A stretch of 64,000 nt of DNA from Ruminiclostridium sp. (lineage in GTDB: Bacteria > Bacillota > Clostridia > Oscillospirales > Ruminococcaceae): positions 36,901 to 100,900 of the forward strand of contig JAGBLA010000003.1 of the NCBI GenBank assembly GCA_017635675.1. The letters are read 5' to 3'. Shown here one piece after another: positions 1 through 64,000 of the stretch (position 1 is the stretch's first letter; every line of letters begins with the position of its first letter). Under the pieces are notes generated by a model, which searched no databases, was not told where the DNA came from, and saw only the letters and a program-made list of their open reading frames with translations. The position numbers and the translations under genes are program-made.

Positions 1-1118
1 CCTGTCTGAACCGTAAGGTCACCCTTTGAGATCGCCGTAAGCACTCTCGCGAGGTCGGAAACGATGCCGTTCATATTTCTTATAAGCTCATCGGAAGCTT
101 CGGACATAGTTTCGATCTCGTCGTTTGTCTTGAATATCTGTGCGGGTGTCGTGATATCACCGTTTGCCATGTCCTGCATACGCTTAGCGGTCGCTGCAAC
201 GGGACCTGCTATTCTCTTTATGCGGATGCTTGTTACGATAACCGAAAGTATTGTTGCAAGTATAGCTACAATGATTATCATTAAAGCAGCGGTAAGGATA
301 CTGTCGATAACAGGCTGTCTGGGTGTTGCGGTCACGACATACCAGCCCTCGGGGCTTTCTATCTGCGCGTATCCCGCTATGTATGCTGTACCTGAAAGTG
401 TGAACTCAATATTGCCCTTTTTCCCGTTCAGCATTGTTGCTGCCGCGTCGGTCATAGACTGACCGAGTTTATGTTCGCCCTTGAGCTCGGTGAGCTGAGG
501 AATGGAATTGGTGCTTGTACCTACGATGATCCCGTCTTTATCCATTATAAAGGAAATGCCGTTTTCCTCGTAGTGTACTTCCTTGATAAGATCTGAGAAT
601 GTTTCTGCTGCGAGACCGCCGTAAACGACATAATTATTGCCGTTGGCAGTGAAGAATTTTCCCATCATTATTGTAACGGAGTTATCGGTCATGCGCACGA
701 CAGGGCTTGACACATAGGCGTCGCGGTTCGCCATAGCCTGCTTGAAGTATTCACGGCCCGATATATCGGTGTTGCTGTACGTCTTTCCGTCGGAATAAGC
801 AATGGAAAAGTCCTTGAATGTGCTGGTGGTGGCTGCATCTTTCAGCATTGCCTTTCTGTCATCTATGGATATACTTTCATCGACAATGCTCGGGTTTTTA
901 TCGACGACATCGAATTGCTGTGAAAGAGATGATATAGTATGTTCAATAGATGAGGCGTATGCTTCGGAAAGGGCAAGCCCTTCGTCCTTGTACATTGCCA
1001 TATATCTCTGAAAGCTTACTACGATATAGATCACCACGAGTATTATACACGCCGAAAGGACAGGGATCGTGGATAACAGGGTGAGTCTCAGTCTGAGTGT
1101 TTTTCTTTTCTTGGTCAT
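1..1118 (-). CDS. Methyl-accepting chemotaxis protein, N-terminal part (runs off the left edge)
   Basis: Transmembrane chemoreceptor. Reading the minus strand gives a basic N-terminus (MTKKRKTLRLRL), a first membrane segment, about 250 extracellular residues typical of a double-Cache sensor (with DISGREYFKQA and a YVVYGG segment), a second membrane segment near residues 280-300, and a HAMP domain (TSIRIKRIAGPVAATAKRL). The methylated signalling domain lies beyond position 1, so only about 372 residues are visible. I chose the ATG at 1116-1118 because GGAG sits 9 bases upstream; an in-frame ATG at 1131-1133 has no ribosome binding site. A good promoter lies just upstream (1161-1189). The ligand is unknown; Cache domains often bind amino acids or organic acids. 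Confidence 0.85.
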   Translation of the reverse strand, partial: MTKKRKTLRLRLTLLSTIPVLSACIILVVIYIVVSFQRYMAMYKDEGLALSEAYASSIEHTISSLSQQFDVVDKNPSIVDESISIDDRKAMLKDAATTSTFKDFSIAYSDGKTYSNTDISGREYFKQAMANRDAYVSSPVVRMTDNSVTIMMGKFFTANGNNYVVYGGLAAETFSDLIKEVHYEENGISFIMDKDGIIVGTSTNSIPQLTELKGEHKLGQSMTDAAATMLNGKKGNIEFTLSGTAYIAGYAQIESPEGWYVVTATPRQPVIDSILTAALMIIIVAILATILSVIVTSIRIKRIAGPVAATAKRMQDMANGDITTPAQIFKTNDEIETMSEASDELIRNMNGIVSDLARVLTAISKGDLTVQT

Positions 1119-1160
1119 TGTCGTATTCTCCATAAAATGAAAAAATTTATATACTGCCTG

Positions 1161-1189
1161 ATTTTAACATATTCTGACAAAATTGTCAA
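1161..1189 (-). promoter_or_regulatory. Promoter of the chemoreceptor gene
   Basis: On the minus strand TTGACA (1184-1189) and TAAAAT (1161-1166) are separated by exactly 17 bases, followed about 43 bases later by the chemoreceptor start codon. Confidence 0.7.
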
Positions 1190-1285
1190 TAGGTGTTTTA
1201 CAAAATGTAAAGGCAATACTGCACAATATGCGCACGCTGTCTTTGTGCGGTATAGCCTATAAAGAGTACATGAGATAAAAAAAGC

Positions 1286-1314
1286 TTGTATTCTTCAGCA
1301 GGATATGTTAAAAT
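1286..1314 (+). promoter_or_regulatory. Promoter of the first alcohol dehydrogenase
   Basis: TTGTAT (1286-1291), a 17-base spacer and TAAAAT (1309-1314), 52 bases before the start codon at 1366. Confidence 0.55.
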
Positions 1315-1365
1315 AAAAACTGTAAGGTTCAATATCACTGACAAACAGATCCGGAGGGTATCTAC

Positions 1366-2544
1366 ATGGACAATTTCAACTTTTACAGCCCCACTGAGTT
1401 CATTTTCGGAAAGGGAAGAGCTTCCGAAGCCGGTCACTATGTGAAAAAGTACGGCGGGAGCAAGGTGCTTATCCATTACGGAGGAGGCTCCGCGGTAAAG
1501 TCGGGACTTATCGGCACCGTGAAAAGCTCGCTTGACGGCGCGGGCATTGCTTACTGTGAGCTCGGCGGCGTTCAGCCCAATCCCCGTGACACGCTCGTTT
1601 ACAAGGGTATAGACCTGTGCAGGAACGAGGGTGTTGATTTCATTCTCGCGGTAGGCGGCGGCTCGGTCATAGACTCCGCGAAAGCAATAGCGATCGGCGT
1701 GCCTTATGACGGTGATTTCTGGGATATGTACTGCGGAAAGGCTCCGGAGAAGGCTCTGCCCGTGGCAACGGTGCTGACTATCGCGGCTGCCGGGAGCGAA
1801 GGCTCGGGAGACTCAGTAATTACAAAAGAAGAAGGTATGCTCAAGCGCGCGGTAGGCTCCGACCACCTGCGTCCGAAGTTCTCGGTAATGGACCCCGCGC
1901 TGACACAGACGCTCCCGGCGTATCAGACCGCCTGCGGAGCCACGTATATAATGGCACATGTTTTTGAGCGGTATTTCACGAATACCACAGAGGTGGAGAT
2001 AACCGACCGCCTGTGTGAAGCTGTTCTTATAACAATGGTGAAGGAAACCCCGCGGGTTATCGCCGACCCCGACAATTACGAAGCCCGGGCGAACATCATG
2101 TGGGCGGGAATGGTCGCGCACAACAACATCTGCGGAGTCGGAAGACAGCAGGACTGGAACAGCCACGGGCTTGAGCATGAGCTTTCGGGGCTGTACGATG
2201 TGGCTCACGGCGCGGGACTTGCGGTGATAATGCCCGCGTGGATGGAGTATGTTCACAAGCACAATGTCATGCGGTTCTGCCAGATGGCAACACGGGTGTT
2301 TGGCTGTCAGATGAATTTTGAAGACCCGGAAGCGACCGCTCTCGAAGGCATACACAAATTCCGCTCGTTCCTGCACAGCATCGGTATGCCCATAAACTTT
2401 GCCGAGCTCGGTGCGAAAGAGGAAGATATCCCGACGCTGGTGGAAAAGATAGGCGTGGGCGACGGAAAATTCGGCGGCTTTATGGAGCTTGACGCGAACG
2501 ACATTACAGCGATATACAGAACAGCTGCAAAAGCTGCACTCTGA
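1366..2544 (+). CDS. Iron-containing alcohol dehydrogenase family protein (butanol-dehydrogenase-like) with an altered metal site
   Basis: Family: group III metal-dependent NAD(P)H alcohol dehydrogenases such as clostridial BdhA, which reduce aldehydes to alcohols in the cytoplasm. The length (392 aa) is normal. The N-terminal nucleotide-binding half shows YGGGSAVKSGL and AVGGGSVIDSAKAIA. The C-terminal half keeps the three His ligands (IMAHV, NSHGLEHEL, DVAHGAGLA). The Asp that family members place four residues before the first His is Tyr here (GATYIMAH; the paralogue at 2796-3962 has GIYDIMNH). The usual GSEMN motif is also changed, to GSEGSG. Single gene with its own promoter, GGAGGG ribosome binding site. 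It may use another metal, have altered activity or be inactive. Confidence 0.85.
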   Translation: MDNFNFYSPTEFIFGKGRASEAGHYVKKYGGSKVLIHYGGGSAVKSGLIGTVKSSLDGAGIAYCELGGVQPNPRDTLVYKGIDLCRNEGVDFILAVGGGSVIDSAKAIAIGVPYDGDFWDMYCGKAPEKALPVATVLTIAAAGSEGSGDSVITKEEGMLKRAVGSDHLRPKFSVMDPALTQTLPAYQTACGATYIMAHVFERYFTNTTEVEITDRLCEAVLITMVKETPRVIADPDNYEARANIMWAGMVAHNNICGVGRQQDWNSHGLEHELSGLYDVAHGAGLAVIMPAWMEYVHKHNVMRFCQMATRVFGCQMNFEDPEATALEGIHKFRSFLHSIGMPINFAELGAKEEDIPTLVEKIGVGDGKFGGFMELDANDITAIYRTAAKAAL

Positions 2545-2588
2545 GCGGCTTATTTATTGTTTTCATGCTTTCAAAGGAGACTTGGGTA

Positions 2589-2711
2589 GTGAGTTCAACA
2601 TTGAAAAAGGCAGTTTCCTGCGTGGTTTCCGCTGTAATGCTGATATCCTTGTGCGGTTGTTCGGCAGAAAACAATATGTGCCGCGCTGCACAATACTATA
2701 AGAATATGTAA
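2589..2711 (+). CDS. 40-residue lipoprotein signal-peptide gene or remnant
   Basis: A short reading frame starts at GTG 2589, 8 bases after AAAGGAGA (2573-2580). It encodes a basic N-terminus, a hydrophobic stretch (VVSAVMLISL) and a lipobox ending in Cys (LCGC), then only about 18 residues before TAA at 2709-2711. This is a complete lipoprotein export signal with almost no mature protein. It lies between the first alcohol dehydrogenase and a strong bidirectional terminator. It could be the stump of a larger lipoprotein gene lost by deletion, or a genuine tiny lipopeptide; I cannot tell which. Confidence 0.5.
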   Translation: MSSTLKKAVSCVVSAVMLISLCGCSAENNMCRAAQYYKNM

Positions 2712-2719
2712 ATCGGGAA

Positions 2720-2758
2720 AAAATACGCGGGCAGCTGTAATTACTGCCCGCGTATTTT
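2720..2758. terminator. Bidirectional intrinsic terminator
   Basis: Perfect 15-bp inverted repeat (2720-2734 with 2744-2758, loop of 9) starting AAAATACGCGGGCAG, with A-rich and T-rich flanks. It sits between convergent genes and can serve both alcohol dehydrogenase transcripts. Confidence 0.9.
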
Positions 2759-2795
2759 CACATTATACATATATTTCAGGTCTGAGTGTTCAGTT

Positions 2796-3962
2796 TTACA
2801 TACTTGCTTTCAGAACGGTCATGACATCGTTCCTGTCGAATATCTTGTAACCGCCGTCGAGGATAAGCGTCGCGTCTGCGATACCTTCGAGCATATCCCC
2901 GGTCACTCCGAGCTCCGATATCTTCATAACGAGCCCGAGCTCCTTCATCCAGTTTTCCATTGCCGCAAGTCCCGCTTCCGCGAGCTGTTCGTCAGTCTTT
3001 CCTTCGCGTGAAATCCCCCATACCTCGGCAGCGAAACGCGCGAATTTCTTAAGCCCGTAAGGCATGATATAACGATAGTAGGGGAGAGACACCGCGGCAA
3101 GCGTCATTCCGTGGGTAGCGTCGGTGTACGCTCCGACCGCCTGACCGAGCATGTGTACCATCCAGTCGGTGGATTTTCCCTTCGCCACAAGCGTGTTGAG
3201 CGCCCATGTCGCTGTCCACATGATGTTCGAGCGAGCCTCATAGTCCGTCGGGTCGATGACCGCCTTTCTGCTTGCCGTGATAAGACCGCGCATAAGCCCT
3301 TCGCTGATGTAGTCGGAGGTGTTGTCGTCCTCGCCAGAGAAATACTGCTCGCAGATATGGTTCATAATGTCATATATGCCCGCAGTCATCTGGTATTTCG
3401 GCAGGGTCATGGTATATTTCGGGTTTAGTATCGAGAATTTCGGCATAACATCGTCACCGAACACATGACCTATCTTCTGCTTTGTGGCGTGGTTGGTGAT
3501 GACCGCACCTCCGTTCATCTCTGAGCCTGTGCCTGCCATTGTGAGCACACAGCCGACAGGTATGATATCGCAGGTCGGTTCCTCGAAACGTATATAATAC
3601 TTTTCCCACGGGTCGTCGCCGCAGTTCACCGATACGGACACGGCTTTCGAGTAATCGCACACCGAGCCGCCGCCCACCGCGAGAATAAAGTCGGTCTTGT
3701 TCTCACGCGCCGTCTTTACGCCCTCGTTGAGTTTCTCCACCGTCGGGTTGGGCATTACACCCGCGACTTCGGCGACATTCTTGCCCGCGTCCCCAAGAAT
3801 CGCGGTTATCTCGTCATACAGGCCGCTCTTCTTTATCGAGCCGCCGCCGTAAACGAGAAGTACATTGCTGCCGTAGTTCTTAAGCTCGTCTTTGAGATAG
3901 CCGAGAGCGTCCTCGCCGAAGTACAGCTTGGTCGGATTGTGATAAGTAAAATTTCCTAACAT
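2796..3962 (-). CDS. Iron-containing alcohol dehydrogenase (butanol-dehydrogenase-like)
   Basis: Cytoplasmic NAD(P)H-dependent aldehyde/alcohol oxidoreductase used to dispose of reducing power in fermentation. 388 aa starting MLGNFTYHNPTKLYFGE. I chose the ATG at 3960-3962 because GGAGG lies 8 bases upstream; a longer frame reaching 4025 lacks a ribosome binding site and overlaps the promoter. The nucleotide site shows YGGGSIKKSGL and VGGGSVCDYSKA. The metal site is complete: Asp and His in YDIMNH, His in WMVHM, His in DATHGM. It is a distant paralogue of the gene at 1366, transcribed towards it, which makes the pair useful for comparing active and altered metal sites. Confidence 0.9.
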   Translation of the reverse strand: MLGNFTYHNPTKLYFGEDALGYLKDELKNYGSNVLLVYGGGSIKKSGLYDEITAILGDAGKNVAEVAGVMPNPTVEKLNEGVKTARENKTDFILAVGGGSVCDYSKAVSVSVNCGDDPWEKYYIRFEEPTCDIIPVGCVLTMAGTGSEMNGGAVITNHATKQKIGHVFGDDVMPKFSILNPKYTMTLPKYQMTAGIYDIMNHICEQYFSGEDDNTSDYISEGLMRGLITASRKAVIDPTDYEARSNIMWTATWALNTLVAKGKSTDWMVHMLGQAVGAYTDATHGMTLAAVSLPYYRYIMPYGLKKFARFAAEVWGISREGKTDEQLAEAGLAAMENWMKELGLVMKISELGVTGDMLEGIADATLILDGGYKIFDRNDVMTVLKASM

Positions 3963-4002
3963 AGTTGTTTCCTCCGTCTTATAGTCATACCGGGTTTTAC
4001 AT

Positions 4003-4031
4003 ATTATACCACACGGTGCCTGCAATTACAA
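4003..4031 (-). promoter_or_regulatory. Promoter of the second alcohol dehydrogenase
   Basis: Minus-strand TTGTAA (4026-4031) and TATAAT (4003-4008) with a 17-base spacer, 40 bases before the start codon. Confidence 0.65.
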
Positions 4032-4097
4032 ATGCTTATTTCGTATATAGCATTATGCTTTACAGGCATATTTGCGGAAAACAGCCGCATGAACCCC

Positions 4098-4126
4098 TTT
4101 ACAAAAATGTGTTATCGTGTTATAAT
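4098..4126 (+). promoter_or_regulatory. Promoter of the alpha/beta hydrolase - mannanase pair
   Basis: TTTACA (4098-4103), 17-base spacer, TATAAT (4121-4126), about 108 bases before the hydrolase start. Confidence 0.7.
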
Positions 4127-4233
4127 AAATCGTATATTATATGGTTGACGGAAAATACAGAATGATGAAAGTTATTTGATTTAAAGGCATTACAGAGCTT
4201 TTGCCGGTCAATAAAAGACAATATAGGGAGATA

Positions 4234-4983
4234 ATGAAATTTCGTATGAGCGGACAGAGTGTAAATGAAAAGCGAAAACCGCGGAAAAAGCTTGCCGCGT
4301 TGATAACAATTGCGGTGCTGCTGACAGCTGCGGCGGCGATGTACCTGTTGTTTACCTACACCGCAGACGATAAAGCCCGCATGGCTATGCAGTCGGACGA
4401 TACGGTAAGCGTAACAAAAATGAGCTACGGGTATTATTTTGACGGACCGTCGGATGATACCGCGATGATATTCTATCCGGGAGCGAATGTGGAGGAAACA
4501 GCGTATGCGCCGCTCATGCACGAGCTTGCGTCTGCGGGGGTAGATGCCTGTGTTGTGAAAGTGCCTTTTCACATCGCGTTCTTCGGAATGAACGCAGCGG
4601 ACGAGGTGCTGAAAGCGCACAGCTTTAAGAACTGGTATATCGGCGGACATTCTCTCGGCGGTACTATCGCCGCAGGCTATGCGTCCGACCATTCGGAGAT
4701 CTTTTCGGGTGTTATACTCATGGCGTCATATCCGTACAGGGATATGCCCGACAATATGACGCTGGTTCAGCTTACAGGCTCCGAAGACCATGTCATCAAC
4801 AGAGAAAGAATGAAGGACGCCGTGAAATACTGCCCGGAAAACTATATAGACCATAGGATAGAGGGCGGCAACCATTCCGGTTTCGGCAGCTACGGCTTAC
4901 AGGTCGGCGACGGCACCGCGTATATCACACAGGAAGAACAGGTGCGCGAGACAGTCGATGTGATAACCGCGCTTGCCGCATAA
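4234..4983 (+). CDS. Membrane-anchored alpha/beta hydrolase
   Basis: A 249-aa protein with a basic N-terminus (EKRKPRKK), one membrane segment (about residues 23-45) and an extracellular alpha/beta-hydrolase domain. The nucleophile elbow reads GGHSLGGTIAAG, the acid is probably the Asp in TGSEDHVIN, and the His is in GGNHSGFG, so the triad looks intact. The family includes carboxylesterases and acyl hydrolases; the substrate is unknown. Start choice is uncertain: ATG 4234 has AGGGAG only 3 bases upstream, and a TTG at 4201 is also in frame. It lies 12 bases before the mannanase gene, probably in one transcript, so a deacetylase-type role on mannan is possible but only inferred. Confidence 0.75.
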   Translation: MKFRMSGQSVNEKRKPRKKLAALITIAVLLTAAAAMYLLFTYTADDKARMAMQSDDTVSVTKMSYGYYFDGPSDDTAMIFYPGANVEETAYAPLMHELASAGVDACVVKVPFHIAFFGMNAADEVLKAHSFKNWYIGGHSLGGTIAAGYASDHSEIFSGVILMASYPYRDMPDNMTLVQLTGSEDHVINRERMKDAVKYCPENYIDHRIEGGNHSGFGSYGLQVGDGTAYITQEEQVRETVDVITALAA

Positions 4984-4995
4984 GGAGGACAGGCT

Positions 4996-5964
4996 ATGTC
5001 AGACCTGATAAAAACGCCCTGCAACAAGAACGCGCAGCAGGGTGTAAGAAATATACTCGGATATCTTGCGGGAATTTCCGGGGATAAGATAGTCACGGGT
5101 CAGCATACTCAGACCATGGCAATGGAGGAGCTTGCGCATATCCGTGGGGTAACGGGAAAGGAGCCCGCTCTGCTCGGATTTGAGCTTCTCGCGTATTCTC
5201 CGAACATCAACTATCTCGATACGGACGAGGAGTGCATGACCGAGGTGATGAATGATCTCGGAACGCTGCGCCGTGCCTGGGAGTGGGCGGATAAAAAGGG
5301 ACTTATCACATTCACGTGGCATTGGTTCTCTCCGCTTGGCGGCAGGTCGAAGTCCTTCTTCACGGAGAATACCGATTTTGACGCGGAAAAGGCGGTCATA
5401 TCGGGGACTCCCGAGAACAGGGCTCTGCTTTCCGACCTTGACGTTATGGCAGGCATACTCCGCCCGTTCTGTGACAGGCAGGTGCCGATACTCTGGCGCC
5501 CGTTTCACGAGGGCGAGGGCAAGTGGTTCTGGTGGGGCGCAAAGGGCGCCGAGCCGCTGAAAAAACTGTACCGTATAATGTACGAAAGGTTTACCGATGT
5601 CCACGGGCTCAACAATCTTATATGGGTGTGGAACGCGACGCTCCGTGAGTGCTACCCGGGCGACGATGTGGTAGATATCATTTCAAGGGATATGTACCCG
5701 GAAAAGCACTGCCACACGGCTCAGAGTGAGATGTACGAAGGTATGTGCGGCATCACGGAACAGCACAGGATAACGCTTATCGGTGAGACGGGTGCTCTGC
5801 CCGACCCGTACGCGATACACGCCGAAGGGGTCGGCTGGACGACATTCATGACATGGTCGGGGGCATTCTGTCTCAGCGAGGAGTTCACCACCTCCGAAAA
5901 GCTGAAGGAGGTCTATTCGAGCCCGTATTCCGTAACGAAGGAAAGCCTTCCGGTGCTGTATTGA
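4996..5964 (+). CDS. Glycoside hydrolase family 26, probable endo-beta-1,4-mannanase
   Basis: Hydrolyses beta-mannosidic links in mannan or glucomannan by a retaining mechanism. The 322-aa protein shows the GH26 acid/base Glu in WRPFHEGEGKWFWW (about residue 172) and the nucleophile Glu in LIGETGA (about residue 264), plus the family start GQHTQTM. It has no signal peptide, no carbohydrate-binding module and no dockerin, so it probably acts in the cytoplasm on imported oligosaccharides, unlike secreted mannanases. GGAGG lies 8 bases before ATG 4996. The next gene is a sugar kinase but has its own promoter. Confidence 0.9.
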   Translation: MSDLIKTPCNKNAQQGVRNILGYLAGISGDKIVTGQHTQTMAMEELAHIRGVTGKEPALLGFELLAYSPNINYLDTDEECMTEVMNDLGTLRRAWEWADKKGLITFTWHWFSPLGGRSKSFFTENTDFDAEKAVISGTPENRALLSDLDVMAGILRPFCDRQVPILWRPFHEGEGKWFWWGAKGAEPLKKLYRIMYERFTDVHGLNNLIWVWNATLRECYPGDDVVDIISRDMYPEKHCHTAQSEMYEGMCGITEQHRITLIGETGALPDPYAIHAEGVGWTTFMTWSGAFCLSEEFTTSEKLKEVYSSPYSVTKESLPVLY

Positions 5965-5994
5965 ACGCATCTGCGGCGCTGTATGCTGTTGTTC

Positions 5995-6023
5995 TTGACT
6001 TTAATAGAGGGATAGTGTATAAT
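5995..6023 (+). promoter_or_regulatory. Promoter of the PfkB sugar kinase gene
   Basis: TTGACT (5995-6000), 17-base spacer, TATAAT (6018-6023), 51 bases before the start codon. Confidence 0.8.
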
Positions 6024-6074
6024 ACAGATAAGTCTATGACTGTTTACTGCCCGTTTTTACAGGAGGACACGAAA

Positions 6075-7160
6075 ATGAAACACAGAAATCCGCTGATGCC
6101 CGAGCATTCCGACACGAAATTTCTGGCGGTCGGGGAAATAATGCTTCGTCTTACGCCGCCGAACTATGAAAAGATAAGAGTGACCAACTCCTTTGAGGCA
6201 AGCTACGGCGGAAGCGAGGCGAATATAGCGCTTGCGCTGGCAAACCTCGGCGTTGACAGCACGTTCTTCACTGTTGTGCCGAACAACAGTCTCGGCAAAA
6301 GCGCGATCAGAATGCTGCGCAGCAACGATGTACACTGCACACCGGTGATCTTAAGCACTCCCGAGGAAACACCCACGCACCGCCTCGGTACATATTACCT
6401 CGAAACAGGCTTCGGGATCCGCGCGAGCGAAGTTACCTATGACAGAAAGCACAGCGCTGTCACGGAATACGACTTCTCGAAGGTCGATCTTGACGCGCTT
6501 CTGTCGGAGTTCACATGGCTGCATCTGAGCGGCATTACTCCCGCGCTTGGGGAGAACTGCAGGAAATTGATATTTGACCTCATGGTGAAAGCCAAGGAAA
6601 AGGGGCTTACCGTGAGCTTCGACGGCAACTTCCGCAGCACGCTGTGGTCGTGGGAGGAGGCAAGGGACTTCTGCACAAAATGCCTTCCCTATGTTGATGT
6701 GCTGCTCGGCATAGAGCCGTATCATCTCTGGCGGGACGATAACGACCATTCTCTCGGTGATTATAAGGACGGCGTGCCGCTCCAGCCGTCATACGAACAG
6801 CAGGACGAGATATTCAGAGCGTTCGTTGAGAAGTACCCGAATATCCGCTGTATCGCAAGGCACGTGCGCTATGCTCACAGCGGAAGCGAGAACAGCCTTA
6901 AAGCGTTCATGTGGTTCGATGACCACACCTTTGAGAGCAAGCTGTTCACGTTCAATATCCTTGACCGTGTGGGCGGCGGCGACGCGTTCGCGTCCGGTCT
7001 AATATATGCTATCATGCACGATTACAAGCCTATGGATATGATAAACTTCGCTGTTGCGAGCAGCGTGCTCAAGCACACTATCCACGGCGACGCGAATATC
7101 ACCGATGATGAGCAGGCTATCCGCAATCTTATGAACATGAATTACGACATCAAGCGCTGA
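6075..7160 (+). CDS. kdgK: PfkB-family sugar kinase, 2-keto-3-deoxygluconate kinase-like
   Basis: Phosphorylates a sugar or sugar acid with ATP in the cytoplasm. The 361-aa protein has the N-terminal PfkB signature region (YGGSEANIALALANLG), the motif SFDGNFRSTLW typical of KDG kinases, and the C-terminal catalytic Asp motif DRVGGGDAFASGL. AGGAGG (6061-6066) sets the start at ATG 6075; an open frame reaching back to 5853 is non-coding. KDG kinase would feed pectin or uronate breakdown into the lower Entner-Doudoroff steps, but no KDPG aldolase is adjacent, so the exact sugar is inferred from family resemblance only. A hairpin terminator follows. Confidence 0.8.
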   Translation: MKHRNPLMPEHSDTKFLAVGEIMLRLTPPNYEKIRVTNSFEASYGGSEANIALALANLGVDSTFFTVVPNNSLGKSAIRMLRSNDVHCTPVILSTPEETPTHRLGTYYLETGFGIRASEVTYDRKHSAVTEYDFSKVDLDALLSEFTWLHLSGITPALGENCRKLIFDLMVKAKEKGLTVSFDGNFRSTLWSWEEARDFCTKCLPYVDVLLGIEPYHLWRDDNDHSLGDYKDGVPLQPSYEQQDEIFRAFVEKYPNIRCIARHVRYAHSGSENSLKAFMWFDDHTFESKLFTFNILDRVGGGDAFASGLIYAIMHDYKPMDMINFAVASSVLKHTIHGDANITDDEQAIRNLMNMNYDIKR

Positions 7161-7167
7161 AAAAGCG

Positions 7168-7209
7168 AAAGCGCCGCCTGTCCCTTTATCGGGACGGACG
7201 GTGCTTTTT
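7168..7209 (+). terminator. Intrinsic terminator after the sugar kinase
   Basis: GC-rich stem containing GCGCCGCCTGTCCC and its near-complement GGGACGGACGGTGC (with G-U pairs), followed by a T run. Confidence 0.75.
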
Positions 7210-7225
7210 CATGTTTATACGGGGG

Positions 7226-7546
7226 CTACTTTTTAAGCATGAACGCGCGCATCGCGGCTATCTGTATCCTTGTGAACAGCGGACGCAGCTCCTTGTCCGC
7301 TTTTTTCAGCTCCTCGCGGATACTTATGCTTTGCGGGCAGTGCTTTTCGCATTTGCCGCAGCCTATGCACTGTGACGCAAAGGTCTTTTCTTTCTGAAGT
7401 GCGACGGTCTGAACGTACTCAAATCTTCCCGCGCCCTTGTTTTCGGAGTACATACGGTTGTAGCAGCGGAATACCGCGGGAATGTCAACTCCCTGCGGAC
7501 ACGGCATACAGTAGGCACAGCCGGTGCATCCAACCTTATATAAAAG
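7226..7546 (-). pseudogene. C-terminal remnant of an aldo/keto reductase with 4Fe-4S clusters
   Basis: The frame encodes about 107 residues that match only the end of ferredoxin-type aldo/keto reductases (normally about 370-390 aa): CTGCAYCMPCPQGVDIP, then CIGCGKCEKHCPQ, then IREELKKAD. An in-frame TGA at 7547-7549 closes it upstream. The TIM-barrel domain and any proper start are missing, and the first ATG lies inside the first Cys cluster motif. Upstream sequence is just the terminator of the next gene, so the 5' two-thirds was deleted. It could only be a small ferredoxin if started at a non-standard codon. Confidence 0.75.
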
Positions 7547-7574
7547 TCAACGGCTTTGTATAGCTTTTCAAAAC

Positions 7575-7608
7575 AAAGTCCGGCTGCATCATGCAAATGC
7601 AGCCGGAC
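7575..7608 (-). terminator. Intrinsic terminator of the histidine acid phosphatase gene
   Basis: Perfect 12-bp stem GTCCGGCTGCAT (7578-7589) with ATGCAGCCGGAC (7597-7608), loop of 7, followed on the minus strand by TTTGTTTTG. Confidence 0.85.
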
Positions 7609-7626
7609 AGCGTTATGTATTATAAT

Positions 7627-9114
7627 TTATGCAGCATTGTCAAGCGCGTCGGAATACTCTGCTACCATATCATCGTAAGCGTTTATAGCCTTGTCAAGTC
7701 TTGCGATGACATCGTCGTAAGCATACAGCCCGTCGGCATTCTTCTCCATACCTTCAAACGAGAGCCCGTAAATAGCCGGAGGAGTTTCAAGTGTCAGTAT
7801 AGTCTTGTCGCGAAGCTGCTCAGTGCTCTGATATACAAGCTCCACCGCCGCGAACTCCTTGCCGTCCTTGTCCTCCCACTTCTCGAACACGAGCTTTATG
7901 CCGATAGGAGTTTTCTTTTCGAGAGTGTAGGGGAGCTGATAATCCTCGGCTTCCATTGCCGTAAGAACGTTGATTATATTTGCGTCGTGACCGCAGAGGA
8001 ACGTGAATCTGCGTCCGTCGGCGGTGAACTCGCTGCGTATCTCTTTGAGCAGAGGATTTGCGGCGTTTACGGCGATAAGCGGGAGACCGTGGCGTGTCAT
8101 GGTGAATTTGGTGGTTATAGCCGCTATCTGCTCCCACTGTTCGTTCGTGAGAGTTTTGCCGAATGCGGCCTTGACAGGGTCGGGCTCCTCATAGTATTGC
8201 AGCACGAGAGCGTCGCTTACGGAGCTCGCGGTTTTAAGCGTTCCGCCTATCGTAAGCTCTTTGCCCTCTTCCGCCAGAATTGTCGTATCATCCGTCACGA
8301 AGTCGGTAAGCTCGCCGTTCTTGTACGCGTCGGACTCGGTGTAGTCAACGGTGTCCGCGAGGAGACGATAGCATTCTTCGAGGTCAGCCGCTATCGAAGC
8401 TCCGCCGAGCTGCTCAAACTGCTCCTGCACCGCAGCCGCGTAGGACTCGCTGCAGAAAGTGATAGCGGGGTCGAATGTGGGCTGCATCGAGCCGAAGTCG
8501 CCGTGGCGCTCTATCGTTACGTTCGCGCCGGGCAGAAATCCGCTGGAGAAATACTGCGCGGTAGCTATCGTGCGCTGCTTGGAGTTGGCGTAGAAACGCA
8601 CCTCGCCGTCTTCGGGCAGATAGTTCTCGGGGATAAGACCCTCGGACTCAAGCCATTTTCTGAAATACTGTCCCATTTCGGTCTCAAGCACGCCGCCGCG
8701 CAGTGAAAGCTCACTTGCGTTTCCCGTCCAATGGAACCATTCGTGCGGTGTGGCTATAACGTTCGCCGCGCCGTTGCTGACGAGCGGAGCGCGTATGTTG
8801 TGTCTGCTCATTATCACGACTTCCTTGAGCGTGTAGTCTTCGGTGTCCGCGCGGTTGGTCTCCATTGAAACGGGCGCCGTTTCAGCGGCAGGCTCGGCAG
8901 CGGGAGCTGCTGTGGTCTCCGCGGCGGTCGTGGTGGTCTCCGCAGCTGTGGTCTCTGCGGCGGCTGTGGTAGTTTCAGCCGCGGTTGTCGTCGTTGCCGC
9001 CGCGGAAGTTTCCGGAGCGGCTGTCTGTGCGGGCTGTCCGGCTGTACCGCAGGAAGCGAGCTGTAAGCATACTGCTGCCGCCGCTAAGGCGGACAAAAGT
9101 CTGTGTTTTTTCAT
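7627..9114 (-). CDS. Histidine acid phosphatase (phytase/glucose-1-phosphatase type) lipoprotein
   Basis: Exported phosphomonoesterase of the histidine phosphatase clade 2 (AppA, Agp and MINPP relatives), likely freeing phosphate from phytate or sugar phosphates outside the cell. 495 aa: a lipoprotein signal ending LASC (residues 1-22), a Thr/Ala/Glu-rich linker to about residue 80, then the catalytic domain. The phosphohistidine motif reads MSRHNIRAP where the family usually has RHGxRxP, so Gly is Asn. The C-terminal catalytic HD is in CGHDANII. Single gene with its own promoter and a strong terminator. The substrate is not shown by the sequence. Confidence 0.88.
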   Translation of the reverse strand: MKKHRLLSALAAAAVCLQLASCGTAGQPAQTAAPETSAAATTTTAAETTTAAAETTAAETTTTAAETTAAPAAEPAAETAPVSMETNRADTEDYTLKEVVIMSRHNIRAPLVSNGAANVIATPHEWFHWTGNASELSLRGGVLETEMGQYFRKWLESEGLIPENYLPEDGEVRFYANSKQRTIATAQYFSSGFLPGANVTIERHGDFGSMQPTFDPAITFCSESYAAAVQEQFEQLGGASIAADLEECYRLLADTVDYTESDAYKNGELTDFVTDDTTILAEEGKELTIGGTLKTASSVSDALVLQYYEEPDPVKAAFGKTLTNEQWEQIAAITTKFTMTRHGLPLIAVNAANPLLKEIRSEFTADGRRFTFLCGHDANIINVLTAMEAEDYQLPYTLEKKTPIGIKLVFEKWEDKDGKEFAAVELVYQSTEQLRDKTILTLETPPAIYGLSFEGMEKNADGLYAYDDVIARLDKAINAYDDMVAEYSDALDNAA

Positions 9115-9147
9115 AGGTGTTCTCCTTTATTTCATTTTTTCGGATAT

Positions 9148-9176
9148 ATTATAGCACAAAATCCTCATATAATCAA
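9148..9176 (-). promoter_or_regulatory. Promoter of the histidine acid phosphatase gene
   Basis: Minus-strand TTGATT (9171-9176), 17-base spacer, TATAAT (9148-9153), 34 bases before the start codon. The rest of 9177-9331 shows no gene; a weak AAAATCC/GGATTTT hairpin near 9304-9325 may end the upstream lipoprotein transcript. Confidence 0.7.
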
Positions 9177-9331
9177 TCACAAAACCGTAAAAAAGTTGTT
9201 TTTGGTCAATTATACCTATCGTTTCACGGAAAGCAAGGTCACTATATACAAAATTGCGCATACCAAAGCTCGTTTTTTGCCGATCTTCAACAAGACGCCG
9301 TAAAATCCTTTGTAGGGTGGATTTTATCCCG

Positions 9332-10366
9332 TCATTCATCTTTCATATCTCCGTAAAAGTCACGTTTTACAACTCTGAACGTGAACTCATAGTTCTCGGG
9401 GCTGCAATATCTGTGGGAGTACAGCTCATATTCCGGAGAGTCCCCGTCCGTATGCGGCATACGTTCATAATACGCCTTTCCCTTGTGCGCATATTCCACG
9501 CAGTATTCCTCGTCGGGAGCCGCTCCCACCGATGCGTACAGTGCGCCGTAACCCTCTCCGAAGCCTTTTATGGTGTACCATTCGGTCACGGAAATGTCGT
9601 CGGGTTCGCCGGGCCCGTCCGACAGCGACATTGTTATATTACATTCCTCCGGCATAACAAGGCATACATTGCCCATGGATACCCTGCTGAACCTCTTGTG
9701 CTCCCAGTTCCCGCCGTTATCGGTACAGTGTACTGCCGACACATTCCAGCCGCACTGTGAGGGAAGCTCTCTTATAAGCCCGTACGGCACCTCGGGAAGC
9801 TTTTCGCTGTCCCACTCGACAACACTGAAATTCGTATTCTCTCCGTAAACCGCGGTGTCGATGTCATCGACGCTGTCCGCGTCGAGCCCGTAAGCGAAAA
9901 CGGAAACGGTTTTCGGTTCGGCTGACTTTTTAAGCTCCTCCGCGGAGCGTATATCCATAGGCAGCAGGTGATTGCCGTAATTGCTCCCGTAGTCTGCACG
10001 GACAGCCATATCGTCACATCTGAGCTTTGTTCTGACATAGCTCTCTATTTCCGCGCATATCCTGCCGCGTTCGTAATTGTCGCACAGCATCGGGTTTTCG
10101 TTATCGCGTATCGGTACGAGCACATCGAACTCCGTCCCGCCGTGCTCCATTCGCACGTGTGCGAACAGCGGCGGCTCAAAGGAGAATTCGAGCCAGCTGT
10201 TCTCTGAGAGCAGAACATTCGTGACATCGGCGTCAAAACCGTACTTGTCCTTTATGTATGTCTGTGCTGTGACACGGGCCTTCATTTCGTATGTGAGTCC
10301 TCCGCAGCCGCCGAGCAGCAAAGCTGACAGAAAGGAAAACAGTATAAACAGCCATATCTTCTTCAT
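9332..10366 (-). CDS. Lipoprotein of unknown function
   Basis: A 344-aa exported lipoprotein: a basic start (MKKIWL), a hydrophobic stretch and lipobox LLGGC at about residues 18-22. The mature part is acidic and aromatic, with no repeat, enzyme motif or membrane segment that I recognise. An early segment (AQTYIKDKYGFDADVTNV) resembles the start of small Clostridial lipoproteins in which a helix leads into a sheet domain, but this is only an impression. It has its own promoter (10399-10427) and a GTAACGGA ribosome binding site. No functional neighbour suggests a role. Confidence 0.7.
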   Translation of the reverse strand: MKKIWLFILFSFLSALLLGGCGGLTYEMKARVTAQTYIKDKYGFDADVTNVLLSENSWLEFSFEPPLFAHVRMEHGGTEFDVLVPIRDNENPMLCDNYERGRICAEIESYVRTKLRCDDMAVRADYGSNYGNHLLPMDIRSAEELKKSAEPKTVSVFAYGLDADSVDDIDTAVYGENTNFSVVEWDSEKLPEVPYGLIRELPSQCGWNVSAVHCTDNGGNWEHKRFSRVSMGNVCLVMPEECNITMSLSDGPGEPDDISVTEWYTIKGFGEGYGALYASVGAAPDEEYCVEYAHKGKAYYERMPHTDGDSPEYELYSHRYCSPENYEFTFRVVKRDFYGDMKDE

Positions 10367-10398
10367 TCCGTTACCTCTGAACGTTTATTTATGGAATT

Positions 10399-10427
10399 AT
10401 CTTATCATGTACCTTTTGAAATGTCAA
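10399..10427 (-). promoter_or_regulatory. Promoter of the unknown lipoprotein gene
   Basis: Minus-strand TTGACA (10422-10427), 17-base spacer, TAAGAT (10399-10404). Confidence 0.7.
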
Positions 10428-10439
10428 GATTATTCACAT

Positions 10440-10467
10440 TTGACTTTTATATTTTTTGTGATATAAT
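10440..10467 (+). promoter_or_regulatory. Promoter of surE-prsW
   Basis: TTGACT (10440-10445), 16-base AT-rich spacer, TATAAT (10462-10467). It lies back to back with the lipoprotein promoter, 12 bases apart. Confidence 0.7.
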
Positions 10468-10572
10468 ATGAATAACGACTGCCGTTCGGTGCTGCGAAGT
10501 ATGGTCGGCAGGTAAGATATATACTCGGGGCGTCCCTTGAAAACCGTGATAAAAACGGAGGAAAGTCTGACT

Positions 10573-11286
10573 ATGAAGAAAATACTTATAACCAACGACG
10601 ACGGGATATTCTCCGACGGCATAGCAAGGCTTGCGGAAGCCGCGCTGAAATTCGGAGAGGTATGGGTGGTCGCGCCCGACAGCCAGCGGAGCGCCGTTTC
10701 GCACAGTGTGACGCTGCGGCACAGCATTGACGCGTGGAAGACGGATTTCCCTGTGGCGGGAGTACACGCATTCGCCTGTGACGGTATGCCCGCCGACTGT
10801 GTGCGAATAGGCGTGCTGAATATAGTTCCCGGCAAGCCCGACCATGTTTTCTCGGGGATAAACTACGGCTATAACTTAGCGTCCGACATTCAGTATTCCG
10901 CGACTGCCGGAGCCGCTTTCGAGGCGGCATTCCAGGGTGTGCATACCATAGCCTTTTCGGAGGGCGCGTCACCGCTGCACGAGGTCACGGACAGGTATCT
11001 TGGAGAAATAATAGGCGAGCTTCTCGATAAGCCTCTTCGCAAGAACCACATCTGGAACGTGAACTTCCCGGGCTGCCCGCTTTCGGAGTGCAGGGGCGTT
11101 CTTCGGGAGCGAAAGGTCTCGACCGACGTATTTTACCTCGACCATTACAATGAAACGCCCGTTTCCGAGGGCAGGACAAGCTATATGGTAGAGGGCGTGC
11201 GGAAATGGGAGGCCGCGGAGGGTACAGACCTTCGCGCGATACTTGACAGCTATGTCTCGATAGGCACCGCAGCCAATATATCTTGA
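10573..11286 (+). CDS. surE: 5'/3'-nucleotidase SurE
   Basis: Metal-dependent phosphatase acting on nucleoside monophosphates in the cytoplasm. 237 aa with the SurE N-terminal metal motif ILITNDDGIFSDGI, APDSQRSAVSHSVT, and SGINYGYNL holding the Asn ligand. GGAGG lies about 11 bases before ATG 10573; an in-frame ATG at 10537 lies upstream of that site and is less likely. It forms a two-gene transcript with the following membrane protease gene (22 bases apart). Confidence 0.93.
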   Translation: MKKILITNDDGIFSDGIARLAEAALKFGEVWVVAPDSQRSAVSHSVTLRHSIDAWKTDFPVAGVHAFACDGMPADCVRIGVLNIVPGKPDHVFSGINYGYNLASDIQYSATAGAAFEAAFQGVHTIAFSEGASPLHEVTDRYLGEIIGELLDKPLRKNHIWNVNFPGCPLSECRGVLRERKVSTDVFYLDHYNETPVSEGRTSYMVEGVRKWEAAEGTDLRAILDSYVSIGTAANIS

Positions 11287-11308
11287 CGGGAAGAGAAAGG
11301 AAACGGTC

Positions 11309-12034
11309 ATGTTTTATTATTTGTTTGAACCTGTTCTTACATATCATTTCATACTTGTGGCTGCGGCGGTGATACCCGCTGTATTTCTGATGATAAAGGT
11401 CTATCGCTCCGACAGACTTGAAAAAGAAAGTCCGCGGCTGCTGATGAACCTCGTGAAAGCTGGGGTGCTGTCATCGCTGCTGGCGCTGGTGGAGGAGAGG
11501 GTGCTGTCGGTGCTGCTTGTAATGTGTGTGGCACCCGACGACCCTATGTACAATATCATACTGTATTTCGGCATAGTTGCGTTCTCCGAGGAGACTTCAA
11601 AGTACATCTTCATGAAGCGCAATACCTGGCGTAACTATGAATTCAACTGTCAGTATGACGGCGTGGTATATGCGGTGTTCGTTTCCCTTGGTTTCGCGCT
11701 GTGGGAGAACATAAGCTATGTGCTTCAGTACGGTTTCGCGACTGCCGTGGTAAGGGCGGGTACAGCTATCCCAGGTCATGCCTGTTTCGGAGTATTCATG
11801 GGAGTATTCTACGGTATAGCGAAAAAATATGACAACCGCGGTGACAAAGGAATATCAAAGCTGTTCAGAGTGCTTGCGGTGCTGTTCCCGGCAGCTCTTC
11901 ACGGCGCATACGACTATATCGCGACAATGGAGGAATACAACGGAGACACCTACTTCATCGGGTTTATCGTCGTGCTTTTCGCGGCGTCCTATATACTTGT
12001 GAACCGAATGTCGAAAAACGACCGATACATCTGA
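11309..12034 (+). CDS. PrsW-family intramembrane metalloprotease-like protein
   Basis: A 241-aa polytopic membrane protein with about seven membrane segments. It keeps the family motifs in order: FSEETSK (the EE..K motif), FALWENISY, HACFGVFMG and HGAYDY. These Glu and His residues build the putative active site in PrsW (known in Bacillus subtilis for cleaving the anti-sigma factor RsiW) and in CAAX-protease relatives. No anti-sigma factor gene is nearby, so the substrate is unknown. ATG 11309 follows AGAGAAAGGA. Co-transcribed with surE; ends at a strong terminator. Confidence 0.85.
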   Translation: MFYYLFEPVLTYHFILVAAAVIPAVFLMIKVYRSDRLEKESPRLLMNLVKAGVLSSLLALVEERVLSVLLVMCVAPDDPMYNIILYFGIVAFSEETSKYIFMKRNTWRNYEFNCQYDGVVYAVFVSLGFALWENISYVLQYGFATAVVRAGTAIPGHACFGVFMGVFYGIAKKYDNRGDKGISKLFRVLAVLFPAALHGAYDYIATMEEYNGDTYFIGFIVVLFAASYILVNRMSKNDRYI

Positions 12035-12047
12035 CCATTTTCGGCAT

Positions 12048-12091
12048 AAAAAGCTCCCCCGGGAACGTTTGCATTCCCCGGGGGAGCTTTA
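12048..12091. terminator. Bidirectional intrinsic terminator
   Basis: Perfect stem of about 16 bp (AAAGCTCCCCCGGGAA with its complement, 12050-12065 and 12075-12090) between the convergent prsW-like and coiled-coil protein genes. Confidence 0.9.
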
Positions 12092-12106
12092 TGTCATGTT
12101 TGCTTT

Positions 12107-12577
12107 TTACTTTATAGTGTATCTGATGCCCTCGGATTCGAGCCGCTTTGTAAGCTCCTCCATAGCATTCTGGGTCGCGTTGTCGTCGGAGATGTTCACT
12201 ATAACGTCCTCGCCTGAATCCTTTACGATGCTTACGATATAGTCTATCGTTGTTTCCTCGGTGCCGAAGATGTAAGTCGCTCCCGCTACGGTGACATCGG
12301 TGTAAGCCTGGGGCTTTTCAGTCTCGGCGGGCTCGGTGTCAGCAGTTTCGGTCTGAGATACAGCGGGTGCTCCGGCAGTGTCGGCATTTCCCGCGCCGCC
12401 CTTGGCATTAGGCCCTATCCCCCAGCCGAACGGGTCGAGGAAAAACAGCACCGCCGCGAGTATCACGATGATAAGCAGCAGGAAGATAATTATCTTACCG
12501 CCTGCGGAGTTTTTCTTTTTCAGCTTTTTGTTCTGCTTTTCAAGCTTTTCGTTTTCTTTTTCAAGATCTTTGGACAT
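12107..12577 (-). CDS. Single-span membrane protein, third gene of the ExbB/ExbD-like module
   Basis: 156 aa: a highly charged cytoplasmic helix (Glu/Lys coiled coil, residues 1-25), one membrane segment (IIIFLLLIIVILAAVLFFL), an acidic Ala/Thr/Glu linker, and a C-terminal domain of about 60 residues beginning TYIFGTEETTIDYI. That domain, with its beta-strand then helix ending in LESEGI, resembles the folded extracytoplasmic domain of ExbD/TolR in outline, but the match is weak. GGAGAG precedes the ATG at 12577. It follows the ExbD-like gene by 52 bases and probably shares its transcript. I do not know its role. Confidence 0.65.
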   Translation of the reverse strand: MSKDLEKENEKLEKQNKKLKKKNSAGGKIIIFLLLIIVILAAVLFFLDPFGWGIGPNAKGGAGNADTAGAPAVSQTETADTEPAETEKPQAYTDVTVAGATYIFGTEETTIDYIVSIVKDSGEDVIVNISDDNATQNAMEELTKRLESEGIRYTIK

Positions 12578-12629
12578 ATTATTCTCTCCTTATGATTTGA
12601 TATATTATCCCCGTTTGCGTCGGGGGAGC

Positions 12630-13202
12630 TTACTGTCTTGAGATGTTTATGTATGTGCAGTAGAATTTGCTGTATTCCTTTCCCACGTCATCGGCGGCGG
12701 CAGTCACCATGCGCACGTCCTTGTAAAGAGCCCTGTTCCCGTCATATACCAGCGCGCATAGTATCACGTCGTCCCTGCTCAGCCCCGAGTCCTTCAGCAC
12801 GTTCTTGATGCAGTCCTCAATATCGTCCTCGGAGTACAGCATCGTGTGGGCAAGTTCACCTTTTTCGTCGAGTATGAACAGCTTTCCGACCGCGTCGTAG
12901 CTGAGGCTGAGCGTTATCATTCTTCCCTCGGCAAACTCGTCCAGCGCCTTTTGGTTAGCCACAGCCACATTATCCGCGTTCTCATCGAGGAAACGCTCAT
13001 ACTGCTCCTTTACTGAGTTCAGCTCCGCGGTAAGCTCTTCGGCTTTCATGTCGAACTCAGCCTGCTTTGCCGCCACAGTCTCCTCCGCGTCGGTTTTTAT
13101 CCGCTCGGTCTCCCGCTCCATGCTCATCATCACCCAGAACAGCATGATAAGTATGACATCGAGCAGCGCTGTGAGCTCAATGGCGATACCCTTATTCCTC
13201 AT
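12630..13202 (-). CDS. ExbD/TolR- or MotB-like membrane protein
   Basis: 190 aa starting MRNKGIAIELTALLDV. The single membrane segment carries an Asp near its start (LTALLDVILIMLFWVMM), as in ExbD, TolR and MotB, where the Asp carries the protons that drive the motor. A coiled-coil stretch of about 60 residues (KAEELTAELNSVKEQYERF) follows, then an alpha/beta domain. It lacks the OmpA-like peptidoglycan-binding motif of MotB. ATG at 13200-13202 lies inside the end of the ExbB-like gene (11-base overlap), with GAGGAC 7 bases upstream, so translation is probably coupled. Confidence 0.75.
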   Translation of the reverse strand: MRNKGIAIELTALLDVILIMLFWVMMSMERETERIKTDAEETVAAKQAEFDMKAEELTAELNSVKEQYERFLDENADNVAVANQKALDEFAEGRMITLSLSYDAVGKLFILDEKGELAHTMLYSEDDIEDCIKNVLKDSGLSRDDVILCALVYDGNRALYKDVRMVTAAADDVGKEYSKFYCTYINISRQ

Positions 13203-13782
13203 CGCCGCTGTCCTCGTCTTCTGCCGCCGGAAGTGCGGGAGCCGCCGTGACCGTCTGCTCTGCGGGGGCTGCCGGGGCAGATTCGGCGGACTGTACGCTT
13301 GACCTACTGTCAAGATACAGCCGCACGCTCTTTTCGTTCTGCTCTATCTGCGGGGAGATAAGCCCGTCGAGAAACTTGAAAATGATAGCGAAGATAAGTC
13401 CCCAGAATGTCGATGTGAGCGCGGCGTAGAAGTTGCCGGTGACATTTTCCATATCCGATACCAGTCCCAGCAGCGACACAACTGTGCCGAGTATGCCGAG
13501 CAGCGGGAATATGCCTGTGATGTTCACGAACAGAGTATAGAACCTGTCCGACGCCGAGCGGAGCTCAAGAACGTCCTCCTCGCGAAGCTGTGCCACCTGT
13601 TCGTCCGCTTCGCGGCGGGTCGCCTCGAAATGCGGCACATAAACGGTATGGCTCATTTTTGCTTTGAGCTTGTCCGATGAGAGCTTTACCATGTAAAACA
13701 TGAACCCGTTGAATACCGCCGCAAGGAATATGAATATGTCAAATCCCCAGAAATTCATGAAGATGACGGAAAATATGTTCAT
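13192..13782 (-). CDS. MotA/TolQ/ExbB-like proton channel protein
   Basis: 196 aa with three membrane segments. The family core is visible: GILGTVVSLLGLV, then FYAALTSTFWGLIFAIIFK. In ExbB, TolQ and MotA these helices surround the Asp-bearing helix of the partner. A basic cytoplasmic loop lies between segments 1 and 2; the C-terminus is an acidic Ala/Pro tail. ATG at 13782 has GGGGTG 6 bases upstream; a GTG at 13791 is also in frame. First gene of a three-gene module. No flagellar, Tol or TonB genes are near, so the energised process is unknown. Confidence 0.8.
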   Translation of the reverse strand: MNIFSVIFMNFWGFDIFIFLAAVFNGFMFYMVKLSSDKLKAKMSHTVYVPHFEATRREADEQVAQLREEDVLELRSASDRFYTLFVNITGIFPLLGILGTVVSLLGLVSDMENVTGNFYAALTSTFWGLIFAIIFKFLDGLISPQIEQNEKSVRLYLDSRSSVQSAESAPAAPAEQTVTAAPALPAAEDEDSGDEE

Positions 13783-13796
13783 TCTTATCACCCCGT

Positions 13797-13840
13797 TTTA
13801 TTATTTTAACATATAATGCGGCAAAAATCAACATATTTTT
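13797..13840 (-). promoter_or_regulatory. Promoter of the ExbB/ExbD-like module
   Basis: On the minus strand TTGATT, 17-base spacer (TTTGCCGCATTATATGT) and TAAAAT lie a few bases before the ribosome binding site of the ExbB-like gene. Confidence 0.6.
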
Positions 13841-13896
13841 GATATTTCCGGTGTTATTCCGCATTGTGCTTTTTTGACATACGAAACAATAAATTA

Positions 13897-13925
13897 TTGA
13901 CTATTTGCAAGAAATGTGGTATAAT
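13897..13925 (+). promoter_or_regulatory. Promoter of paaK-ACT
   Basis: TTGACT (13897-13902), 17-base spacer, TATAAT (13920-13925), 79 bases before the paaK start. Confidence 0.8.
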
Positions 13926-14004
13926 ATCATCGGCTGATACGATCCAATCCCGTCAGTCGCTACAACAAAGCGGTCGGAAAGCACTTTAAGGAGGATAAAC
14001 CCCA

Positions 14005-15315
14005 ATGGCAGAAAGATATTGGAATGAGCATATCGAGACGATGCCGCGCGAGGAAATGGAAAAGCTCCAGAGCGAACGTCTTGTGAAGCAGGTAAAGCAT
14101 GTGTGGGACAATGTTCCGTACTATCGGAAGAAAATGGAAGAAAAGGGAGTGACCCCCGAAGATATACACGGCATCGGTGATCTGTCAAAACTCCCGTTTT
14201 TAAGCAAGGCGGATCTGCGTGACGCGTACCCCTACGGGCTTCTCGCGAAGCCGCTGAGCGACTGCGTGCGTATTCAGTCAACGAGCGGCACTACCGGAAA
14301 GCGCGTAGTTGCGTTCTATACGCAGAATGACGTTGATATGTGGGAGGACTGTGTAGCGAGAGCTATAACCGCAGCGGGCGGCACGAGAGATGACGTGGTG
14401 CAGGTGGCATACGGCTACGGACTGTTCACCGGCGGCGCGGGACTTCACGGAGGCTCCCATAAGGTGGGCTGTCTTACGCTTCCCATGTCCTCGGGCAACA
14501 CCGAGCGCCAGATACAGTTCATGATGGATCTCGGAGCTACTATACTCTGCTGTACCCCGTCATACGCGGCATATATAGGCGAAACTCTGCATGAAATGGG
14601 TTATACGCCCGATGACATAAAACTCAAAGCCGGGATATTCGGCGCGGAACCCTGGACAGAGGAAATGCGCCGGCAGATAGAGCAGTCCCTCGGCATCAAG
14701 GCGTATGATATCTACGGACTTACCGAGACCAGCGGCCCCGGCGTGGCGTTCGAGTGCAGCGAGCAGAGCGGAATGCACATAAACGAGGATAACTTCATCG
14801 CCGAGATAATAGACCCCGATACCGGCGAGACCCTTCCCGAGGGTTCAAAGGGTGAGCTCGTGTTCACAAGCGTCACCAAGGAGGCTTTCCCGCTCATAAG
14901 ATACCGCACCCGCGATATATGTGTGCTCACAAGAGAGAAGTGCTCCTGCGGAAGAACGCTCGTGAAGATGACGAAGCCCATGGGCAGAAGCGACGATATG
15001 CTCATAATCAAGGGCGTCAACGTATTCCCGTCCCAGATCGAAACAGTTCTCATCAAGGACTTCAAGGCGGCTCCGAATTATCAGATCATCGTTGACCGCG
15101 TCGGCACAACCGATACATTCGAGATCAAGGTAGAGCTGTCCGATGATATGTTCAGCGATACGATCAAGGACATCTCCACGCTTGAAAAGAAGATCGGCGC
15201 GGATATCCAGCAGATACTCGGCATCAAGGCAAAGATCACGCTGGTCGAGCCCAAGACCATACCGCGTTCCGAGGGCAAGGCAGTGCGTGTGATAGACAAG
15301 CGCAGACTTGTATAA
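14005..15315 (+). CDS. paaK: Phenylacetate-CoA ligase (first copy)
   Basis: Activates phenylacetate or another aryl acetate with ATP and CoA to the CoA thioester and AMP, in the cytoplasm. 436 aa, normal length. The ATP-binding loop reads STSGTTGKRVV (about residue 92), with DIYGLTETSGPG, YRTRD, and the C-terminal GRSDDMLIIKGVNVFPSQIE typical of PaaK. A zinc-site-like CSCGRT is present. AAGGAGG lies 9 bases before ATG 14005. It is followed at 15 bases by an ACT-domain gene and shares this region with iorAB and a second paaK, which points to aryl-2-oxoacid metabolism. Confidence 0.92.
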   Translation: MAERYWNEHIETMPREEMEKLQSERLVKQVKHVWDNVPYYRKKMEEKGVTPEDIHGIGDLSKLPFLSKADLRDAYPYGLLAKPLSDCVRIQSTSGTTGKRVVAFYTQNDVDMWEDCVARAITAAGGTRDDVVQVAYGYGLFTGGAGLHGGSHKVGCLTLPMSSGNTERQIQFMMDLGATILCCTPSYAAYIGETLHEMGYTPDDIKLKAGIFGAEPWTEEMRRQIEQSLGIKAYDIYGLTETSGPGVAFECSEQSGMHINEDNFIAEIIDPDTGETLPEGSKGELVFTSVTKEAFPLIRYRTRDICVLTREKCSCGRTLVKMTKPMGRSDDMLIIKGVNVFPSQIETVLIKDFKAAPNYQIIVDRVGTTDTFEIKVELSDDMFSDTIKDISTLEKKIGADIQQILGIKAKITLVEPKTIPRSEGKAVRVIDKRRLV

Positions 15316-15330
15316 AGGGAGGAAACCACA

Positions 15331-15765
15331 ATGACAGTAAAACAGTTATCCGTATTCGTTGAAAACAGACCCGGAAGACTTTCCGCAGTCACAGAGTCCC
15401 TTGCGAACGCCGGGATCAATATCCGTGCGGTGTCGATAGCAGACACAAAGGATTTCGGCATAATGCGCATCATCGTCAATGATACCGACAAGGCGATAGC
15501 GGCGCTCAAGGAGAGCGGTTTCTTAGCCTCCGCCGCAAATGTGGTCGCGGTAATAGCCGACGACAAGCCCGGCAGCATGGCTAAGATCATGGATATACTC
15601 TACAAGGACAACATCAGCGTAGAGTATATGTATGCGGCGTTCATCAACCGCGACAAGGGCATGGCGTGTCTGATAATCCGCGTTGACAACAATGACGCGG
15701 CGGTCACGGCGCTCACCGAGGCGGGCATAAAGCTCCTTTCCGAGCAGGAGATCTCCGAGATATAA
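15331..15765 (+). CDS. Tandem ACT-domain protein
   Basis: 144 aa made of two ACT domains (about residues 1-70 and 72-140), the small ligand-binding fold that senses amino acids. The first begins VKQLSVFVENRPGRLSAVTE, the second VIADDKPGSMAKIMDIL; both carry the Gly/Pro turn of ACT domains. There is no enzyme domain. Stand-alone ACT proteins are often encoded next to paaK and indolepyruvate oxidoreductase genes, where they are thought to sense aromatic amino acids. That role is inferred here. GGGAGG precedes the ATG; a strong terminator follows. Confidence 0.88.
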   Translation: MTVKQLSVFVENRPGRLSAVTESLANAGINIRAVSIADTKDFGIMRIIVNDTDKAIAALKESGFLASAANVVAVIADDKPGSMAKIMDILYKDNISVEYMYAAFINRDKGMACLIIRVDNNDAAVTALTEAGIKLLSEQEISEI

Positions 15766-15777
15766 GCAAGAAACCCG

Positions 15778-15817
15778 ATATACCTCCGCTGACAGTTAGC
15801 GGAGGTATATTTTTTGT
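15778..15817 (+). terminator. Intrinsic terminator after paaK-ACT
   Basis: Perfect 13-bp stem ATATACCTCCGCT (15778-15790) with AGCGGAGGTATAT (15798-15810), loop of 7, followed by TTTTTGTCTTTTTG. Confidence 0.92.
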
Positions 15818-15824
15818 CTTTTTG

Positions 15825-15853
15825 TTGACATATAGGCGTAAAAATGATACTAT
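15825..15853 (+). promoter_or_regulatory. Promoter of glpK
   Basis: TTGACA (15825-15830), 17-base spacer, TACTAT (15848-15853), 30 bases before the start codon. Confidence 0.7.
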
Positions 15854-15883
15854 ATTAGTATAAACTGCTGAAAGGGTGAGCTT

Positions 15884-17371
15884 ATGAAATACATCATGTC
15901 AATAGATCAGGGAACGACCTCCTCGCGCGCTGTCATATTCGACCGGAGCGCAGAGGTAGCAGCCGTTGCGCAGCGTGAATTTACGCAGATATACCCCGAG
16001 CCCGGGTATGTGGAGCATGACCCGGACGAGATATTCTCCACGCAGCTCGAAGTCTGCCGCGACGCTATGCTCAACGCGGGTGCTGAAGCGTCGGATATTG
16101 CCGCGATAGGCATTACGAACCAGCGCGAGACTACCATAGTCTGGGACAGGCAGACCGGACGCCCCATATATAACGCGATAGTCTGGCAGTGCCGAAGGAC
16201 GGCGCCGCTCTGCCGTGAGCTTGAGGAACGCGGTCTGGGGGATAAGATACGCGAAAAGACGGGACTTCTGATAGACCCGTATTTCAGCGCGGGTAAGCTC
16301 AAATGGATACTCGACAATGTGGACGGAGCGAGAGAGCGGGCCGAGCGCGGCGAGCTTCTCTTCGGCACAGTGGACTGCTGGCTGATGTGGAAGCTGTCGG
16401 GCGGCAGGGCGCACGTTACCGATTATTCCAATGCGTCGCGGACAATGCTGTTCAATATCCACACCCTCGACTGGGACGACGAGCTGCTGGAGATATTCGG
16501 AGTACCGCGCTGTATGCTGCCGAAGGCAGTGGATTCATCAGGCGTCATCTGCGAGACTGCACCCGAGATATTCGGCAGGAGCATACCCATAGCGGGCTGC
16601 GCGGGCGACCAGCAGGCTGCGCTTTTCGGTCAGCGCTGCTTTGAGAACGGCGATGTCAAGAACACCTACGGCACAGGCGCTTTCCTGCTGATGAACACGG
16701 GGAGCGAGCCCGCGTCATCGGAAAGCGGGCTGCTGACTACGATAGCGTGGGGCATAGGCGGCAGGACTACCTATGCGCTTGAAGGCTCGGTATTTATCGC
16801 GGGTGCGGTGGTCAAATGGCTGCGGGACGAAATGGAGCTTATCGAGACTGCCGCGGACACGGAATGGCTCGCCAAGAGCGTCCCCGATAACGGCGGAGTG
16901 TATCTCGTGCCCGCGTTCGTGGGGCTCGGAGCGCCTTACTGGGACAGCGAGGCGCGCGGCACCATTACAGGGCTCACCCGCGGCAGCGGACGGCGGCATA
17001 TTGTCAGAGCCGCCCTTGAATCTATCGCCTATCAGACCTGTGATGTGCTGGCGGCTATGGAAAAGGACGCAGGCAGGCTGGGTACAGTAAAGGCTGACGG
17101 CGGTGCGAGCGCCAACAACTTCCTTATGCAGTTCCAGTCGGACGTGGCGGCGCGCACAGTGGTGCGTCCGCATAACGTGGAGACCACGGCGCTCGGCGCG
17201 TGCCTGCTGGCGGGGCTTGGCTGCGGATTTTTCGGTGATATAGCGGAGCTCGGACGTCTCGGCGGAGCTCCGGAGACATTTACGCCGCAGATGTCGGAGG
17301 AACACCGCACAGAGCTGCTGCGCGGCTGGCATGACGCGGTGAAACGCACATTTTCCACTTCGGGAGAGTGA
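15884..17371 (+). CDS. glpK: Glycerol kinase
   Basis: Phosphorylates glycerol to sn-glycerol 3-phosphate with ATP in the cytoplasm, committing it to glycolysis or lipid synthesis. 495 aa, the family's usual length, with [12 protein letters not shown] at the N-terminus, [19 protein letters not shown] and DGGASANNF. In lactic acid bacteria HPr phosphorylates a His just before the [11 protein letters not shown] motif; here that stretch (TAPEIFGRS) has no His, so PTS control of this type is unlikely (my inference). No glpF or glpD is adjacent; a cation exporter gene follows 6 bases later. Confidence 0.95.
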
Positions 17372-17377
17372 TGACAG

Positions 17378-18307
17378 ATGATAAAGCTGCTTGCACGGCT
17401 TTTTATCAAGGACTTTGATAATACCTCCGACCATACGGTCCGTGCGAGGTACGGCATACTTGCCGGAGTGGTAGGCATAGTGCTGAATATCCTGCTGTTT
17501 GCGGGAAAGCTCGCGGCAGGGCTGATATCATCATCGGTGTCGGTGGTCGCGGACGCGTTCAACAACCTGTCCGACGCGGGAAGCTCGGTGGTTTCCATTG
17601 CGGGCTGCCGTATCGCGGCTGCGCCTGCGGACAGGGAACACCCGTTCGGACACGGCAGAGCCGAGTATATCGCAGGGCTTGTGGTGTCCTGCTCCATAGT
17701 GTTCATGGCGCTTGAGATAGGGCGGGAGTCGGTGGCTAAGCTGATAACGCCCGAGGAGCCGACTGCCGATATGCTGACCTTTGCGGTGCTGGGTGCGTCG
17801 ATACTCGTGAAGCTGTACATCTACGCGTACAACCGTCATCTCAGCAGGCTGATAAACTCCGCGCCTATGAAAGCGGTAGCTGTTGACAGCCTGTCGGACT
17901 GCATCTCAACGCTTGCCGCTGCGGGTTCGCTGGTAGTATATGCGGTGTGGGGGCTGAACATCGACGGCTGGGTAGGACTTCTGATAGCGCTTATAATCAC
18001 CCGCGCGGGTATAAATGCCGCAAAGGAGAGCCTTACCATACTTCTCGGGAGCCGCGCGGACGATGAATATATCGAGGGAATACATGATACGGCGCGGAAG
18101 TTCGAGGGGATAATCGGCATACACGACTTGTACGTGCATAATTACGGCGTGGGCAGGAACGTGGTGTCGCTGCACGCCGAGATACCCGATACGGCGAGCT
18201 TTGTGGAGGCTCACGAAATGGCGGACGCGCTTGAGAACGAGATAGCGGAGAAATTCGGTGCCGTGGTGACAGTCCACATGGACCCGATACACGTATCCGA
18301 TGAATAA
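17378..18307 (+). CDS. Cation diffusion facilitator family exporter
   Basis: Proton-coupled exporter of divalent metals (Zn, Co, Cd, Fe or Mn) in the cell membrane. 309 aa with about six membrane segments. Metal-site Asp residues are visible in ADAFNNLSDAGS (segment 2) and VDSLSDCIS (segment 5); the loop motif EHPFGHGRAEY is typical of the family. The C-terminal cytoplasmic metal-sensing domain (about residues 210-305) includes DLYVHNYG and HMDPIHV. The all-Asp site (no His) does not settle the metal. It starts 6 bases after glpK and is probably co-transcribed with it. Confidence 0.9.
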   Translation: MIKLLARLFIKDFDNTSDHTVRARYGILAGVVGIVLNILLFAGKLAAGLISSSVSVVADAFNNLSDAGSSVVSIAGCRIAAAPADREHPFGHGRAEYIAGLVVSCSIVFMALEIGRESVAKLITPEEPTADMLTFAVLGASILVKLYIYAYNRHLSRLINSAPMKAVAVDSLSDCISTLAAAGSLVVYAVWGLNIDGWVGLLIALIITRAGINAAKESLTILLGSRADDEYIEGIHDTARKFEGIIGIHDLYVHNYGVGRNVVSLHAEIPDTASFVEAHEMADALENEIAEKFGAVVTVHMDPIHVSDE

Positions 18308-18309
18308 GA

Positions 18310-18345
18310 AAGCCGCGCACAGTCAATGTGCGGTGTTTTGCATGA
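18310..18345 (+). terminator. Weak terminator-like hairpin after the cation exporter
   Basis: CGCACA-GTCAA-TGTGCG inverted repeat followed by a short T-containing tract. Confidence 0.4.
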
Positions 18346-18372
18346 AATATTTCCCACAGGCACAGGTCAAAG

Positions 18373-18401
18373 TTGACAATCGCCGCTTGCGGTGGTATAA
18401 T
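18373..18401 (+). promoter_or_regulatory. Promoter of iorAB-paaK, with a palindrome in the spacer
   Basis: TTGACA (18373-18378), 17-base spacer, TATAAT (18396-18401). The spacer holds the palindrome CCGCTTGCGG (18383-18392). The leader has a further hairpin, GCCGTTC (18416-18422) with GAACGGC (18437-18443). Confidence 0.8.
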
Positions 18402-18471
18402 AAAACAGATGTACAGCCGTTCGCACGGGTATAGGTGAACGGCATGAATACGGCATAAGGACGGAAAAGAA

Positions 18472-20292
18472 ATGCACAAGGAATTTTTAATGGGAAATGC
18501 CGCCATAGCGCGCGGGGCGATAGCTGCAGGGCTTGATCTTATCGCGGGATATCCCGGCACGCCCTCCACCGAGGTGCTTGAGACCTCGGCAAAATGCAAT
18601 AAGGACGGCTCGATGTATGTCGAATGGTCGGTGAACGAGAAAGCCGCGCTTGAAGTCGCGGCGGGAGCTGCGTACTGCGGCGCGAGGACAATGGTGACCA
18701 TGAAGCAGGTTGGACTGAATGTAGCCTCCGACCCGCTGATGAGCCTTGCGTACATCGGCGTGAAGGGCGGCATGGTCGTGCTGGTGGCGGACGACCCCGG
18801 TCCGATTTCCTCACAGACCGAGCAGGATACCCGCACTTTCGCGGCATATTCCAAGCTGCCGTGCTTTGACCCGTCGAGCGTGCAGGAAGCCTATGACATG
18901 ATAGGCGAAGCTTTTGAGCTTTCCGAGCGCTGCGGCACACCGGTGCTGTTCAGACCGACAACGAGGGTCTGTCACGGCTACGCGTCGATAGATGTCAAGG
19001 ACGAGAGCGAGTATAAGCATAATAAGCCGGAGGGCTTTAAGCGCGACCCGTCTAAATGGGTCATTTTCCCGCGGCTTTCATACAACGCGCATATACGCAT
19101 CGAGGACAGGAACGTTAAGCTGTCGGAGGAGTTTTCGCGTTATCCGCGCAATATCGTCATACCCGCGGCTGACGGTGTCTGTCGGAAGGGAATAGTGTCC
19201 CACGGCATAAGCTGGACGTATGTGACCGAGGCTCTTGCGGGAAAGCCCGCTCCCCGCGCCATGAAAGTGACCACGCCGTTCCCGTTCCCGGAGCAGCTTG
19301 CGCTGAGTTTCCTTGACGGACTGGACGAGGTGCTCTGCATAGAGGAACTCGACCCGGTGATAGAGCGGGAGCTGACATATATCTGCGGAAAGCATCATCT
19401 GCCGGTGAAGATACGCGGCAAACTCACCCATGACGTGAAGAATGCGGGCGAGAACACCTGCGGCTCCGTGGCTGCGGATATCGCGGATTTCATGGGCTGG
19501 GAGAAGCCCGCTGCCGCAAAAGCGGAGGAGCCGCCTGCGCTTCCCGTGCGCCCGCCTGTACTGTGCGCGGGCTGTCCGCACCGTGCGTCGTTCTTTGCGG
19601 TGAAGGAAGCCATGAAGGGACAGAAAGCGGTATTCTGCGGGGATATAGGCTGCTACACCCTCGGAAATGCCATGCCGCTCGACATGGTGGATACCTGCCT
19701 GTGCATGGGTGCGGGAGTGAACATCACCCAGGGTATCGGACATATCGAGCCGGACACGAAATGCTTTGCGTTCGTGGGAGATTCCACGTTCTTCGCCTCC
19801 GCTGTAACGGGAGCGGTGAACGCGGTGTATAATCAGGCGGATATGACGCTTGTGATACTTGACAACTCCACCACTGCCATGACGGGACATCAGCCGCACC
19901 CAGGCACGGGTCACACCATGATGGGCGAGATAGTTGAAAAAATAGACATCACCGCCGTACTGCACGGTGTTGGAGTAAAGACGGTCGAAACCGTGGATCC
20001 TCTCGACCTCAGCGTTTCTGTGGAGACGATACGGCGCGTGGCTGCGGAAAAGGGCGTGAAAGCCGTGATATTCAGGTCGCCCTGCGCGGTGATAAAAAAG
20101 CCCGAAGCTCCTGCGGTCATCGACACGGAGATATGCACAAACTGCAAGCACTGCATAAAGACGCTGGGCTGCCCGGGGATAGTGCTGAAGAACGGGCGCG
20201 CGGCGATAGAGAGCTCGCTGTGTACAGGCTGCGGGCTGTGTTCGCAGGTGTGCAAATTCGGCGCGATAAGATTAACGAAGGAGGGCGAATGA
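18472..20292 (+). CDS. iorA: Indolepyruvate:ferredoxin oxidoreductase, alpha subunit
   Basis: With IorB it converts aryl pyruvates (from Trp, Phe, Tyr) and CoA to aryl-acetyl-CoA, CO2 and reduced ferredoxin, or the reverse. 606 aa, normal length. The N-terminal pyrimidine-binding region shows GYPGTPSTEVLET; the thiamine-diphosphate half shows CAGCPHRASF and GDSTFFASAVTGAVN. The C-terminus carries two 4Fe-4S motifs (CTNCKHCIKTLGCPG and CTGCGLCSQVCKFG), the first with the unusual spacing usual in IorA. ATG 18472 follows AAGGACGGAAAAGAA. Starts an operon with iorB and a second paaK. Confidence 0.95.
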   Translation: MHKEFLMGNAAIARGAIAAGLDLIAGYPGTPSTEVLETSAKCNKDGSMYVEWSVNEKAALEVAAGAAYCGARTMVTMKQVGLNVASDPLMSLAYIGVKGGMVVLVADDPGPISSQTEQDTRTFAAYSKLPCFDPSSVQEAYDMIGEAFELSERCGTPVLFRPTTRVCHGYASIDVKDESEYKHNKPEGFKRDPSKWVIFPRLSYNAHIRIEDRNVKLSEEFSRYPRNIVIPAADGVCRKGIVSHGISWTYVTEALAGKPAPRAMKVTTPFPFPEQLALSFLDGLDEVLCIEELDPVIERELTYICGKHHLPVKIRGKLTHDVKNAGENTCGSVAADIADFMGWEKPAAAKAEEPPALPVRPPVLCAGCPHRASFFAVKEAMKGQKAVFCGDIGCYTLGNAMPLDMVDTCLCMGAGVNITQGIGHIEPDTKCFAFVGDSTFFASAVTGAVNAVYNQADMTLVILDNSTTAMTGHQPHPGTGHTMMGEIVEKIDITAVLHGVGVKTVETVDPLDLSVSVETIRRVAAEKGVKAVIFRSPCAVIKKPEAPAVIDTEICTNCKHCIKTLGCPGIVLKNGRAAIESSLCTGCGLCSQVCKFGAIRLTKEGE

Positions 20293-20293
20293 T

Positions 20294-20869
20294 ATGCAGA
20301 CGAACATCATGATATGCGGCGTCGGCGGTCAGGGTATAGTCCTCACGTCGAAACTCACCGCGGCGACTGCCGTGTCTCACAATGTCCCCGTCATGAGCGC
20401 GGAGACAATAGGCATGGCGCAGAAGGGCGGCAGCGTGTTCAGCTTTCTGCGGCTGGGTGAAGGGATAGCAAGCCCCATGTTCCCCGAGGGGAGTGCCGAC
20501 CTGCTGATAGGCTTTGAGCCGTCGGAGGCGGTAAGAATGTTCCCGTATCTGAAAAAAGGCGGGAAAGCGATAGTCAACACCCACCCGATAATGCCTGTGA
20601 CGGCGGCGCTGACAGGCTCGGATTACGACGGCGCGGATATGCTGGACTATATCCGCCGCAACACCGAGGACCCGGTATTCGTGGACGGCGACAGGGCGTG
20701 CGCGGAGATAGGTTCACCGAAGGTGCTCAATATGGTGATGCTTGGAGCGGCAGTAGCCACAGGACTGCTCCCGTTCACGCTTGACGAGATAGAGCAGACC
20801 ATGAGAGCCACCGTAAAACCGCAGTTTGCCGAGCTCAACAGCAAGGCACTGAGATATAAATGCCGATAA
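20294..20869 (+). CDS. iorB: Indolepyruvate:ferredoxin oxidoreductase, beta subunit
   Basis: 191-aa gamma-type subunit of the 2-oxoacid:ferredoxin oxidoreductase family, partner of IorA. It begins with the family signature IMICGVGGQGIVLTSKL, followed by AQKGGSVFSFLR. The start lies one base after the iorA stop, with AAGGAGGGCG upstream, so the two subunits are translationally linked. The second paaK starts 21 bases after its end. Confidence 0.94.
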   Translation: MQTNIMICGVGGQGIVLTSKLTAATAVSHNVPVMSAETIGMAQKGGSVFSFLRLGEGIASPMFPEGSADLLIGFEPSEAVRMFPYLKKGGKAIVNTHPIMPVTAALTGSDYDGADMLDYIRRNTEDPVFVDGDRACAEIGSPKVLNMVMLGAAVATGLLPFTLDEIEQTMRATVKPQFAELNSKALRYKCR

Positions 20870-20890
20870 TTTTTGAAAGGACATAAAATC

Positions 20891-22132
20891 ATGCAGATAA
20901 CCGACAAACAGCTCGAACAGGTAAACAGCCGGATCAAGGCGCTTGTAAGCGCGGGGAGTTTCTACGGAAGGAAACTCGAAGAAGCGGGCATTACGGAAGT
21001 GCGCTCGTACGAGGAATTTCTCAAGCTGCCGTTCTCGGAGAAAAAGGATCTCCGTGACGCTTACCCGCTGGGACTTATGACTGCTCCCGAGGAGCAGATA
21101 GTTCGTATCCACTCCTCCTCAGGCACCACAGGCACACCGGTCATAATCCCATATACCGCGAAGGACGTTGACGACTGGGCGACCATGTTCGCACGCTGCT
21201 ACGAGTTTGCCGGGATAACCAACAAAGACCGCATACAGATAACTCCCGGCTATGGTCTGTGGACGGCGGGCATAGGATTTCAGGCGGGCGCGGAAAAGCT
21301 CGGGGCAATGGTAGTCCCCATGGGTCCCGGCAACACGGACAAGCAGATAGAGATGATGATATCACTTGAGACCACAGTGCTGTGCGCCACCTCGTCATAC
21401 GCGTTGCTGCTTGCGGAGGAGATACAGAAACGCGGTCTCCGCGACAAGATAAAGCTGAAAAAGGGTGTCATAGGCTCCGAGCGCTGGAGCCAGAAGATGC
21501 GCGACAGGATAGCGAACGAGCTCGGTATCGAGCTCTATGACATATACGGACTTACCGAGATATACGGCCCCGGAATAGGCATAAACTGCACAAAGGAAGA
21601 GGGTATGCATTACTGGGACGATTTCCTGTATCTTGAGATAATCGACCCTAAGACGGGCGAACCCGTGCCGGACGGTGAAATGGGCGAGATAGTTATAACC
21701 ACGCTCGTCAAGGAGGGCGCTCCGCTTATACGCTACCGCACCCACGATCTTTCCCGCATTATCCCCGACAGGTGCAGCTGCGGCAGCGAGTTCCCGCGCC
21801 TTGACCGCATAATGGGAAGAACGGACGACATGATGAAGATAAAGGGCGTGAACGTGTTCCCGAGCCAGATAGAGGAAGTCCTCCAGACGTTCCCCGAGAT
21901 CTCCAGCGAGTACCAGATACGCATTTCCCACCTTGACGGCAAGGACACCATGCGCATTTACGTGGAGACTACCGGCGATGTGGATTTCAACGAGCTTTCA
22001 AAGCGTATAGCGGAAAAAGTCAAGAGCCGCATAGGGTTCACGCCTATCGTAAAGGCAGTGGAAGTTGGCGTGCTCCCGCGCAGCATGAAGAAGACTGCCC
22101 GTGTCATCGACGAGAGGTATAACGAAGAATGA
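20891..22132 (+). CDS. paaK: Phenylacetate-CoA ligase (second copy)
   Basis: Aryl-acetate:CoA ligase (AMP-forming), 413 aa, diverged from the copy at 14005 but with the same motifs: HSSSGTTGTPVI, DIYGLTEIYGPG, YRTHD, CSCGSE, GRTDDMMKIKGVNVFPSQIE. ATG 20891 has AAAGGA 9 bases upstream; an in-frame TTG at 20873 overlaps that site. Being third in the iorAB operon, it would supply aryl-acetyl-CoA for reductive carboxylation, or work in reverse on the oxidative product. The two copies may differ in preferred acid (phenylacetate versus indoleacetate); this is inferred. Confidence 0.92.
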   Translation: MQITDKQLEQVNSRIKALVSAGSFYGRKLEEAGITEVRSYEEFLKLPFSEKKDLRDAYPLGLMTAPEEQIVRIHSSSGTTGTPVIIPYTAKDVDDWATMFARCYEFAGITNKDRIQITPGYGLWTAGIGFQAGAEKLGAMVVPMGPGNTDKQIEMMISLETTVLCATSSYALLLAEEIQKRGLRDKIKLKKGVIGSERWSQKMRDRIANELGIELYDIYGLTEIYGPGIGINCTKEEGMHYWDDFLYLEIIDPKTGEPVPDGEMGEIVITTLVKEGAPLIRYRTHDLSRIIPDRCSCGSEFPRLDRIMGRTDDMMKIKGVNVFPSQIEEVLQTFPEISSEYQIRISHLDGKDTMRIYVETTGDVDFNELSKRIAEKVKSRIGFTPIVKAVEVGVLPRSMKKTARVIDERYNEE

Positions 22133-23229
22133 GCGAGAGACCCCGTGTGCCGGTAAAGCGGCTGGTCGTCGGCGGCACGCTGCTGCTGCTCGGCGGTGCG
22201 GGCATAGCGGCAGCGCGTCTGATAGACGGCTTTGCGGACTTCTACGGATTTACCGTATATCCTCACGTAGTGAACATTTTCGCGCGCATAAGCGGAATTT
22301 TCCCGTTCTCGCTGGCGGAGATACTTGTGATAGCGGGAGTGCTGCTGGCTCTGTTCGCAATAGTGTATTTCATAGCGGGCATGATACGCCGCAAAGGCAG
22401 CAGAGGAAGGTTCCTGCTGTCATCGCTGTCGAGCGTACTGCTCGTTGGCGGGATACTGCTGTTTGAATTCGCTTACGGCATGGGGATAAATTACAGCCGC
22501 AAGCCGTTTTCGCAGATAGCGGGGCTTACTACAGGGAAATACTCAAAAGCGCAGGTGCGCGAGGTGCTTGAACACGCGATATCGGAGCTTACCGAGGCGG
22601 GGAAGAACGTGACGATCGACGGCAGCGGACATATCGTGGTGCCTGAGGATCTTTCGGCGCGCGCGGTCTCGGCGATGCAGAAGCTCGGCGAGAGCTATGA
22701 GCCGCTGGATTCGTACTACGCGGGCGTAAAGCCTGTGATGCTGTCGGAGCTTATGTGCTACGGGCATATCACGGGTATATTCACGTTCTATTCCATGGAA
22801 GCGAACCTCAACATGAAGAACAATGCCGAGGAGCTCGGCCACGCGGCTTGCCATGAGCTGTCGCACATGACTGGGTTCATGCGGGAGGACGAAGCGAATT
22901 TCATCTCGTTTCTCGCCTGCCGCGACAGCTCCGACCCGTATCTTACATACAGCGGGTGGTATGACATCACGATTTACCTGCTCAACGCATACTATCCCGA
23001 CGCGACGGCGGAGGAGTACGCCGAGGTCTATATGATGATACCGGAAGCCGTGCGGAAACAGCTTGTGATGCAGAATGAGTTCTGGGACAAGTACAAGACC
23101 GATTTCGGTGAAGCTGCGGAGGCTATGAACGATGTGTATCTCAAGATAAACGACCAGTCCGACGGCACCAAGAGTTACGGCAGGGTGGTTGACCTCGTTA
23201 TCGCGGATCATTACAGAGAAAAATCATAA
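22129..23229 (+). CDS. DUF3810-family membrane protein with a zinc-protease motif
   Basis: 366 aa. Three membrane segments lie in the first 125 residues, followed by a soluble extracytoplasmic domain with HELSHMTGFMREDEAN (about residue 243), an HExxH zinc motif with a downstream Glu, as in the DUF3810 family. FSRKP-like NYSRKPFS marks the family's start of the soluble part. Function is not established; a membrane-tethered metalloprotease is the obvious guess. Its ATG overlaps the paaK stop (ATGA), so it is translated with the ior-paaK operon, though no link in function is known. Confidence 0.8.
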   Translation: MSERPRVPVKRLVVGGTLLLLGGAGIAAARLIDGFADFYGFTVYPHVVNIFARISGIFPFSLAEILVIAGVLLALFAIVYFIAGMIRRKGSRGRFLLSSLSSVLLVGGILLFEFAYGMGINYSRKPFSQIAGLTTGKYSKAQVREVLEHAISELTEAGKNVTIDGSGHIVVPEDLSARAVSAMQKLGESYEPLDSYYAGVKPVMLSELMCYGHITGIFTFYSMEANLNMKNNAEELGHAACHELSHMTGFMREDEANFISFLACRDSSDPYLTYSGWYDITIYLLNAYYPDATAEEYAEVYMMIPEAVRKQLVMQNEFWDKYKTDFGEAAEAMNDVYLKINDQSDGTKSYGRVVDLVIADHYREKS

Positions 23230-23246
23230 AAAATATCAAAAAGGTG

Positions 23247-23275
23247 TTTACAAATCATCAAGAATGTTGTATAAT
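23247..23275 (+). promoter_or_regulatory. Promoter of the SH3-domain protein
   Basis: TTTACA (23247-23252), 17-base spacer, TATAAT (23270-23275), 45 bases before the start codon. Confidence 0.75.
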
Positions 23276-23320
23276 GTAAAATAGTGCAATACTATATGTA
23301 GATGCGAAAGGATTGATAGC

Positions 23321-24229
23321 ATGAAAAAGCTGAAGAAATACATATCTGTCATTACGGCAGTACTCATGCTCGGAGCATATACAGCTCTTCCCGTTTACGC
23401 GGAGGCTGATCCGACAGCATTTGCCGATGATGACCCGGACGAGATAGTCCCTATCGAGGAAGAGGACGACGAGGACGCTGAGCCCGACGCGGATGCCCCC
23501 GACGAGGAGCCGGGAGAGATCGACTTTGTAAATGACGACGAGGATGATCCGGACGAAACGGAGCCTCAGGAAGACGAAAACACCCTTCCGGACGAGGATA
23601 TAGTTCTTATCACTCCCGAGGGTACCACCAATGCAGGAGCCGACGCGGCGGCAAACGAGATACCACCGTACACCGCTACCGGCGAATACACGATGTACGC
23701 GAATGAAGTGGTGAACGTGCGTTACGGTCCCGATACAAGCTACAGCAAGGCAGGTACGGTATATGCGACCTCTCCCGTCACAGTGGTGGGTTACAGCGGC
23801 GGCTGGCTTGCGATAAAGTACAACAACTCGATAGGTTTCGTGGCGTCAAGCTTCTTCTCGGACAAGGCTCCCGAGACCACCACGGCGGCATCGACCGCGG
23901 AGACCACTCCCGCGCCGGAAACCGAGGAGACTACTCCCGCGGCGGCGCAGATAGAGGAGACCTTCCCGCAGGAGACCCAGCCCCCTGTCGAGGACGATAC
24001 ACCCGTTGCGGAGACCGAGGCTGCCGAGCGTGATACTACCGTCACCACAAAGGAGGAGACGGGCGACGATCCCGCGGCGGCAGCTTCGGAGGACGACAAT
24101 GACAATAAGCCGAGCGGGCTTATGAGCATACTCATAGCTCTCGGTGCGGCAGTCGGAACGTTCGTCGTGCTCGGCGTTGTACCCGTAATGATACATCGGA
24201 TACATCACAACAAGCTCTATCAGTATTGA
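23321..24229 (+). CDS. Surface protein with bacterial SH3 domain and C-terminal anchor
   Basis: 302 aa: a signal peptide (cleavage probably after VYAEA, about residue 29), a very acidic Asp/Glu/Pro segment (30-105), one SH3b domain (about 122-183; NVRYGPDTSYSKAGTV then GWLAIKYNNSIGFV), a Thr/Glu/Pro-rich stalk (184-265) and a C-terminal membrane segment with a basic tail. SH3b domains often bind peptidoglycan. There is no catalytic domain, so it may be a wall-spanning adaptor. GAAAGGA precedes the ATG. A CCCCCGC-CAACT-GCGGGGG hairpin (24252-24270) lies after the stop. Confidence 0.82.
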   Translation: MKKLKKYISVITAVLMLGAYTALPVYAEADPTAFADDDPDEIVPIEEEDDEDAEPDADAPDEEPGEIDFVNDDEDDPDETEPQEDENTLPDEDIVLITPEGTTNAGADAAANEIPPYTATGEYTMYANEVVNVRYGPDTSYSKAGTVYATSPVTVVGYSGGWLAIKYNNSIGFVASSFFSDKAPETTTAASTAETTPAPETEETTPAAAQIEETFPQETQPPVEDDTPVAETEAAERDTTVTTKEETGDDPAAAASEDDNDNKPSGLMSILIALGAAVGTFVVLGVVPVMIHRIHHNKLYQY

Positions 24230-24251
24230 TAAACAGCGTTCAGCGCAAAGT

Positions 24252-24270
24252 CCCCCGCCAACTGCGGGGG
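24252..24270 (+). terminator. Hairpin after the SH3-domain protein gene
   Basis: Perfect 7-bp GC stem with a 5-base loop but a poor T run, so it would terminate only partially. Confidence 0.45.
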
Positions 24271-24317
24271 ATATGTGTTATTCATCATAAATACGCATGA
24301 CTCGGGAGACATATAAT

Positions 24318-26471
24318 ATGGATATAATCAGTGTAATATCGGAAGAACTGAAAATAAGACAGTCCCAGACCGAGGCGGCTGTGAAGCTCCTCGACGAGGG
24401 CAATACGATACCGTTCATAGCGCGCTACCGCAAGGAGGTCACAGGCTCGCTCGACGACGAGCAGCTCCGCGACCTTTCGGAAAGGCTCACATATCTGCGG
24501 AACCTTGAAAAGCGCAAGGACGAGGTGCGTGCGGCGATAGAGGCGCTCGGCAAGCTCACCGAGGAGATAGAGAACGACCTGTCGGCAGCATCGACTCTCG
24601 CGGCGGTCGAGGATATTTACCGTCCCTACAAGCCCAAGAAAAAGACCCGCGCGGGAATAGCAAAGGAGAAAGGGCTTGAACCGCTTTCGGAGTTCATCTT
24701 CGCACAGTCGAAGGACGACCCGTATGCCGAGGCTGAGAAGTACATCTCGGAGGAAAAGGGTATAGCGTCAGCCGAGGACGCAATGAACGGCGCGCTTGAT
24801 ATAATCGCGGAGAATATTTCCGATGACCCCGAGATACGAAAGATACTGGGCGGGCTTTATGACCGCACGGCGTTCATCGTGTCGGAGAAGGCTAAGGAGG
24901 ATGTCGGGGACAGCGTTTACGAGCTTTACTACGAGCACAGGGAGCCCGCGGCAAAAATGGCGGCGCACCGTATATTGGCGATAGACCGCGGCGAACGCGA
25001 GGGCGTGCTCAAGGTGTCCGTGGAGGTCGATGCGGACAATATGACAGCTACCATAAGGAGCCGCGTGGTAAAGAACAACAGCAAAAACGCAGCACTTGTG
25101 GAGCAGGCTGCCGACGACGCGTACAAGCGCCTTATCCACCCGTCCATAGAGCGCAGGGTGAGGAATGACCTGACGGAAAAGGCGTGCGCCGAGGCTATAA
25201 AGGTGTTCGGAAAAAATCTCCACCAGCTGCTTATGCAGCCTCCTGTAAAGGGATGCGTGACCATGGGCTTTGACCCTGCGTACAGAACGGGCTGCAAGAT
25301 ATCCGTGGTCGCGGCGGACGGCAAGGTGCTTGACAAAACGGTAGTCTATCCTACGCCGCCGCACAACAAGACAGCCGAAGCGAGCCGCAGGCTCACGCAG
25401 CTGATAAAGAAGTACGGCGTGAACGTCATTGCGATAGGCAACGGCACCGCGAGCCATGAAAGCGAGGTCTTCGTGGCTGATATGATACGTGAGCTTGATG
25501 TTCCGGTGAGCTACATGGTGGTATCCGAAGCGGGTGCGTCGGTGTACTCCGCGAGCAAGGCGGGGCAGGAGGAGTTCCCGGATTTCGACGTTACGGAGCG
25601 CAGCGCGGTGTCTATCGCAAGGCGGCTTCAGGATCCGCTTGCGGAGCTTGTGAAGATAGACCCGAAGGCGATAGGCGTCGGGCAGTATCAGCACGATATG
25701 CCCCCCGCACAGCTTTCGGAAGCTCTCGGCGGCGTTGTGGAGGACTGCGTTAATACAGTCGGAGTTGATGTGAACACCGCGTCGGCGGCGCTGCTGTCGT
25801 ATATTGCGGGCATCAACGCGGGCATAGCGAAGAATATAATAGCTTACCGCGAGGAAAACGGCGGGTTCAGGGAGCGCAAAGAGCTTCTTAAAGTCAGCAA
25901 GCTCGGCAAAAAGACGTATGAGCAGTGCGCAGGGTTTCTGCGTGTTCCGGGAGGAAAGGAGCCGCTGGATAACACGGCGGTGCATCCCGAAAGCTATGCG
26001 GCGGCGAGAAAGCTGCTTGAACTCTGCGGGCTTACCGAGTCCGATCTTGCGGGAAAGGAAGCCGCGGCGAAGATAAGCGGCAGGATAAAGGAGCTGGGCA
26101 GGGCAAAGGTCGCGGAAGAGCTCGGAGTGGGCAAGGAAACTCTTGCAGACATGGAGAAGGAGCTCACCAAGCCCGGGCGCGACCCGCGTGACGAGCTGCC
26201 GAAGCCTATGCTGCGCACGGACGTGGTGGACATAAACAGTCTGAAAGAGGGCATGGAGCTTAAAGGCACCGTGCGCAATATCACCAATTTCGGGGCGTTC
26301 GTGGATATCGGAGTTCATCAGGACGGGCTCGTACACATCTCTCAGCTGTCCGACAAATACGTGGCGGACCCCATGTCGGTGGTGAAGGTAGGGGACATCG
26401 TGAATGTGAAGATACTCGGTATAGATGTGAAGAAAAAGCGCATATCCCTCACCATGAAAGGGCTGAACTGA
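24318..26471 (+). CDS. tex: Tex-family RNA-binding protein
   Basis: Cytoplasmic nucleic-acid-binding protein related to Spt6, thought to act in transcription. 717 aa, normal length. Order: N-terminal helical domain, a YqgF-like RNase-H fold around residues 320-450 (MGFDPAYRTGCKISV), helix-hairpin-helix repeats about 490-560 (VNTASAALLSYIAGIN), and a C-terminal S1 RNA-binding domain (GTVRNITNFGAFVDIGVHQDG... ending RISLTMKG). ATG 24318 has GGGAG 9 bases upstream; an in-frame ATG at 24297 lies before that site. Confidence 0.95.
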   Translation: MDIISVISEELKIRQSQTEAAVKLLDEGNTIPFIARYRKEVTGSLDDEQLRDLSERLTYLRNLEKRKDEVRAAIEALGKLTEEIENDLSAASTLAAVEDIYRPYKPKKKTRAGIAKEKGLEPLSEFIFAQSKDDPYAEAEKYISEEKGIASAEDAMNGALDIIAENISDDPEIRKILGGLYDRTAFIVSEKAKEDVGDSVYELYYEHREPAAKMAAHRILAIDRGEREGVLKVSVEVDADNMTATIRSRVVKNNSKNAALVEQAADDAYKRLIHPSIERRVRNDLTEKACAEAIKVFGKNLHQLLMQPPVKGCVTMGFDPAYRTGCKISVVAADGKVLDKTVVYPTPPHNKTAEASRRLTQLIKKYGVNVIAIGNGTASHESEVFVADMIRELDVPVSYMVVSEAGASVYSASKAGQEEFPDFDVTERSAVSIARRLQDPLAELVKIDPKAIGVGQYQHDMPPAQLSEALGGVVEDCVNTVGVDVNTASAALLSYIAGINAGIAKNIIAYREENGGFRERKELLKVSKLGKKTYEQCAGFLRVPGGKEPLDNTAVHPESYAAARKLLELCGLTESDLAGKEAAAKISGRIKELGRAKVAEELGVGKETLADMEKELTKPGRDPRDELPKPMLRTDVVDINSLKEGMELKGTVRNITNFGAFVDIGVHQDGLVHISQLSDKYVADPMSVVKVGDIVNVKILGIDVKKKRISLTMKGLN

Positions 26472-26509
26472 ACGGTAAAGGGCGCGTACAGGATAAAACG
26501 GAGAATGAT

Positions 26510-27865
26510 ATGAACATAATCATAGTGGGCTGCGGCAAGGTCGGACAAACGCTTGCCGAGCTGCTCAATGACGAAGGAAACGACATAACGGTCATAGATA
26601 TGCTGCCCGCGAAGGTAAACGAGACTGCCGCACGGTACGATGTCCTCGGAGTGGTCGGCAACGGCGCTACTCACCTGACCCAGCAGGAGGCGGGGATAAA
26701 GAACGCCGACCTGCTGATAGCGGTGACGGGCTCGGACGAGCTTAATCTGCTGTGCTGCCTTATCGCGAAAAAGGCAGGTAACTGTCACACCATAGCCCGT
26801 GTCAGAAGTCCTCAGTACAGCAGCGAGGCTCCGTATCTCAAAGAGGAGCTCGGTCTTGCAATGGTCATAAACCCCGAGCAGACCGCTGCTGCGGAGATAG
26901 CGCGGGTGCTGCGTTTCCCGTCGGCTATGAAGATAGACACATTCGCCAAGGGCAGGGTAGAGCTTCTGAAATTCAAGCTTCCCGAGGACAGCCCGCTTGA
27001 AGGTCTCGCGGTAAAGGAAATATCCACGAAGCTCCACTGTGACGTGCTTGTCTGCACAGTCGAGCGCGGCGACAACGCATATATCGCAAAGGGCAGCTTC
27101 CGTTTCATGGAAAAGGACGTTATCTCCATAATTGCGTCGCCGAAGAACGCGAGCCACTTTTTCAAGACCATAAAGTACAAGATGAATTCCGTGAAGGACG
27201 TTATGATAGTGGGCGGCGGCAACATCACCCATTATCTGAGCGATATGCTTGACCGCGCGGGTATAGGCGTGAAGATAATCGAGAAGGAGACCGCAAAGTG
27301 CGAGGAGCTTGCGGAAAAGCTCCAGTACGCAACGGTCATAAACGCTGACGCCGTTGATCAGCAGACGCTTTTCGAGGAGGGCATCGAGAACGCGGGAGCG
27401 TTTGTGGCTCTCACCAATCTTGACGAGGAAAACATACTGCTGTCGCTGTTTGCGAAGTCGGTGAACAAAGGGAAGCTGGTCACAAAGGTGAACCGCATAG
27501 ATTTTGACGATGTTATCCGTCACCTTGAGCTTGACACGGTCATCTACCCGAAGAACATCACGGCGGAGACTATCGTGCGGTATGTCCGAGCCATGAAGAA
27601 TACGATAGGGAGCAACGTTGAAACGCTCTACAACATCATAAAGGGAAAGGTCGATGCTGCGGAGTTCATAATCCGCGAGAAGTCGCCCGTGGCGGGAAAG
27701 CCGCTCATGGAGATGAAGCTGAAGCCGAGTGTGCTGGTAGCGTCGATACTGCGCGATAAGAAGGTAATAATCCCGCGCGGCAGCGATACTATCGAGGTGG
27801 GCGATTCGGTCATCATCGTATCCGACTTCGCTCTGCATGACATCGCGGAAATACTTGATATCTGA
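26510..27865 (+). CDS. trkA: Trk potassium system regulatory protein TrkA
   Basis: Peripheral NAD(H)-binding protein that gates the TrkH potassium channel. 451 aa, two RCK modules. Each has a Rossmann nucleotide-binding unit (IIVGCGKVGQTLAELL at residue 2; MIVGGGNITHYLSDML at about 230) followed by a C-terminal RCK-C unit. CGGAGA lies before ATG 26510. trkH follows after 17 bases, so the two are a unit; tex is 38 bases upstream and may share the transcript. Confidence 0.95.
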   Translation: MNIIIVGCGKVGQTLAELLNDEGNDITVIDMLPAKVNETAARYDVLGVVGNGATHLTQQEAGIKNADLLIAVTGSDELNLLCCLIAKKAGNCHTIARVRSPQYSSEAPYLKEELGLAMVINPEQTAAAEIARVLRFPSAMKIDTFAKGRVELLKFKLPEDSPLEGLAVKEISTKLHCDVLVCTVERGDNAYIAKGSFRFMEKDVISIIASPKNASHFFKTIKYKMNSVKDVMIVGGGNITHYLSDMLDRAGIGVKIIEKETAKCEELAEKLQYATVINADAVDQQTLFEEGIENAGAFVALTNLDEENILLSLFAKSVNKGKLVTKVNRIDFDDVIRHLELDTVIYPKNITAETIVRYVRAMKNTIGSNVETLYNIIKGKVDAAEFIIREKSPVAGKPLMEMKLKPSVLVASILRDKKVIIPRGSDTIEVGDSVIIVSDFALHDIAEILDI

Positions 27866-27882
27866 CGGAGAGCTTACGTGCT

Positions 27883-29316
27883 ATGAATTATCGTATGATA
27901 GCGAATATCATCGGCTGGCTGATGATATTTGAAAGTCTGTTCCTTGCCGTGCCGACTATCACGGCAGCAGTGTACTGGGAAAGCGAGTTTTTTGTATTTC
28001 TCGGCACAGCGCTGTTCTGCCTTGCGGCGGGGCTGCTGATAACGCGGAAAAAGCCGGACAGCACGGTGCTGTATTCCCGTGAGGGATTCGTGATAGTTTC
28101 GCTCAGTTGGATAGTTCTGTCGCTGTTCGGCGCAGTGCCTTTCATGCTTTCGGGCGCGATCCCGTCTTTTGTGGACGCTCTGTTTGAGGCTGTATCGGGC
28201 TTTTCCACCACCGGCTCCACTATAATCACTGACGTTGAGGTAATGCCAAAATCCATACTTATGTGGCGGAGCTTCACGCACTGGGTCGGCGGCATGGGCG
28301 TGCTGGTATTCATTATGGCGTTTCTGCCGCTGTCGGGCGGTCAGAATATGCACATCATGAAGGCTGAGTCTCCCGGTCCCTCGGTAGGCAAGCTTGTCCC
28401 CCATGTGAGGACCACGGCGATGCTGCTGTATTCCATATATTTCGTACTTACGTTTGTGATGTTCATAACGCTGCTCATAGGCGGCATGGACGTGTTTGAG
28501 GCTCTCAACACCGCGTTCGCAACAGGTGGTACGGGCGGCATGGGTCTGAAAAACACCAGCATGGGCGGCTATCCGGCGCATATACAGATAATCATAACCG
28601 TGTTCATGGTGCTTTTCGCGGTGAATTTCAATTCCTACTTCTTCATCATTCACGCGAAGCTCAGGGAAGCCTTCACCACCGAGGTGATAACTTTCCTCGG
28701 TATCGCGGCTGTGTCCTCGGCGGTCATCGCGTTCAACATCAACGGCATATACGGAAATCTTTCCGATTCGTTCCGCCACTCCGCGTTCACCGTTGCGTCG
28801 ATAATGTCAACCACGGGATTTTCAACGGAGGACTTCAACCTCTGGCCCGAGCTTTCACGCTCCCTTATCGTCATGCTGATGTTCGTGGGCGGCTGTGCGG
28901 GAAGTACCAGCGGCGGCATCAAGATATCCCGCATACTTATCCTGTTCAAGAGCATGGGAAAAGAGCTTGAACTTCTCGTTCACCCGAAGCAGGTCAAGAA
29001 GATAAACATAGACGGTCACCCCATAGAGCATGAGGTGGTGCGCTCGGTCAACGTGTATATGGTGGGATATGTACTTGTATTCGCGGTGTCAATGGTGATA
29101 CTCGCGTTCGACAACATGGATCTGATAACGAACTTCACCGCCGTAGCGTCCGCGATAAACAACGTAGGTCCGGGTCTGGAGCTTGCAGGCCCCGCATCGA
29201 ATTTCTCCATATTCTCCGATCCGGTGAAACTCGTGCTGATATTCGATATGCTGGCAGGGAGACTTGAACTGTTCCCGATACTGCTTCTTTTCTCACCCAC
29301 CACCTGGAAAAAGTGA
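27883..29316 (+). CDS. trkH: Trk potassium uptake channel TrkH
   Basis: Membrane potassium transporter of the Trk/Ktr/HKT superfamily, 477 aa with about ten membrane segments in four pore repeats. Selectivity-filter regions read VSGFSTTGST, FATGGTGGMG, MSTTGFST and NNVGPGLE, with GGCAGSTSGGIKISR between the third and fourth. TrkA encoded just upstream controls it. ACGGAG precedes the ATG by about 12 bases. The 190 bases after it hold only a weak hairpin and the next gene's promoter. Confidence 0.95.
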   Translation: MNYRMIANIIGWLMIFESLFLAVPTITAAVYWESEFFVFLGTALFCLAAGLLITRKKPDSTVLYSREGFVIVSLSWIVLSLFGAVPFMLSGAIPSFVDALFEAVSGFSTTGSTIITDVEVMPKSILMWRSFTHWVGGMGVLVFIMAFLPLSGGQNMHIMKAESPGPSVGKLVPHVRTTAMLLYSIYFVLTFVMFITLLIGGMDVFEALNTAFATGGTGGMGLKNTSMGGYPAHIQIIITVFMVLFAVNFNSYFFIIHAKLREAFTTEVITFLGIAAVSSAVIAFNINGIYGNLSDSFRHSAFTVASIMSTTGFSTEDFNLWPELSRSLIVMLMFVGGCAGSTSGGIKISRILILFKSMGKELELLVHPKQVKKINIDGHPIEHEVVRSVNVYMVGYVLVFAVSMVILAFDNMDLITNFTAVASAINNVGPGLELAGPASNFSIFSDPVKLVLIFDMLAGRLELFPILLLFSPTTWKK

Positions 29317-29417
29317 ATTTAATACCGCTCCCCGTCAATAAGCATGAAACATCAGGCAATGCTCCTGCTTTTGTGCGGGGATATTTGCGTGATAACGAAA
29401 TTTTTTATCATACCCCC

Positions 29418-29446
29418 TTGAAAATCCACGGGAAATATGGTATGAT
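29418..29446 (+). promoter_or_regulatory. Promoter of the GH31 alpha-xylosidase gene
   Basis: TTGAAA (29418-29423), 17-base spacer, TATGAT (29441-29446). Confidence 0.75.
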
Positions 29447-29458
29447 ATATCCATCGGC

Positions 29459-29470
29459 GTAAACGTTTAC
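29459..29470 (+). promoter_or_regulatory. LacI-family-type operator at the GH31 transcription start
   Basis: Perfect 12-base palindrome GTAAACGTTTAC, 12 bases after the -10 box, so it covers the start region. The central CG and flanking pattern are those of LacI/GalR-family operators. A bound repressor would block transcription. No LacI-type gene is in the window. Confidence 0.75.
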
Positions 29471-29506
29471 ATAAACGACGCAAAAATCGGAAAGGAAACA
29501 AGAATT

Positions 29507-31822
29507 ATGAAATTTTCAGACGGCTTCTGGCTCAACAAACCCGGCTATAATGTAAGCTTCGCAACACAGATGTACGAGATGACCGCTGACGAGCGCTCGG
29601 TCACGGTATTCGCCACAGCGAGCTGGATACAGAACAGGGGAATGACCCTCGGCGGTCCCTGCCTTGAGGTTAAATTCACCTCCACCCTCGAAAACTCCAT
29701 AAAGGTCACGGTTGACCACTACAAGGGTCAGATAAGAAAAAGACCCGCCTTCGAGCTGTACGAGGACGCGGATTTCAAGCCCGTCATCAATAAGCTGGAA
29801 AACGGCGGCTATGAGCTTATCTCGGGGAAAACAAAGGTAGTGATCGGCGGGGTCAAGGGTGCCTGGGACATAAAGTATTACTACGGCGACAAGCTGCTGA
29901 CAAAGCAGGGCTGGCGCACCACAGGCTATATCGAGGAGAGCGTTCAGCGCACCGAGAGCCGTATGCTCGCAAAGCGCGGCGAGAACTTCTACGCCGACAG
30001 CGAGACTTCCGACAATGCGTATATGCGCGATATGTTCAACATTGCCGTTGGCGAGAACATCTACGGTTTCGGCGAAAAGTTCTCCACATTCGTAAAGAAC
30101 GGACAGACCGTTGAGGTCTGGAACAACGACGGCGGCACCTGCACCGAGCAGAGCTACAAGTCTATACCCTTCTATGTGTCGTCGCAGGGCTACGGCTGTT
30201 TCGTGAACCACCCCGAAAAGGTCACATTCGAGGTGGCGAGCGAGACTGTCTCCAAGGTGGCGTTCGCGGTGCAGGGTCAGCACCTTGAATACTTCGTGTT
30301 CGGCGGGGACACCATAGCCGATGTGATAAAGGTATATACTGCGCTTACCGGCAAGCCCGCGCTGCCGCCCGCATACACCTTCGGTCTGTGGCTCACGACA
30401 TCGTTCACCACCGACTACGACGAGAAGACGGTGTCATTCTTCATCGACGAAATGGAGCGCCGCGAAATCCCCCTCGAAGTATTCCATTTCGACTGCTTCT
30501 GGATGAAGGAGTACAACTGGTGCGACCTTACATGGGACACGAATATGTTTGCAGACCCCGCAGCTATGCTAAAGCGGCTCAAAAGCAAGAACGTGGAGAT
30601 ATGCGTGTGGATAAACCCCTATATCTCCCAGCGCTCCTCAATGTTTGACGAGGGCATGGAGAACGGCTATTTCATCAGAAAAAAGGACGGCTCGGTATTC
30701 CAGGCGGATATGTGGCAGCCCGGCATGGCTATCGTGGACTTCACCAACCCAGAAGCGTGCAGCTGGTATGCGGGCAAGCTCAGAAAGCTCTGTGAAATGG
30801 GCGTTGACGCGTTCAAGACCGACTTCGGCGAGCGCATACCCACAAATGTCATTTACTATGACGGCTCCGACCCGTACAAAATGCACAACTACTACACCCA
30901 CCTTTATAATAAGACCGTGTTCAATGTCCTTAAAGAGTATTACGGCGAGAACAAGGCGTGTCTGTTCGCACGTTCGGCGACCGCGGGCGGTCAGCAGTTC
31001 CCCGTACACTGGGGCGGTGACTGCTTCTCGAATTACGAGAGTATGTGGGAGACCATTCGCGGCGGGCTTTCGCTGTGTATGTCGGGCTTCGGATTTTTCA
31101 GCCATGACATCTCGGGATTTGAGGCTACAGGCACCCCCGACCTGTACAAGCGCTGGTCGGCGTTCGGACTTATGTCCACCCACTCCCGTCTGCACGGCAA
31201 CAGCTCCTACCGCGTGCCGTGGAACTTTGACGAGGAGAGCTGCGATGTTGTTCGGCATTTCACAAAACTCAAAGGCAGGCTTATGCCGTATCTGTTCAGA
31301 AATGCGATAGAGACCCACGAAACGGGCGTTCCGATGATGCGCGCAATGGTGGTGGATTACACGAACGACCCCGCCGTGCTGTCTCTGGACAGACAGTATA
31401 TGCTGGGTGACACTCTGCTTGTGGCTCCCGTGTTCAACGAGGAGGGAACGGTTCAGTTCTATCTGCCCGGCAGCGGCGTATGGACGGATATCCAGACCGG
31501 TGAGCAGCTTGAAGGCGGAAAGTGGTACGAGAAGAAGTACGACTACTTCGGTATGCCGCTTTACGCAAAGCCTGATTCGATAATAGCATACGGCGATTTC
31601 AAGCGCAATTTCACCTATGATTATGCTCAGAACGCAAAGCTTGTGATATACGGGCTTGAGGACGGCAAATCAGCAGAGACCGTGATATACGACAGCGAGG
31701 CGAGACCCGTGCTCACCGTCAAGGCTGTGCGAAGCGGCGGCACCATAACCGTCACCGCACAGGGAAACGCGGAAAATATCACTGTCGAAAGCGCTCAGGG
31801 GCTTGACATTGTGCGTGCATAA
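29507..31822 (+). CDS. yicI: Glycoside hydrolase family 31, alpha-xylosidase (YicI type)
   Basis: Removes alpha-linked xylose from the non-reducing end of xyloglucan oligosaccharides. 771 aa, the length of E. coli YicI. N-terminal beta-sandwich (MKFSDGFWLNKPG), then the TIM barrel with nucleophile Asp in FKTDFGERIPT and acid/base Asp in HWGGDCFSNYESM, then two C-terminal beta domains. No signal peptide, so it acts on imported oligosaccharides. Alpha-glucosidase activity is the main alternative; FGERIPT with the YicI-type N-terminus favours xylosidase. Single gene controlled by the upstream palindrome. Confidence 0.92.
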   Translation: MKFSDGFWLNKPGYNVSFATQMYEMTADERSVTVFATASWIQNRGMTLGGPCLEVKFTSTLENSIKVTVDHYKGQIRKRPAFELYEDADFKPVINKLENGGYELISGKTKVVIGGVKGAWDIKYYYGDKLLTKQGWRTTGYIEESVQRTESRMLAKRGENFYADSETSDNAYMRDMFNIAVGENIYGFGEKFSTFVKNGQTVEVWNNDGGTCTEQSYKSIPFYVSSQGYGCFVNHPEKVTFEVASETVSKVAFAVQGQHLEYFVFGGDTIADVIKVYTALTGKPALPPAYTFGLWLTTSFTTDYDEKTVSFFIDEMERREIPLEVFHFDCFWMKEYNWCDLTWDTNMFADPAAMLKRLKSKNVEICVWINPYISQRSSMFDEGMENGYFIRKKDGSVFQADMWQPGMAIVDFTNPEACSWYAGKLRKLCEMGVDAFKTDFGERIPTNVIYYDGSDPYKMHNYYTHLYNKTVFNVLKEYYGENKACLFARSATAGGQQFPVHWGGDCFSNYESMWETIRGGLSLCMSGFGFFSHDISGFEATGTPDLYKRWSAFGLMSTHSRLHGNSSYRVPWNFDEESCDVVRHFTKLKGRLMPYLFRNAIETHETGVPMMRAMVVDYTNDPAVLSLDRQYMLGDTLLVAPVFNEEGTVQFYLPGSGVWTDIQTGEQLEGGKWYEKKYDYFGMPLYAKPDSIIAYGDFKRNFTYDYAQNAKLVIYGLEDGKSAETVIYDSEARPVLTVKAVRSGGTITVTAQGNAENITVESAQGLDIVRA

Positions 31823-31831
31823 GAGTATAAT
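31803..31831 (+). promoter_or_regulatory. Promoter of the aquaporin gene, inside the end of the GH31 gene
   Basis: TTGACA (31803-31808), 17-base spacer, TATAAT (31826-31831), overlapping the last codons of the alpha-xylosidase gene. Confidence 0.8.
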
Positions 31832-31834
31832 ACA

Positions 31835-31881
31835 TGTGTGGGTCATCTGCGGAGAGCGGATGACCCGCACAAAATTTTTTT
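31835..31881 (+). terminator. Terminator-like hairpin in the aquaporin leader
   Basis: A 16-bp stem (TGTGTGGGTCATCTGC, 31835-31850, with GCGGATGACCCGCACA, 31856-31871; G-U pairs only) and a 5-base loop, then AAA and seven T. It starts 3 bases after the -10 box, so it ends the alpha-xylosidase transcript and also forms the 5' end of the aquaporin transcript, where it may attenuate or stabilise the mRNA. Confidence 0.75.
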
Positions 31882-31893
31882 GGAGGTATTCAA

Positions 31894-32580
31894 ATGAAAA
31901 AGTATATTGCGGAATTTATCGGCACCTGTGTGCTGGTAACGCTGGGCTGCGGCACAGCGATGCTGGTAGGCTGCGATGCCGCTAACGGCGGAGGATATAT
32001 CCTCACGGCGCTGGCGTTCGGACTTGTCATCGTCGGTATGGCTTACAGCGTAGGCAACATCTCCGGCTGTCACATCAACCCTGCGGTATCGCTGGGCGTG
32101 CTGATAAGCGGCGGCATGGATGTCAAGGACTTCATTGGTTACATCATCGCTCAGTGTCTCGGTGCTTTCGCAGGCTCGGGCATACTCGCGGCGATATTCG
32201 GTCTCGGCGGAGTTGAGGACAAGACAGGCGGCTTCGGCGCTAACGGTCTCGGCGGCGTGAATGAGAATGCCATAGCAGGACTTATAGTTGAGGTCGTGCT
32301 CACGTTCATCTTCGTATTCGCTATCCTTGGCGTAACTTCCAAGAAGGGCGGTCACGGTTCTTTCGGCGGACTTGTCATCGGTCTTACCCTTACTCTCGTA
32401 CATATCCTCGGCATCGGTCTTACCGGAACCTCCGTAAACCCTGCCCGCAGCATAGCTCCCGCTGTATTTGCGGCTATCAACGGCAACGGTGCTCCTCTTG
32501 CGGCTCTCTGGGTATTTATCGTAGGTCCCCTCGTTGGTGCGGCAATAGCTGCCGCAGCTTACAAGGCACTTGAAAAGTAA
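31894..32580 (+). CDS. Aquaporin (AqpZ type) of the MIP family
   Basis: Membrane water channel, 228 aa, six membrane segments and two half-helices with NPA motifs: SGCHINPAVSLG and GTSVNPARSIAP. The residue after NPAR is Ser; glycerol facilitators have Asp there, so water channel is more likely than GlpF. The loop between segments 3 and 4 (FGLGGVEDKTGGFGANGLGG) is Gly-rich. TGGAGG lies 7 bases before the ATG. Own promoter at 31803-31831; own terminator downstream. Confidence 0.92.
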   Translation: MKKYIAEFIGTCVLVTLGCGTAMLVGCDAANGGGYILTALAFGLVIVGMAYSVGNISGCHINPAVSLGVLISGGMDVKDFIGYIIAQCLGAFAGSGILAAIFGLGGVEDKTGGFGANGLGGVNENAIAGLIVEVVLTFIFVFAILGVTSKKGGHGSFGGLVIGLTLTLVHILGIGLTGTSVNPARSIAPAVFAAINGNGAPLAALWVFIVGPLVGAAIAAAAYKALEK

Positions 32581-32604
32581 GCTCCTAAAACAGAAAATGA
32601 ACCG

Positions 32605-32640
32605 AAAGCCGGACGATGTGAACTATTCGCCCGGCTTTTG
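32605..32640 (+). terminator. Intrinsic terminator of the aquaporin gene
   Basis: Stem AAAGCCGG (32605-32612) with CCGGCTTTT (32631-32639), loop of 18. Confidence 0.75.
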
Positions 32641-32670
32641 ATATATTTATCACAAATAATTCACATTAGC

Positions 32671-32702
32671 TTTAAGTTGTTTTAAGGTTCGCGGGCTATA
32701 AT
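32671..32702 (+). promoter_or_regulatory. Promoter with TTTAAG direct repeats before the carbohydrate-binding lipoprotein
   Basis: TATAAT at 32697-32702 has no good -35 box. Instead TTTAAG occurs twice, at 32671-32676 and 32681-32686, one helical turn apart across the -35 region. This pattern fits activation by an OmpR-family response regulator. Confidence 0.55.
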
Positions 32703-32759
32703 ATAGTCAAAGCAAAGGCAAAGAGCCGGAAACATACCGGACAGAGCAAGGAGGACATT

Positions 32760-34253
32760 ATGAAAAAGACAACTTTGACAGCTATACTTCTTTCGACAGC
32801 ATTATGCATGGCGCTCACAGGCTGTGCGTCAGAGATACAGCCCGTAAACACTTCTTCCGACAGCAGCGCGGTACAGACAAATGCGTCCGAAGCCGAAACA
32901 TCACAGACCGAGGGTACACGATCCACCGAGACAACAGAGACCACCGATATGCTCAGAGGCGGCGGAGGCTTCGCACCGAACGGTGATTTCGGGAATATGG
33001 CAGGATTTGGCGACGCGGCATCATCTGCGAGCAATGCGATAAGCTCCGACACAGTTATCACCGTGACCAAGGGCAGCTCCGCGCTTGATACCTCGGACAT
33101 CTTCTCGGACCGCGACAGCACCCAGACAGCAGACCTCAGCGACGCGAAGACCATAACGGTATCCGACGGCAATACCATAGAGATAACCGAAGAGGGCGTG
33201 TATATCATCACAGGCACTGCTCAGAACTGCACGATAAAGGTAGATGCGGGCAAATCCGATAAGGTGCAGCTCGTGTTGGACGGCGTGAACATCACGAATG
33301 AAAACTTCCCGGCTATCTACGTCGTTTCCGCGGACAAGTGCTTCATCACGACCACCGACAGCACCAATAACCTTTCCGTAACAAGCAGCTTCAACTCTGA
33401 CGGTGACACCAATACCGACGCGGTGATCTTCTCCAAGGACGATATAGTGTTCAACGGCGTGGGAACTCTCAATATCACCTGCGCGAATGATAACGGCATT
33501 TCCTGCAAGGACGGCATCAAGTTCACCGGCGGCACGTACAGCATCATCTCCGCAAAGGACAGCATCGAAGCCAAGGACTTCATCGCTGTAAGCGGCGGCA
33601 GCTTCACCGTAAACAGCAAGAAGGACGCAATGCACTGCGAGGACGACGAGGACGGTTCCGTGGGCTGGATATATATTTCCGGCGGCGAGTTCGATATCAC
33701 CGCATCCGATGACGGTATCCAGGCGACAACTATCCTTCAGATAGACGGCGGTACATTCGATATCGAAGCGGCAGAGGGTCTTGAGGGGACATACGTTCAG
33801 ATAAACGGCGGCAATATAAGCATATCCGCTTCCGACGACGGCATCAACGCATCCTATAAGACTACGGCGATAAGCATTCCCGCGGTCGAATTCAACGGCG
33901 GTGAGACCACCATAGTAATGGCACAGGGCGATACCGACGCGGTAGATGCGAACGGAAATATCTATGTAAATGACGGCACCATAACTATCACGGGAGTTTC
34001 CTCCTTCGACTATGACGGCACAGGCGAGCTTAACGGCGGTACTGTAACAGTCAACGGTCAGAAGCTCACATCGCTGCCCAATCAGATGATGGGCGGCGGC
34101 GGCACAGGCGGCTGGGGCGGCGATGCCGCCTTCGGCGGTCAGAATGACCAGAATGGGCAAAACGGTTTTGGCGGTATGAATGACCGGAACGGTTTCGGCA
34201 GAGGCGGTCAGGGCGGTTTCGGCGGCAGAGGCGGCTTTGGCACAAGAATGTGA
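32760..34253 (+). CDS. Carbohydrate-binding lipoprotein (DUF4353 / Cthe_2159-like beta-helix)
   Basis: 497 aa. Lipoprotein signal ending ALTGC (about residue 22), a Ser/Thr-rich linker, then a right-handed parallel beta-helix domain from about residue 120 to 440, seen as repeated turns such as DGIKFTGGTYSI, GGSFTVNSKKDA, GGEFDITASDDGI and GGNISISASDDGI. Clostridium thermocellum Cthe_2159, the family's best-known member, binds cellulose and polygalacturonate. The C-terminal 60 residues are Gly/Asn/Gln-rich, unlike the domain. Likely a surface protein in plant-fibre contact. AGGAGG precedes the ATG; the promoter has response-regulator-like repeats. Confidence 0.88.
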   Translation: MKKTTLTAILLSTALCMALTGCASEIQPVNTSSDSSAVQTNASEAETSQTEGTRSTETTETTDMLRGGGGFAPNGDFGNMAGFGDAASSASNAISSDTVITVTKGSSALDTSDIFSDRDSTQTADLSDAKTITVSDGNTIEITEEGVYIITGTAQNCTIKVDAGKSDKVQLVLDGVNITNENFPAIYVVSADKCFITTTDSTNNLSVTSSFNSDGDTNTDAVIFSKDDIVFNGVGTLNITCANDNGISCKDGIKFTGGTYSIISAKDSIEAKDFIAVSGGSFTVNSKKDAMHCEDDEDGSVGWIYISGGEFDITASDDGIQATTILQIDGGTFDIEAAEGLEGTYVQINGGNISISASDDGINASYKTTAISIPAVEFNGGETTIVMAQGDTDAVDANGNIYVNDGTITITGVSSFDYDGTGELNGGTVTVNGQKLTSLPNQMMGGGGTGGWGGDAAFGGQNDQNGQNGFGGMNDRNGFGRGGQGGFGGRGGFGTRM

Positions 34254-34277
34254 GCCGCAGCAGCAATAGAATACACA

Positions 34278-34318
34278 GACAGGGTCTCCGATACAGCTTG
34301 CAGAGCCCCTGTTTTTTA
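34278..34318 (+). terminator. Intrinsic terminator after the carbohydrate-binding lipoprotein
   Basis: ACAGGGTCT pairs with AGAGCCCCTGT (one bulged base), then a T6 run. Confidence 0.75.
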
Positions 34319-34347
34319 TTGACTTTTTTCTGAAAATGGGGTATAAT
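34319..34347 (+). promoter_or_regulatory. Promoter of the MATE exporter - cbiC transcript
   Basis: TTGACT (34319-34324), 17-base spacer, TATAAT (34342-34347), 33 bases before the start codon. Confidence 0.8.
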
Positions 34348-34380
34348 GTATGAGATAAAGAGAAAACGAGGAGATAAGAA

Positions 34381-35721
34381 ATGACTGCAACAAAGGATCT
34401 TACCGTCGGTGAGCCGGGGAAAGTCCTGCGTCGGTTCTGTCTGCCGATGTTCGGGAGCATCATCTTTCAGCAGCTCTACAACATCGCGGACAGCTTCGTC
34501 GCGGGAAAGCTGATAGGTGAGGAGGCTCTCGCGGCAGTAGGAAACAGCTACGAGATAACGCTGATATTCATAGCCTTCGCCTTCGGGTGCAACATTGGCT
34601 GCTCGGTCATCGTGTCCCAGCTTTTCGGCGGTAAAAAGCTCGCGGAAATGAAAACCGCGGTATATACGTCGCTTTTCATGACAGGGGGAGTATGTGCGGT
34701 ATTAATGGCTGTGGGCGGTCTCACGAGCGATAAGCTGCTGCGGCTGATACAGACGCCCGAGAACATACTTTCCGATTCGCTGCTTTATCTGAATATATAC
34801 ATACTGAGCCTTCCGTTCGTGTTTTTCTACAATGTCGCCACAGGGGTATTCTCGGCAATGGGCGACTCGAAAACTCCGTTCATATTCCTTGCCGCGTCAT
34901 CTACCGCGAACGTCGGAATGGATATACTTTTCGTAGCGGCATTCGGTATGGGAGTATCGGGCGTTGCGTGGGCAACGTTCCTGTGCCAGGGTGTAAGCTG
35001 TGTGCTTGCCGTCATAGTAGTTCTCAAACGCCTTTCGGGAGTTGAGACCGAGGGAAGGGTAAAGCTGTTTTCGCTGCAGCTTCTCGGCAGGATAGCTGCC
35101 ATAGCCGTGCCGAGCGTACTTCAGCAAAGCTTCATATCTGTCGGAAATATTCTTATCCAGGGAGTGATAAACAGCTTCGGCTCGGGAACTATCGCGGGCT
35201 ATGCGGCTGCGGTAAAGCTCAATAATCTTGTGATAACCTCGCTTACCACTCTCGGAAACGGGGTGTCGAACTTCACCGCCCAGAACATCGGCGCTGGGCA
35301 TACAGAGCGTATAAACGCGGGTTTCAAGGCAGCTCTCAGGCTTGTCTGGACGATATCTCTGCCGATAGCGGCACTGTATTTCTTTGCGGGCGAACCGCTG
35401 ATACGGCTGTTCATGGACGAGCCCACCGACACCGCTGTGCAGACAGGGATAACCTTTCTTCGCATAGTTTCGCCGTTTTACGTCATAGCGTCGGTGAAGC
35501 TTGCCGCGGACGGAGTGCTGCGCGGTGCGGGGCTTATGGGAAGATTCATGATCGCGACATTCACGGATCTGATACTGCGCGTTGTATTGGCTTTCGTGCT
35601 TTCGGGGCTTATGGGTTCAACGGGTATATGGACGGCATGGCCGATAGGCTGGTGCATTGCCACCGTACTTTCGGTGGCGTTCTATGTGAAGAGATTCGGG
35701 ATAAGGAAAAAGGAGAGCTGA
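34381..35721 (+). CDS. MATE-family efflux transporter
   Basis: Sodium- or proton-driven multidrug and toxin exporter in the cell membrane. 446 aa with 12 predicted membrane segments in two homologous halves. The N-terminus reads LRRFCLPMFGSIIFQQLYNIADSF and the second half LGRIAAIAVPSVLQQS, both standard for Clostridial MATE proteins of the NorM/DinF group. GAGGAG lies 6 bases before the ATG. cbiC follows after 3 bases and so depends on this gene's promoter. The exported compound is unknown. Confidence 0.92.
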   Translation: MTATKDLTVGEPGKVLRRFCLPMFGSIIFQQLYNIADSFVAGKLIGEEALAAVGNSYEITLIFIAFAFGCNIGCSVIVSQLFGGKKLAEMKTAVYTSLFMTGGVCAVLMAVGGLTSDKLLRLIQTPENILSDSLLYLNIYILSLPFVFFYNVATGVFSAMGDSKTPFIFLAASSTANVGMDILFVAAFGMGVSGVAWATFLCQGVSCVLAVIVVLKRLSGVETEGRVKLFSLQLLGRIAAIAVPSVLQQSFISVGNILIQGVINSFGSGTIAGYAAAVKLNNLVITSLTTLGNGVSNFTAQNIGAGHTERINAGFKAALRLVWTISLPIAALYFFAGEPLIRLFMDEPTDTAVQTGITFLRIVSPFYVIASVKLAADGVLRGAGLMGRFMIATFTDLILRVVLAFVLSGLMGSTGIWTAWPIGWCIATVLSVAFYVKRFGIRKKES

Positions 35722-35724
35722 ACC

Positions 35725-36363
35725 ATGGCTTTTGAGAACGTACTGCCTGCGGACATCGAGCGCCGCAGCATGGAGATAATAGAGAGCGAGATCGGAGATA
35801 TGTCCGCGTTCTCGGAGCATGAAAAGCTGATAGTCAAGCGCTGTGTGCATACCACCGCGGACTTTGACTATAAGGAGAATCTGCGTTTCTCAAAGAATGC
35901 CGCGGAGCTCGGTATCGCTGCCCTCAAAGCGGGAGCAGTCATAGTCACCGATACGCAGATGGCATTTTCGGGGATAAGCAAGCCCGCGTGCAGAGCATTG
36001 GGCTGCGAGGTGTGCTGTTTCATGTCGGACGCCGATGTCGCGGAGGAAGCAAAGAGCCGCGGTGTCACCAGAGCAGTGGTATCTGTGGATAAAGCTGCCG
36101 CGAAATTCGCGGACAGACAGCTCATATACGCGGTGGGCAACGCTCCGACAGCGCTCATTCGCTTGCACGAGCTCATAACTGCGGGAACGTTGCGCCCATC
36201 GCTGATAGTGGGAGTTCCTGTGGGCTTTGTGAACGTTGTGGAAGCGAAGGAGCTTATCATGATTGCGGGAGTGCCGTACATCGTTGCCGCAGGCAGAAAA
36301 GGCGGCAGCAATGTTGCCGCCGCCGTATTGAACGCTATGCTCTACACGCTGTATCAGCGCTGA
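35725..36363 (+). CDS. cbiC: Cobalt-precorrin-8 methylmutase
   Basis: Moves the methyl group from C11 to C12 of the corrin ring, giving cobyrinic acid. 212 aa, normal length, with the catalytic His region VKRCVHTTADFDY and the C-terminal VGVPVGFVNVVEAKE typical of CobH/CbiC. It is the only corrin-ring gene in the window on the plus strand: it follows the MATE gene and runs into the end of the large cobalamin operon, overlapping cbiP by 10 bases tail to tail. It therefore lacks the riboswitch that controls its partners. Confidence 0.95.
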   Translation: MAFENVLPADIERRSMEIIESEIGDMSAFSEHEKLIVKRCVHTTADFDYKENLRFSKNAAELGIAALKAGAVIVTDTQMAFSGISKPACRALGCEVCCFMSDADVAEEAKSRGVTRAVVSVDKAAAKFADRQLIYAVGNAPTALIRLHELITAGTLRPSLIVGVPVGFVNVVEAKELIMIAGVPYIVAAGRKGGSNVAAAVLNAMLYTLYQR

Positions 36364-37817
36364 CCGAGGATAGTGTATATAAGCTCCATATCGAGCGCCT
36401 TGCGCACCTCGTCCGCGAGGATATCGAACTGTTTTTCCTTGTATGCCCTGCGGTCGATGCACGTGCCGTCAAAGCGCAGACCGCGGCGCTCATAAAGAGT
36501 GCGGACGACTGCCGCGGAGACCTGCGGCTCATCGAAAATGCCGTGGATATAGCAGCCGTAAACGCTGTCGGAGTATGCCCCGCCGCAGCTTAAAAGCCTG
36601 CTGCAGCCCGAAGTCGTCTCGCCCATGTGTATCTCATAGCCGATGAAGTCCAGTCCCGAAAGCGCCGACAGCATACCGCCGATGTTTTCAAAATGCCCGT
36701 TCGTCTGTGTCTGATGCTTGCGGGAGGAGAACACGGTCTGTGCGTCGAGAAGTCCCATACCCGATATTTCGCCGCCGCCCTCGGAGTTTTCGGGGTCGGA
36801 TATTTTGTTGCCAAGCATCTGATAGCCGCCGCAAATGCCGAAAACAGGCACTTTGCCTACGGCTTTTTTTATTGCTGTTTCAAACCCGCTTTCCCGCAGC
36901 CAGCGCATATCCGCAACAGTGCTTTTTGTGCCTGGGATAATTATCATGTCTGGTGTCCCGAGCTGTGTGTATTTCGTTACATAGCGCACGGAGACCCCGT
37001 CGTATTGCAGAAAAACGTCAAAGTCGGTGTAGTTTGAGATATGCGGCAGGCGAATGACCGCAATGTCGATGATGCCGCTTGCCGAGCTGCATTCAAGCTT
37101 GTCCGAAAGGCTGTCCTCGTCCTCGATGTCGCATTTTATGTACGGCACCACGCCCGCCACAGGCACTCCGCCGCGCTGTTCAAGAATATCGACCCCGCTT
37201 TGGAAAATAGTTTTATCCCCGCGGAATTTATTGACTATCAACCCTTTTATCCGCTCACGTTCGTCAGTTTCTGTCAGCATAAGCGTCCCGAGGAGCTGCG
37301 CGAAAATGCCGCCGCGGTCTATGTCTCCCACAAGCAGCACAGGCGCATCGACGAGCTTCGCAAGTCCCATGTTCACGATGTCATCGGCTTTGAGATTGAG
37401 CTCGGCGGCGCTCCCCGCGCCCTCGATTACGATAATGTCATGCTGCTCCGCAAGTGTGTTGTACGCCGCGAGAATATCCGGTATAAGCTCCTTCTTATGG
37501 CGGAAATACTCTGCGGCTCGCATATTTCCGCGTACCTTACCGTTCACTATCACCTGTGAGCCGACATCGGTAGTGGGTTTCAGAAGTATCGGGTTCATCA
37601 GAGCGGATGGCTCGAGCCCTGCGGCTTCAGCCTGCATTGCCTGCGCGCGTCCTATCTCAAGTCCCCCCGTGGTGATGTAGGAATTGAGCGCCATGTTCTG
37701 GGATTTGAAGGGCGCGGCGGAATATCCGTCCTGTCTGAAAATACGGCACAGTGCCGCGGTCAGCAGGCTTTTCCCGACATTGGACATCGTGCCTTGAAGC
37801 ATTATGTTTTTTGACAT
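36354..37817 (-). CDS. cbiP: Cobyric acid synthase
   Basis: Glutamine-dependent amidation of the b, d, e and g side chains of adenosylcobyrinic a,c-diamide (CobQ/CbiP). 487 aa, normal length. N-terminal dethiobiotin-synthetase-like ATPase domain (MLQGTMSNVGKSLLTAAL) and C-terminal class I glutamine amidotransferase domain with Cys in PVFGICGGYQML and His in CYIHGIFDEP. Last gene of the riboswitch operon; its ATG lies inside the end of cobD (16-base overlap) after AAAGGTG. Confidence 0.96.
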   Translation of the reverse strand: MSKNIMLQGTMSNVGKSLLTAALCRIFRQDGYSAAPFKSQNMALNSYITTGGLEIGRAQAMQAEAAGLEPSALMNPILLKPTTDVGSQVIVNGKVRGNMRAAEYFRHKKELIPDILAAYNTLAEQHDIIVIEGAGSAAELNLKADDIVNMGLAKLVDAPVLLVGDIDRGGIFAQLLGTLMLTETDERERIKGLIVNKFRGDKTIFQSGVDILEQRGGVPVAGVVPYIKCDIEDEDSLSDKLECSSASGIIDIAVIRLPHISNYTDFDVFLQYDGVSVRYVTKYTQLGTPDMIIIPGTKSTVADMRWLRESGFETAIKKAVGKVPVFGICGGYQMLGNKISDPENSEGGGEISGMGLLDAQTVFSSRKHQTQTNGHFENIGGMLSALSGLDFIGYEIHMGETTSGCSRLLSCGGAYSDSVYGCYIHGIFDEPQVSAAVVRTLYERRGLRFDGTCIDRRAYKEKQFDILADEVRKALDMELIYTILGQR

Positions 37818-38818
37818 TTTATCACCTTTTCTATCGCATTCATCAGTGCTTCATTTTCTTTGTGCAGCCGCACGGCAATGCGGAAATACCCTTTTCCGAG
37901 CCCGCTGTAATTGCCGCAGTTCCTTATGATGAACCCCTCGTTCTCAAGCAGCTCGTCGAGCGGATAGCCGCACTTGAAAAGAATGAAATTCGCGTCTGAC
38001 GGATACACTGTAAATCCGGATCTGCTTAGCGAATCGAATAAAAATCTCCGCTCCTCTGCGATCGTCCTTCTTGCAGTTTCAACATATCCCGTCTCGTCCA
38101 GAGCCGCGATACCGCCAGCCTGCGCAACGGCAGAAACGCTCCAGAACTGCCCTGTCTCACGAACCTTATCGGCAAGCTCAGAACTTCCGAAAAGCGCGTA
38201 ACCAAGCCGCAGACCTGCCATTGCATAGGTCTTTGTGAAGGCTTTCAGAATGATGACATTCCCGTTCATGTAATTGCGAACGCTGTGTTTGCCGGGAGCC
38301 TCACACAAGTCGATAAAGCATTCGTCGCAGAGAAGAATGATATTGTTGTCCGAGCACTTTCCGCAGAGTTTTTCGAGAGTATGTTTATCCGCAAGCTGAC
38401 CGGTGGGATTGTTCGGACTGCACATGACAACCATATCTGTTTTCGCCGTGACAGCCCCTTCAACAGCGTCCGTCGGACATTCTGTTATTTTGCAGCCCGC
38501 TTCACCGAGTGCTTTGGCGTACTCCGAAAAGGTAGGCTTTGTTATGACCGCCCGTTTGGGCTTTATAGCGTGGATCATACGGTAAATAAGGTCGGCAGCG
38601 CCGTTGCCGCAGACTATGTTTGCTTCATCAAAGCCTTCATGCTCCGCGAGCTTTTTCACCAGCATACGGCAGTGCGGGTCGGGGTATCCGCCGCATCTCC
38701 CGAGTGCGTCAGCAGCAGCTTTTCTCACGCTCTCGGGCATACCGAGGGGATTGATGTTTGCCGAAAAGTCGAGCATTTCCTCACGTCCGTATGTATCTCC
38801 GCCGTGTGCGTTTTTCAT
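37802..38818 (-). CDS. cobD: L-threonine-O-3-phosphate decarboxylase
   Basis: PLP enzyme making (R)-1-amino-2-propanol phosphate, the linker of the cobalamin nucleotide loop. 338 aa, with histidinol-phosphate-aminotransferase fold. PLP Lys in KAFTKTYAMAGLRLGY; cofactor Asn/Asp in SPNNPTG and CDECFIDL. Named by Salmonella usage. It lies between cbiB, which uses its product, and cbiP. Residual histidinol-phosphate aminotransferase activity is the main alternative but the context argues against it. Confidence 0.92.
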   Translation of the reverse strand: MKNAHGGDTYGREEMLDFSANINPLGMPESVRKAAADALGRCGGYPDPHCRMLVKKLAEHEGFDEANIVCGNGAADLIYRMIHAIKPKRAVITKPTFSEYAKALGEAGCKITECPTDAVEGAVTAKTDMVVMCSPNNPTGQLADKHTLEKLCGKCSDNNIILLCDECFIDLCEAPGKHSVRNYMNGNVIILKAFTKTYAMAGLRLGYALFGSSELADKVRETGQFWSVSAVAQAGGIAALDETGYVETARRTIAEERRFLFDSLSRSGFTVYPSDANFILFKCGYPLDELLENEGFIIRNCGNYSGLGKGYFRIAVRLHKENEALMNAIEKVIKCQKT

Positions 38819-39783
38819 GTAAGCAGACCTCCGATAATTACAGCGCGCAGGGCTGAAAAAACAAGCAGTACAATGACCGATGTTACGTACATCAGCCTGT
38901 TTGCGCGTCGGATATCTTCATTTTCTATCGGGCGGGTGTCATCGCCGATATACGGCTTTCTGTGCAGCTCACCAAAATACCACGCGTCCCCCGCCAGCCG
39001 CACTCCGAGGGCTCCCGCGCAGACGGATTCTGTCTGTGCGGAGTTGGGGCTCGCGTGCTTTCGCCTGTCGCGCCGCCATATCCGAAAAGCGTTCTTCCCG
39101 TCGAGACCGAGAATGAACGCCGCCGCGATCATGACGAGCGCAGTCAGCCTTGACGGCAGATAATTCAGAATATCGTCGAGCCTTGCGGCGGCTTTTCCGA
39201 GCTTTTCGTACTTTATGTTCCTGTACCCTATCATTGAATCCATAGTGTTCGCCGCCTTGTAGAAGAACCCTCCCGCAGCGCCGAAGACTGCCATATACAT
39301 GATAGGCGCGGTGACTCCGTCGGAGGTATTCTCCGCGACAGTTTCGACGGCCGCGCGTATGATACCGCTGCGGTCGAGGACAGCGGTGTCACGTCCGACT
39401 ATCATCGAAACAGCTTTCCGTGCGGCCTCCGTATCATCATCGGAAACCGCACGAAAGACCTTCATGCTTTCATTACAAAGGCTTCGCGCAGCCAGCATAT
39501 AAAAACACATAACGCTCTCGACTGCTGCCCCGAGCGGAGCGCTTACGCTGTAACACAGAAAAAGAAGTGCGGACGGCACGGCAGTTGAGATGATAAGTAC
39601 CGCCGCGGCAAGAAAAAAGCCGCCTGCAGTAAGGTTTGCGAACTGCGCGCGCACGAACCTTTCAAGTGCCGATATGAGCCGTCCGATGAGCCTTATCGGG
39701 TGCGGCAGTCTGTACGGGTCGCCTATGAGCGCATCGAGCAGAAAGCCGATGACAAGCGGCAGCACGGGTATCAGCAGTTTCAT
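38815..39783 (-). CDS. cbiB: Adenosylcobinamide-phosphate synthase
   Basis: Membrane enzyme joining aminopropanol phosphate to adenosylcobyric acid. 322 aa with four to five membrane segments; family motifs GFLLDALIGDPYRLPHPIRL at the N-terminus, ENTSDGVTAPIMY and NTMDSMIGYRN. ATG overlaps the cobC stop (ATGA) and its own stop overlaps the cobD start. Confidence 0.95.
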   Translation of the reverse strand: MKLLIPVLPLVIGFLLDALIGDPYRLPHPIRLIGRLISALERFVRAQFANLTAGGFFLAAAVLIISTAVPSALLFLCYSVSAPLGAAVESVMCFYMLAARSLCNESMKVFRAVSDDDTEAARKAVSMIVGRDTAVLDRSGIIRAAVETVAENTSDGVTAPIMYMAVFGAAGGFFYKAANTMDSMIGYRNIKYEKLGKAAARLDDILNYLPSRLTALVMIAAAFILGLDGKNAFRIWRRDRRKHASPNSAQTESVCAGALGVRLAGDAWYFGELHRKPYIGDDTRPIENEDIRRANRLMYVTSVIVLLVFSALRAVIIGGLLT

Positions 39784-40340
39784 ATCTTTCCGGTTATTCT
39801 CAGTTTCTCGCCGTCAAAGACGGTAATATATCCATGCCCGTTTTCGGTCATGTATTCGTAGAATTCCTTATGCGGCACCGCAAGCTTTTCCAGCACCGAC
39901 ATGATCGTTCCGCCGTGAACGACAAAAGAGATCGTGTCGGTACTCTCATTATCTCTGACAGCTTTCAGAAAGCAGTCCGCGCAGCGCTCGCGGAATACCG
40001 TGCTGTCCTCACCGCCGGGAAATGCTGCCATGCCGCCCTTGTCGAGCCACTCCTGATATACCGGGTCGCCGTTCATCTCAATGTGGTTCCTGCCCTCGAA
40101 AGCTCCGAAATCACATTCCCTGAGGTCATTGTATGTCACTGTCCGACGTGAAGGATAGATAAGCTCCGCAGTCTCTGTGCAGCGTTTCATAGGGCTTGAT
40201 ATCACGATGTCGCAGTCCGGGTAGGATATTTTTTTGAGTTCCGCTTTGCCGGTTTCGCACAGGGGCTCGTCGGTACGACCTATATATCGTTTTTCAAGAT
40301 TTCCGGCTGTTTTTCCGTGTCTGATAAAGTTGACAGTCAA
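39780..40340 (-). CDS. cobC: Alpha-ribazole phosphatase
   Basis: Histidine phosphatase clade 1 enzyme that dephosphorylates alpha-ribazole 5'-phosphate or adenosylcobalamin 5'-phosphate. 186 aa with the phosphohistidine motif FIRHGKTAGN, RCTETAE, RECDFGAFEG and the second His in VVHGGTIMSV. The start is a TTG (40338-40340), fixed by AAAGGAGG 5 bases upstream and by its overlap with the stop of the previous gene (TTGA); an upstream ATG would extend across that whole ribosome site. Confidence 0.9.
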   Translation of the reverse strand: MTVNFIRHGKTAGNLEKRYIGRTDEPLCETGKAELKKISYPDCDIVISSPMKRCTETAELIYPSRRTVTYNDLRECDFGAFEGRNHIEMNGDPVYQEWLDKGGMAAFPGGEDSTVFRERCADCFLKAVRDNESTDTISFVVHGGTIMSVLEKLAVPHKEFYEYMTENGHGYITVFDGEKLRITGKI

Positions 40341-40717
40341 TTCGATCCTCCTTTTATCACAGTCGCAATGCCGCAGCATACGCGATACACCGTTTCTGCT
40401 CTTTCCGCAATTATGCACCCTGCGCGTCCGGTCATTTCACGCCATTCGCGCTCTCCTTTGTCGAGCGGGATTATCCCGCACCCGATCTCGTTCATTATCA
40501 CGATGTCACAGCTAAGCTTTTCCGTAAATCCGAGGGGGTCGATACCTCGCGCCATGAGCTGTTTTACGGCAAGCTCGTAATGCACGGCGCACCGTTCTGC
40601 TGAAAGCTCCGAAATATCCCGGACAGAGCAGTCGAAGATATCCCGTTCGGAGATGCCGAGCTCCGATACTGCAAATCCGCGTTTTCCCTGAAACGCACCG
40701 CCGGTTATCATTATCAT
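40337..40717 (-). CDS. Short CobU-like protein (second cobinamide kinase homologue)
   Basis: 126 aa, against about 175-185 for full CobU. It begins with the P-loop MIMITGGAFQGKRGFA and ends with a good copy of the CobU C-terminal motif (NEIGCGIIPLDKGEREWREM), but the middle section, with the His/Arg block that accepts the guanylyl group (HRKIRAGKHF in the full copy), is absent. It may be a kinase without the transferase step. Both ends are ATGA-type overlaps, with cobS and cobC. The complementary differences to the full copy at 41460 suggest the two work together or have split the reactions; this is inference. Confidence 0.8.
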   Translation of the reverse strand: MIMITGGAFQGKRGFAVSELGISERDIFDCSVRDISELSAERCAVHYELAVKQLMARGIDPLGFTEKLSCDIVIMNEIGCGIIPLDKGEREWREMTGRAGCIIAERAETVYRVCCGIATVIKGGSN

Positions 40718-41469
40718 ATCGCAAGCACCTCCGCAATATACACTGCCGCCAAAATGGCGGTCTCGGTTATCTGAAGGAACCACCCCTCGGTATCTCCTGT
40801 TATGCCGCCGAAACGTCTGTATGCCGTAAAGCGGTAGTACACAAGGCACAGTGCCGCGGCAGCGCATACAAATACCCCTGTCGTCAAGCCTGTGGAGAGC
40901 TCTGCGGCCGCACATAAAACTGCCGTCACCGACAGTACTGCGACAGTCACCTGTTTGTGCGCTGGTTTTGAAAAGCTCTGGAGTGAACCGCCGCTGCGCG
41001 CGTTTTTCATTGTGACCGCCGCAAGTCCGCTGAGCGAGCGTGACAGTACAAATCCGACCGCGACTGCGGCATAGTTGTTTACCTCGCACAGCAGCGCGAA
41101 TTGCAGCAGCATCACCGAACATAGCGCAATTACCGAAAAGGAGCCGATATGCGGGTCCTTCATTATCTCAAGGCTCCTGCTTTTGTCGGAGTAGGACGAG
41201 AGCGCGTCAATAGTATCGCAGAACCCGTCGATGTGGATCCCGCCCGTAACGATCACCGGCAGCAGCAACGCGACGGCTCCGCGTACCATGCTATTTATGA
41301 ACAGGATCCCGCAGATACAGTCCCATAGAAAAAGCAGGGCACCGATGACCAGACCGATAAGCGGAAAAAAACACAGCGCGTATCGGCGGTTCTCCTCCCG
41401 CCATTCCACCTTCGGCATCGGTATCCTTGAGTACATCAGAAACGCGCTCGCAAGTGATCTTAAAAGCAT
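40714..41469 (-). CDS. cobS: Adenosylcobinamide-GDP ribazoletransferase (cobalamin synthase)
   Basis: Membrane enzyme joining adenosylcobinamide-GDP and alpha-ribazole (phosphate). 251 aa with about six membrane segments; family motifs SRIPMP, FFPLIGLVIGALL, GGIHIDGFCDTIDAL and the metal-binding KDPHIGSFSV. ATG at 41467-41469 has AAAGGAAA upstream; it overlaps the end of cobU by 10 bases. Confidence 0.95.
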   Translation of the reverse strand: MLLRSLASAFLMYSRIPMPKVEWREENRRYALCFFPLIGLVIGALLFLWDCICGILFINSMVRGAVALLLPVIVTGGIHIDGFCDTIDALSSYSDKSRSLEIMKDPHIGSFSVIALCSVMLLQFALLCEVNNYAAVAVGFVLSRSLSGLAAVTMKNARSGGSLQSFSKPAHKQVTVAVLSVTAVLCAAAELSTGLTTGVFVCAAAALCLVYYRFTAYRRFGGITGDTEGWFLQITETAILAAVYIAEVLAI

Positions 41470-41981
41470 AGTTTTCCTTTCAGAACGACGGGGACGCCGT
41501 AAACGCATTCTATGACATTGTCGCAAAGCTCAGCCGTACGCGCGTTCAGCCGTCCCATGACTTCGATGTATCCGGCTGTCCCGCCGCTATACTCGATCCC
41601 GTCGCTGCCAACGTTGTTTGTTACTATGACGAGTTTTTCCGCGTGTTTTTGCAGATGAATGATACCCCGCAGAATGTTCTCTGTCGGGTCGCAGATATCT
41701 TCGCCGCGGAACATCTCGTTGGCACACAGATTTGCCATACATTCAAGCAGTATCCCGCAGTTTTCCGAAAACTCTGTCTTGTCGAGGTCTGTGTATCTGT
41801 CAATTGTCATAAAGTGCTTTCCTGCTCGTATCTTTCTGTGCCGCGCGATAGCCGCAAGAGCTTCCTCGCCGTAGGGCATCATCGTCGCGATGTATATTTT
41901 ACTGCCCGTAAAGTCATCGAGCAGCTTTTCGGCAAGGCGGGATTTGCCGCATTTCGCGCCGCCTGTGATAAGTGTAGTCAA
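41460..41981 (-). CDS. cobU: Adenosylcobinamide kinase / adenosylcobinamide-phosphate guanylyltransferase
   Basis: Phosphorylates adenosylcobinamide and then attaches GMP. 173 aa: P-loop LITGGAKCGKSRLAEKL, the His/Arg guanylylation block IARHRKIRAGKHF, and LLECMANLCANEMF. The late motif reads VTNNVGSDGIEY where most members have VTNEVG, so the conserved Glu is Asn; the short homologue at 40337 keeps that Glu. ATG overlaps the cobT stop. Confidence 0.9.
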   Translation of the reverse strand: MTTLITGGAKCGKSRLAEKLLDDFTGSKIYIATMMPYGEEALAAIARHRKIRAGKHFMTIDRYTDLDKTEFSENCGILLECMANLCANEMFRGEDICDPTENILRGIIHLQKHAEKLVIVTNNVGSDGIEYSGGTAGYIEVMGRLNARTAELCDNVIECVYGVPVVLKGKLCF

Positions 41982-43009
41982 AGCGGTCTGTACCTTTCAA
42001 GCTTAATATCGTCAAATCTGTGGGCATTGTTGTAAACACTCAGCGCGCAGTCGAGCAGCGGCAGCAGCATAAGCCCGCCCGTACCCTCACCGAGCCGCAT
42101 TTCCGCGGTAATAAGAGGCTTTGCCCCGATCGCCCCGAGCAGCATTTTTCCCACAGGCTCGGCGGAAACATGGCTCGCGAGTATGAAGTCCGAGCACTGA
42201 GGTGCTATCCTGCACGCGACAAGCGCGGCAGCAGCCGATATCGCGCCGTCGATCACAACGGGAATGCCGCATTCCGCTCCGCCGAGAAACAGCCCCGTCA
42301 TTCCCGCGATGTCGAATCCGCCGACTTTTGCAAGTACATCGACAGCATCGTCCGCGTCTGGTCTGTTGACGGCTATCGCGCGTTCTACCACTTTTATCTT
42401 CCGTGTGAGCCGCGCGTCGTCAAGTCCCGCTCCGCGCCCTGTGACATCACGCGGCGCAAGTCCGAGCAGAACAGATGAAACTGCCGCGGCGGTGGTGGTA
42501 TTGCCTATCCCCATTTCACCGGTCACGATGATGCCGATATGCTCCGACTTTGCTTCACGGACGAGAGCGATACCGGTTTCTATCGCTTTCTCGGCTTGCT
42601 CACGGGTCATTGCGGCACCGAGGACTATGTTGCCTGTCCCCGCCGCTATCTTCATGTCAAGCGCACGGGTCTGTGCCGCGACACCTATATCTACCGCCTG
42701 CACATCGGCATTAACAGCAGCGGCGATGACGTTCACATTTGAGCGTCCTTCCGCTATCTCGTCCGCGCACAGCGCCGTCACGCTGCTGTCGGACTGACTG
42801 ATACCCTCTGCGACCACTCCGTTGTCCGCGCACATGACAATGACGCGGCGTTTCGCAAGGCTGACATTCTCTGTGTGCTGTACCGCGGCTATTTTTACTA
42901 TCGCGTCTTCGAGCAGTCCGAGACTGCCGAGGGGCTTGGCAATGCTGTCCCAGCGTTCCCGTGCGCGCCGTCCCGCAGCATTGTCGAGCGGCAGTAACTC
43001 AATCTTCAT
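41978..43009 (-). CDS. cobT: Nicotinate-nucleotide-dimethylbenzimidazole phosphoribosyltransferase
   Basis: Activates the lower-ligand base by transferring phosphoribose from nicotinate mononucleotide. 343 aa, normal length. Motifs: IAKPLGSLGLLE near the start, MCADNGVVAEGISQSD, GEMGIGNTTTAAAV, DVTGRGAGLDD, and the catalytic Glu in LRLGEGTGGLM. ATG 43007-43009 has GAGGAA 8 bases upstream; a GTG two codons earlier is too close. Overlaps the end of cbiA by 11 bases. Confidence 0.96.
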   Translation of the reverse strand: MKIELLPLDNAAGRRARERWDSIAKPLGSLGLLEDAIVKIAAVQHTENVSLAKRRVIVMCADNGVVAEGISQSDSSVTALCADEIAEGRSNVNVIAAAVNADVQAVDIGVAAQTRALDMKIAAGTGNIVLGAAMTREQAEKAIETGIALVREAKSEHIGIIVTGEMGIGNTTTAAAVSSVLLGLAPRDVTGRGAGLDDARLTRKIKVVERAIAVNRPDADDAVDVLAKVGGFDIAGMTGLFLGGAECGIPVVIDGAISAAAALVACRIAPQCSDFILASHVSAEPVGKMLLGAIGAKPLITAEMRLGEGTGGLMLLPLLDCALSVYNNAHRFDDIKLERYRPL

Positions 43010-44351
43010 TTTCACATTTCCTCATAAATTCGCGGCACGCATTCGCGAAACTTTCCGCTGTTCCGATGTCCGAATAAAAGTAAAGGTGCGGGAAACCCGC
43101 ATAAATACTATGGTTTGCGTGAACGCAGTCCCACTCTCTGCCGTCGGTCTTTTGCGCAGTCATATCACTGCCGCAGTCTGTGCTGTCGAAATAGTGGAAC
43201 TCATGGGCGCGAAATGTTTCTCCCGCACGGCACAATAAATTGTCATTTTTCGCGGTAAGGGTGACATACCCGAAACGCTGCAATTTTTCTGTTCTGAAAG
43301 ATTTTCCGCGTATCACGCCCGCGCCGCTGTACTCGTTTCCGTTCATGTCCTCAAAGTTTTCGTGGAGGTACATGAACCCCCCGCATTCCGCTATCGTGGG
43401 AAGCCCGTTTTCGATGTTCACGCGAATACTGTCCAGCATTTCCGTATTGGCTGAAAGTTCCTCGGCATACAGCTCGGGATACCCGCCGCACAAGATAAGT
43501 CCTGACGTGTTATCGGGCAGCTTTCTGTCGGTGAGCGGAGAGAAATACCGCACATCGCAGCCGAGTTTTTTCAGAAGCTCAATGTTGTCGTCGTAAATGA
43601 AGCAGAATGCCTTGTCCCGCGCGACAGCTATCACGGGTCTGCTGCCGTTTGATTCGGGGAATGACGGGGGAGTGAACACAGGGTATTCCCGCTGTGCGGT
43701 CTGCAATATCCCGTCGATGTCTATGCTTTTTTCAGCCTGCTTTCCAAGCGCGTCGAGCTTTTCACGCAGTCCTGTTATCTCGCTTGCGGTGACAAGCCCG
43801 AGATGTCTGCTTTCGATAGTGATATCGCTTTTCGGGAGATACCCGAGATACCGTGTGCCGAGCTCGCTGCACAGTCTTTCGGCAAGCCCTGTGAGCTTTT
43901 CGGGAAGTCTGTTGAAAATAAATCCCGCGATATTGTTCGGCTGTCTGAAATCGAGAAATCCACGCATGACGGCACCGACGGATCCGCTCATTCCGCAGCA
44001 GTCGATGACAACCACAGCGGGCGTGTCTGTCACCATGGAGAGCGAATGTGCCGAACCCCGTCCGCCTGCTCCGTCATAAAATCCCATGACGCCCTCTATA
44101 ACGGCAATATCACTGTTTGCTGCGTGCTCATGCAAAAGGTATTTCAGCGTGTCGTCATCGCAGAAGAAGCTGTCGAGATTATGGGAGGGAACGCCGATCA
44201 CTTCGCGGTGGAACATGGGGTCGATGTAGTCGGGTCCGCACTTGAACGCCGACGCGTCAAGTCCCCGTCTTTTCAGCGCGGAAAGCAGGGCGCAGGTAAC
44301 TGTGGTCTTGCCGCAGCCGCTGTGTGTTCCCGCGATAAGAATGCGTTTCAT
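42999..44351 (-). CDS. cbiA: Cobyrinic acid a,c-diamide synthase
   Basis: Glutamine-dependent amidation of the a and c side chains. 450 aa: N-terminal ATPase domain (IAGTHSGCGKTTVTCALL; KCGPDYIDPMFH) and C-terminal glutamine amidotransferase with the nucleophile Cys in PTIAECGGFMYL and His in FHYFDS. The a,c-diamide enzyme of anaerobes acts on cobyrinic acid, consistent with cbi genes around it. ATGA overlap with cbiET. Confidence 0.95.
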   Translation of the reverse strand: MKRILIAGTHSGCGKTTVTCALLSALKRRGLDASAFKCGPDYIDPMFHREVIGVPSHNLDSFFCDDDTLKYLLHEHAANSDIAVIEGVMGFYDGAGGRGSAHSLSMVTDTPAVVVIDCCGMSGSVGAVMRGFLDFRQPNNIAGFIFNRLPEKLTGLAERLCSELGTRYLGYLPKSDITIESRHLGLVTASEITGLREKLDALGKQAEKSIDIDGILQTAQREYPVFTPPSFPESNGSRPVIAVARDKAFCFIYDDNIELLKKLGCDVRYFSPLTDRKLPDNTSGLILCGGYPELYAEELSANTEMLDSIRVNIENGLPTIAECGGFMYLHENFEDMNGNEYSGAGVIRGKSFRTEKLQRFGYVTLTAKNDNLLCRAGETFRAHEFHYFDSTDCGSDMTAQKTDGREWDCVHANHSIYAGFPHLYFYSDIGTAESFANACREFMRKCENED

Positions 44352-45538
44352 AAGGCTTCCCCCCTAATAATGAACACGGGGTTCTGCGCGTCGAACATAG
44401 TGTGGCTGCCGACGGCTTTTGTCGGTACTGCCGATATCTGTGTGACCTGTGACATGAGCTTTCGTTCTTTAAGTGAGGTCACAGCCTCGTTAAGAGTTTC
44501 GAGCGTGACCGCGGTGATGACCGTAACGGGCGAGTTTCCGTCAGCATACGCGGCATCAAGTACCGCACCGATGTTTCCTCCTGCACCGCCTATGAATACC
44601 CTGTCGGGGCGGGGAAGTCCGCTAAGCGCGGCGGGAGCTTTCCCTGTTATCGTGCGGATATTGTCGCAGCCGAATTTCCGCGCGTTGTTTCCTGTAAGCC
44701 TTACCGCTTCATCGTTCATATCTACCGCATATACCGTCCCGCCGTTCGCGGCGAGAGCACACTCCACGCTCACCGAGCCGGTGCCGCAGCCTATATCCCA
44801 GACAGTATCATTATAGCATACTCCGAGGGAAGATGCAACAGCCGCGCGTATCACGGATTTTGTCATGGGGACGTCGGCGCGCTCAAATTCGGTATCGGGA
44901 ATACCTGTCCTTACTCGGTTTTCAGGTGTGGAGTTCACTGTGACCACAGCGCACAAGCTGCCGCATACTGTGTCGGTAAGCTCGCTCGCTTTGCCGCTTA
45001 GCAGCCTTTCATCGGTGTAGGAGAGCCGCTCGCCGATATGCACTGTCACGCCGCCTGTCCCGTATTCACAGAGCCGTTTGCAGATATCGGCGGGAGTGAC
45101 GCTGCCGCCCAGCAGGAAGAAACATTTTTCATATCTGCGCACATTCCGCGCGATGCTCGCATCGGCACCGTGCAGGCTTACGAACCGCATATCCTCCCAT
45201 GTAAGTCCGAGCTTTGAGCACATATAAACGGGGGTAGAGATACCTGCGATGATCTCGGTATCAAAGTCGGCAAGCCGGATCCTGAGTTTCTCCGCGCCGC
45301 TGAAAAAGCCGCAGTCGCCGGACATCAGCACAGCCGCGGTATTTCCGCTGAACCTCCGTAATAATGATTCTATCTCGTCGGCTTTCCAGCTTTCGAGAGT
45401 ATTTTTATTCAGTGCCGCGAACGGCTCTGTCATGCGTTTCGCGCCTATCAGTACATCGGCGTTTTCAATGGCTTTACGGGCTTCGGCGGTAAGCGTTTTT
45501 TCGCCGTCCATGCCGATGCCGACAATGTATATCTTCAT
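44348..45538 (-). CDS. cbiET: Cobalt-precorrin-7 methyltransferase / decarboxylase (CbiE-CbiT fusion)
   Basis: Methylates C5 and C15 and removes the C12 acetate carboxyl of the corrin ring. 396 aa with the CbiE tetrapyrrole-methyltransferase half first (IYIVGIGMDG; LMSGDCGFFSG; about residues 1-195) and the CbiT SAM-dependent half second (VIRAAVASSLG; VWDIGCGTGSVSVECAL; about 200-396). In many anaerobes cbiE and cbiT are separate genes; here they are fused as in aerobic CobL. ATGA overlaps on both sides. Confidence 0.94.
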   Translation of the reverse strand: MKIYIVGIGMDGEKTLTAEARKAIENADVLIGAKRMTEPFAALNKNTLESWKADEIESLLRRFSGNTAAVLMSGDCGFFSGAEKLRIRLADFDTEIIAGISTPVYMCSKLGLTWEDMRFVSLHGADASIARNVRRYEKCFFLLGGSVTPADICKRLCEYGTGGVTVHIGERLSYTDERLLSGKASELTDTVCGSLCAVVTVNSTPENRVRTGIPDTEFERADVPMTKSVIRAAVASSLGVCYNDTVWDIGCGTGSVSVECALAANGGTVYAVDMNDEAVRLTGNNARKFGCDNIRTITGKAPAALSGLPRPDRVFIGGAGGNIGAVLDAAYADGNSPVTVITAVTLETLNEAVTSLKERKLMSQVTQISAVPTKAVGSHTMFDAQNPVFIIRGEAL

Positions 45539-46272
45539 ATCTTCTCCGCAAGAATTTCAGTCAGTTCCTCAAATGAAAAGCCCTGCTCCTTCGGGCGGGT
45601 CAGGGTGATCACCTCAATGCCGCAGACGTGCGCTGCCTCGACCTTTTCCGGGTAGCCGCCCGCGTTTCCGCTCTCCTTTGTGACGAGAAGCTGTGCGCCG
45701 CTCTGTCTGATGTGTGCAATGTTCTGTTCCGCCGTGAACGGACCTTTGCCGGTGATTACGTGAGCCGCGTCAAATCCGAAGGAGGTGCAGTACCGCACTA
45801 TATCGGCGGTCGGAAGGACCCGCAGCCACACCCTCTCCGGGGCGCGGATCTTCGCAAGCTCCGGAAGCTCCTTGCTGCCGAGGGTACTTAGTATGGTCTT
45901 GCCGGAAAGGTCGAGGAGCTTCACCAGTTCCCGCATATCGCTTACACATATCCCGGCGGGCTCGCTGCTGCTGCGCAGCAGCCTGAAATACGCCGCTCCG
46001 ACAGCTTCACAGGCTGCTTTTATGTTTTCGGTAGCTTCGACAGCGTAGGGGTGTGTAGCGTCGATGACAGCCGCGTAATTTCCCGATGAAATAAGAGTTT
46101 TCATCTCCGCGCAGTCGAGCTTTCCCGTGAAGATATTGAGCTGTTCGCCGCACCCGAGCAGCCGTGCGCCGTAATCGGTAGTTACCGAAACGTCGGCGGA
46201 TATCCCGTTCTCCGCGCACCACTGTGAAAGCACTCTGCCCTCGGTGGTGCCGCCGAATATCAGTACCCTCAC
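45535..46272 (-). CDS. cbiJ: Cobalt-precorrin-6A reductase
   Basis: NAD(P)H-dependent reductase of the corrin macrocycle. 245 aa with the N-terminal FGGTTEGRVLSQW, VIDATHPYAVEAT, and the C-terminal TKESGNAGGYPEKVEAA typical of CobK/CbiJ. Overlaps cbiH and cbiET by 4 bases each. Confidence 0.94.
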   Translation of the reverse strand: MRVLIFGGTTEGRVLSQWCAENGISADVSVTTDYGARLLGCGEQLNIFTGKLDCAEMKTLISSGNYAAVIDATHPYAVEATENIKAACEAVGAAYFRLLRSSSEPAGICVSDMRELVKLLDLSGKTILSTLGSKELPELAKIRAPERVWLRVLPTADIVRYCTSFGFDAAHVITGKGPFTAEQNIAHIRQSGAQLLVTKESGNAGGYPEKVEAAHVCGIEVITLTRPKEQGFSFEELTEILAEKI

Positions 46273-46991
46273 AGCTTATACCCCCGTGGCGTGACGAGCC
46301 TCCCGTTTATTACGCGGGTAACCGAGTTCCCCACGAATACCGTCGTGAACATATCCACGACAGCGCTTTGAAGCTCCCCGAGCGTAATTATGAGGCAGCT
46401 TTCACCCTCACGCCCGATGTTTTCCGCGATCCCGCAGGGGGTGGTCTCCGGGCGGTATTTCAGTATTATCCCGCAAGCCTTGCTCAGATTTTCGGTGCGC
46501 TTGTGTGACATCGGGTTATAAACCGCTATCGCAAAGTCTCCCGCGGCGGCACATTCTATACGCTTTTCTATGACTTCCCACGGTGTGAGCAGGTCGGACA
46601 GGCTTATAACTGCGAAATCGTTTGTGAGCGGAGAGCCGAGAAGCGCAGCTCCGGAAAGCGCAGCCGTAACACCTGGAATGACTTTTATCCTGACATCGGG
46701 AGCGTTTTCCGCAAGCTCGAACGCGAGTGCAGCCATACCGTAAACTCCCGCGTCACCGCTGCATACAAGCGAGACATCGTTCCCCGCGGCAGCCTGCTCC
46801 AGCGCGAACAGGACACGCTCCTTCTCTTGCCGCATACCCGTTGAATGATAGTGTTTATCGGGGTAAAGCGGTTTCAGCAGGTCACAATAGACGGTGTAGC
46901 CTACTATAAGAGAGCTTTGTTCTATCGCGCCCGCGGCTTCATCTGTCATGCCTGCCGCCGAGCCGCTGCCTGTACCGACAATGTACAGCAT
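46269..46991 (-). CDS. cbiH: Cobalt-precorrin-3B C17-methyltransferase
   Basis: SAM-dependent ring-contraction methyltransferase. 240 aa, tetrapyrrole methyltransferase fold: LYIVGTGSGSAAGMT, VCSGDAGVYGMA, IPGVTAALSGAALLG, AVYNPMSHKR. Its start shares one base with the cbiG stop. It lacks the C-terminal extension seen in some CbiH60-type fusions. Confidence 0.94.
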   Translation of the reverse strand: MLYIVGTGSGSAAGMTDEAAGAIEQSSLIVGYTVYCDLLKPLYPDKHYHSTGMRQEKERVLFALEQAAAGNDVSLVCSGDAGVYGMAALAFELAENAPDVRIKVIPGVTAALSGAALLGSPLTNDFAVISLSDLLTPWEVIEKRIECAAAGDFAIAVYNPMSHKRTENLSKACGIILKYRPETTPCGIAENIGREGESCLIITLGELQSAVVDMFTTVFVGNSVTRVINGRLVTPRGYKL

Positions 46992-48016
46992 CAGTCACCA
47001 TTCCTTTCAAAGTCAATAAATATCGGAAGTTCCGCGACCGCGGCTGTCACGCCGTTTGCGGCAGTTTTTCCAACGATGATCCTGCCGCCCGCGCAGACTG
47101 CCGCCCGCTCGCAGACGTTATCCGCACCCGTGGTACGCTCCACAAAGTCCGAGTGTGAGAATTCCCCCTCGGCGCGCATAAGCTCCTGCGCGGTGAAGGC
47201 TTTCAGCGTCAGCCCAAAACGCTCACAGAACTCTGTCAGCCCGTGTTCCACGGATTTTATGTCAATGGTCGCAGCAGCCGTGAGCCGCCGAATGTCAATG
47301 CCGTTCTCCGAGAAAACGCTCATTATGTGAGCGGTTATAGCGTCCGCGGAAGTTCCTTTTTTGCAGCCGATACCCACCGTGATATTACGGGGCAGCAGGT
47401 GTAGGGTCGTGTCAAAGGGAGTTTCATCGGCTCTGTCGGAAATGCAGATACCAACACTGCATTTCCCGTTTTTCGTGAGCTCATCGGGCAGAGCAGAATG
47501 TGGGTATGCGCATCGGAAACCTATCCTTTCGCCGTTTACGACTGCTGCCGCCACAGCTTTCGCGGCGCTCATTTCACATATTATCAGCCCGTTGTCCTTG
47601 GCAAATATGTCCGGCGAGAACAGTCCGTGCGAATCGGTGGCAGTAGTTATGACAGGCACCGCGCCCGTGATGCCCGCGATTTTCCGCGCAAGCCCGTTGG
47701 CTCCGCCGATATGCCCCGAAAGCACCGATACTGTGAATTTTCCGCTGTCATCGACGGCGACCACGGCGGGGTCGGCAGTCTTTGAGACGATGTGCGGAGC
47801 AGCCGCGCGCACCGCGATACCCACGGAGCTTATGAAAACGAGGGCGCTGTATCTCCCGAAAATATCTGACATCAGCGCCGACAGGTCAGTGAACCGAACC
47901 GCGTTTTCGTCGCTGTGGGTATGAAAGCAGAACCGTGACGCGCCCGTAAGTCCGTCCGCTATTACTGCCGAGAGCTTTCTGCCGTTTTCGGAGAACGATA
48001 CTATTGCCGTATTCAT
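46991..48016 (-). CDS. cbiG: Cobalt-precorrin-5A hydrolase
   Basis: Opens the delta-lactone and releases the two-carbon fragment (acetaldehyde) from cobalt-precorrin-5A. 341 aa with three regions: N-terminal domain (GRYSALVFISSVGIAVRA), the central VAVDDSGKFTVSVLSGHIGGAN, and the C-terminal CobE-like domain (VGIGCKKGTSADAI). Presence of cbiG and cbiD marks the oxygen-independent route. Confidence 0.94.
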   Translation of the reverse strand: MNTAIVSFSENGRKLSAVIADGLTGASRFCFHTHSDENAVRFTDLSALMSDIFGRYSALVFISSVGIAVRAAAPHIVSKTADPAVVAVDDSGKFTVSVLSGHIGGANGLARKIAGITGAVPVITTATDSHGLFSPDIFAKDNGLIICEMSAAKAVAAAVVNGERIGFRCAYPHSALPDELTKNGKCSVGICISDRADETPFDTTLHLLPRNITVGIGCKKGTSADAITAHIMSVFSENGIDIRRLTAAATIDIKSVEHGLTEFCERFGLTLKAFTAQELMRAEGEFSHSDFVERTTGADNVCERAAVCAGGRIIVGKTAANGVTAAVAELPIFIDFERNGD

Positions 48017-48768
48017 TGTTCCGCCTTTCTGAACCCGGTCTCAAAGGTCTTGTCATACAGCCGCGACAGTTCATAGCCGCTGCCGAGGACGCGCCCGACG
48101 ATTATCAGCGCGGTCCTGCTTATGCCGTTTGAAACGGCGGCATCATGGAGCGTTCCCACAGTGCAGCGTATCACCTTCTCGTCCTGCCATGTTGCCTTAT
48201 ACACTATGGCTGCGGGAGTTCCGGGATCGTAACCGCCGGTTATAAGGCGCTCTGACAGTTCCTCTGTCATTCCCGCACTCAGGAATATCACCATTGTGCA
48301 GCCGTGAGACGCGAGTTTTTCTATGCTTTCGCGCTCCGGGACATCTGTCCGCCCCGCCATGCGGGTGATCATCACGCTCTGTGAGACCGCGGGCAGCGTG
48401 TATTCCGCTTTCAGCGCAGCCGCGGCTCCGAACATCGAGCTTACGCCGGGGGTCACACGGTATTCGATCCCAAGCTCGTCGAGCCTGTCCGCCTGCTCGC
48501 GAAGAGCACCGTACAGCGAAAGGTCGCCTGTTTGCAGCCGTACCGTGCGTTTTCCCGCAAGCTCGGCAGACCGCATTATGTCTATGATTCCGTCGAGAGT
48601 GAGTTTTGCGCTGTCGTATATCTCGCAGCCCTCCTTAGCGTATCCGAGAAGCTCCGGGTTCACGAGCGAGCCCGCATAAATAATAACGTCCGCGTCCTGC
48701 AGCAGCTTCATTCCCCGTACTGTGATAAGGTCAGCCGCGCCGCAGCCCGCACCCACAAAATCTATCAT
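48013..48768 (-). CDS. cbiF: Cobalt-precorrin-4 C11-methyltransferase
   Basis: SAM-dependent methyltransferase of the corrin ring. 251 aa: FVGAGCGAADLITVRG, LQTGDLSLYGALREQ, TPGVSSMFGAAAAL, FLSAGMTEEL. ATG 48766-48768 overlaps the cbiD stop (ATGA); an open frame reaching 48831 is inside cbiD and non-coding. Confidence 0.95.
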   Translation of the reverse strand: MIDFVGAGCGAADLITVRGMKLLQDADVIIYAGSLVNPELLGYAKEGCEIYDSAKLTLDGIIDIMRSAELAGKRTVRLQTGDLSLYGALREQADRLDELGIEYRVTPGVSSMFGAAAALKAEYTLPAVSQSVMITRMAGRTDVPERESIEKLASHGCTMVIFLSAGMTEELSERLITGGYDPGTPAAIVYKATWQDEKVIRCTVGTLHDAAVSNGISRTALIIVGRVLGSGYELSRLYDKTFETGFRKAEQ

Positions 48769-49901
48769 CTGTATTCTTCCTTTACAGTCTCTATAAGCTC
48801 GTCCGCCGCGGCAGTCTTTACGGTAAGGCAATGCTTGTCCGAGAACATCACCGCAGCGATATTTGCGGAGCCCTTTACCTTTGCGTCGAGGTAATACCCC
48901 GCGCGGCAGGCGAGAACATCGAGGGTCTTCTGTGCCGCTCCCGCTTCTTCAAGTATATCCAGCGCCGCATCGACCGTGGCGCAGTCGGGCAGCCTTTGCA
49001 GAGCCTTAACATCGGCTCCCGCAAGAACTCCGCAGGTCACGAGAACGTCCATTCGTCCGTCAGCCTGCGCCGAATGGGTGTTCATTATCCCCGCACCGAG
49101 CTTCACAAGCTTTCCGATATGCCCGATGATAAGTATGCCTTTGAACCCGAGCTCAAGTGCTGAGTCGATAGCCTCGCCTATGAAGTTGCTGCACTTCACG
49201 CTTTTCTCCACGTCGAAGGGCATTTCCCGCGAGATATAGTTCTCACCGTAGTTTCCGAGGGTGAAGAACACATTTTCATGCCCCTCCGCCTTGCGCATAT
49301 TGAGCTCCGTGCGTATAGTATCTATCAGTGCCGCATTGCTCATGGGCTCGATGATGCCGCTTGTGCCGATCACCGAGATACCCCCCGCGATGCCGAGACG
49401 CGGATTGTAGGTATGCTTCGCGAGCTCCTCGCCGCCCGGAACGCTTATTGCCACGGTGAACCCGCCTGTATAGCCGTACTGCGCCGAGACCTCCGCGAGA
49501 GCGTCGGCTATCATTTTCCGCGGCACGGAGTTTATGGCGAACTCTCCGACAGGCTGGTCGAGCCCTGGCTTAGTTACCCTTCCGATGCCCTCGCCGCCGA
49601 TTATGGTCACGCCGCTCTCCGAAAAAGCGACCTTTGCGAAAACGAGGATACCGTTGGTGATATCCGGGTCATCACCGCTGTCCTTTTTTATCGCGCAGCC
49701 CGCAAAGCCGCTCCCCGTAAACGGTTCAAGCACATCAAGGGTGAGTGTTTTTCCTTTCGGGGTCACAAGCTCAACGCTTTCGGGAAAACTTCCCCGTAAT
49801 ATGCGTATTGCCGCAGCTTTTGATGCTGCGGCTGCGCATGAACCCGTGGTATAGCCGCAGCGGAGCATTTTTCCGCCGCGGTATATATACTCGCTGAACA
49901 T
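48765..49901 (-). CDS. cbiD: Cobalt-precorrin-5B C1-methyltransferase
   Basis: Methylates C1 of the ring in the anaerobic route. 378 aa, or 367 from the internal ATG at 49866-49868. Motifs: LRCGYTTGSCAAAASKAA, GRVTKPGLDQPVGEFAIN, VIGTSGIIEPMS and IIGHIGKLVKLGAGIMNTHS. The first ATG directly follows the cbiK stop and has no ribosome binding site, while the internal one has GGCGGAA nearby and fits the family's usual N-terminus, so the start is uncertain. Confidence 0.93.
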   Translation of the reverse strand: MFSEYIYRGGKMLRCGYTTGSCAAAASKAAAIRILRGSFPESVELVTPKGKTLTLDVLEPFTGSGFAGCAIKKDSGDDPDITNGILVFAKVAFSESGVTIIGGEGIGRVTKPGLDQPVGEFAINSVPRKMIADALAEVSAQYGYTGGFTVAISVPGGEELAKHTYNPRLGIAGGISVIGTSGIIEPMSNAALIDTIRTELNMRKAEGHENVFFTLGNYGENYISREMPFDVEKSVKCSNFIGEAIDSALELGFKGILIIGHIGKLVKLGAGIMNTHSAQADGRMDVLVTCGVLAGADVKALQRLPDCATVDAALDILEEAGAAQKTLDVLACRAGYYLDAKVKGSANIAAVMFSDKHCLTVKTAAADELIETVKEEYR

Positions 49902-51284
49902 TTATGAAATTGAATCGGATCTGAACGTGAGCTCACGGTCATACCATTCCGACTTCTTGGTGCTCCATGCGGCACAGTTTATGGGAGTATCCAGCGCCGC
50001 AACAGGAACGGTGTAAGTATAAGCACCCTCGGCATTCTCAACGAACGGAATGAACGCGCTTTCGTCGGCGGACGCGGCTTCCTCTGCCGTACCCATGAAG
50101 AGTTTGCCGTAGCCCGTGCCGCTCAGTGTCATTACAGCGGTCATTTCGCCGTTTGCAACGGTAAGCTTGCAGTCAACCACCTTGAACATAGATGAGCTCG
50201 AATCGACGGAAATGCTGTATTCGCCGTCTGTGAGCGAGGTCTGCGCGGCGGTGCCCGAAGTTTCCGAAGCTTCGAGGGGCTGTGCGTTCTTCACATGGTC
50301 AACGTAAAGTGCTCTTACGGCTTCTATCTCGCCGAGACCGCGGAGCAGCGGAACTACCTCAAAGCCTTCGTTTGTAAGTATAGTCTTCCAGGAGTCTTCC
50401 TCATCGCCTGCCATATCGTTGTTGGCGTGATCGCCCGCAACTACCATGAGCGGTTCAAGAACAACGCGCTTGTAACCGCCGTCCTTAGCGAATTTCACAA
50501 CATCGTCGATAGACGGTTCGGCTTCAACGGTGCCGATGCAGTAGTTCTTCTTGCCCGCGTCGGCAAGCATACTCTGGAGCTTCGCGTAGGCAGCGTTGGA
50601 ACTGTGTTCCGTGCCGTGACCCATGAAGACTATCGCGGTCTCGCCGTCGTCGTACTCCGATGTTGCCGCGGTTATCGCGCTGATAACATTTGTGTAGTCC
50701 TCGTCGGTTGTGAGCAGGGGAGAGCCGACCTTAACACTGTCAAACTTGTCGGCGTTCGCTCTTACGACCTCCATAAGGTCGTCATATTCATAACCGCTCA
50801 TAACGTGGGTGGGCTGGACGGTGAGGTCTTTTATGCCGTCGGCTTCGAGACGTGCGAATGCTTCGTCAACATTGTCGATAACGAGTCCGTCACGCTCTTT
50901 GAGCTTGTCGATGATTATCTGGCTGGTGAACGCACGGCGCACGTCATATTCGGGGTTGGCCTCCTGTACAGCTTCCTCTATTGCGCCTATGGTCTTGTCG
51001 CGGCTGTCGTTGTAGCTGGTGCCGAAGCTTACCATGAGTATCACGGGCTTGTCGGCAGATGTGTCGTCCTCAGCGGGGGCTTCGGTCTGTGCCGCTGTGG
51101 TGGTAGTAGTTTCCGCAGCTGCTGTCGTCTCTGCGGCTGTGGCGGCGGTCGCCGTCTGTTCCTCTGTTTTCTCTGTTGCTGCGGGAGCCGCAGTCGTGGT
51201 CGCGGGAGCATTTCCACAGCCCGCAAGTGCAAGAGCGCACATTGCAGTGCCTAATGCAGCTGCCGCTATTTTTCTCAGTTTCAT
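49902..51284 (-). CDS. cbiK: Exported lipoprotein sirohydrochlorin cobaltochelatase with a C-terminal accessory domain
   Basis: Inserts cobalt into sirohydrochlorin. 460 aa: lipoprotein signal (MKLRKIAAAALG... lipobox ALAGC at about residue 21), a Thr/Ala linker to about residue 80, the CbiK domain (about 85-345), and a ~110-residue C-terminal domain. Catalytic and metal His residues are visible in QPTHVMSGYEYDD, FMGHGTEHSSN and VAGDHANNDMAGDEEDSWK. The C-terminal domain (LTDGEYSISV... ELTFRSDSI) is related to the protein at 54198-54617. ATG 51282-51284 has TTGGAGG 7 bases upstream. Export puts this step outside the membrane while every later step is inside. It lies just after the ABC importer genes. 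Confidence 0.9.
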   Translation of the reverse strand: MKLRKIAAAALGTAMCALALAGCGNAPATTTAAPAATEKTEEQTATAATAAETTAAAETTTTTAAQTEAPAEDDTSADKPVILMVSFGTSYNDSRDKTIGAIEEAVQEANPEYDVRRAFTSQIIIDKLKERDGLVIDNVDEAFARLEADGIKDLTVQPTHVMSGYEYDDLMEVVRANADKFDSVKVGSPLLTTDEDYTNVISAITAATSEYDDGETAIVFMGHGTEHSSNAAYAKLQSMLADAGKKNYCIGTVEAEPSIDDVVKFAKDGGYKRVVLEPLMVVAGDHANNDMAGDEEDSWKTILTNEGFEVVPLLRGLGEIEAVRALYVDHVKNAQPLEASETSGTAAQTSLTDGEYSISVDSSSSMFKVVDCKLTVANGEMTAVMTLSGTGYGKLFMGTAEEAASADESAFIPFVENAEGAYTYTVPVAALDTPINCAAWSTKKSEWYDRELTFRSDSIS

Positions 51285-51333
51285 AGTATTACCTCCAAAA
51301 ATTATGTTTATATGCTGATCGGTGCGCACCGTT

Positions 51334-52077
51334 TCAACCGTGGTATTTTTCATAAAGCTCATCGGAGATGTCAAAATGCTCCGTGAGCGTCGTCCTGTCA
51401 AGCAGCTCAGAGGGCTTTCCGATGCCTGTGCAGCGTCCGTTTTTGAGCAGCAGGATTGTATCGGATATCTTCTCCGCAAGCTCGGTCTCATGCAGCGACA
51501 TCACGACAGCGATGTTCCTCTCGTGCCGCAGCTTGTCCAGCATTTCAAGGAACGTCAGCTTGTAGTGTATATCAAGGAATGATGTCGGCTCGTCGAGAAG
51601 CAGTATCCTCGGTTCGCGGCATACCGCTCTTGCGAGCATCACCCGCTGCTTCTGTCCGTCGCTTATCTCCGAGAAAAAGCACTCCGAGAGCTCCGTTGTG
51701 TCCGTGAGCCGCATAGCTTCGCTGACCGCCTTTTTGTCGGCGTCGCCGAGCAGACCGAATGTCCCCGTGTATGGGTATCTGCCGGTCTCTATAACATCGC
51801 GGCAGGTCATCATATCCGTTTTCGGGCGGTCGGTGAGCATAGCGGAGACGAGCTTTGCAAGCTCGCCGCGCCCCATATCGGATGTGCTGGCGCCGTCTAT
51901 CAGCATTTCGCCCGAAAGCGGCGGTATCTGCCCCGAAAGCGTTTTCAGCAGCGTTGATTTCCCCGAGCCGTTCTGCCCGATGAATGTCAAAATCTCGCCG
52001 CTGTTTACCGTGAACGAGATGTCATGAGCTATCGTCCGCCTGCCGTAGCCCGCGCATATATTTCTAACCTCTAACAT
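51334..52077 (-). CDS. ABC transporter ATP-binding protein (BtuD/FecE type)
   Basis: Energises uptake by the permease and binding protein encoded upstream. 247 aa: Walker A GQNGSGKST, signature SDGQKQRVMLARA (first residue Ser-Asp in place of LSGG), Walker B ILLLDEPTSFLD, H-loop MSLHET. Family members move ferric siderophores, haem or cobalamin. Position in a cobalamin-riboswitch operon favours a corrinoid, or possibly the product of the exported chelatase. It overlaps the permease gene by 14 bases. Confidence 0.92.
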   Translation of the reverse strand: MLEVRNICAGYGRRTIAHDISFTVNSGEILTFIGQNGSGKSTLLKTLSGQIPPLSGEMLIDGASTSDMGRGELAKLVSAMLTDRPKTDMMTCRDVIETGRYPYTGTFGLLGDADKKAVSEAMRLTDTTELSECFFSEISDGQKQRVMLARAVCREPRILLLDEPTSFLDIHYKLTFLEMLDKLRHERNIAVVMSLHETELAEKISDTILLLKNGRCTGIGKPSELLDRTTLTEHFDISDELYEKYHG

Positions 52078-53077
52078 TGTCCTTGTTCTTTCTGAGCATT
52101 ATCATCAGCACTACAGGCGCACCGAGCACCGATGTCACCGTGCTTATCCCGAGCTCCGACGGCGAGATGACGGTTCTTGCTATCATGTCGCTTATTATGC
52201 AGAAAACTCCGCCGCCGAGAAAGCAAGCGGGTATCATCACTATCGGTCTTGCCGTGCCGAACAGCATTTTCATAAGGAACGGCACCGCTATCCCCACGAA
52301 TGTCACCGGACCCGCAAAGGCTGCCACACAGCCCGAAAGCAGGCTCGAAAGCAGTATCATTGCAATGCGCACCGCCTTTATGTTCACGCCCATTTCCACG
52401 GCATAACTTTCCCCGAGCTGATATGCGCTTATGGGCTTCGACATGAAGAACACTGCCGTGAGTGCCGCAAATATTATCACAGCGCAGACGACGAGGGATT
52501 CCGCTTTAAAGCCGGAGAATGTTCCCACCGACCAGCCGCGAAGGTTCACGATGTCCGAGTCGTCAGCGAAATTCACTATGATGTCCGTTATCGCGGTGCA
52601 GATATAGCCTATCATGACGCCGCACACCACCAGCAGTGACATACTTCGTATCTTCGACGACATCAGCAGCACCGCCGACATTGCGAGCAGCGCGCCTATG
52701 AATGCCGCGAATGCCATGAACGCGGAGTTGAGCATTATAGCTCCCCTTGCCGCGAGGATAAGCGATATCGCCACGGTGAGCCGCGCTCCCGAGGATATCC
52801 CGAGTACGAAGGGTCCCGCTATCGGGTTATGGAAATATGTCTGGAGCATATACCCCGAAAGCGCGAGCGCTCCGCCCAGCACCGCTGCCGCAAGAGTCCG
52901 CGGCAGACGTATTTTCAGAAGTATCATCTCCGAGGTGTCATCGCCGCCCCCGCCGAAAACTATCCCGAACGCGTCGGCAGGGGATATGTCCGCGCTGCCC
53001 GCGCATACGCTCAGAACAATGAATGCCGCGGTCAGTGATATAAGCAGCGCGAATGAAAGAATTATCCGTTTTTTCAT
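52064..53077 (-). CDS. ABC transporter permease (BtuC/FecCD type)
   Basis: 337-aa membrane permease with about ten segments; FecCD-family motifs LRLPRTLAAAVLGGALALSG, NPIAGPFVLGISSGA, LRGWSVGTFSG and FVGIAVPF. It forms a channel dimer for the ATPase encoded next. Its start shares a base with the stop of the binding-protein gene. Substrate inferred as a corrinoid or related metal chelate from context. Confidence 0.93.
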   Translation of the reverse strand: MKKRIILSFALLISLTAAFIVLSVCAGSADISPADAFGIVFGGGGDDTSEMILLKIRLPRTLAAAVLGGALALSGYMLQTYFHNPIAGPFVLGISSGARLTVAISLILAARGAIMLNSAFMAFAAFIGALLAMSAVLLMSSKIRSMSLLVVCGVMIGYICTAITDIIVNFADDSDIVNLRGWSVGTFSGFKAESLVVCAVIIFAALTAVFFMSKPISAYQLGESYAVEMGVNIKAVRIAMILLSSLLSGCVAAFAGPVTFVGIAVPFLMKMLFGTARPIVMIPACFLGGGVFCIISDMIARTVISPSELGISTVTSVLGAPVVLMIMLRKNKDNVRG

Positions 53078-54201
53078 CAGCTTATCCTGTACAGATATGT
53101 GGTCTCGGCACCCGTGTCGGCGAATACCGTATGCAGATCGGTAAGTATATCACCTGTCTTCATAATGTCCTGATAAACGCTTCTGCCGGTACACCACACA
53201 TTGCCGTTTTTCACTGCGCGGAAGTCCTTCAGCAGTTCGTTCTTCGCCGTCAGCTCCGCAACGCTGTGTATCTCGCCAGAGATGTTGCAGTTGTAGATGA
53301 TGATGTCCGCGTCCTTCGCGTTCATACAAAACTGCTCGGGTTCGAGGGTCACGGAGGAAAGCGCGTTGTCGTCGCCTATGAAGTCGAACACATTCTTCCC
53401 GCCCGCAAGCTCTATCATTTTGGTGATATAGTCGCCCGCTTTGCGTGTAACTATCCTGCCTGAGGAGGTGATGTAGAAGAACACAGCCGTGCGCCCTGGC
53501 GGCTGAACGCTCTCAAGCTCGTCGAAGTGCGCCTTCTGTTCGTTGAAGAGCTTTTCGCCCAGCTCGGGAACTCCCGCTATCCGCGCATACACCTTTACCC
53601 ATTCACAGCGTCCGAGCGGGTGTGTCTCATAGCTCGAACGGTCAACGAACACAGGTATGCCGAGCTCTTCCAGCTTTTCGGAGACCTTCGGCACGTGCTC
53701 GGACATGGTGGATTGTATCGAAAGCCGACAGCCCTGCGACAGCAGCAGCTCATAGTCGGGCTCGCGGTATTTCCCCGCGTATATCATCTCTCCGCTTGTC
53801 ATTGCTTCGCGGGCGCTGTCTATGTACCAGTCGTTTTCGGCTATCGCGGAAAAGCGTATGTCGGAAACTCTGTCCATAGCGTCATAGAAGCACATTGCCG
53901 CGCTTGCCGCAAGATATATCATATCCGGCGAGCGGGGTATCACGGTGATACCTGCGGAAAGTCCCGCGGGCGCGCTGTCCGTGATAAGGTACGCCTTGCC
54001 GTCATTGGTGGTTATCATAGCGTCGCCGTTATCGTATTCGTAGATGTCAAAGCACTGTGCGTATGTGTTTTCGACCTTTACGGGAGCGCTGTATCCTGCG
54101 ATTACAGTCGGGTCTTCCGCGGTATTGGGAGTATTCCCGCAGCCGCAGAGGTTCGCGGACACGACTGTTATCATCAGGAATGCGATAAGCTTTTTTATCA
54201 T
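53077..54201 (-). CDS. ABC transporter substrate-binding lipoprotein (BtuF-like)
   Basis: 374 aa: lipoprotein signal with lipobox NLCGC (about residue 21), then a class III periplasmic-binding-protein fold with two lobes joined by a long helix. Recognisable family pieces are IQSTMSEHVPKVSEKLEELGIPVFV and LAGGKNVFDFIGDD. It catches the ligand outside the cell for the permease downstream. Cobalamin or another corrinoid is likely given the riboswitch; iron chelates are the alternative. Confidence 0.9.
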   Translation of the reverse strand: MIKKLIAFLMITVVSANLCGCGNTPNTAEDPTVIAGYSAPVKVENTYAQCFDIYEYDNGDAMITTNDGKAYLITDSAPAGLSAGITVIPRSPDMIYLAASAAMCFYDAMDRVSDIRFSAIAENDWYIDSAREAMTSGEMIYAGKYREPDYELLLSQGCRLSIQSTMSEHVPKVSEKLEELGIPVFVDRSSYETHPLGRCEWVKVYARIAGVPELGEKLFNEQKAHFDELESVQPPGRTAVFFYITSSGRIVTRKAGDYITKMIELAGGKNVFDFIGDDNALSSVTLEPEQFCMNAKDADIIIYNCNISGEIHSVAELTAKNELLKDFRAVKNGNVWCTGRSVYQDIMKTGDILTDLHTVFADTGAETTYLYRIS

Positions 54202-54617
54202 TGTTTCCTCTTTTTTCTAATTAATAATACCACTGCCGCTGCGATGACCGCAAGTCCGACAGCCGTGCCGCCTATTATGACAGGCATATTCGTGCCGTTC
54301 TCCGCGGGCAGCGAGGAGCGGTCGAAGGTTATGACATAATCTATCATGTGGGGCTCGCTCATGGCGAGGGTCTCAGCCTGTACCGAAAGCGGCTCGTCAA
54401 GGGTATAGACAGGTATCTCGAAGACCGAGTTCCCGCTCTCGTTCACAGGAAGGAATTCCTCTCCGCCGATCACCATAAGGTCATACTTGCTGCTGCTCCA
54501 CTCGATGCGGGCAGTCATGCTGCCGCCGGAGACTGTCAACTGCACGGGCGATTTTATGTAGGCTTTTCCCGTGCCGCCTTCCATGGTTATCGCAATATCG
54601 TAAACTCCGTCCGTCAT
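54198..54617 (-). CDS. Small membrane-anchored protein, first gene of the cobalamin operon
   Basis: 139 aa: a beta-rich domain of about 105 residues (TDGVYDIAITMEGGTGKAYI, then SSSKYDLMVIGGEEFLPVN, then FEIPVYTLDEPL) and a C-terminal membrane segment with tail RKKRKQ. The domain is related to the C-terminus of the exported CbiK at 49902. It is odd that there is no signal peptide: ATG 54615-54617, with CGGAGG 6 bases upstream, starts directly at the domain, and the region upstream is the riboswitch terminator. It may be inserted as a tail-anchored protein or be a 5'-truncated gene. Function unknown; a surface ligand-binding role beside the importer is a guess. Confidence 0.75.
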   Translation of the reverse strand: MTDGVYDIAITMEGGTGKAYIKSPVQLTVSGGSMTARIEWSSSKYDLMVIGGEEFLPVNESGNSVFEIPVYTLDEPLSVQAETLAMSEPHMIDYVITFDRSSLPAENGTNMPVIIGGTAVGLAVIAAAVVLLIRKKRKQ

Positions 54618-54628
54618 AAAAACCTCCG

Positions 54629-54667
54629 AAAAACAAAAACAGGCGCTGCCGTCGAAACGGCACGCCT
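54629..54667 (-). terminator. Riboswitch-controlled intrinsic terminator
   Basis: On the minus strand AGGCG-TGCCGT-TTCG-ACGGCA-G-CGCCT forms an 11-bp stem with one bulged base and a UUCG loop, followed by TTTTTGTTTTT and then at once by the ribosome binding site of the first operon gene. Confidence 0.9.
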
Positions 54668-54728
54668 TGGAAGAGATGCGCTGTAAGCGTATCCCTGATA
54701 AACGTGATTTCCGGTTCCGGCAGAAACA

Positions 54729-54876
54729 CAGCCTTCTCCCACGTATCTGACTTATCACGACTTAAAAAGTCATGCTTCACAGTGACCGACTCGCGTGGAC
54801 TTGTGCAATGCACTCACCACATTCCGTGTCCCGGTACATCATGTCCGGGCGGGCGGCGTAACGCCGCTTTGAAATG
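54729..54876 (-). promoter_or_regulatory. Cobalamin riboswitch (aptamer)
   Basis: The leader of the cobalamin operon contains, in order on the minus strand: two hairpins (GCGGCG-TTA-CGCCGC; CCCGG/CCGGG arms), GGAATGTGGTGA, GCACAAGTCCACGCGAGTC, GGTCACTGTGA, a variable hairpin (GCATGACTTTTTAAGTCGTG) and AAGTCAGATACGTGG as the B12 box. These match the conserved blocks of cobalamin riboswitches in order and spacing. With the downstream terminator it should switch the operon off when cobalamin is plentiful. Confidence 0.87.
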
Positions 54877-54930
54877 ATCAAAAGAAAGGCTATATATGAA
54901 ATTTTGATGCTTTCAGAATAAGCAATACAC

Positions 54931-54959
54931 ATTATAGCGCATTGACTCCGTAATGTCAA
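54931..54959 (-). promoter_or_regulatory. Promoter of the 20-gene cobalamin operon
   Basis: Minus-strand TTGACA (54954-54959), 17-base spacer, TATAAT (54931-54936): a near-perfect vegetative promoter. The leader is about 305 bases. Bases 54960-55017 between the two divergent promoters show nothing else. Confidence 0.9.
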
Positions 54960-55017
54960 TAGTTTTCTGAAAATTTCCGAAAACGAACTGTCCAGCAAAA
55001 AATATTTCAAAACCCTA

Positions 55018-55046
55018 TTGACAAATCGGAAATGACAGGTTATAAT
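55018..55046 (+). promoter_or_regulatory. Promoter of the Ubl-E1-rhodanese gene
   Basis: TTGACA (55018-55023), 17-base spacer, TATAAT (55041-55046), 51 bases before the start codon. Confidence 0.88.
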
Positions 55047-55097
55047 ATAATCATACTAAACCGATATGCAAAATAGAATTAACAAAGGAGCAATACA

Positions 55098-56573
55098 ATG
55101 GCGGTTACTCTTATAGTTCCCACAACGCTTCGTATGTTCACGGAGCACAGGTCGGAGCTTACTCTGGACGGAAATACGGTGGGTGAAGTGATAGACGCTC
55201 TCGCAGACGAATACCCCGATACGAGAAAAGTGCTTTACGGTGAGGACGGACGGCTGAGAGAATTTATAAATGTGTTTGTCGGTGCGGACAATATCCGCGA
55301 CCTTAACGGCTATGATACCCCGGTAAAGGAGGGGGACGAGATAATGCTGATACCGGCGATAGCGGGCGGCAGCGGCGATACGGTGGACGATGTCCGTGAA
55401 AGCGTCCTCGGCGACAGGCTGGGCGAAAAGCTCACGAATGACGAGATAAAGCGCTATTCCCGTCACCTGCTGCTCAAAGAGATAGGCGTAAAGGGTCAGC
55501 GCCGTCTCAAAGCCGCGAAAGTCCTTATAGTCGGAATGGGCGGTCTCGGAGCTCCGCTCGTGCAGTATCTTGCGGCGGCAGGTGTCGGTACGCTCGGACT
55601 TATCGACTTTGACGAGGTGGAGGAAAGCAATCTCCAGCGGCAGGTGATACACGGCTCCCGCGATATAGGCAGACCAAAGGTCGCAAGCGCAAAAGACAGC
55701 ATTAAGCAGATAAACCCGCTTGTGAAGGTAGAGACATACAATATGCGGCTTACCGCGGAGAACGCCGTTGAGCTTATCTCACAGTACGATGTTGTTGCGG
55801 ACGCTTCGGACAACTATCAGACGCGGTATCTTGTGAATGACGCGTGCGTGCTGCTCGGAAAACCCGATGTTTTCGGCGCGATGTATCAGTTCGAGGGTCA
55901 GGCATCGGTGTATTACGCGAAGGAAGGTCCCTGCTATCGCTGCATGTACCCGGCGCCGCCGCCTGCGGGTCTTGTGCCGTCCTGCGCTATGGGCGGCGTC
56001 GTGGGAGTCCTGCCCGGTATGATCGGTACAGTACAGGCAAATGAAGTGATAAAGCTGATAGTCGGCGGCGGCAAACTGCTTACAGGGCGGCTCGTGATGT
56101 TCGACGCATGGCGTATGCGCTGGCGGGAGCTGAAAATACGCAAGGATCCCCGCTGCCCGATATGCGGTGAAACGCCGACGATAACCGAGCTTGAAGAGTA
56201 CGACTACGAGGACTTCTGCGGGATAAAGACCCGTGAGGCGGAGGACGAGACTGTTGAGGGCATAGAGCCGAAGGAGCTGAAACGCCGTATCGACGCGGGG
56301 GAGAAGATAACTGTCGTGGATGTCCGCGAGCCGCACGAGCGCGCTATTGCAAAATTCCCCGACGCGATCGTGATACCGATAGGTCAGCTTGCTCGCAGAC
56401 AGGACGAGCTTGACCCGAGTGCCGATACCGTGTTCGTCTGCAAGGAAGGCAAGCGCAGCATACTGGCGGTGCGCACTCTGCGTGAGGCGGGCTACAAGGG
56501 CGCGGCGTACAATCTCGCGGGCGGCACGAATGCCTGGTCTCGGGAGGTGGACAGCAGTTTCCCGCAGTATTGA
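55098..56573 (+). CDS. Fusion of ubiquitin-like sulfur carrier, E1-like activating enzyme and rhodanese (CysO/MoaD-MoeB-rhodanese)
   Basis: 491 aa. Residues 1-91 are a beta-grasp sulfur carrier ending in IPAIAGG (Gly90-Gly91), closest in style to mycobacterial CysO. Residues 112-345 are a MoeB/ThiF adenylyltransferase: GMGGLGAPL (146-154), Asp170/Asp172 in LIDFDEVEESNLQRQ, zinc Cys pairs 279/282 and 353/356, conserved Cys296 in VPSCAMGG. Residues 388-491 are a rhodanese with active Cys448 (VFVCKEGKRS). The enzyme should adenylate a GG tail and load it with sulfur as thiocarboxylate. Its own GG is internal, followed by SGDT, so it must be cut, act in cis, or serve a separate carrier. Directly upstream of the encapsulin pair; own promoter. 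Confidence 0.92.
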   Translation: MAVTLIVPTTLRMFTEHRSELTLDGNTVGEVIDALADEYPDTRKVLYGEDGRLREFINVFVGADNIRDLNGYDTPVKEGDEIMLIPAIAGGSGDTVDDVRESVLGDRLGEKLTNDEIKRYSRHLLLKEIGVKGQRRLKAAKVLIVGMGGLGAPLVQYLAAAGVGTLGLIDFDEVEESNLQRQVIHGSRDIGRPKVASAKDSIKQINPLVKVETYNMRLTAENAVELISQYDVVADASDNYQTRYLVNDACVLLGKPDVFGAMYQFEGQASVYYAKEGPCYRCMYPAPPPAGLVPSCAMGGVVGVLPGMIGTVQANEVIKLIVGGGKLLTGRLVMFDAWRMRWRELKIRKDPRCPICGETPTITELEEYDYEDFCGIKTREAEDETVEGIEPKELKRRIDAGEKITVVDVREPHERAIAKFPDAIVIPIGQLARRQDELDPSADTVFVCKEGKRSILAVRTLREAGYKGAAYNLAGGTNAWSREVDSSFPQY

Positions 56574-56592
56574 AATTTTATTATAAAAACTA

Positions 56593-56621
56593 TTGCATTT
56601 TCAAAACAAATGTGATATAAT
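56593..56621 (+). promoter_or_regulatory. Promoter of the encapsulin - cysteine desulfurase operon
   Basis: TTGCAT (56593-56598), 17-base spacer, TATAAT (56616-56621), followed by an imperfect inverted repeat GCATACT (56631-56637) / AGTATGT (56652-56658) in the leader that could be an operator. Confidence 0.75.
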
Positions 56622-56692
56622 ATCTCGTAAGCATACTAAATCTGTGGATAAAGTATGTTAAACAAACCTATCTTACAACAGGAGGCAGCAAA

Positions 56693-57649
56693 ATGGCAAC
56701 CAAAGAAGAAGAAAAGATCATAGCTCTCGGAGCGAATGCGGCATATAACCTTGCCGACATCAACAAGACCAAGCCCCAGTATGCGGCGCTTACCCCGAAG
56801 TATCTTACAAAGGTGCTGGAATTCAAGGGGCTCGACTCTGGCATCTACCGTGTGAACAAGGTCAAGGAGGGTGATACTCCCCTCGATGTGCTGTGCAGCT
56901 CGGAAAAGAAGTCCAATATTATCCCCCAGGGCTATGTGGAATACGAAGAAAAGCCCCGTGAGTACCGTCTCGCGAACATCTCAACCATAATCAACGTGCA
57001 TACCGCGATAGACGACGTTTACAGCTCGCCCTTCGACCAGGCGAAGGAGCAGCTCTCGCTGGCGATAGAGAGCCTTCGCGAGCGTCAGGAAAGTCAGCTT
57101 ATCAACAATGATGACTACGGTCTTCTGAAAAACATAGCCGACAGTCAGCGCATCCAGCCTGTTTCCGCAAGCGGCGCTCCCACGCCCGATGACCTTGACG
57201 AGCTTATTACAAAGGTTTGGAAAGACCCGTCGTTCTTCCTCGCTCACCCGCGCGCGATAGCGGCTTTCGAGCGTGAATGCACCAAGCGCGGCGTTCCTCC
57301 CATGACCGCCAATATTGCTGGAGGCACCTTCATTCTCTGGCGTGGGATACCGATAATCCCCACCAACAAGCTGCTCGTTGACGGCGTTAAGGAGCCCAAG
57401 GGCAAGGGCGGCAAGACAAATATCCTGCTTGTGCGCACAGGCGAAGCAAAGCGCGGCGTCATCGGACTTTATCAGCGTAACCTCAAGAATGAACAGGGGC
57501 GCGGTCTCGCGGTGCGCTTCAGAGGTATCGACGATAAGGGCGTGGCTTCCTATCTGCTTTCGCTTTACTGCTCGGCGGCAATCCTCGCGGACGACGCTAT
57601 AGCAGTCCTCGAAGACGTTGAAGTTGGTGAGTACTATGACTATGAATAA
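56693..57649 (+). CDS. Family 2A encapsulin shell protein
   Basis: 318-aa HK97-fold protein expected to self-assemble into a closed icosahedral shell. It matches the SrpI/family 2A encapsulins in its whole plan: N-terminal arm (ALGANAAYNLADINKTKPQY), ITPKYL-like TPKYLTKVLEFKGLDSGIYR, the spine-helix region (SPFDQAKEQLSLAIESLRER), the loop WKDPSFFLAHPRAIAAFERE, and the C-terminal strand AILADDAIAVLEDVEVG. A phage origin is unlikely because no portal, protease, terminase or tail gene is near. AGGAGG lies 8 bases before ATG 56693. The next gene overlaps by 14 bases and encodes the expected cargo enzyme, which strongly supports the call. Confidence 0.92.
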   Translation: MATKEEEKIIALGANAAYNLADINKTKPQYAALTPKYLTKVLEFKGLDSGIYRVNKVKEGDTPLDVLCSSEKKSNIIPQGYVEYEEKPREYRLANISTIINVHTAIDDVYSSPFDQAKEQLSLAIESLRERQESQLINNDDYGLLKNIADSQRIQPVSASGAPTPDDLDELITKVWKDPSFFLAHPRAIAAFERECTKRGVPPMTANIAGGTFILWRGIPIIPTNKLLVDGVKEPKGKGGKTNILLVRTGEAKRGVIGLYQRNLKNEQGRGLAVRFRGIDDKGVASYLLSLYCSAAILADDAIAVLEDVEVGEYYDYE

Positions 57650-59216
57650 TTGGGGCATACCGGGCGAAGCCGAGCTCGAACAGCTCGCAAACTCGCTGTT
57701 CCCCGACTTTGACCCTCAGCGCTGTGCCGACGGCATCGAAAAGCTTGCGGCGACAGGGGATACCTCGGTCATATATGAAGCTGCCGCAAAGGCGGAAAGC
57801 CTGTTCGGCGGTGGGTACTGCACGGAGTATGAAGCGCTCGCCGAAGAGCTTATGAACGGAGCGGCTGCCGAAACAGCTCAGCCCGCCCCCGTTCAGCAGA
57901 ACGGTTACTCACCCGCAGTCCTGTCGGAGTCTCAGGCGGCAAGCTATATCCCGAAAGCAGCCGCACAGACGGCAGCACCCGTGTCCCGGAGCAATAATGT
58001 CATAGTCGGCACCAAAACTCTGGAACAGATACGCTCAGACTTCCCGATATTGAAGGAGGTCATCAACGGGCACCCGCTGGTGTGGCTGGACAACGGCGCT
58101 ACGACACAGCGTCCGCAGGCTGTCATCGACAGGCTTTCCTACTACTATGCGCACGAAAACTCCAACGTTCACCGCGGTGCTCACGAGCTCGCGGCACGCT
58201 CCACCGACGCGTACGAGCGCGCACGGCAGATAACCGCGGACTTCATCGGCGCGCCCTCAAAGGACAATATAGTGTTCGTGCGCGGCACCACAGAGGGTAT
58301 AAACCTTGTGGCGAACGCGTATGTGAAGCCGCTGCTGAAGCCAGGTGACGAGATAATACTCACGATACTCGAGCATCACGCGAACATCGTTCCGTGGCAG
58401 CTTGTGGCGGAGGAGACGGGAGCGGTGCTCAAGGTCGTACCGTGCGACGAGAGCGGTCAGCTCATACTTTCCGAGTACGAAAAGCTCTTCACCCGCCGCA
58501 CGAAATTTGTCAGCGCGGCGCACGTTTCCAACGTTCTCGGCACAGTGACGCCGGTGGCGGAGCTTATCGCGATCGCTCACGCACACGGAGTGCCGGTATT
58601 GATAGACGGAGCGCAGTCCGTGGCGCATATCCCGGTGAACGTGACAGCTCTCGACGCGGATTTCTTCGTGTTCTCGGGTCATAAGATATTCGCCCCCACG
58701 GGTATCGGCGCGCTTTACGGAAAAAGCGAGCTTCTCGAAGCCGCAAGACCCTATCACGGCGGCGGCAACATGATAAAGGACGTGACTTTTGAGCGCACGA
58801 TATACAATCCCGCGCCGAAAAAATTCGAGGCGGGAACGGGCAGCATTGCCGACGCGGTAGGCCTCGGAGCGGCGCTCGAATATCTGAACGCTGTCGGAAT
58901 GCCCGCGGTGAACAAGCATGAGCATGACCTGCTTGTTTACGGAATGAGCGAGCTTCGGAAGATAAACGGACTGCACCTTATCGGCACGGCATCCGACAAG
59001 GCGAGCGTGCTTTCGTTCGTGCTTGACGGTCACAGCAACGAGGAGGTCGGCGCGCGGCTCAACGAGCTCGGCATTGCAGTCCGCACAGGTCATCACTGCG
59101 CACAGCCGGTTCTTCGCCGCTTCGGGCTTGAAGGTACGGTTCGTCCGACGCTTGCGCTGTACAATTCGTTTGAGGACATCGACGCGCTTGTAAAGGGCAT
59201 AAGGACACTTTCATAA
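57636..59216 (+). CDS. Cysteine desulfurase with N-terminal cargo-loading extension (encapsulin cargo)
   Basis: Converts L-cysteine to L-alanine, leaving a persulfide. 526 aa against about 405 for SufS. Residues 1-125 are an extension: a helical, acidic part (LEQLANSLFPDFDPQ; YEALAEELMNGAAAE) and an Ala/Gln/Pro-rich disordered part (80-122), as in the cargo-targeting domains of family 2A desulfurases. The SufS-type domain follows, with PLP Lys350 in FSGHKIFAP and persulfide Cys488 in GHHCAQP. Start at ATG 57636 or 57642, both inside the end of the encapsulin gene after GGTGAG, so synthesis of shell and cargo is coupled. It is one of two desulfurase genes in the cluster. Confidence 0.93.
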   Translation: MTMNNWGIPGEAELEQLANSLFPDFDPQRCADGIEKLAATGDTSVIYEAAAKAESLFGGGYCTEYEALAEELMNGAAAETAQPAPVQQNGYSPAVLSESQAASYIPKAAAQTAAPVSRSNNVIVGTKTLEQIRSDFPILKEVINGHPLVWLDNGATTQRPQAVIDRLSYYYAHENSNVHRGAHELAARSTDAYERARQITADFIGAPSKDNIVFVRGTTEGINLVANAYVKPLLKPGDEIILTILEHHANIVPWQLVAEETGAVLKVVPCDESGQLILSEYEKLFTRRTKFVSAAHVSNVLGTVTPVAELIAIAHAHGVPVLIDGAQSVAHIPVNVTALDADFFVFSGHKIFAPTGIGALYGKSELLEAARPYHGGGNMIKDVTFERTIYNPAPKKFEAGTGSIADAVGLGAALEYLNAVGMPAVNKHEHDLLVYGMSELRKINGLHLIGTASDKASVLSFVLDGHSNEEVGARLNELGIAVRTGHHCAQPVLRRFGLEGTVRPTLALYNSFEDIDALVKGIRTLS

Positions 59217-59227
59217 GAACTGCGATA

Positions 59228-59252
59228 TTCCCCGCCTTGTGCGGGGAAATTT
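59228..59252 (+). terminator. Hairpin between the desulfurase cargo gene and sufC
   Basis: Perfect 8-bp stem TTCCCCGC (59228-59235) with GCGGGGAA (59241-59248), loop of 5, followed by only ATTT. It may end part of the transcripts or mark an RNA-processing site. No promoter is seen before sufC, so the suf genes probably depend on read-through. Confidence 0.55.
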
Positions 59253-59282
59253 GCTGAAAATATACGAAAACGGGAGATAACA

Positions 59283-60035
59283 ATGTCTGAATTACTGAAA
59301 ATTACGGGTCTGCACGTTTCTGCAGAGGACAAGGAGATACTGCACGGCGCTGACCTTTCTATAAATGCGGGAGAGACCCATGTTATAATGGGTCCGAACG
59401 GCGCGGGAAAATCCACACTCGGCTCAGCGATAATGGGAAGCCCCGAGTACACCGTCACCGGCGGGAGCATCGTATTCGACGGCGCTGACATCACCGGTGA
59501 AACGCCGGATAAGCGTGCGGCGCGCGGTATTTTCCTGTCGTTCCAGAATCCGGTGGAGATACCGGGTATAACGCTTTCCTCATTCCTGCGCAGCGCGTAT
59601 GAGCAGGTCACGGGACAGCGGGTGAAGCTGTTCGAGTTCAAAAAGCTGCTCAAGGCTTCAATGGAGGTGCTGCAGATGGACGCGGCTTACGCGGACAGGG
59701 AGCTTAACGTCGGATTTTCCGGCGGTGAGAAGAAGAAAGCCGAAATACTGCAGCTTCTCGTCCTGCGTCCGAAGCTCGCCATTCTCGACGAGACCGACAG
59801 CGGGCTGGATGTTGACGCGGTAAAGACCGTTTCGGCGGGAATCAGGGCGTACAGGGAGCAGACCGGCGGGTCGCTGCTTGTGATAACACACAACACAAAG
59901 ATACTTGAAGCTCTGACAGTCGATAGGACACACATAATAGCCGACGGACGGATAGCCGCCGAGGGCGGTGCGGAGCTTATAGCCGAAGTCACAGCCAACG
60001 GTTTTGAGAACTTTGTTTCGGGGAGTGCGCTATGA
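59283..60035 (+). CDS. sufC: Iron-sulfur assembly ATPase SufC
   Basis: ABC-type ATPase of the SufBCD scaffold, which builds iron-sulfur clusters in the cytoplasm. 250 aa, normal length: Walker A GPNGAGKSTLGSAIMG, Q-loop FLSFQNPVEIPG, signature NVGFSGGEKKKAEILQ, Walker B LAILDETDSGLD, H-loop ITHNTK. CGGGAG lies 7 bases before the ATG. First gene of sufCBDSU. Confidence 0.97.
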   Translation: MSELLKITGLHVSAEDKEILHGADLSINAGETHVIMGPNGAGKSTLGSAIMGSPEYTVTGGSIVFDGADITGETPDKRAARGIFLSFQNPVEIPGITLSSFLRSAYEQVTGQRVKLFEFKKLLKASMEVLQMDAAYADRELNVGFSGGEKKKAEILQLLVLRPKLAILDETDSGLDVDAVKTVSAGIRAYREQTGGSLLVITHNTKILEALTVDRTHIIADGRIAAEGGAELIAEVTANGFENFVSGSAL

Positions 60036-61441
60036 AAGAGAAAACACAGGTAGCGGACGTTGACCGCGCGTTCTATGATTTCCGCTATGACGAGGACGAG
60101 AGCAGTTTCTTTGACAGCGGCATAGCTCCCGATATTATCCGTGAGATATCCGCCGAAAAGGGCGACCCCGAGTGGATGACGCAGTTCAGACTGCACTCTC
60201 TGGAGGTTTACGGCAGGCTGAAAATGCCGGAGTGGGGACCCGACATAAGCGGGCTCGATATGGACAACATCGTGTCATATATACGTCCGCAGAAACGTAT
60301 GCAGAGCGACTGGAAAGATGTCCCCGACGATATCAGGGAGACCTTTGAAAAGCTCGGAATACCGCAGGCGGAACGAGAGAGTCTTGCGGGAGTGGGCGCA
60401 CAGTATGACAGCGAACTCGTGTATCACAATGTGCGCCGCGAGGTGGCGGAGTCGGGAGTGGTCTATACCGACCTGGAAAGCGCCATGCATGACGAGCGTT
60501 ACGCGGATATGATACGTTCGCACTTCATGAAGCTCGTCCCGCCCACAGACCATAAATTTGCGGCGCTGCACGGGGCGGTATGGTCGGGCGGCTCGTTCGT
60601 GTATGTTCCTGCGGGAGTGCGGCTTGAGATACCGCTCCAGTCGTATTTCAGGCTGAATGCCCGCGGCGCGGGTCAGTTTGAGCACACGCTGATAATAGTC
60701 GAGGAGAACGCGTATCTGCATTTCATCGAGGGCTGCTCGGCGCCGAAGTATTACGAGGCGGGGCTTCACGCGGGGTGCGTGGAGCTTTACGTCGGGAAGA
60801 ACGCGACGCTCCGCTATTCGACGATAGAGAACTGGTCGAAGAATATGTACAATCTGAACACCAAGCGCGCTTCCGTCGCGGAGGGCGGCAAGGTGGAGTG
60901 GGTGTCGGGATCCTTCGGGTCGCACGTTTCCTACCTCTATCCGATGTCGGTACTCAACGGGCGCGGCGCCCGTGCGGAGTTCACCGGGATCACTTTCGCG
61001 GGTGAGGGACAGGATCTTGACACCGGGGCGAAGATAGTGCATAACGCGCCGGAAACCTCGTCATTCATCAACACCCGCTCGATCTCCAAAAGCGGCGGAA
61101 AGAGCACTTTCCGCAGTTCGGTGGTTGTGAACGAAAACACAGGCGGCAGCAAATCGGCGGTTTCCTGCGAGTCTCTTATGCTCGACAGCATATCCCGCTC
61201 GGACACTATCCCCGCGATAGTGACAAAGACCGACAAGGTCGATGTGGGACATGAAGCGCGTATAGGGCGCATAAGCGACGAGGCAGTGTTCTATCTTATG
61301 TCCCGCGGACTTGACGAAAACAGCGCAAAAGCGCTGATAGTCAGCGGTTTCGCGGAGAATGTCTCTAAGGAGCTGCCGCTTGAATATGCCGCCGAGATGA
61401 ACAATCTTATAAATATCGAAATGAAGGGGAGTATAGGATAA
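60032..61441 (+). CDS. sufB: Iron-sulfur assembly scaffold SufB
   Basis: Core subunit of the SufBCD complex on which clusters are formed. 469 aa, normal length, with the right-handed beta-helix core and family landmarks GGSFVYVPAGVRLEIPLQSY, FEHTLIIVEENAYLHFIEGC and VGHEARIGRISDEAVFYLMS. The Cys in IEGCSAP corresponds to the sulfur-accepting region. ATGA overlap with sufC. Confidence 0.97.
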   Translation: MKEKTQVADVDRAFYDFRYDEDESSFFDSGIAPDIIREISAEKGDPEWMTQFRLHSLEVYGRLKMPEWGPDISGLDMDNIVSYIRPQKRMQSDWKDVPDDIRETFEKLGIPQAERESLAGVGAQYDSELVYHNVRREVAESGVVYTDLESAMHDERYADMIRSHFMKLVPPTDHKFAALHGAVWSGGSFVYVPAGVRLEIPLQSYFRLNARGAGQFEHTLIIVEENAYLHFIEGCSAPKYYEAGLHAGCVELYVGKNATLRYSTIENWSKNMYNLNTKRASVAEGGKVEWVSGSFGSHVSYLYPMSVLNGRGARAEFTGITFAGEGQDLDTGAKIVHNAPETSSFINTRSISKSGGKSTFRSSVVVNENTGGSKSAVSCESLMLDSISRSDTIPAIVTKTDKVDVGHEARIGRISDEAVFYLMSRGLDENSAKALIVSGFAENVSKELPLEYAAEMNNLINIEMKGSIG

Positions 61442-61442
61442 T

Positions 61443-62237
61443 ATGGAAAAACTGAACATTCTCCCCGCGCCGACATTCGCGCATCTCGGCGTGAATTACG
61501 CAGAGCGCGCGGAGACCGCTCCCGAAAAGAAAACACTGACAGTTTCGGAAAACACGCAGCAGCAGGTGGTTCAGTTCATTTCGTCTGACAGCGGGACGAC
61601 CGTCACTGTCGGAGAAAACGCTTCGCTTAAGCTTGTGCAGGTGTTCACAGGCGAGTGCGTGTCAAAGCTCTCCGCCGTAGTCTCCGATAATGCGCGGTTC
61701 GGGCTGATACAGCTCTATACCTGCGGCGGCGTCAGCGAGACCGTAACAGAGCTTCGCGGTCACAGAGCCGAGTTCGGGGCGGATATAGGCTATGACCTCG
61801 GCACAGGCTGCTCGCTCGATGTGAACCTTATAGCACAGCACTGCGGACGAAAGACAGTGTCTGATATAAATGTGAGCGGAGTCCTGCGCGGTGACGCGAA
61901 AAAGACGTTCAAGGGTACAATAGATCTCAGGCGCGGTGCCTCGGGCTCAAAGGGCAGCGAAAAGGAAGATGTTATCCTTATGGACGCGCGGGTGGTGAAC
62001 CGTACGGTACCCGTGATACTCTGCGACGAGGAAGACGTTGAGGGAAGCCACGGTGCGACGATAGGACGCATTGACGAGGAGCACGTGTTCTATATGCGTT
62101 CACGGGGGATCCCTGAGGAAAAGATATATGAGCTTGTCACACGTTCAAGGCTTGTGCGTCTTATCCGCATGATAGGTGACGAGCAGGCTGAAAAGCGTAT
62201 ATACGATATGCTCGGGTGGGGTGATGAAGTTGAGTGA
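61443..62237 (+). CDS. sufD: Iron-sulfur assembly protein SufD (short form)
   Basis: Partner of SufB in the SufBCD complex. 264 aa, much shorter than the usual 400 or more: the N-terminal helical domain is missing, leaving the beta-helix core (VVQFISSDSGTTVTVGENAS; ELRGHRAEFGADIGY; IAQHCGRKTVSDINV) and the C-terminal helices (GATIGRIDEEHVFYMRSRG). The His in QHCGRKT sits where SufD's functional His is expected. Short SufD proteins are common in Clostridia. Starts 2 bases after sufB. Confidence 0.92.
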   Translation: MEKLNILPAPTFAHLGVNYAERAETAPEKKTLTVSENTQQQVVQFISSDSGTTVTVGENASLKLVQVFTGECVSKLSAVVSDNARFGLIQLYTCGGVSETVTELRGHRAEFGADIGYDLGTGCSLDVNLIAQHCGRKTVSDINVSGVLRGDAKKTFKGTIDLRRGASGSKGSEKEDVILMDARVVNRTVPVILCDEEDVEGSHGATIGRIDEEHVFYMRSRGIPEEKIYELVTRSRLVRLIRMIGDEQAEKRIYDMLGWGDEVE

Positions 62238-63450
62238 GCGTAATTATAAAGCCGATTTCCCGGTGTTTGAAAAATACCCGGAGCTCGTTTACCTCGACAA
62301 CTCCGCCACCACGCAAAAGCCCGGGGCAGTTATGGAAGCGGTGGAACGGTATTACCGCGAGGAGAACGCCAACCCGCTCCGTGGGCTTTATGAGCTTGCG
62401 GTAAAGGCTACCGACGCTTACGAGAACGCGCGTATAGCCGTGCGGGACTTTGTAGGCGCACGGAGCGAGCGGGAGATAGTGTTCACCCGCAATGCGACCG
62501 AGAGCCTGAACCTGATAGCCTACAGCTACGGGCAGGATAATATCCGCAGCGGCGATGAGATACTCGTGACTATCTCCGAGCATCACAGCAACTTTCTGCC
62601 GTGGCAGATACTTGCGAAGAAGACAGGCGCGCAGCTGCGGTTCCTTAAATGTGACGAGCGCGGCGAATACACGCCCGAAGCGCTGAAAAAGGCGCTCACG
62701 CCGCGCACGCGGATATTTGCCTGTGCGCAGATCTCAAACGTGTTCGGGCGGCTCAACCCGATACACGATTTCGCGGAGATATGCCATAAAAACGGTACGC
62801 TTATCGTATGCGACGGCGCACAGAGCGTCCCGCATATCCCTGTGGACGTGGGGAAGCTCGGCGTGGATTTCCTCGCGTTTTCCGGGCATAAAATGCTTGC
62901 GCCTATGGGGATAGGCGTGCTTTACGGACGTGAGGAGCTGCTCGAAAAAATGCCGCCCTTCCTGTACGGCGGTGAAATGATCGAGTATGTGTCGCTTTGC
63001 GGTGCGACATTTGCGGAGCTCCCGCACAAGTTTGAGGCAGGCACGGTGAATGCCGGGGGAGCTGTGGGGCTGCGCGCGGCTGTCGGGTACATCGGCGCTG
63101 TCGGCTTTGATGAGATCGAACGCAGAGAAAACGCACTGACTGCAAAGCTTATGAACGCTGTGCGTGAGGTACCGCATGTGACCGTCGTGGGCTCCGACGA
63201 CCCCGCCGACCACTACGGGATCGTGACATTCACCATAGACGGCGTTCACCCGCACGATGTCGCTGCGATATTTGACGAGTCGGGTATCGCGGTGCGCGCG
63301 GGACATCACTGCGCACAGCCGCTGCACAAATACCTCAATCTTCAGTCCACCGTCCGCGCGAGCGCCGCGTTCTACAATGACGAGCGGGATATTGAGCGGT
63401 TCACGGAATGTCTGAAAACGATACGAAGGAGAATGGGTCACAGTGAGTAA
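62224..63450 (+). CDS. sufS: Cysteine desulfurase SufS
   Basis: PLP enzyme supplying persulfide sulfur to SufU. 408 aa, usual length, without the extension seen in the paralogue at 57636. PLP Lys in FSGHKMLAPMGIG; persulfide Cys in AGHHCAQPLHKYL. ATG 62224 lies inside the end of sufD (14-base overlap) with GGTGGGGTG upstream; frames reaching 62176 are not coding. Having both this and the encapsulated enzyme argues that the two serve different sulfur pools. Confidence 0.95.
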   Translation: MKLSERNYKADFPVFEKYPELVYLDNSATTQKPGAVMEAVERYYREENANPLRGLYELAVKATDAYENARIAVRDFVGARSEREIVFTRNATESLNLIAYSYGQDNIRSGDEILVTISEHHSNFLPWQILAKKTGAQLRFLKCDERGEYTPEALKKALTPRTRIFACAQISNVFGRLNPIHDFAEICHKNGTLIVCDGAQSVPHIPVDVGKLGVDFLAFSGHKMLAPMGIGVLYGREELLEKMPPFLYGGEMIEYVSLCGATFAELPHKFEAGTVNAGGAVGLRAAVGYIGAVGFDEIERRENALTAKLMNAVREVPHVTVVGSDDPADHYGIVTFTIDGVHPHDVAAIFDESGIAVRAGHHCAQPLHKYLNLQSTVRASAAFYNDERDIERFTECLKTIRRRMGHSE

Positions 63451-63886
63451 TTTTTACAATGAGATACTGACAGATCACAATCTGCACCCGATGCATAAGC
63501 ACGGGCTTGCAGGCTGCACCTGTTCGCTGGACGGAGTAAATCCGTCATGCGGCGACGAGATAACGCTTAATCTCAGCATAGAGGGCGAAGTTATCACGGA
63601 CGGCTCGTTTACAGGAAGCGGCTGCGCTGTTTCGCAGGCGTCGGCGGACATCATGCTTGATCTTGTCATCGGTAAAAGTGTGGACGAGGCAATACGGCTG
63701 CACGGGCTTTTCGTGAAGATGATACGCGGCGAGGCGGAGGAGCATGAGCTGGAGGAGCTTGAAGAAGCGGGTGCGCTGGCTGATATATCTCACATGCCTG
63801 CGCGGGTGAAGTGTGCGATGCTCGGCTGGCGGACCATGAATGAGATGATAAACGGTATAAAGGGAACCTCTAAAAACCCAATTTGA
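63443..63886 (+). CDS. sufU: SufU-type sulfur acceptor / scaffold protein
   Basis: Zinc-dependent protein that takes the persulfide from SufS. 147 aa with the three conserved Cys and the Asp: NPSCGDEITL, GSGCAVSQASADIM and ARVKCAMLGW. GTG start at 63443 overlaps the sufS stop, with GAAGGAG about 12 bases upstream. The last residues (GTSKNPI) and the stop codon are encoded inside the left end of a palindromic repeat, so the original C-terminus has probably been replaced. Last gene of the suf operon in view. Confidence 0.94.
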   Translation: MSNFYNEILTDHNLHPMHKHGLAGCTCSLDGVNPSCGDEITLNLSIEGEVITDGSFTGSGCAVSQASADIMLDLVIGKSVDEAIRLHGLFVKMIRGEAEEHELEELEEAGALADISHMPARVKCAMLGWRTMNEMINGIKGTSKNPI

Positions 63887-64000
63887 GAGAAAAAGAGCTA
63901 GCCACGCCGTCTACTGCGTCAAACCTCCTAACCGGGCGCCAGCCCGGCTTCGTCGGCTTTCCTTGTATCCGACGCAGCTATCTCATTTTCTCTTTTCAAA
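63862..64000 (+). repeat. MITE-like palindromic repeat, cut by the right edge
   Basis: Begins with GGGAACCTCTAAAAA, which looks like a terminal inverted repeat. Inside, AGAGAAAAAGAGCTAGC near 63887-63902 is mirrored by GCAGCTATCTCATTTTCTCT near 63974-63993; CTGCGTC (63914-63920) pairs with GACGCAG (63971-63977); and CCGGGC-GCCA-GCCCGG forms a central hairpin (63932-63947). It has no coding capacity. The whole unit would fold into one long imperfect hairpin, typical of non-autonomous mobile repeats. The matching right end is probably just outside the window. Confidence 0.65.

Follow-up and report, generated by a model that had tools for sequence, protein, structure and literature searches.

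Among the closest described systems is the family 2A encapsulin with desulfurase cargo of Synechococcus elongatus (SrpI/CyD, PMC8049743), for which a fragment carrying the second cargo motif, AASPYYFLDG, is reported to be insufficient for cargo loading. A survey (PMC8346489) gives serine O-acetyltransferases and rhodaneses as the most enriched family 2A accessories, and its text only proposes a taker for the sulfur from these shells, namely a co-regulated rhodanese. For the CysO pathway, a 2011 account (PMC3227635) called the sulfur source unknown. Iyer, Burroughs and Aravind (2006, PMC1779556) described an operon class 4c, with a ubiquitin-like protein (Ubl), E1–rhodanese, JAB and cysteine synthase, and a class 4e, with Ubl, JAB, an E1 without rhodanese, SirA and O-acetylhomoserine sulfhydrylase. 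The survey's main text, supplements aside, contains no mention of ThiF, sulfur carrier, MoeB, JAB, thiocarboxylate, Ruminococcus or Fibrobacter, that of the SrpI/CyD paper, likewise without supplements, none of ThiF, MoeB or rhodanese, and that of the operon study none of encapsulin, SrpI or desulfurase; outside supplements, we found no published work joining encapsulin and thiocarboxylate systems.

The locus described here lies at the right-hand end of the window, by which we mean the whole 64,000-nucleotide stretch analysed, and comprises the following features:

55018..55046, + strand: sigma-70-like promoter, TTGACA-17-TATAAT, 51 bases upstream of the UEr start codon
55098..56573, + strand: UEr, a ThiS-ThiF-rhodanese fusion of 491 aa (Pfam ThiS 7-91, ThiF 120-354, Rhodanese 391-482)
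56693..57649, + strand: family 2A encapsulin shell protein, 318 aa (Pfam SrpI-like, NCBIfam encap_f2a, homology to solved structures)
57636..59216, + strand: SufS-like cysteine desulfurase, 526 aa, with an N-terminal extension of ~125 residues holding the cargo-motif-like ELEQLANSLFPD
59217..59282, + strand: gap between desulfurase and sufC with a strong hairpin (folding compared with shuffles)
59283..60035, + strand: sufC, a lineage-specific neighbour (NCBIfam model)
60032..61441, + strand: sufB (model match)
61443..62237, + strand: sufD-like, under the sufD model cut-off
62221..63450, + strand: sufS, an ordinary SUF desulfurase without the N-terminal extension
63443..63886, + strand: sufU (model match)
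63881..64000, no strand: contig end, 120 bases identical to the end of contig C214

The preliminary description had drawn these genes as one locus from 55098 to 63886; UEr, shell, desulfurase and sufCBDSU all lie where it placed them, on the plus strand, and its gene content stands, but its right boundary is too narrow, as the contig end overlaps contig C214. The promoter-like site agrees with the consensus at 12/12 positions, a match in sequence and not evidence of function, and a second perfect match (54959-54931) lies on the opposite strand, facing minus-strand genes. Across 72 related loci, drawn from the best 80 of 281 described below, promoter-like sites (at least 10/12) occur within 300 bases upstream of UEr in 29 and between UEr and the shell gene in 3, counts that are weak since they come with unequal lengths and no shuffle control. 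A conserved RNA regulator was considered and rejected: an Rfam search of the window gave no match, and among the best 80 of 281 loci Rfam gave only tRNAs, in five.

The shell gene is a family 2A encapsulin, as had been proposed. It scores 467.2 bits against encap_f2a (cut-off 380) and 307.7 bits against Pfam SrpI-like, while its 361.1 bits against the family 2B model fall under that model's cut-off of 400; the Pfam search returned SrpI-like alone, with no cNMP-binding domain, the feature that separates 2A from 2B. Homology to solved SrpI and MMP-I structures is nearly full length (8t6r, 359.7 bits over residues 4-317; 6x8m, 351.6 bits over 10-317). An AlphaFold model of the shell, meant to show whether it takes the HK97 fold, was built on a 27-row alignment and has a mean pLDDT of 31, too low to be of use.

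The desulfurase ATG, at 57636, gives a 14-base overlap with the shell gene. The protein has a class-V aminotransferase domain (149-518) and scores 781.1 bits against NCBIfam f2_encap_cargo1, 19 under the cut-off of 800, and because of this we call it cargo-like and do not file it as a family member; with that proviso, the earlier reading of it as a cargo-type desulfurase holds. Its N-terminus carries ELEQLANSLFPD, which resembles the published loading motif LARLANEFFS, and among the best 80 of 281 loci such a motif is found in 59 of 79 by a strict pattern and 66 of 79 by a loose one, both patterns being our own. The second published motif, AASPYYFLDG, sought with a simple pattern, occurs in 0/79. 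SGHK is present in 78/79 and HHCAQP in 77/79 of these loci, and both in the window copy; we take these to be the PLP lysine and catalytic cysteine sites.

UEr consists of a CysO-like ubiquitin-like domain (1-91, ending ..PAIAGG), a linker, an E1/MoeB-type adenylyltransferase (~112-375), a second linker and a rhodanese (391-482) whose Cys448 sits in CKEGKRS. Of known carriers, those of CysO type come closest to the first domain, which matches 4n6e_B and 3dwg_C, taken here to be CysO, from end to end, both ending at GG, in keeping with the CysO-MoeZ-type fusion first suspected. Among the best 80 of 281 loci, Gly90-Gly91 is present in 77/77 rows, E1 Cys296 in 78/78 and rhodanese Cys448 in 79/79, and the linker after GG varies in length and sequence (in the window's UEr, AlphaFold confidence falls below 50 at residues 94-97). 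In each of the 77 rows covering this part, the ubiquitin-like domain continues into E1 as one protein and no free C-terminus is encoded, so that working in the manner of the CysO pathway would depend on a cut.

For related loci we used the best 80 among 281 matches, ranked by similarity to the window's shell, and the counts therefore describe the window's clade, not all family 2A systems; their open reading frames were called by a simple script, not a gene finder. Within this set, UEr immediately precedes the shell gene in 75/75 loci with enough sequence and the desulfurase immediately follows it in 76/76, so the linkage of these three genes that the preliminary description had put forward for checking in related genomes is borne out. 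UEr precedes the shell in 79/80 (the 80th contig starts ~170 bases before the shell gene), which argues that the pairing is not chance. The UEr–encapsulin–desulfurase core is no oddity of the window's genome: these 80 loci span four phyla, and its carriers include the gut fibre degraders Ruminococcus flavefaciens, Fibrobacter and Butyrivibrio.

Around the core, again among the best 80 of 281 loci, a JAMM peptidase of UEr type (type C) sits immediately upstream of UEr in 40/66 and is missing there in 26 (our own motif pattern for it missed 3 of 41 copies), CysE comes right after the desulfurase in 34/65, and a cysteine synthase lies upstream of UEr in 14/64 and not in the other 50. The deep-branching L104 reads CysM-JAMM-UEr-shell-desulfurase; L002-L007 have no JAMM beside UEr. 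Neighbour names were assigned provisionally, after which single representatives were checked: Prok-JAB, EpsC (serine O-acetyltransferase), thiS, TusA, ThiG and Rrf2 matches are above curated cut-offs, CysM, MetY, desampylase and cysE matches are best hits under them, CysD denotes Pfam PAPS_reduct only and CysN a GTP-binding match only. The labels AprA, AprB, MetK, MetE, LysR and transporter are our assumption. In the tree, labels of L137-L162, L104, L105 and L041 were set by hand, the last since its contig opens with the shell gene, and L163-L165 (Fibrobacterota), with no UEr in the surrounding 1.5 kb, are marked noUEr, the mark meaning 'not adjacent', as UEr lies elsewhere in those genomes.

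We consider it somewhat better than an even bet (roughly 0.55) that the family 2A encapsulin packages the desulfurase and that the same operon returns the released sulfur to amino acids via a protein thiocarboxylate. From packaging through the hand-over from shell to UEr and the cut after Gly-Gly to the end product, we infer the following course. The desulfurase, loaded via its N-terminal LxxLANxxF-type motif, would remove sulfur from cysteine within the shell; sulfane sulfur, as persulfide or as stored sulfur re-reduced by thiols, would pass to UEr rhodanese Cys448; a JAMM peptidase would cleave UEr after Gly90-Gly91 to free the C-terminus of the CysO-like domain; the E1 domain would adenylate the terminal glycine, and rhodanese sulfur would turn it into a thiocarboxylate; finally, the sulfur would be accepted by cysteine synthase, using O-acetylserine supplied by CysE, or else by MetY, using O-acetylhomoserine, and JAMM would free the amino acid. 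Most lineages would make cysteine in this way; for the window's own, homocysteine is a possible product. Sequence comparison supports the parts, their linkage, the conserved active-site residues, the likeness to CysO and the encapsulin-free relatives, and the original suggestion of a thiocarboxylate for cysteine synthesis gains contextual support from the JAMM, CysE, CysM and MetY neighbours together with the CysO-like domain, and from the cysteine synthase and JAMM genes that accompany 4/5 shell-free fusions. Several points count against this reading: a cysteine-consuming desulfurase beside a cysteine-making pathway looks circular unless storage separates both in time; the window's lineage lacks CysM and a UEr-type JAMM next to UEr, and its genome, 85% complete, yielded no cysteine synthase and a single JAMM of the other subtype; the second cargo motif is missing and the cargo model's cut-off is not reached; 26/66 loci have no type C JAMM and 50/64 no cysteine synthase at UEr; and in three Fibrobacterota genomes UEr and shell are apart.

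A bolder version, which we put forward tentatively and with the odds somewhat against it, would make the locus a self-contained sulfur bank. The encapsulated desulfurase would lay down cysteine sulfur inside the shell, and an arm made up of UEr, JAMM, CysM and CysE would draw on it to build fresh cysteine; UEr would be a self-activating carrier that proteolysis sets free and that might dock to the shell. The block would have arisen in Bacillota, when a cysteine operon with a fused CysO-MoeZ gained the shell pair, and would later have passed between gut-bacterial phyla.

Genome-wide co-occurrence bears on whether the two arms exchange sulfur at all. It is unlikely, though the best of the alternatives, that they run in parallel without hand-over, shell and desulfurase draining off or storing surplus cysteine, and UEr, JAMM and cysteine synthase using other sulfur (sulfide, thiosulfate, TusA), with a common operon because both arms answer to the cell's sulfur state. 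Shell–desulfurase pairs without UEr in the available flanks (L103, and 16 of 17 shell-positive Pseudomonadota with flanks of only 1.5 kb) fit this, as do the TusA, Trx and, at some loci, sulfite reductase genes nearby. So do UEr-type fusions without a shell: in a sample of 398, nine genomes lack a shell match but contain, at 43-51% identity, a match of Ubl-E1 or Ubl-E1-rhodanese form, and the idea that UEr is exclusive to encapsulin genomes was rejected on this ground. Six of the nine were examined as loci, leaving out G258, G297 and G386 (genus of the included G211); among the five with Ubl-E1-rhodanese, L166-L169 have cysteine synthase and JAMM alongside and L170 JAMM only, while L171, of Ubl-E1 form, has both. 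Independent arms sit poorly, however, with the UEr-shell-desulfurase order kept in all 75 testable loci of the best 80 of 281, and with a near-exclusive association of UEr and shell in two genome samples. In the sample of the window's family, 6/197 genomes have the shell, and in 5/5 genomes with full-length UEr it adjoins UEr; in the Fibrobacterota sample of 120, 37 are shell-positive, and all 31 genomes with full-length and 2 with partial UEr are among them. Three Fibrobacterota genomes have UEr and shell at separate places (~9 to 10 kb apart in G1113), and the shell-free G1007, whose match covers residues 31-379 with an internal stop, was not counted as UEr. That the same genome sets lie behind the paired counts (197; 120; 398) was read from genome handles.

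Decidedly less probable is a homocysteine or methionine destination, in which UEr or a linked ThiS-E1-JAMM-MetY cassette makes homocysteine from cysteine sulfur and replaces transsulfuration. The window's end is its contig's end, and contig C214 of the same genome, linked by the 120-base overlap, carries Rrf2, MetY, TusA, Trx, a ThiS-like Ubl, a stand-alone E1 and a JAMM peptidase; in L002, L003 and L005 the same genes come after sufU, as far as the loci extend, and on the same contigs a JAMM lies near the locus ends. The cassette's JAMM, of homocysteine-cassette subtype, is the only one in the window's genome, with none beside UEr. MetY is present in 26/40 and ThiS with a type M JAMM in 27/40 fully covered loci of the best 80 of 281, and no cysteine synthase was found at E 1e-20 in the window's genome, which is 85% complete (10 of 12 genomes have one). 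Yet with a Ubl and an E1 already in the cassette, UEr would be redundant, the Ubl of UEr is CysO-like, and cysteine synthase accompanies 4/5 shell-free fusions, where MetY gave no hit with the probe used. The cassette Ubl, which is above the thiS model cut-off, ends in GGGAV and would also need trimming.

Delivery of shell sulfur to SufU/SufB for Fe-S cluster assembly seems very improbable. The case for it is local: sufC starts 66 bases 3' of the desulfurase in the window, and SUF comes after the desulfurase in L002-L005. Of the window's suf genes, sufC, sufB, sufS and sufU exceed their own model cut-offs, and sufD scores 141.4 bits against 222. SUF adjoins the core, after the desulfurase, in only 4 of the 60 loci with at least 4.5 kb downstream (L002-L005, of the best 80 of 281), so SUF as a member of a conserved system, the 'direct linkage to SUF' of the preliminary description, was rejected. 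SUF moreover has its own SufS, and the gap holds a strong hairpin (an 8-pair GC-rich stem, -19.1 kcal/mol, z -2.89 for the fold of 59214-59282, equalled by 2/200 shuffles), absent from the list of terminator-like sites. As little credit goes to a UEr serving molybdopterin, thiazole or tRNA thiolation, for which speak an E1 homologous to MoeB/ThiF, the thiS-type cassette Ubl and a ThiG cluster in 3/80 loci (best 80 of 281; Pfam name confirmed on L029), since that cluster is so rare, the Ubl of UEr is nearest to CysO-type carriers, and MoaE, found in 11/14 control genomes, occurs in 0/16 here, which contradicts 'cofactor synthesis' in the molybdopterin sense.

The reading with packaged desulfurase and thiocarboxylate return thus suggests how stored sulfur may be reused. 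The operon joins both ends, the outlet for shell sulfur and the sulfur source of a CysO-type pathway, so that each question becomes testable on one defined protein pair; if the reading is true, well-known gut fibre degraders would have a storage compartment whose way of withdrawal is encoded in the genome.

Several described systems share parts with these loci. HcyS, HcyF, HcyD and MetZ form the thiocarboxylate methionine pathway of Wolinella; the MetY-TusA-Trx-ThiS-E1-JAMM cassette has matching parts, but adjoins a shell system and has a Ubl ending in GGGAV. The window resembles SrpI/CyD (PMC8049743) in a shell above its model cut-off and in a neighbouring SufS-like desulfurase whose long N-terminus contains a LARLANEFFS-like motif. 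CysE neighbours recall the surveyed systems (PMC8346489), whereas, unlike in those systems, the rhodanese here forms the C-terminal part of a fusion with Ubl and E1, JAMM-, CysM- and MetY-type genes stand nearby, and the second cargo motif is absent. Modules like classes 4c and 4e (PMC1779556) both occur, often adjoining one another, the 4c-like one differing in that its Ubl is fused to E1-rhodanese. With the CysO-MoeZ-CysM-Mec+ pathway of Mycobacterium (PMC3227635) the loci share a CysO-like Ubl with GG, an E1 with rhodanese, a JAMM and a CysM-like synthase; they differ in carrying Ubl and E1-rhodanese as a single protein, so that a free C-terminus needs a cut, in the acyl donor, probably O-acetylserine to judge from the CysE neighbours as against O-phosphoserine in Mycobacterium, and in the addition of a shell-borne desulfurase.

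Eight plus-strand genes occupy the final 9 kb of the window, and two minus-strand gene groups lie beside them:

55098-63886, plus strand: sulfur operon
55098-56573, plus strand: UEr, a 491-aa fusion of ubiquitin-like (Ubl), E1 and rhodanese domains
42999-51491, minus strand: anaerobic cobalamin genes (CbiK, CbiD, CbiG, tetrapyrrole methylases, CobB/CobQ-like)
51334-54201, minus strand: FecCD-type uptake set

Pfam and NCBIfam bear out both the ThiS-ThiF-rhodanese fusion and the family 2A encapsulin of the preliminary description (encap_f2a, 467.2 bits against a cut-off of 380), and identify sufC, B, D, S and U. The desulfurase is SufS-like with a long N-terminal extension, and its 781.1 bits with f2_encap_cargo1 fall slightly below the NCBIfam cut-off of 800. 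Solved shells 8t6r and 6x8m align with the shell protein across nearly its full length; sequence evidence for its identity is strong even with no support from the structure model, whose confidence was very low (mean pLDDT 31). A perfect sigma-70-like match lies 51 bases upstream of UEr, the minus-strand cobalamin and uptake side likewise has one, and a strong hairpin separates the desulfurase gene from sufC. A plus-strand promoter scan gave no scoring site between UEr and the shell gene; TATAAT is nevertheless present there, so that interval may hold a second transcription start.

Searching one-per-species genomes with the shell protein yielded 281 relatives, of which the best 80 loci were retained. 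Tabulating neighbours of the encapsulin gene in these best 80 of 281 confirmed its linkage to UEr: by fixed rules, UEr lies directly upstream in 75/75 and the desulfurase directly downstream in 76/76 loci with enough sequence. Overall, UEr is upstream in 79 of the 80; in the remaining locus the contig extends only about 170 bases ahead of the shell gene. Within 197 genomes of the window's family, the shell occurs in six and full-length UEr in five, all five shared and adjacent; the sixth shell genome (G105) has a shell 66–67% identical and a short-N-terminus desulfurase, without the neighbours of the UEr operon. Locus L103 (8268-11867) carries a diverged shell (66%) and a desulfurase with a very short N-terminus; its adjacent ORFs resemble, by eye, a membrane transporter pair, and the thiocarboxylate genes probed had no matches there.

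Of 120 Fibrobacterota genomes, 37 have a shell match (36 above cut-off) and 33 of these carry UEr (31 full length, two partial); among the matches listed at E 1e-80, the 83 shell-free genomes gave no UEr apart from E1-only matches and a single broken partial match in G1007. In Fibrobacterota locus L172 (11860-13717) the shell gene directly follows cysteine synthase, with no desulfurase match within 4 kb after it. The shell is present in 17 of 398 Pseudomonadota genomes, with UEr within the 1.5 kb shell flanks only in G600 (Succinivibrionaceae, the centre of that search). Explaining the UEr label on the 131-row shell tree takes 2 changes against a shuffled mean of 23.7, and Fibrobacter and Treponema rows fall inside a Lachnospiraceae-rich set (46 rows, support 96). 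The UEr tree places Fibrobacter among Lachnospiraceae (supports 89–94) and Selenomonas next to other Bacillota (support 85), and it separates Treponema from Fibrobacter. These placements, from quick tree searches with many weak inner branches, suggest that the block has moved from one phylum to another. Many record titles of relatives name rumen or other gut samples.

UEr residues 1–91 match 4n6e_B and 3dwg_C, presumably a CysO-type carrier and mycobacterial CysO, end to end; E. coli MoaD matches this domain much more weakly (E 1.3). Their records are titled 'ThiS/MoaD family protein' (4n6e_B) and '9.5 kDa culture filtrate antigen cfp10A' (3dwg_C). Both structures end at Gly-Gly, beyond which the UEr chain continues. 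In the alignment (best 80 of 281), Gly90-Gly91 is kept in 77/77 rows and Pro86 in 76/77, and the roughly 12 positions that follow are variable, with insertions and gaps. Cys296 (78/78) and Cys448 (79/79), which we take to be the catalytic cysteines, are likewise retained. The predicted structure (mean pLDDT 84, pTM 0.72; top structural matches Uba4 and MoeB) drops below 50 at 94–97, 295–298 and 378–383, the first and last being linkers. From the constant Gly-Gly and the loose linker after it, we infer that a peptidase would release the Ubl; JAMM enzymes reportedly trim such C-terminal tails in the work on QbsE and HcyS.

Two thiocarboxylate gene sets recur around the core: set C, [CysM]-JAMM-UEr-shell-desulfurase-CysE, and set M, MetY-TusA-(Trx)-ThiS-E1-JAMM-(TrxR). 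Among the best 80 of 281, a type C JAMM, the kind that goes with UEr, lies within 1.5 kb upstream of UEr in 40/66 loci, cysteine synthase within 2.5 kb upstream in 14/64, and CysE no more than 1.5 kb downstream of the desulfurase in 34/65. The nearest solved structure to the type C JAMM of locus L010 is 2kcq, then 2kks. In Treponema loci L037, L056 and L061, the JAMM adjoining UEr has HSHVNF or HSHADF in place of the HSHP that the motif pattern calls for, and its activity may differ. A stand-alone ThiS-like Ubl in L102 (9618-9827, minus strand) ends in GGGAV and so may need trimming before activation, as that of UEr would. In Selenomonas L029 (1-8349), the pre-operon region also has ThiG and a radical-SAM BATS-domain protein, presumably ThiH-like, ahead of ThiS-E1-JAMM, and the related L030 has a small sulfite-reductase-type protein; this gene set possibly bridges thiazole and amino-acid sulfur carriers.

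Among 398 Bacillota genomes, the shell family occurs in seven and full-length UEr (68–100% identity) in two, both shell-positive; nine shell-free genomes have matches of 43–51% identity over Ubl and E1, some including the rhodanese. Ten stretches were fetched, seven from shell-free Bacillota and three around Fibrobacterota UEr loci, in one of which UEr and the shell gene lie about 9 to 10 kb apart. In shell-free L166–L169 the Ubl-E1-rhodanese fusion is accompanied by both cysteine synthase and JAMM, and in L170 by JAMM with no cysteine synthase match (rhodanese confirmed by Pfam in L166, L168, L169 and L170). TusA, cysteine synthase and JAMM accompany a Ubl-E1 form in L171. In L175 the Ubl is unfused and ends PAMAGGC, the E1-rhodanese is a protein of its own, and the sole match resembling cysteine synthase is weak (21%). 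Four of the five fetched shell-free fusions are therefore set among cysteine-synthesis genes in the manner of operon class 4c (Iyer, Burroughs and Aravind, 2006).

The desulfurase N-terminus contains ELEQLANSLFPD, which resembles the LARLANEFFS loading motif published for Synechococcus elongatus (PMC8049743). Among 79 relatives from the best 80 of 281, 59 have the strict and 66 the loose form of this pattern, and a pattern search for the second published cargo motif gave 0/79. Packaging in the shell is likely, given this near match and its sharing by relatives. We put at roughly 55% the reading in which the shell would package the desulfurase, its sulfur would reach the UEr rhodanese, UEr would be cut after Gly-Gly, and a thiocarboxylate would form on the carrier and yield an end product, plausibly cysteine. 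The genes, their linkage, the conserved catalytic residues, the CysO likeness and the shell-free cysteine context are supported at the sequence level. Family 2A encapsulin particles reportedly store elemental sulfur (a 2024 paper).

Two parallel arms, with no sulfur handed over from the shell, are a rather unlikely alternative, and homocysteine as the purpose seems improbable. In the 40 loci (best 80 of 281) covered on both sides, CysE occurs in 33, any JAMM in 38, MetY in 26, ThiS with type M JAMM in 27, TusA in 29 and SUF in 2. Direct SUF linkage, treated in the preliminary description as part of the system, fails to generalize: it occurs in 4/60 loci with at least 4.5 kb of downstream sequence (L002–L005, among the window's nearest relatives; best 80 of 281), and another close relative, L006, passes from the desulfurase to the MetY cassette without SUF. 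The UEr-shell-desulfurase core is conserved, SUF linkage is not, and we give a SUF purpose little credence. Cofactor synthesis, also suggested earlier, has equally little weight: for molybdopterin, MoaE was absent from 16/16 genomes by a search that finds it in 11/14 known genomes, and ThiG lies near the core in 3/80 loci (best 80 of 281), so that a thiamine link keeps a small probability.

The window's genome is a bin (completeness 85%, contamination 7%) whose set M sits on contig C214. The window's final 120 bases are identical, reversed, to the C214 end, and in L002, L003 and L005 sufU is followed by this cassette, to the extent that those loci reach; the two contigs are therefore very likely neighbours, and the locus very likely runs on into Rrf2, MetY, TusA, Trx, ThiS, E1 and JAMM. 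CysE is encoded on a third contig. Cysteine synthase, found in 10 of 12 genomes searched, was not found at E 1e-20 in this 85% complete genome. For this organism, that absence is the chief objection to the cysteine reading; it might reflect the incomplete bin or reliance on MetY instead.

Searches of open-access literature found nothing related for encapsulins and the rumen, and, for encapsulin with JAMM, ubiquitin-like proteins and cysteine desulfurase, no paper among the matches listed that joins the encapsulin and thiocarboxylate systems; none was found for encapsulin with thiocarboxylate. As the searches covered the main texts of open-licence papers, this absence is weak evidence. The main text of Iyer and colleagues (PMC1779556) has 0 matches to encapsulin, SrpI or desulfurase; its operon classes 4c and 4e match sets C and M.
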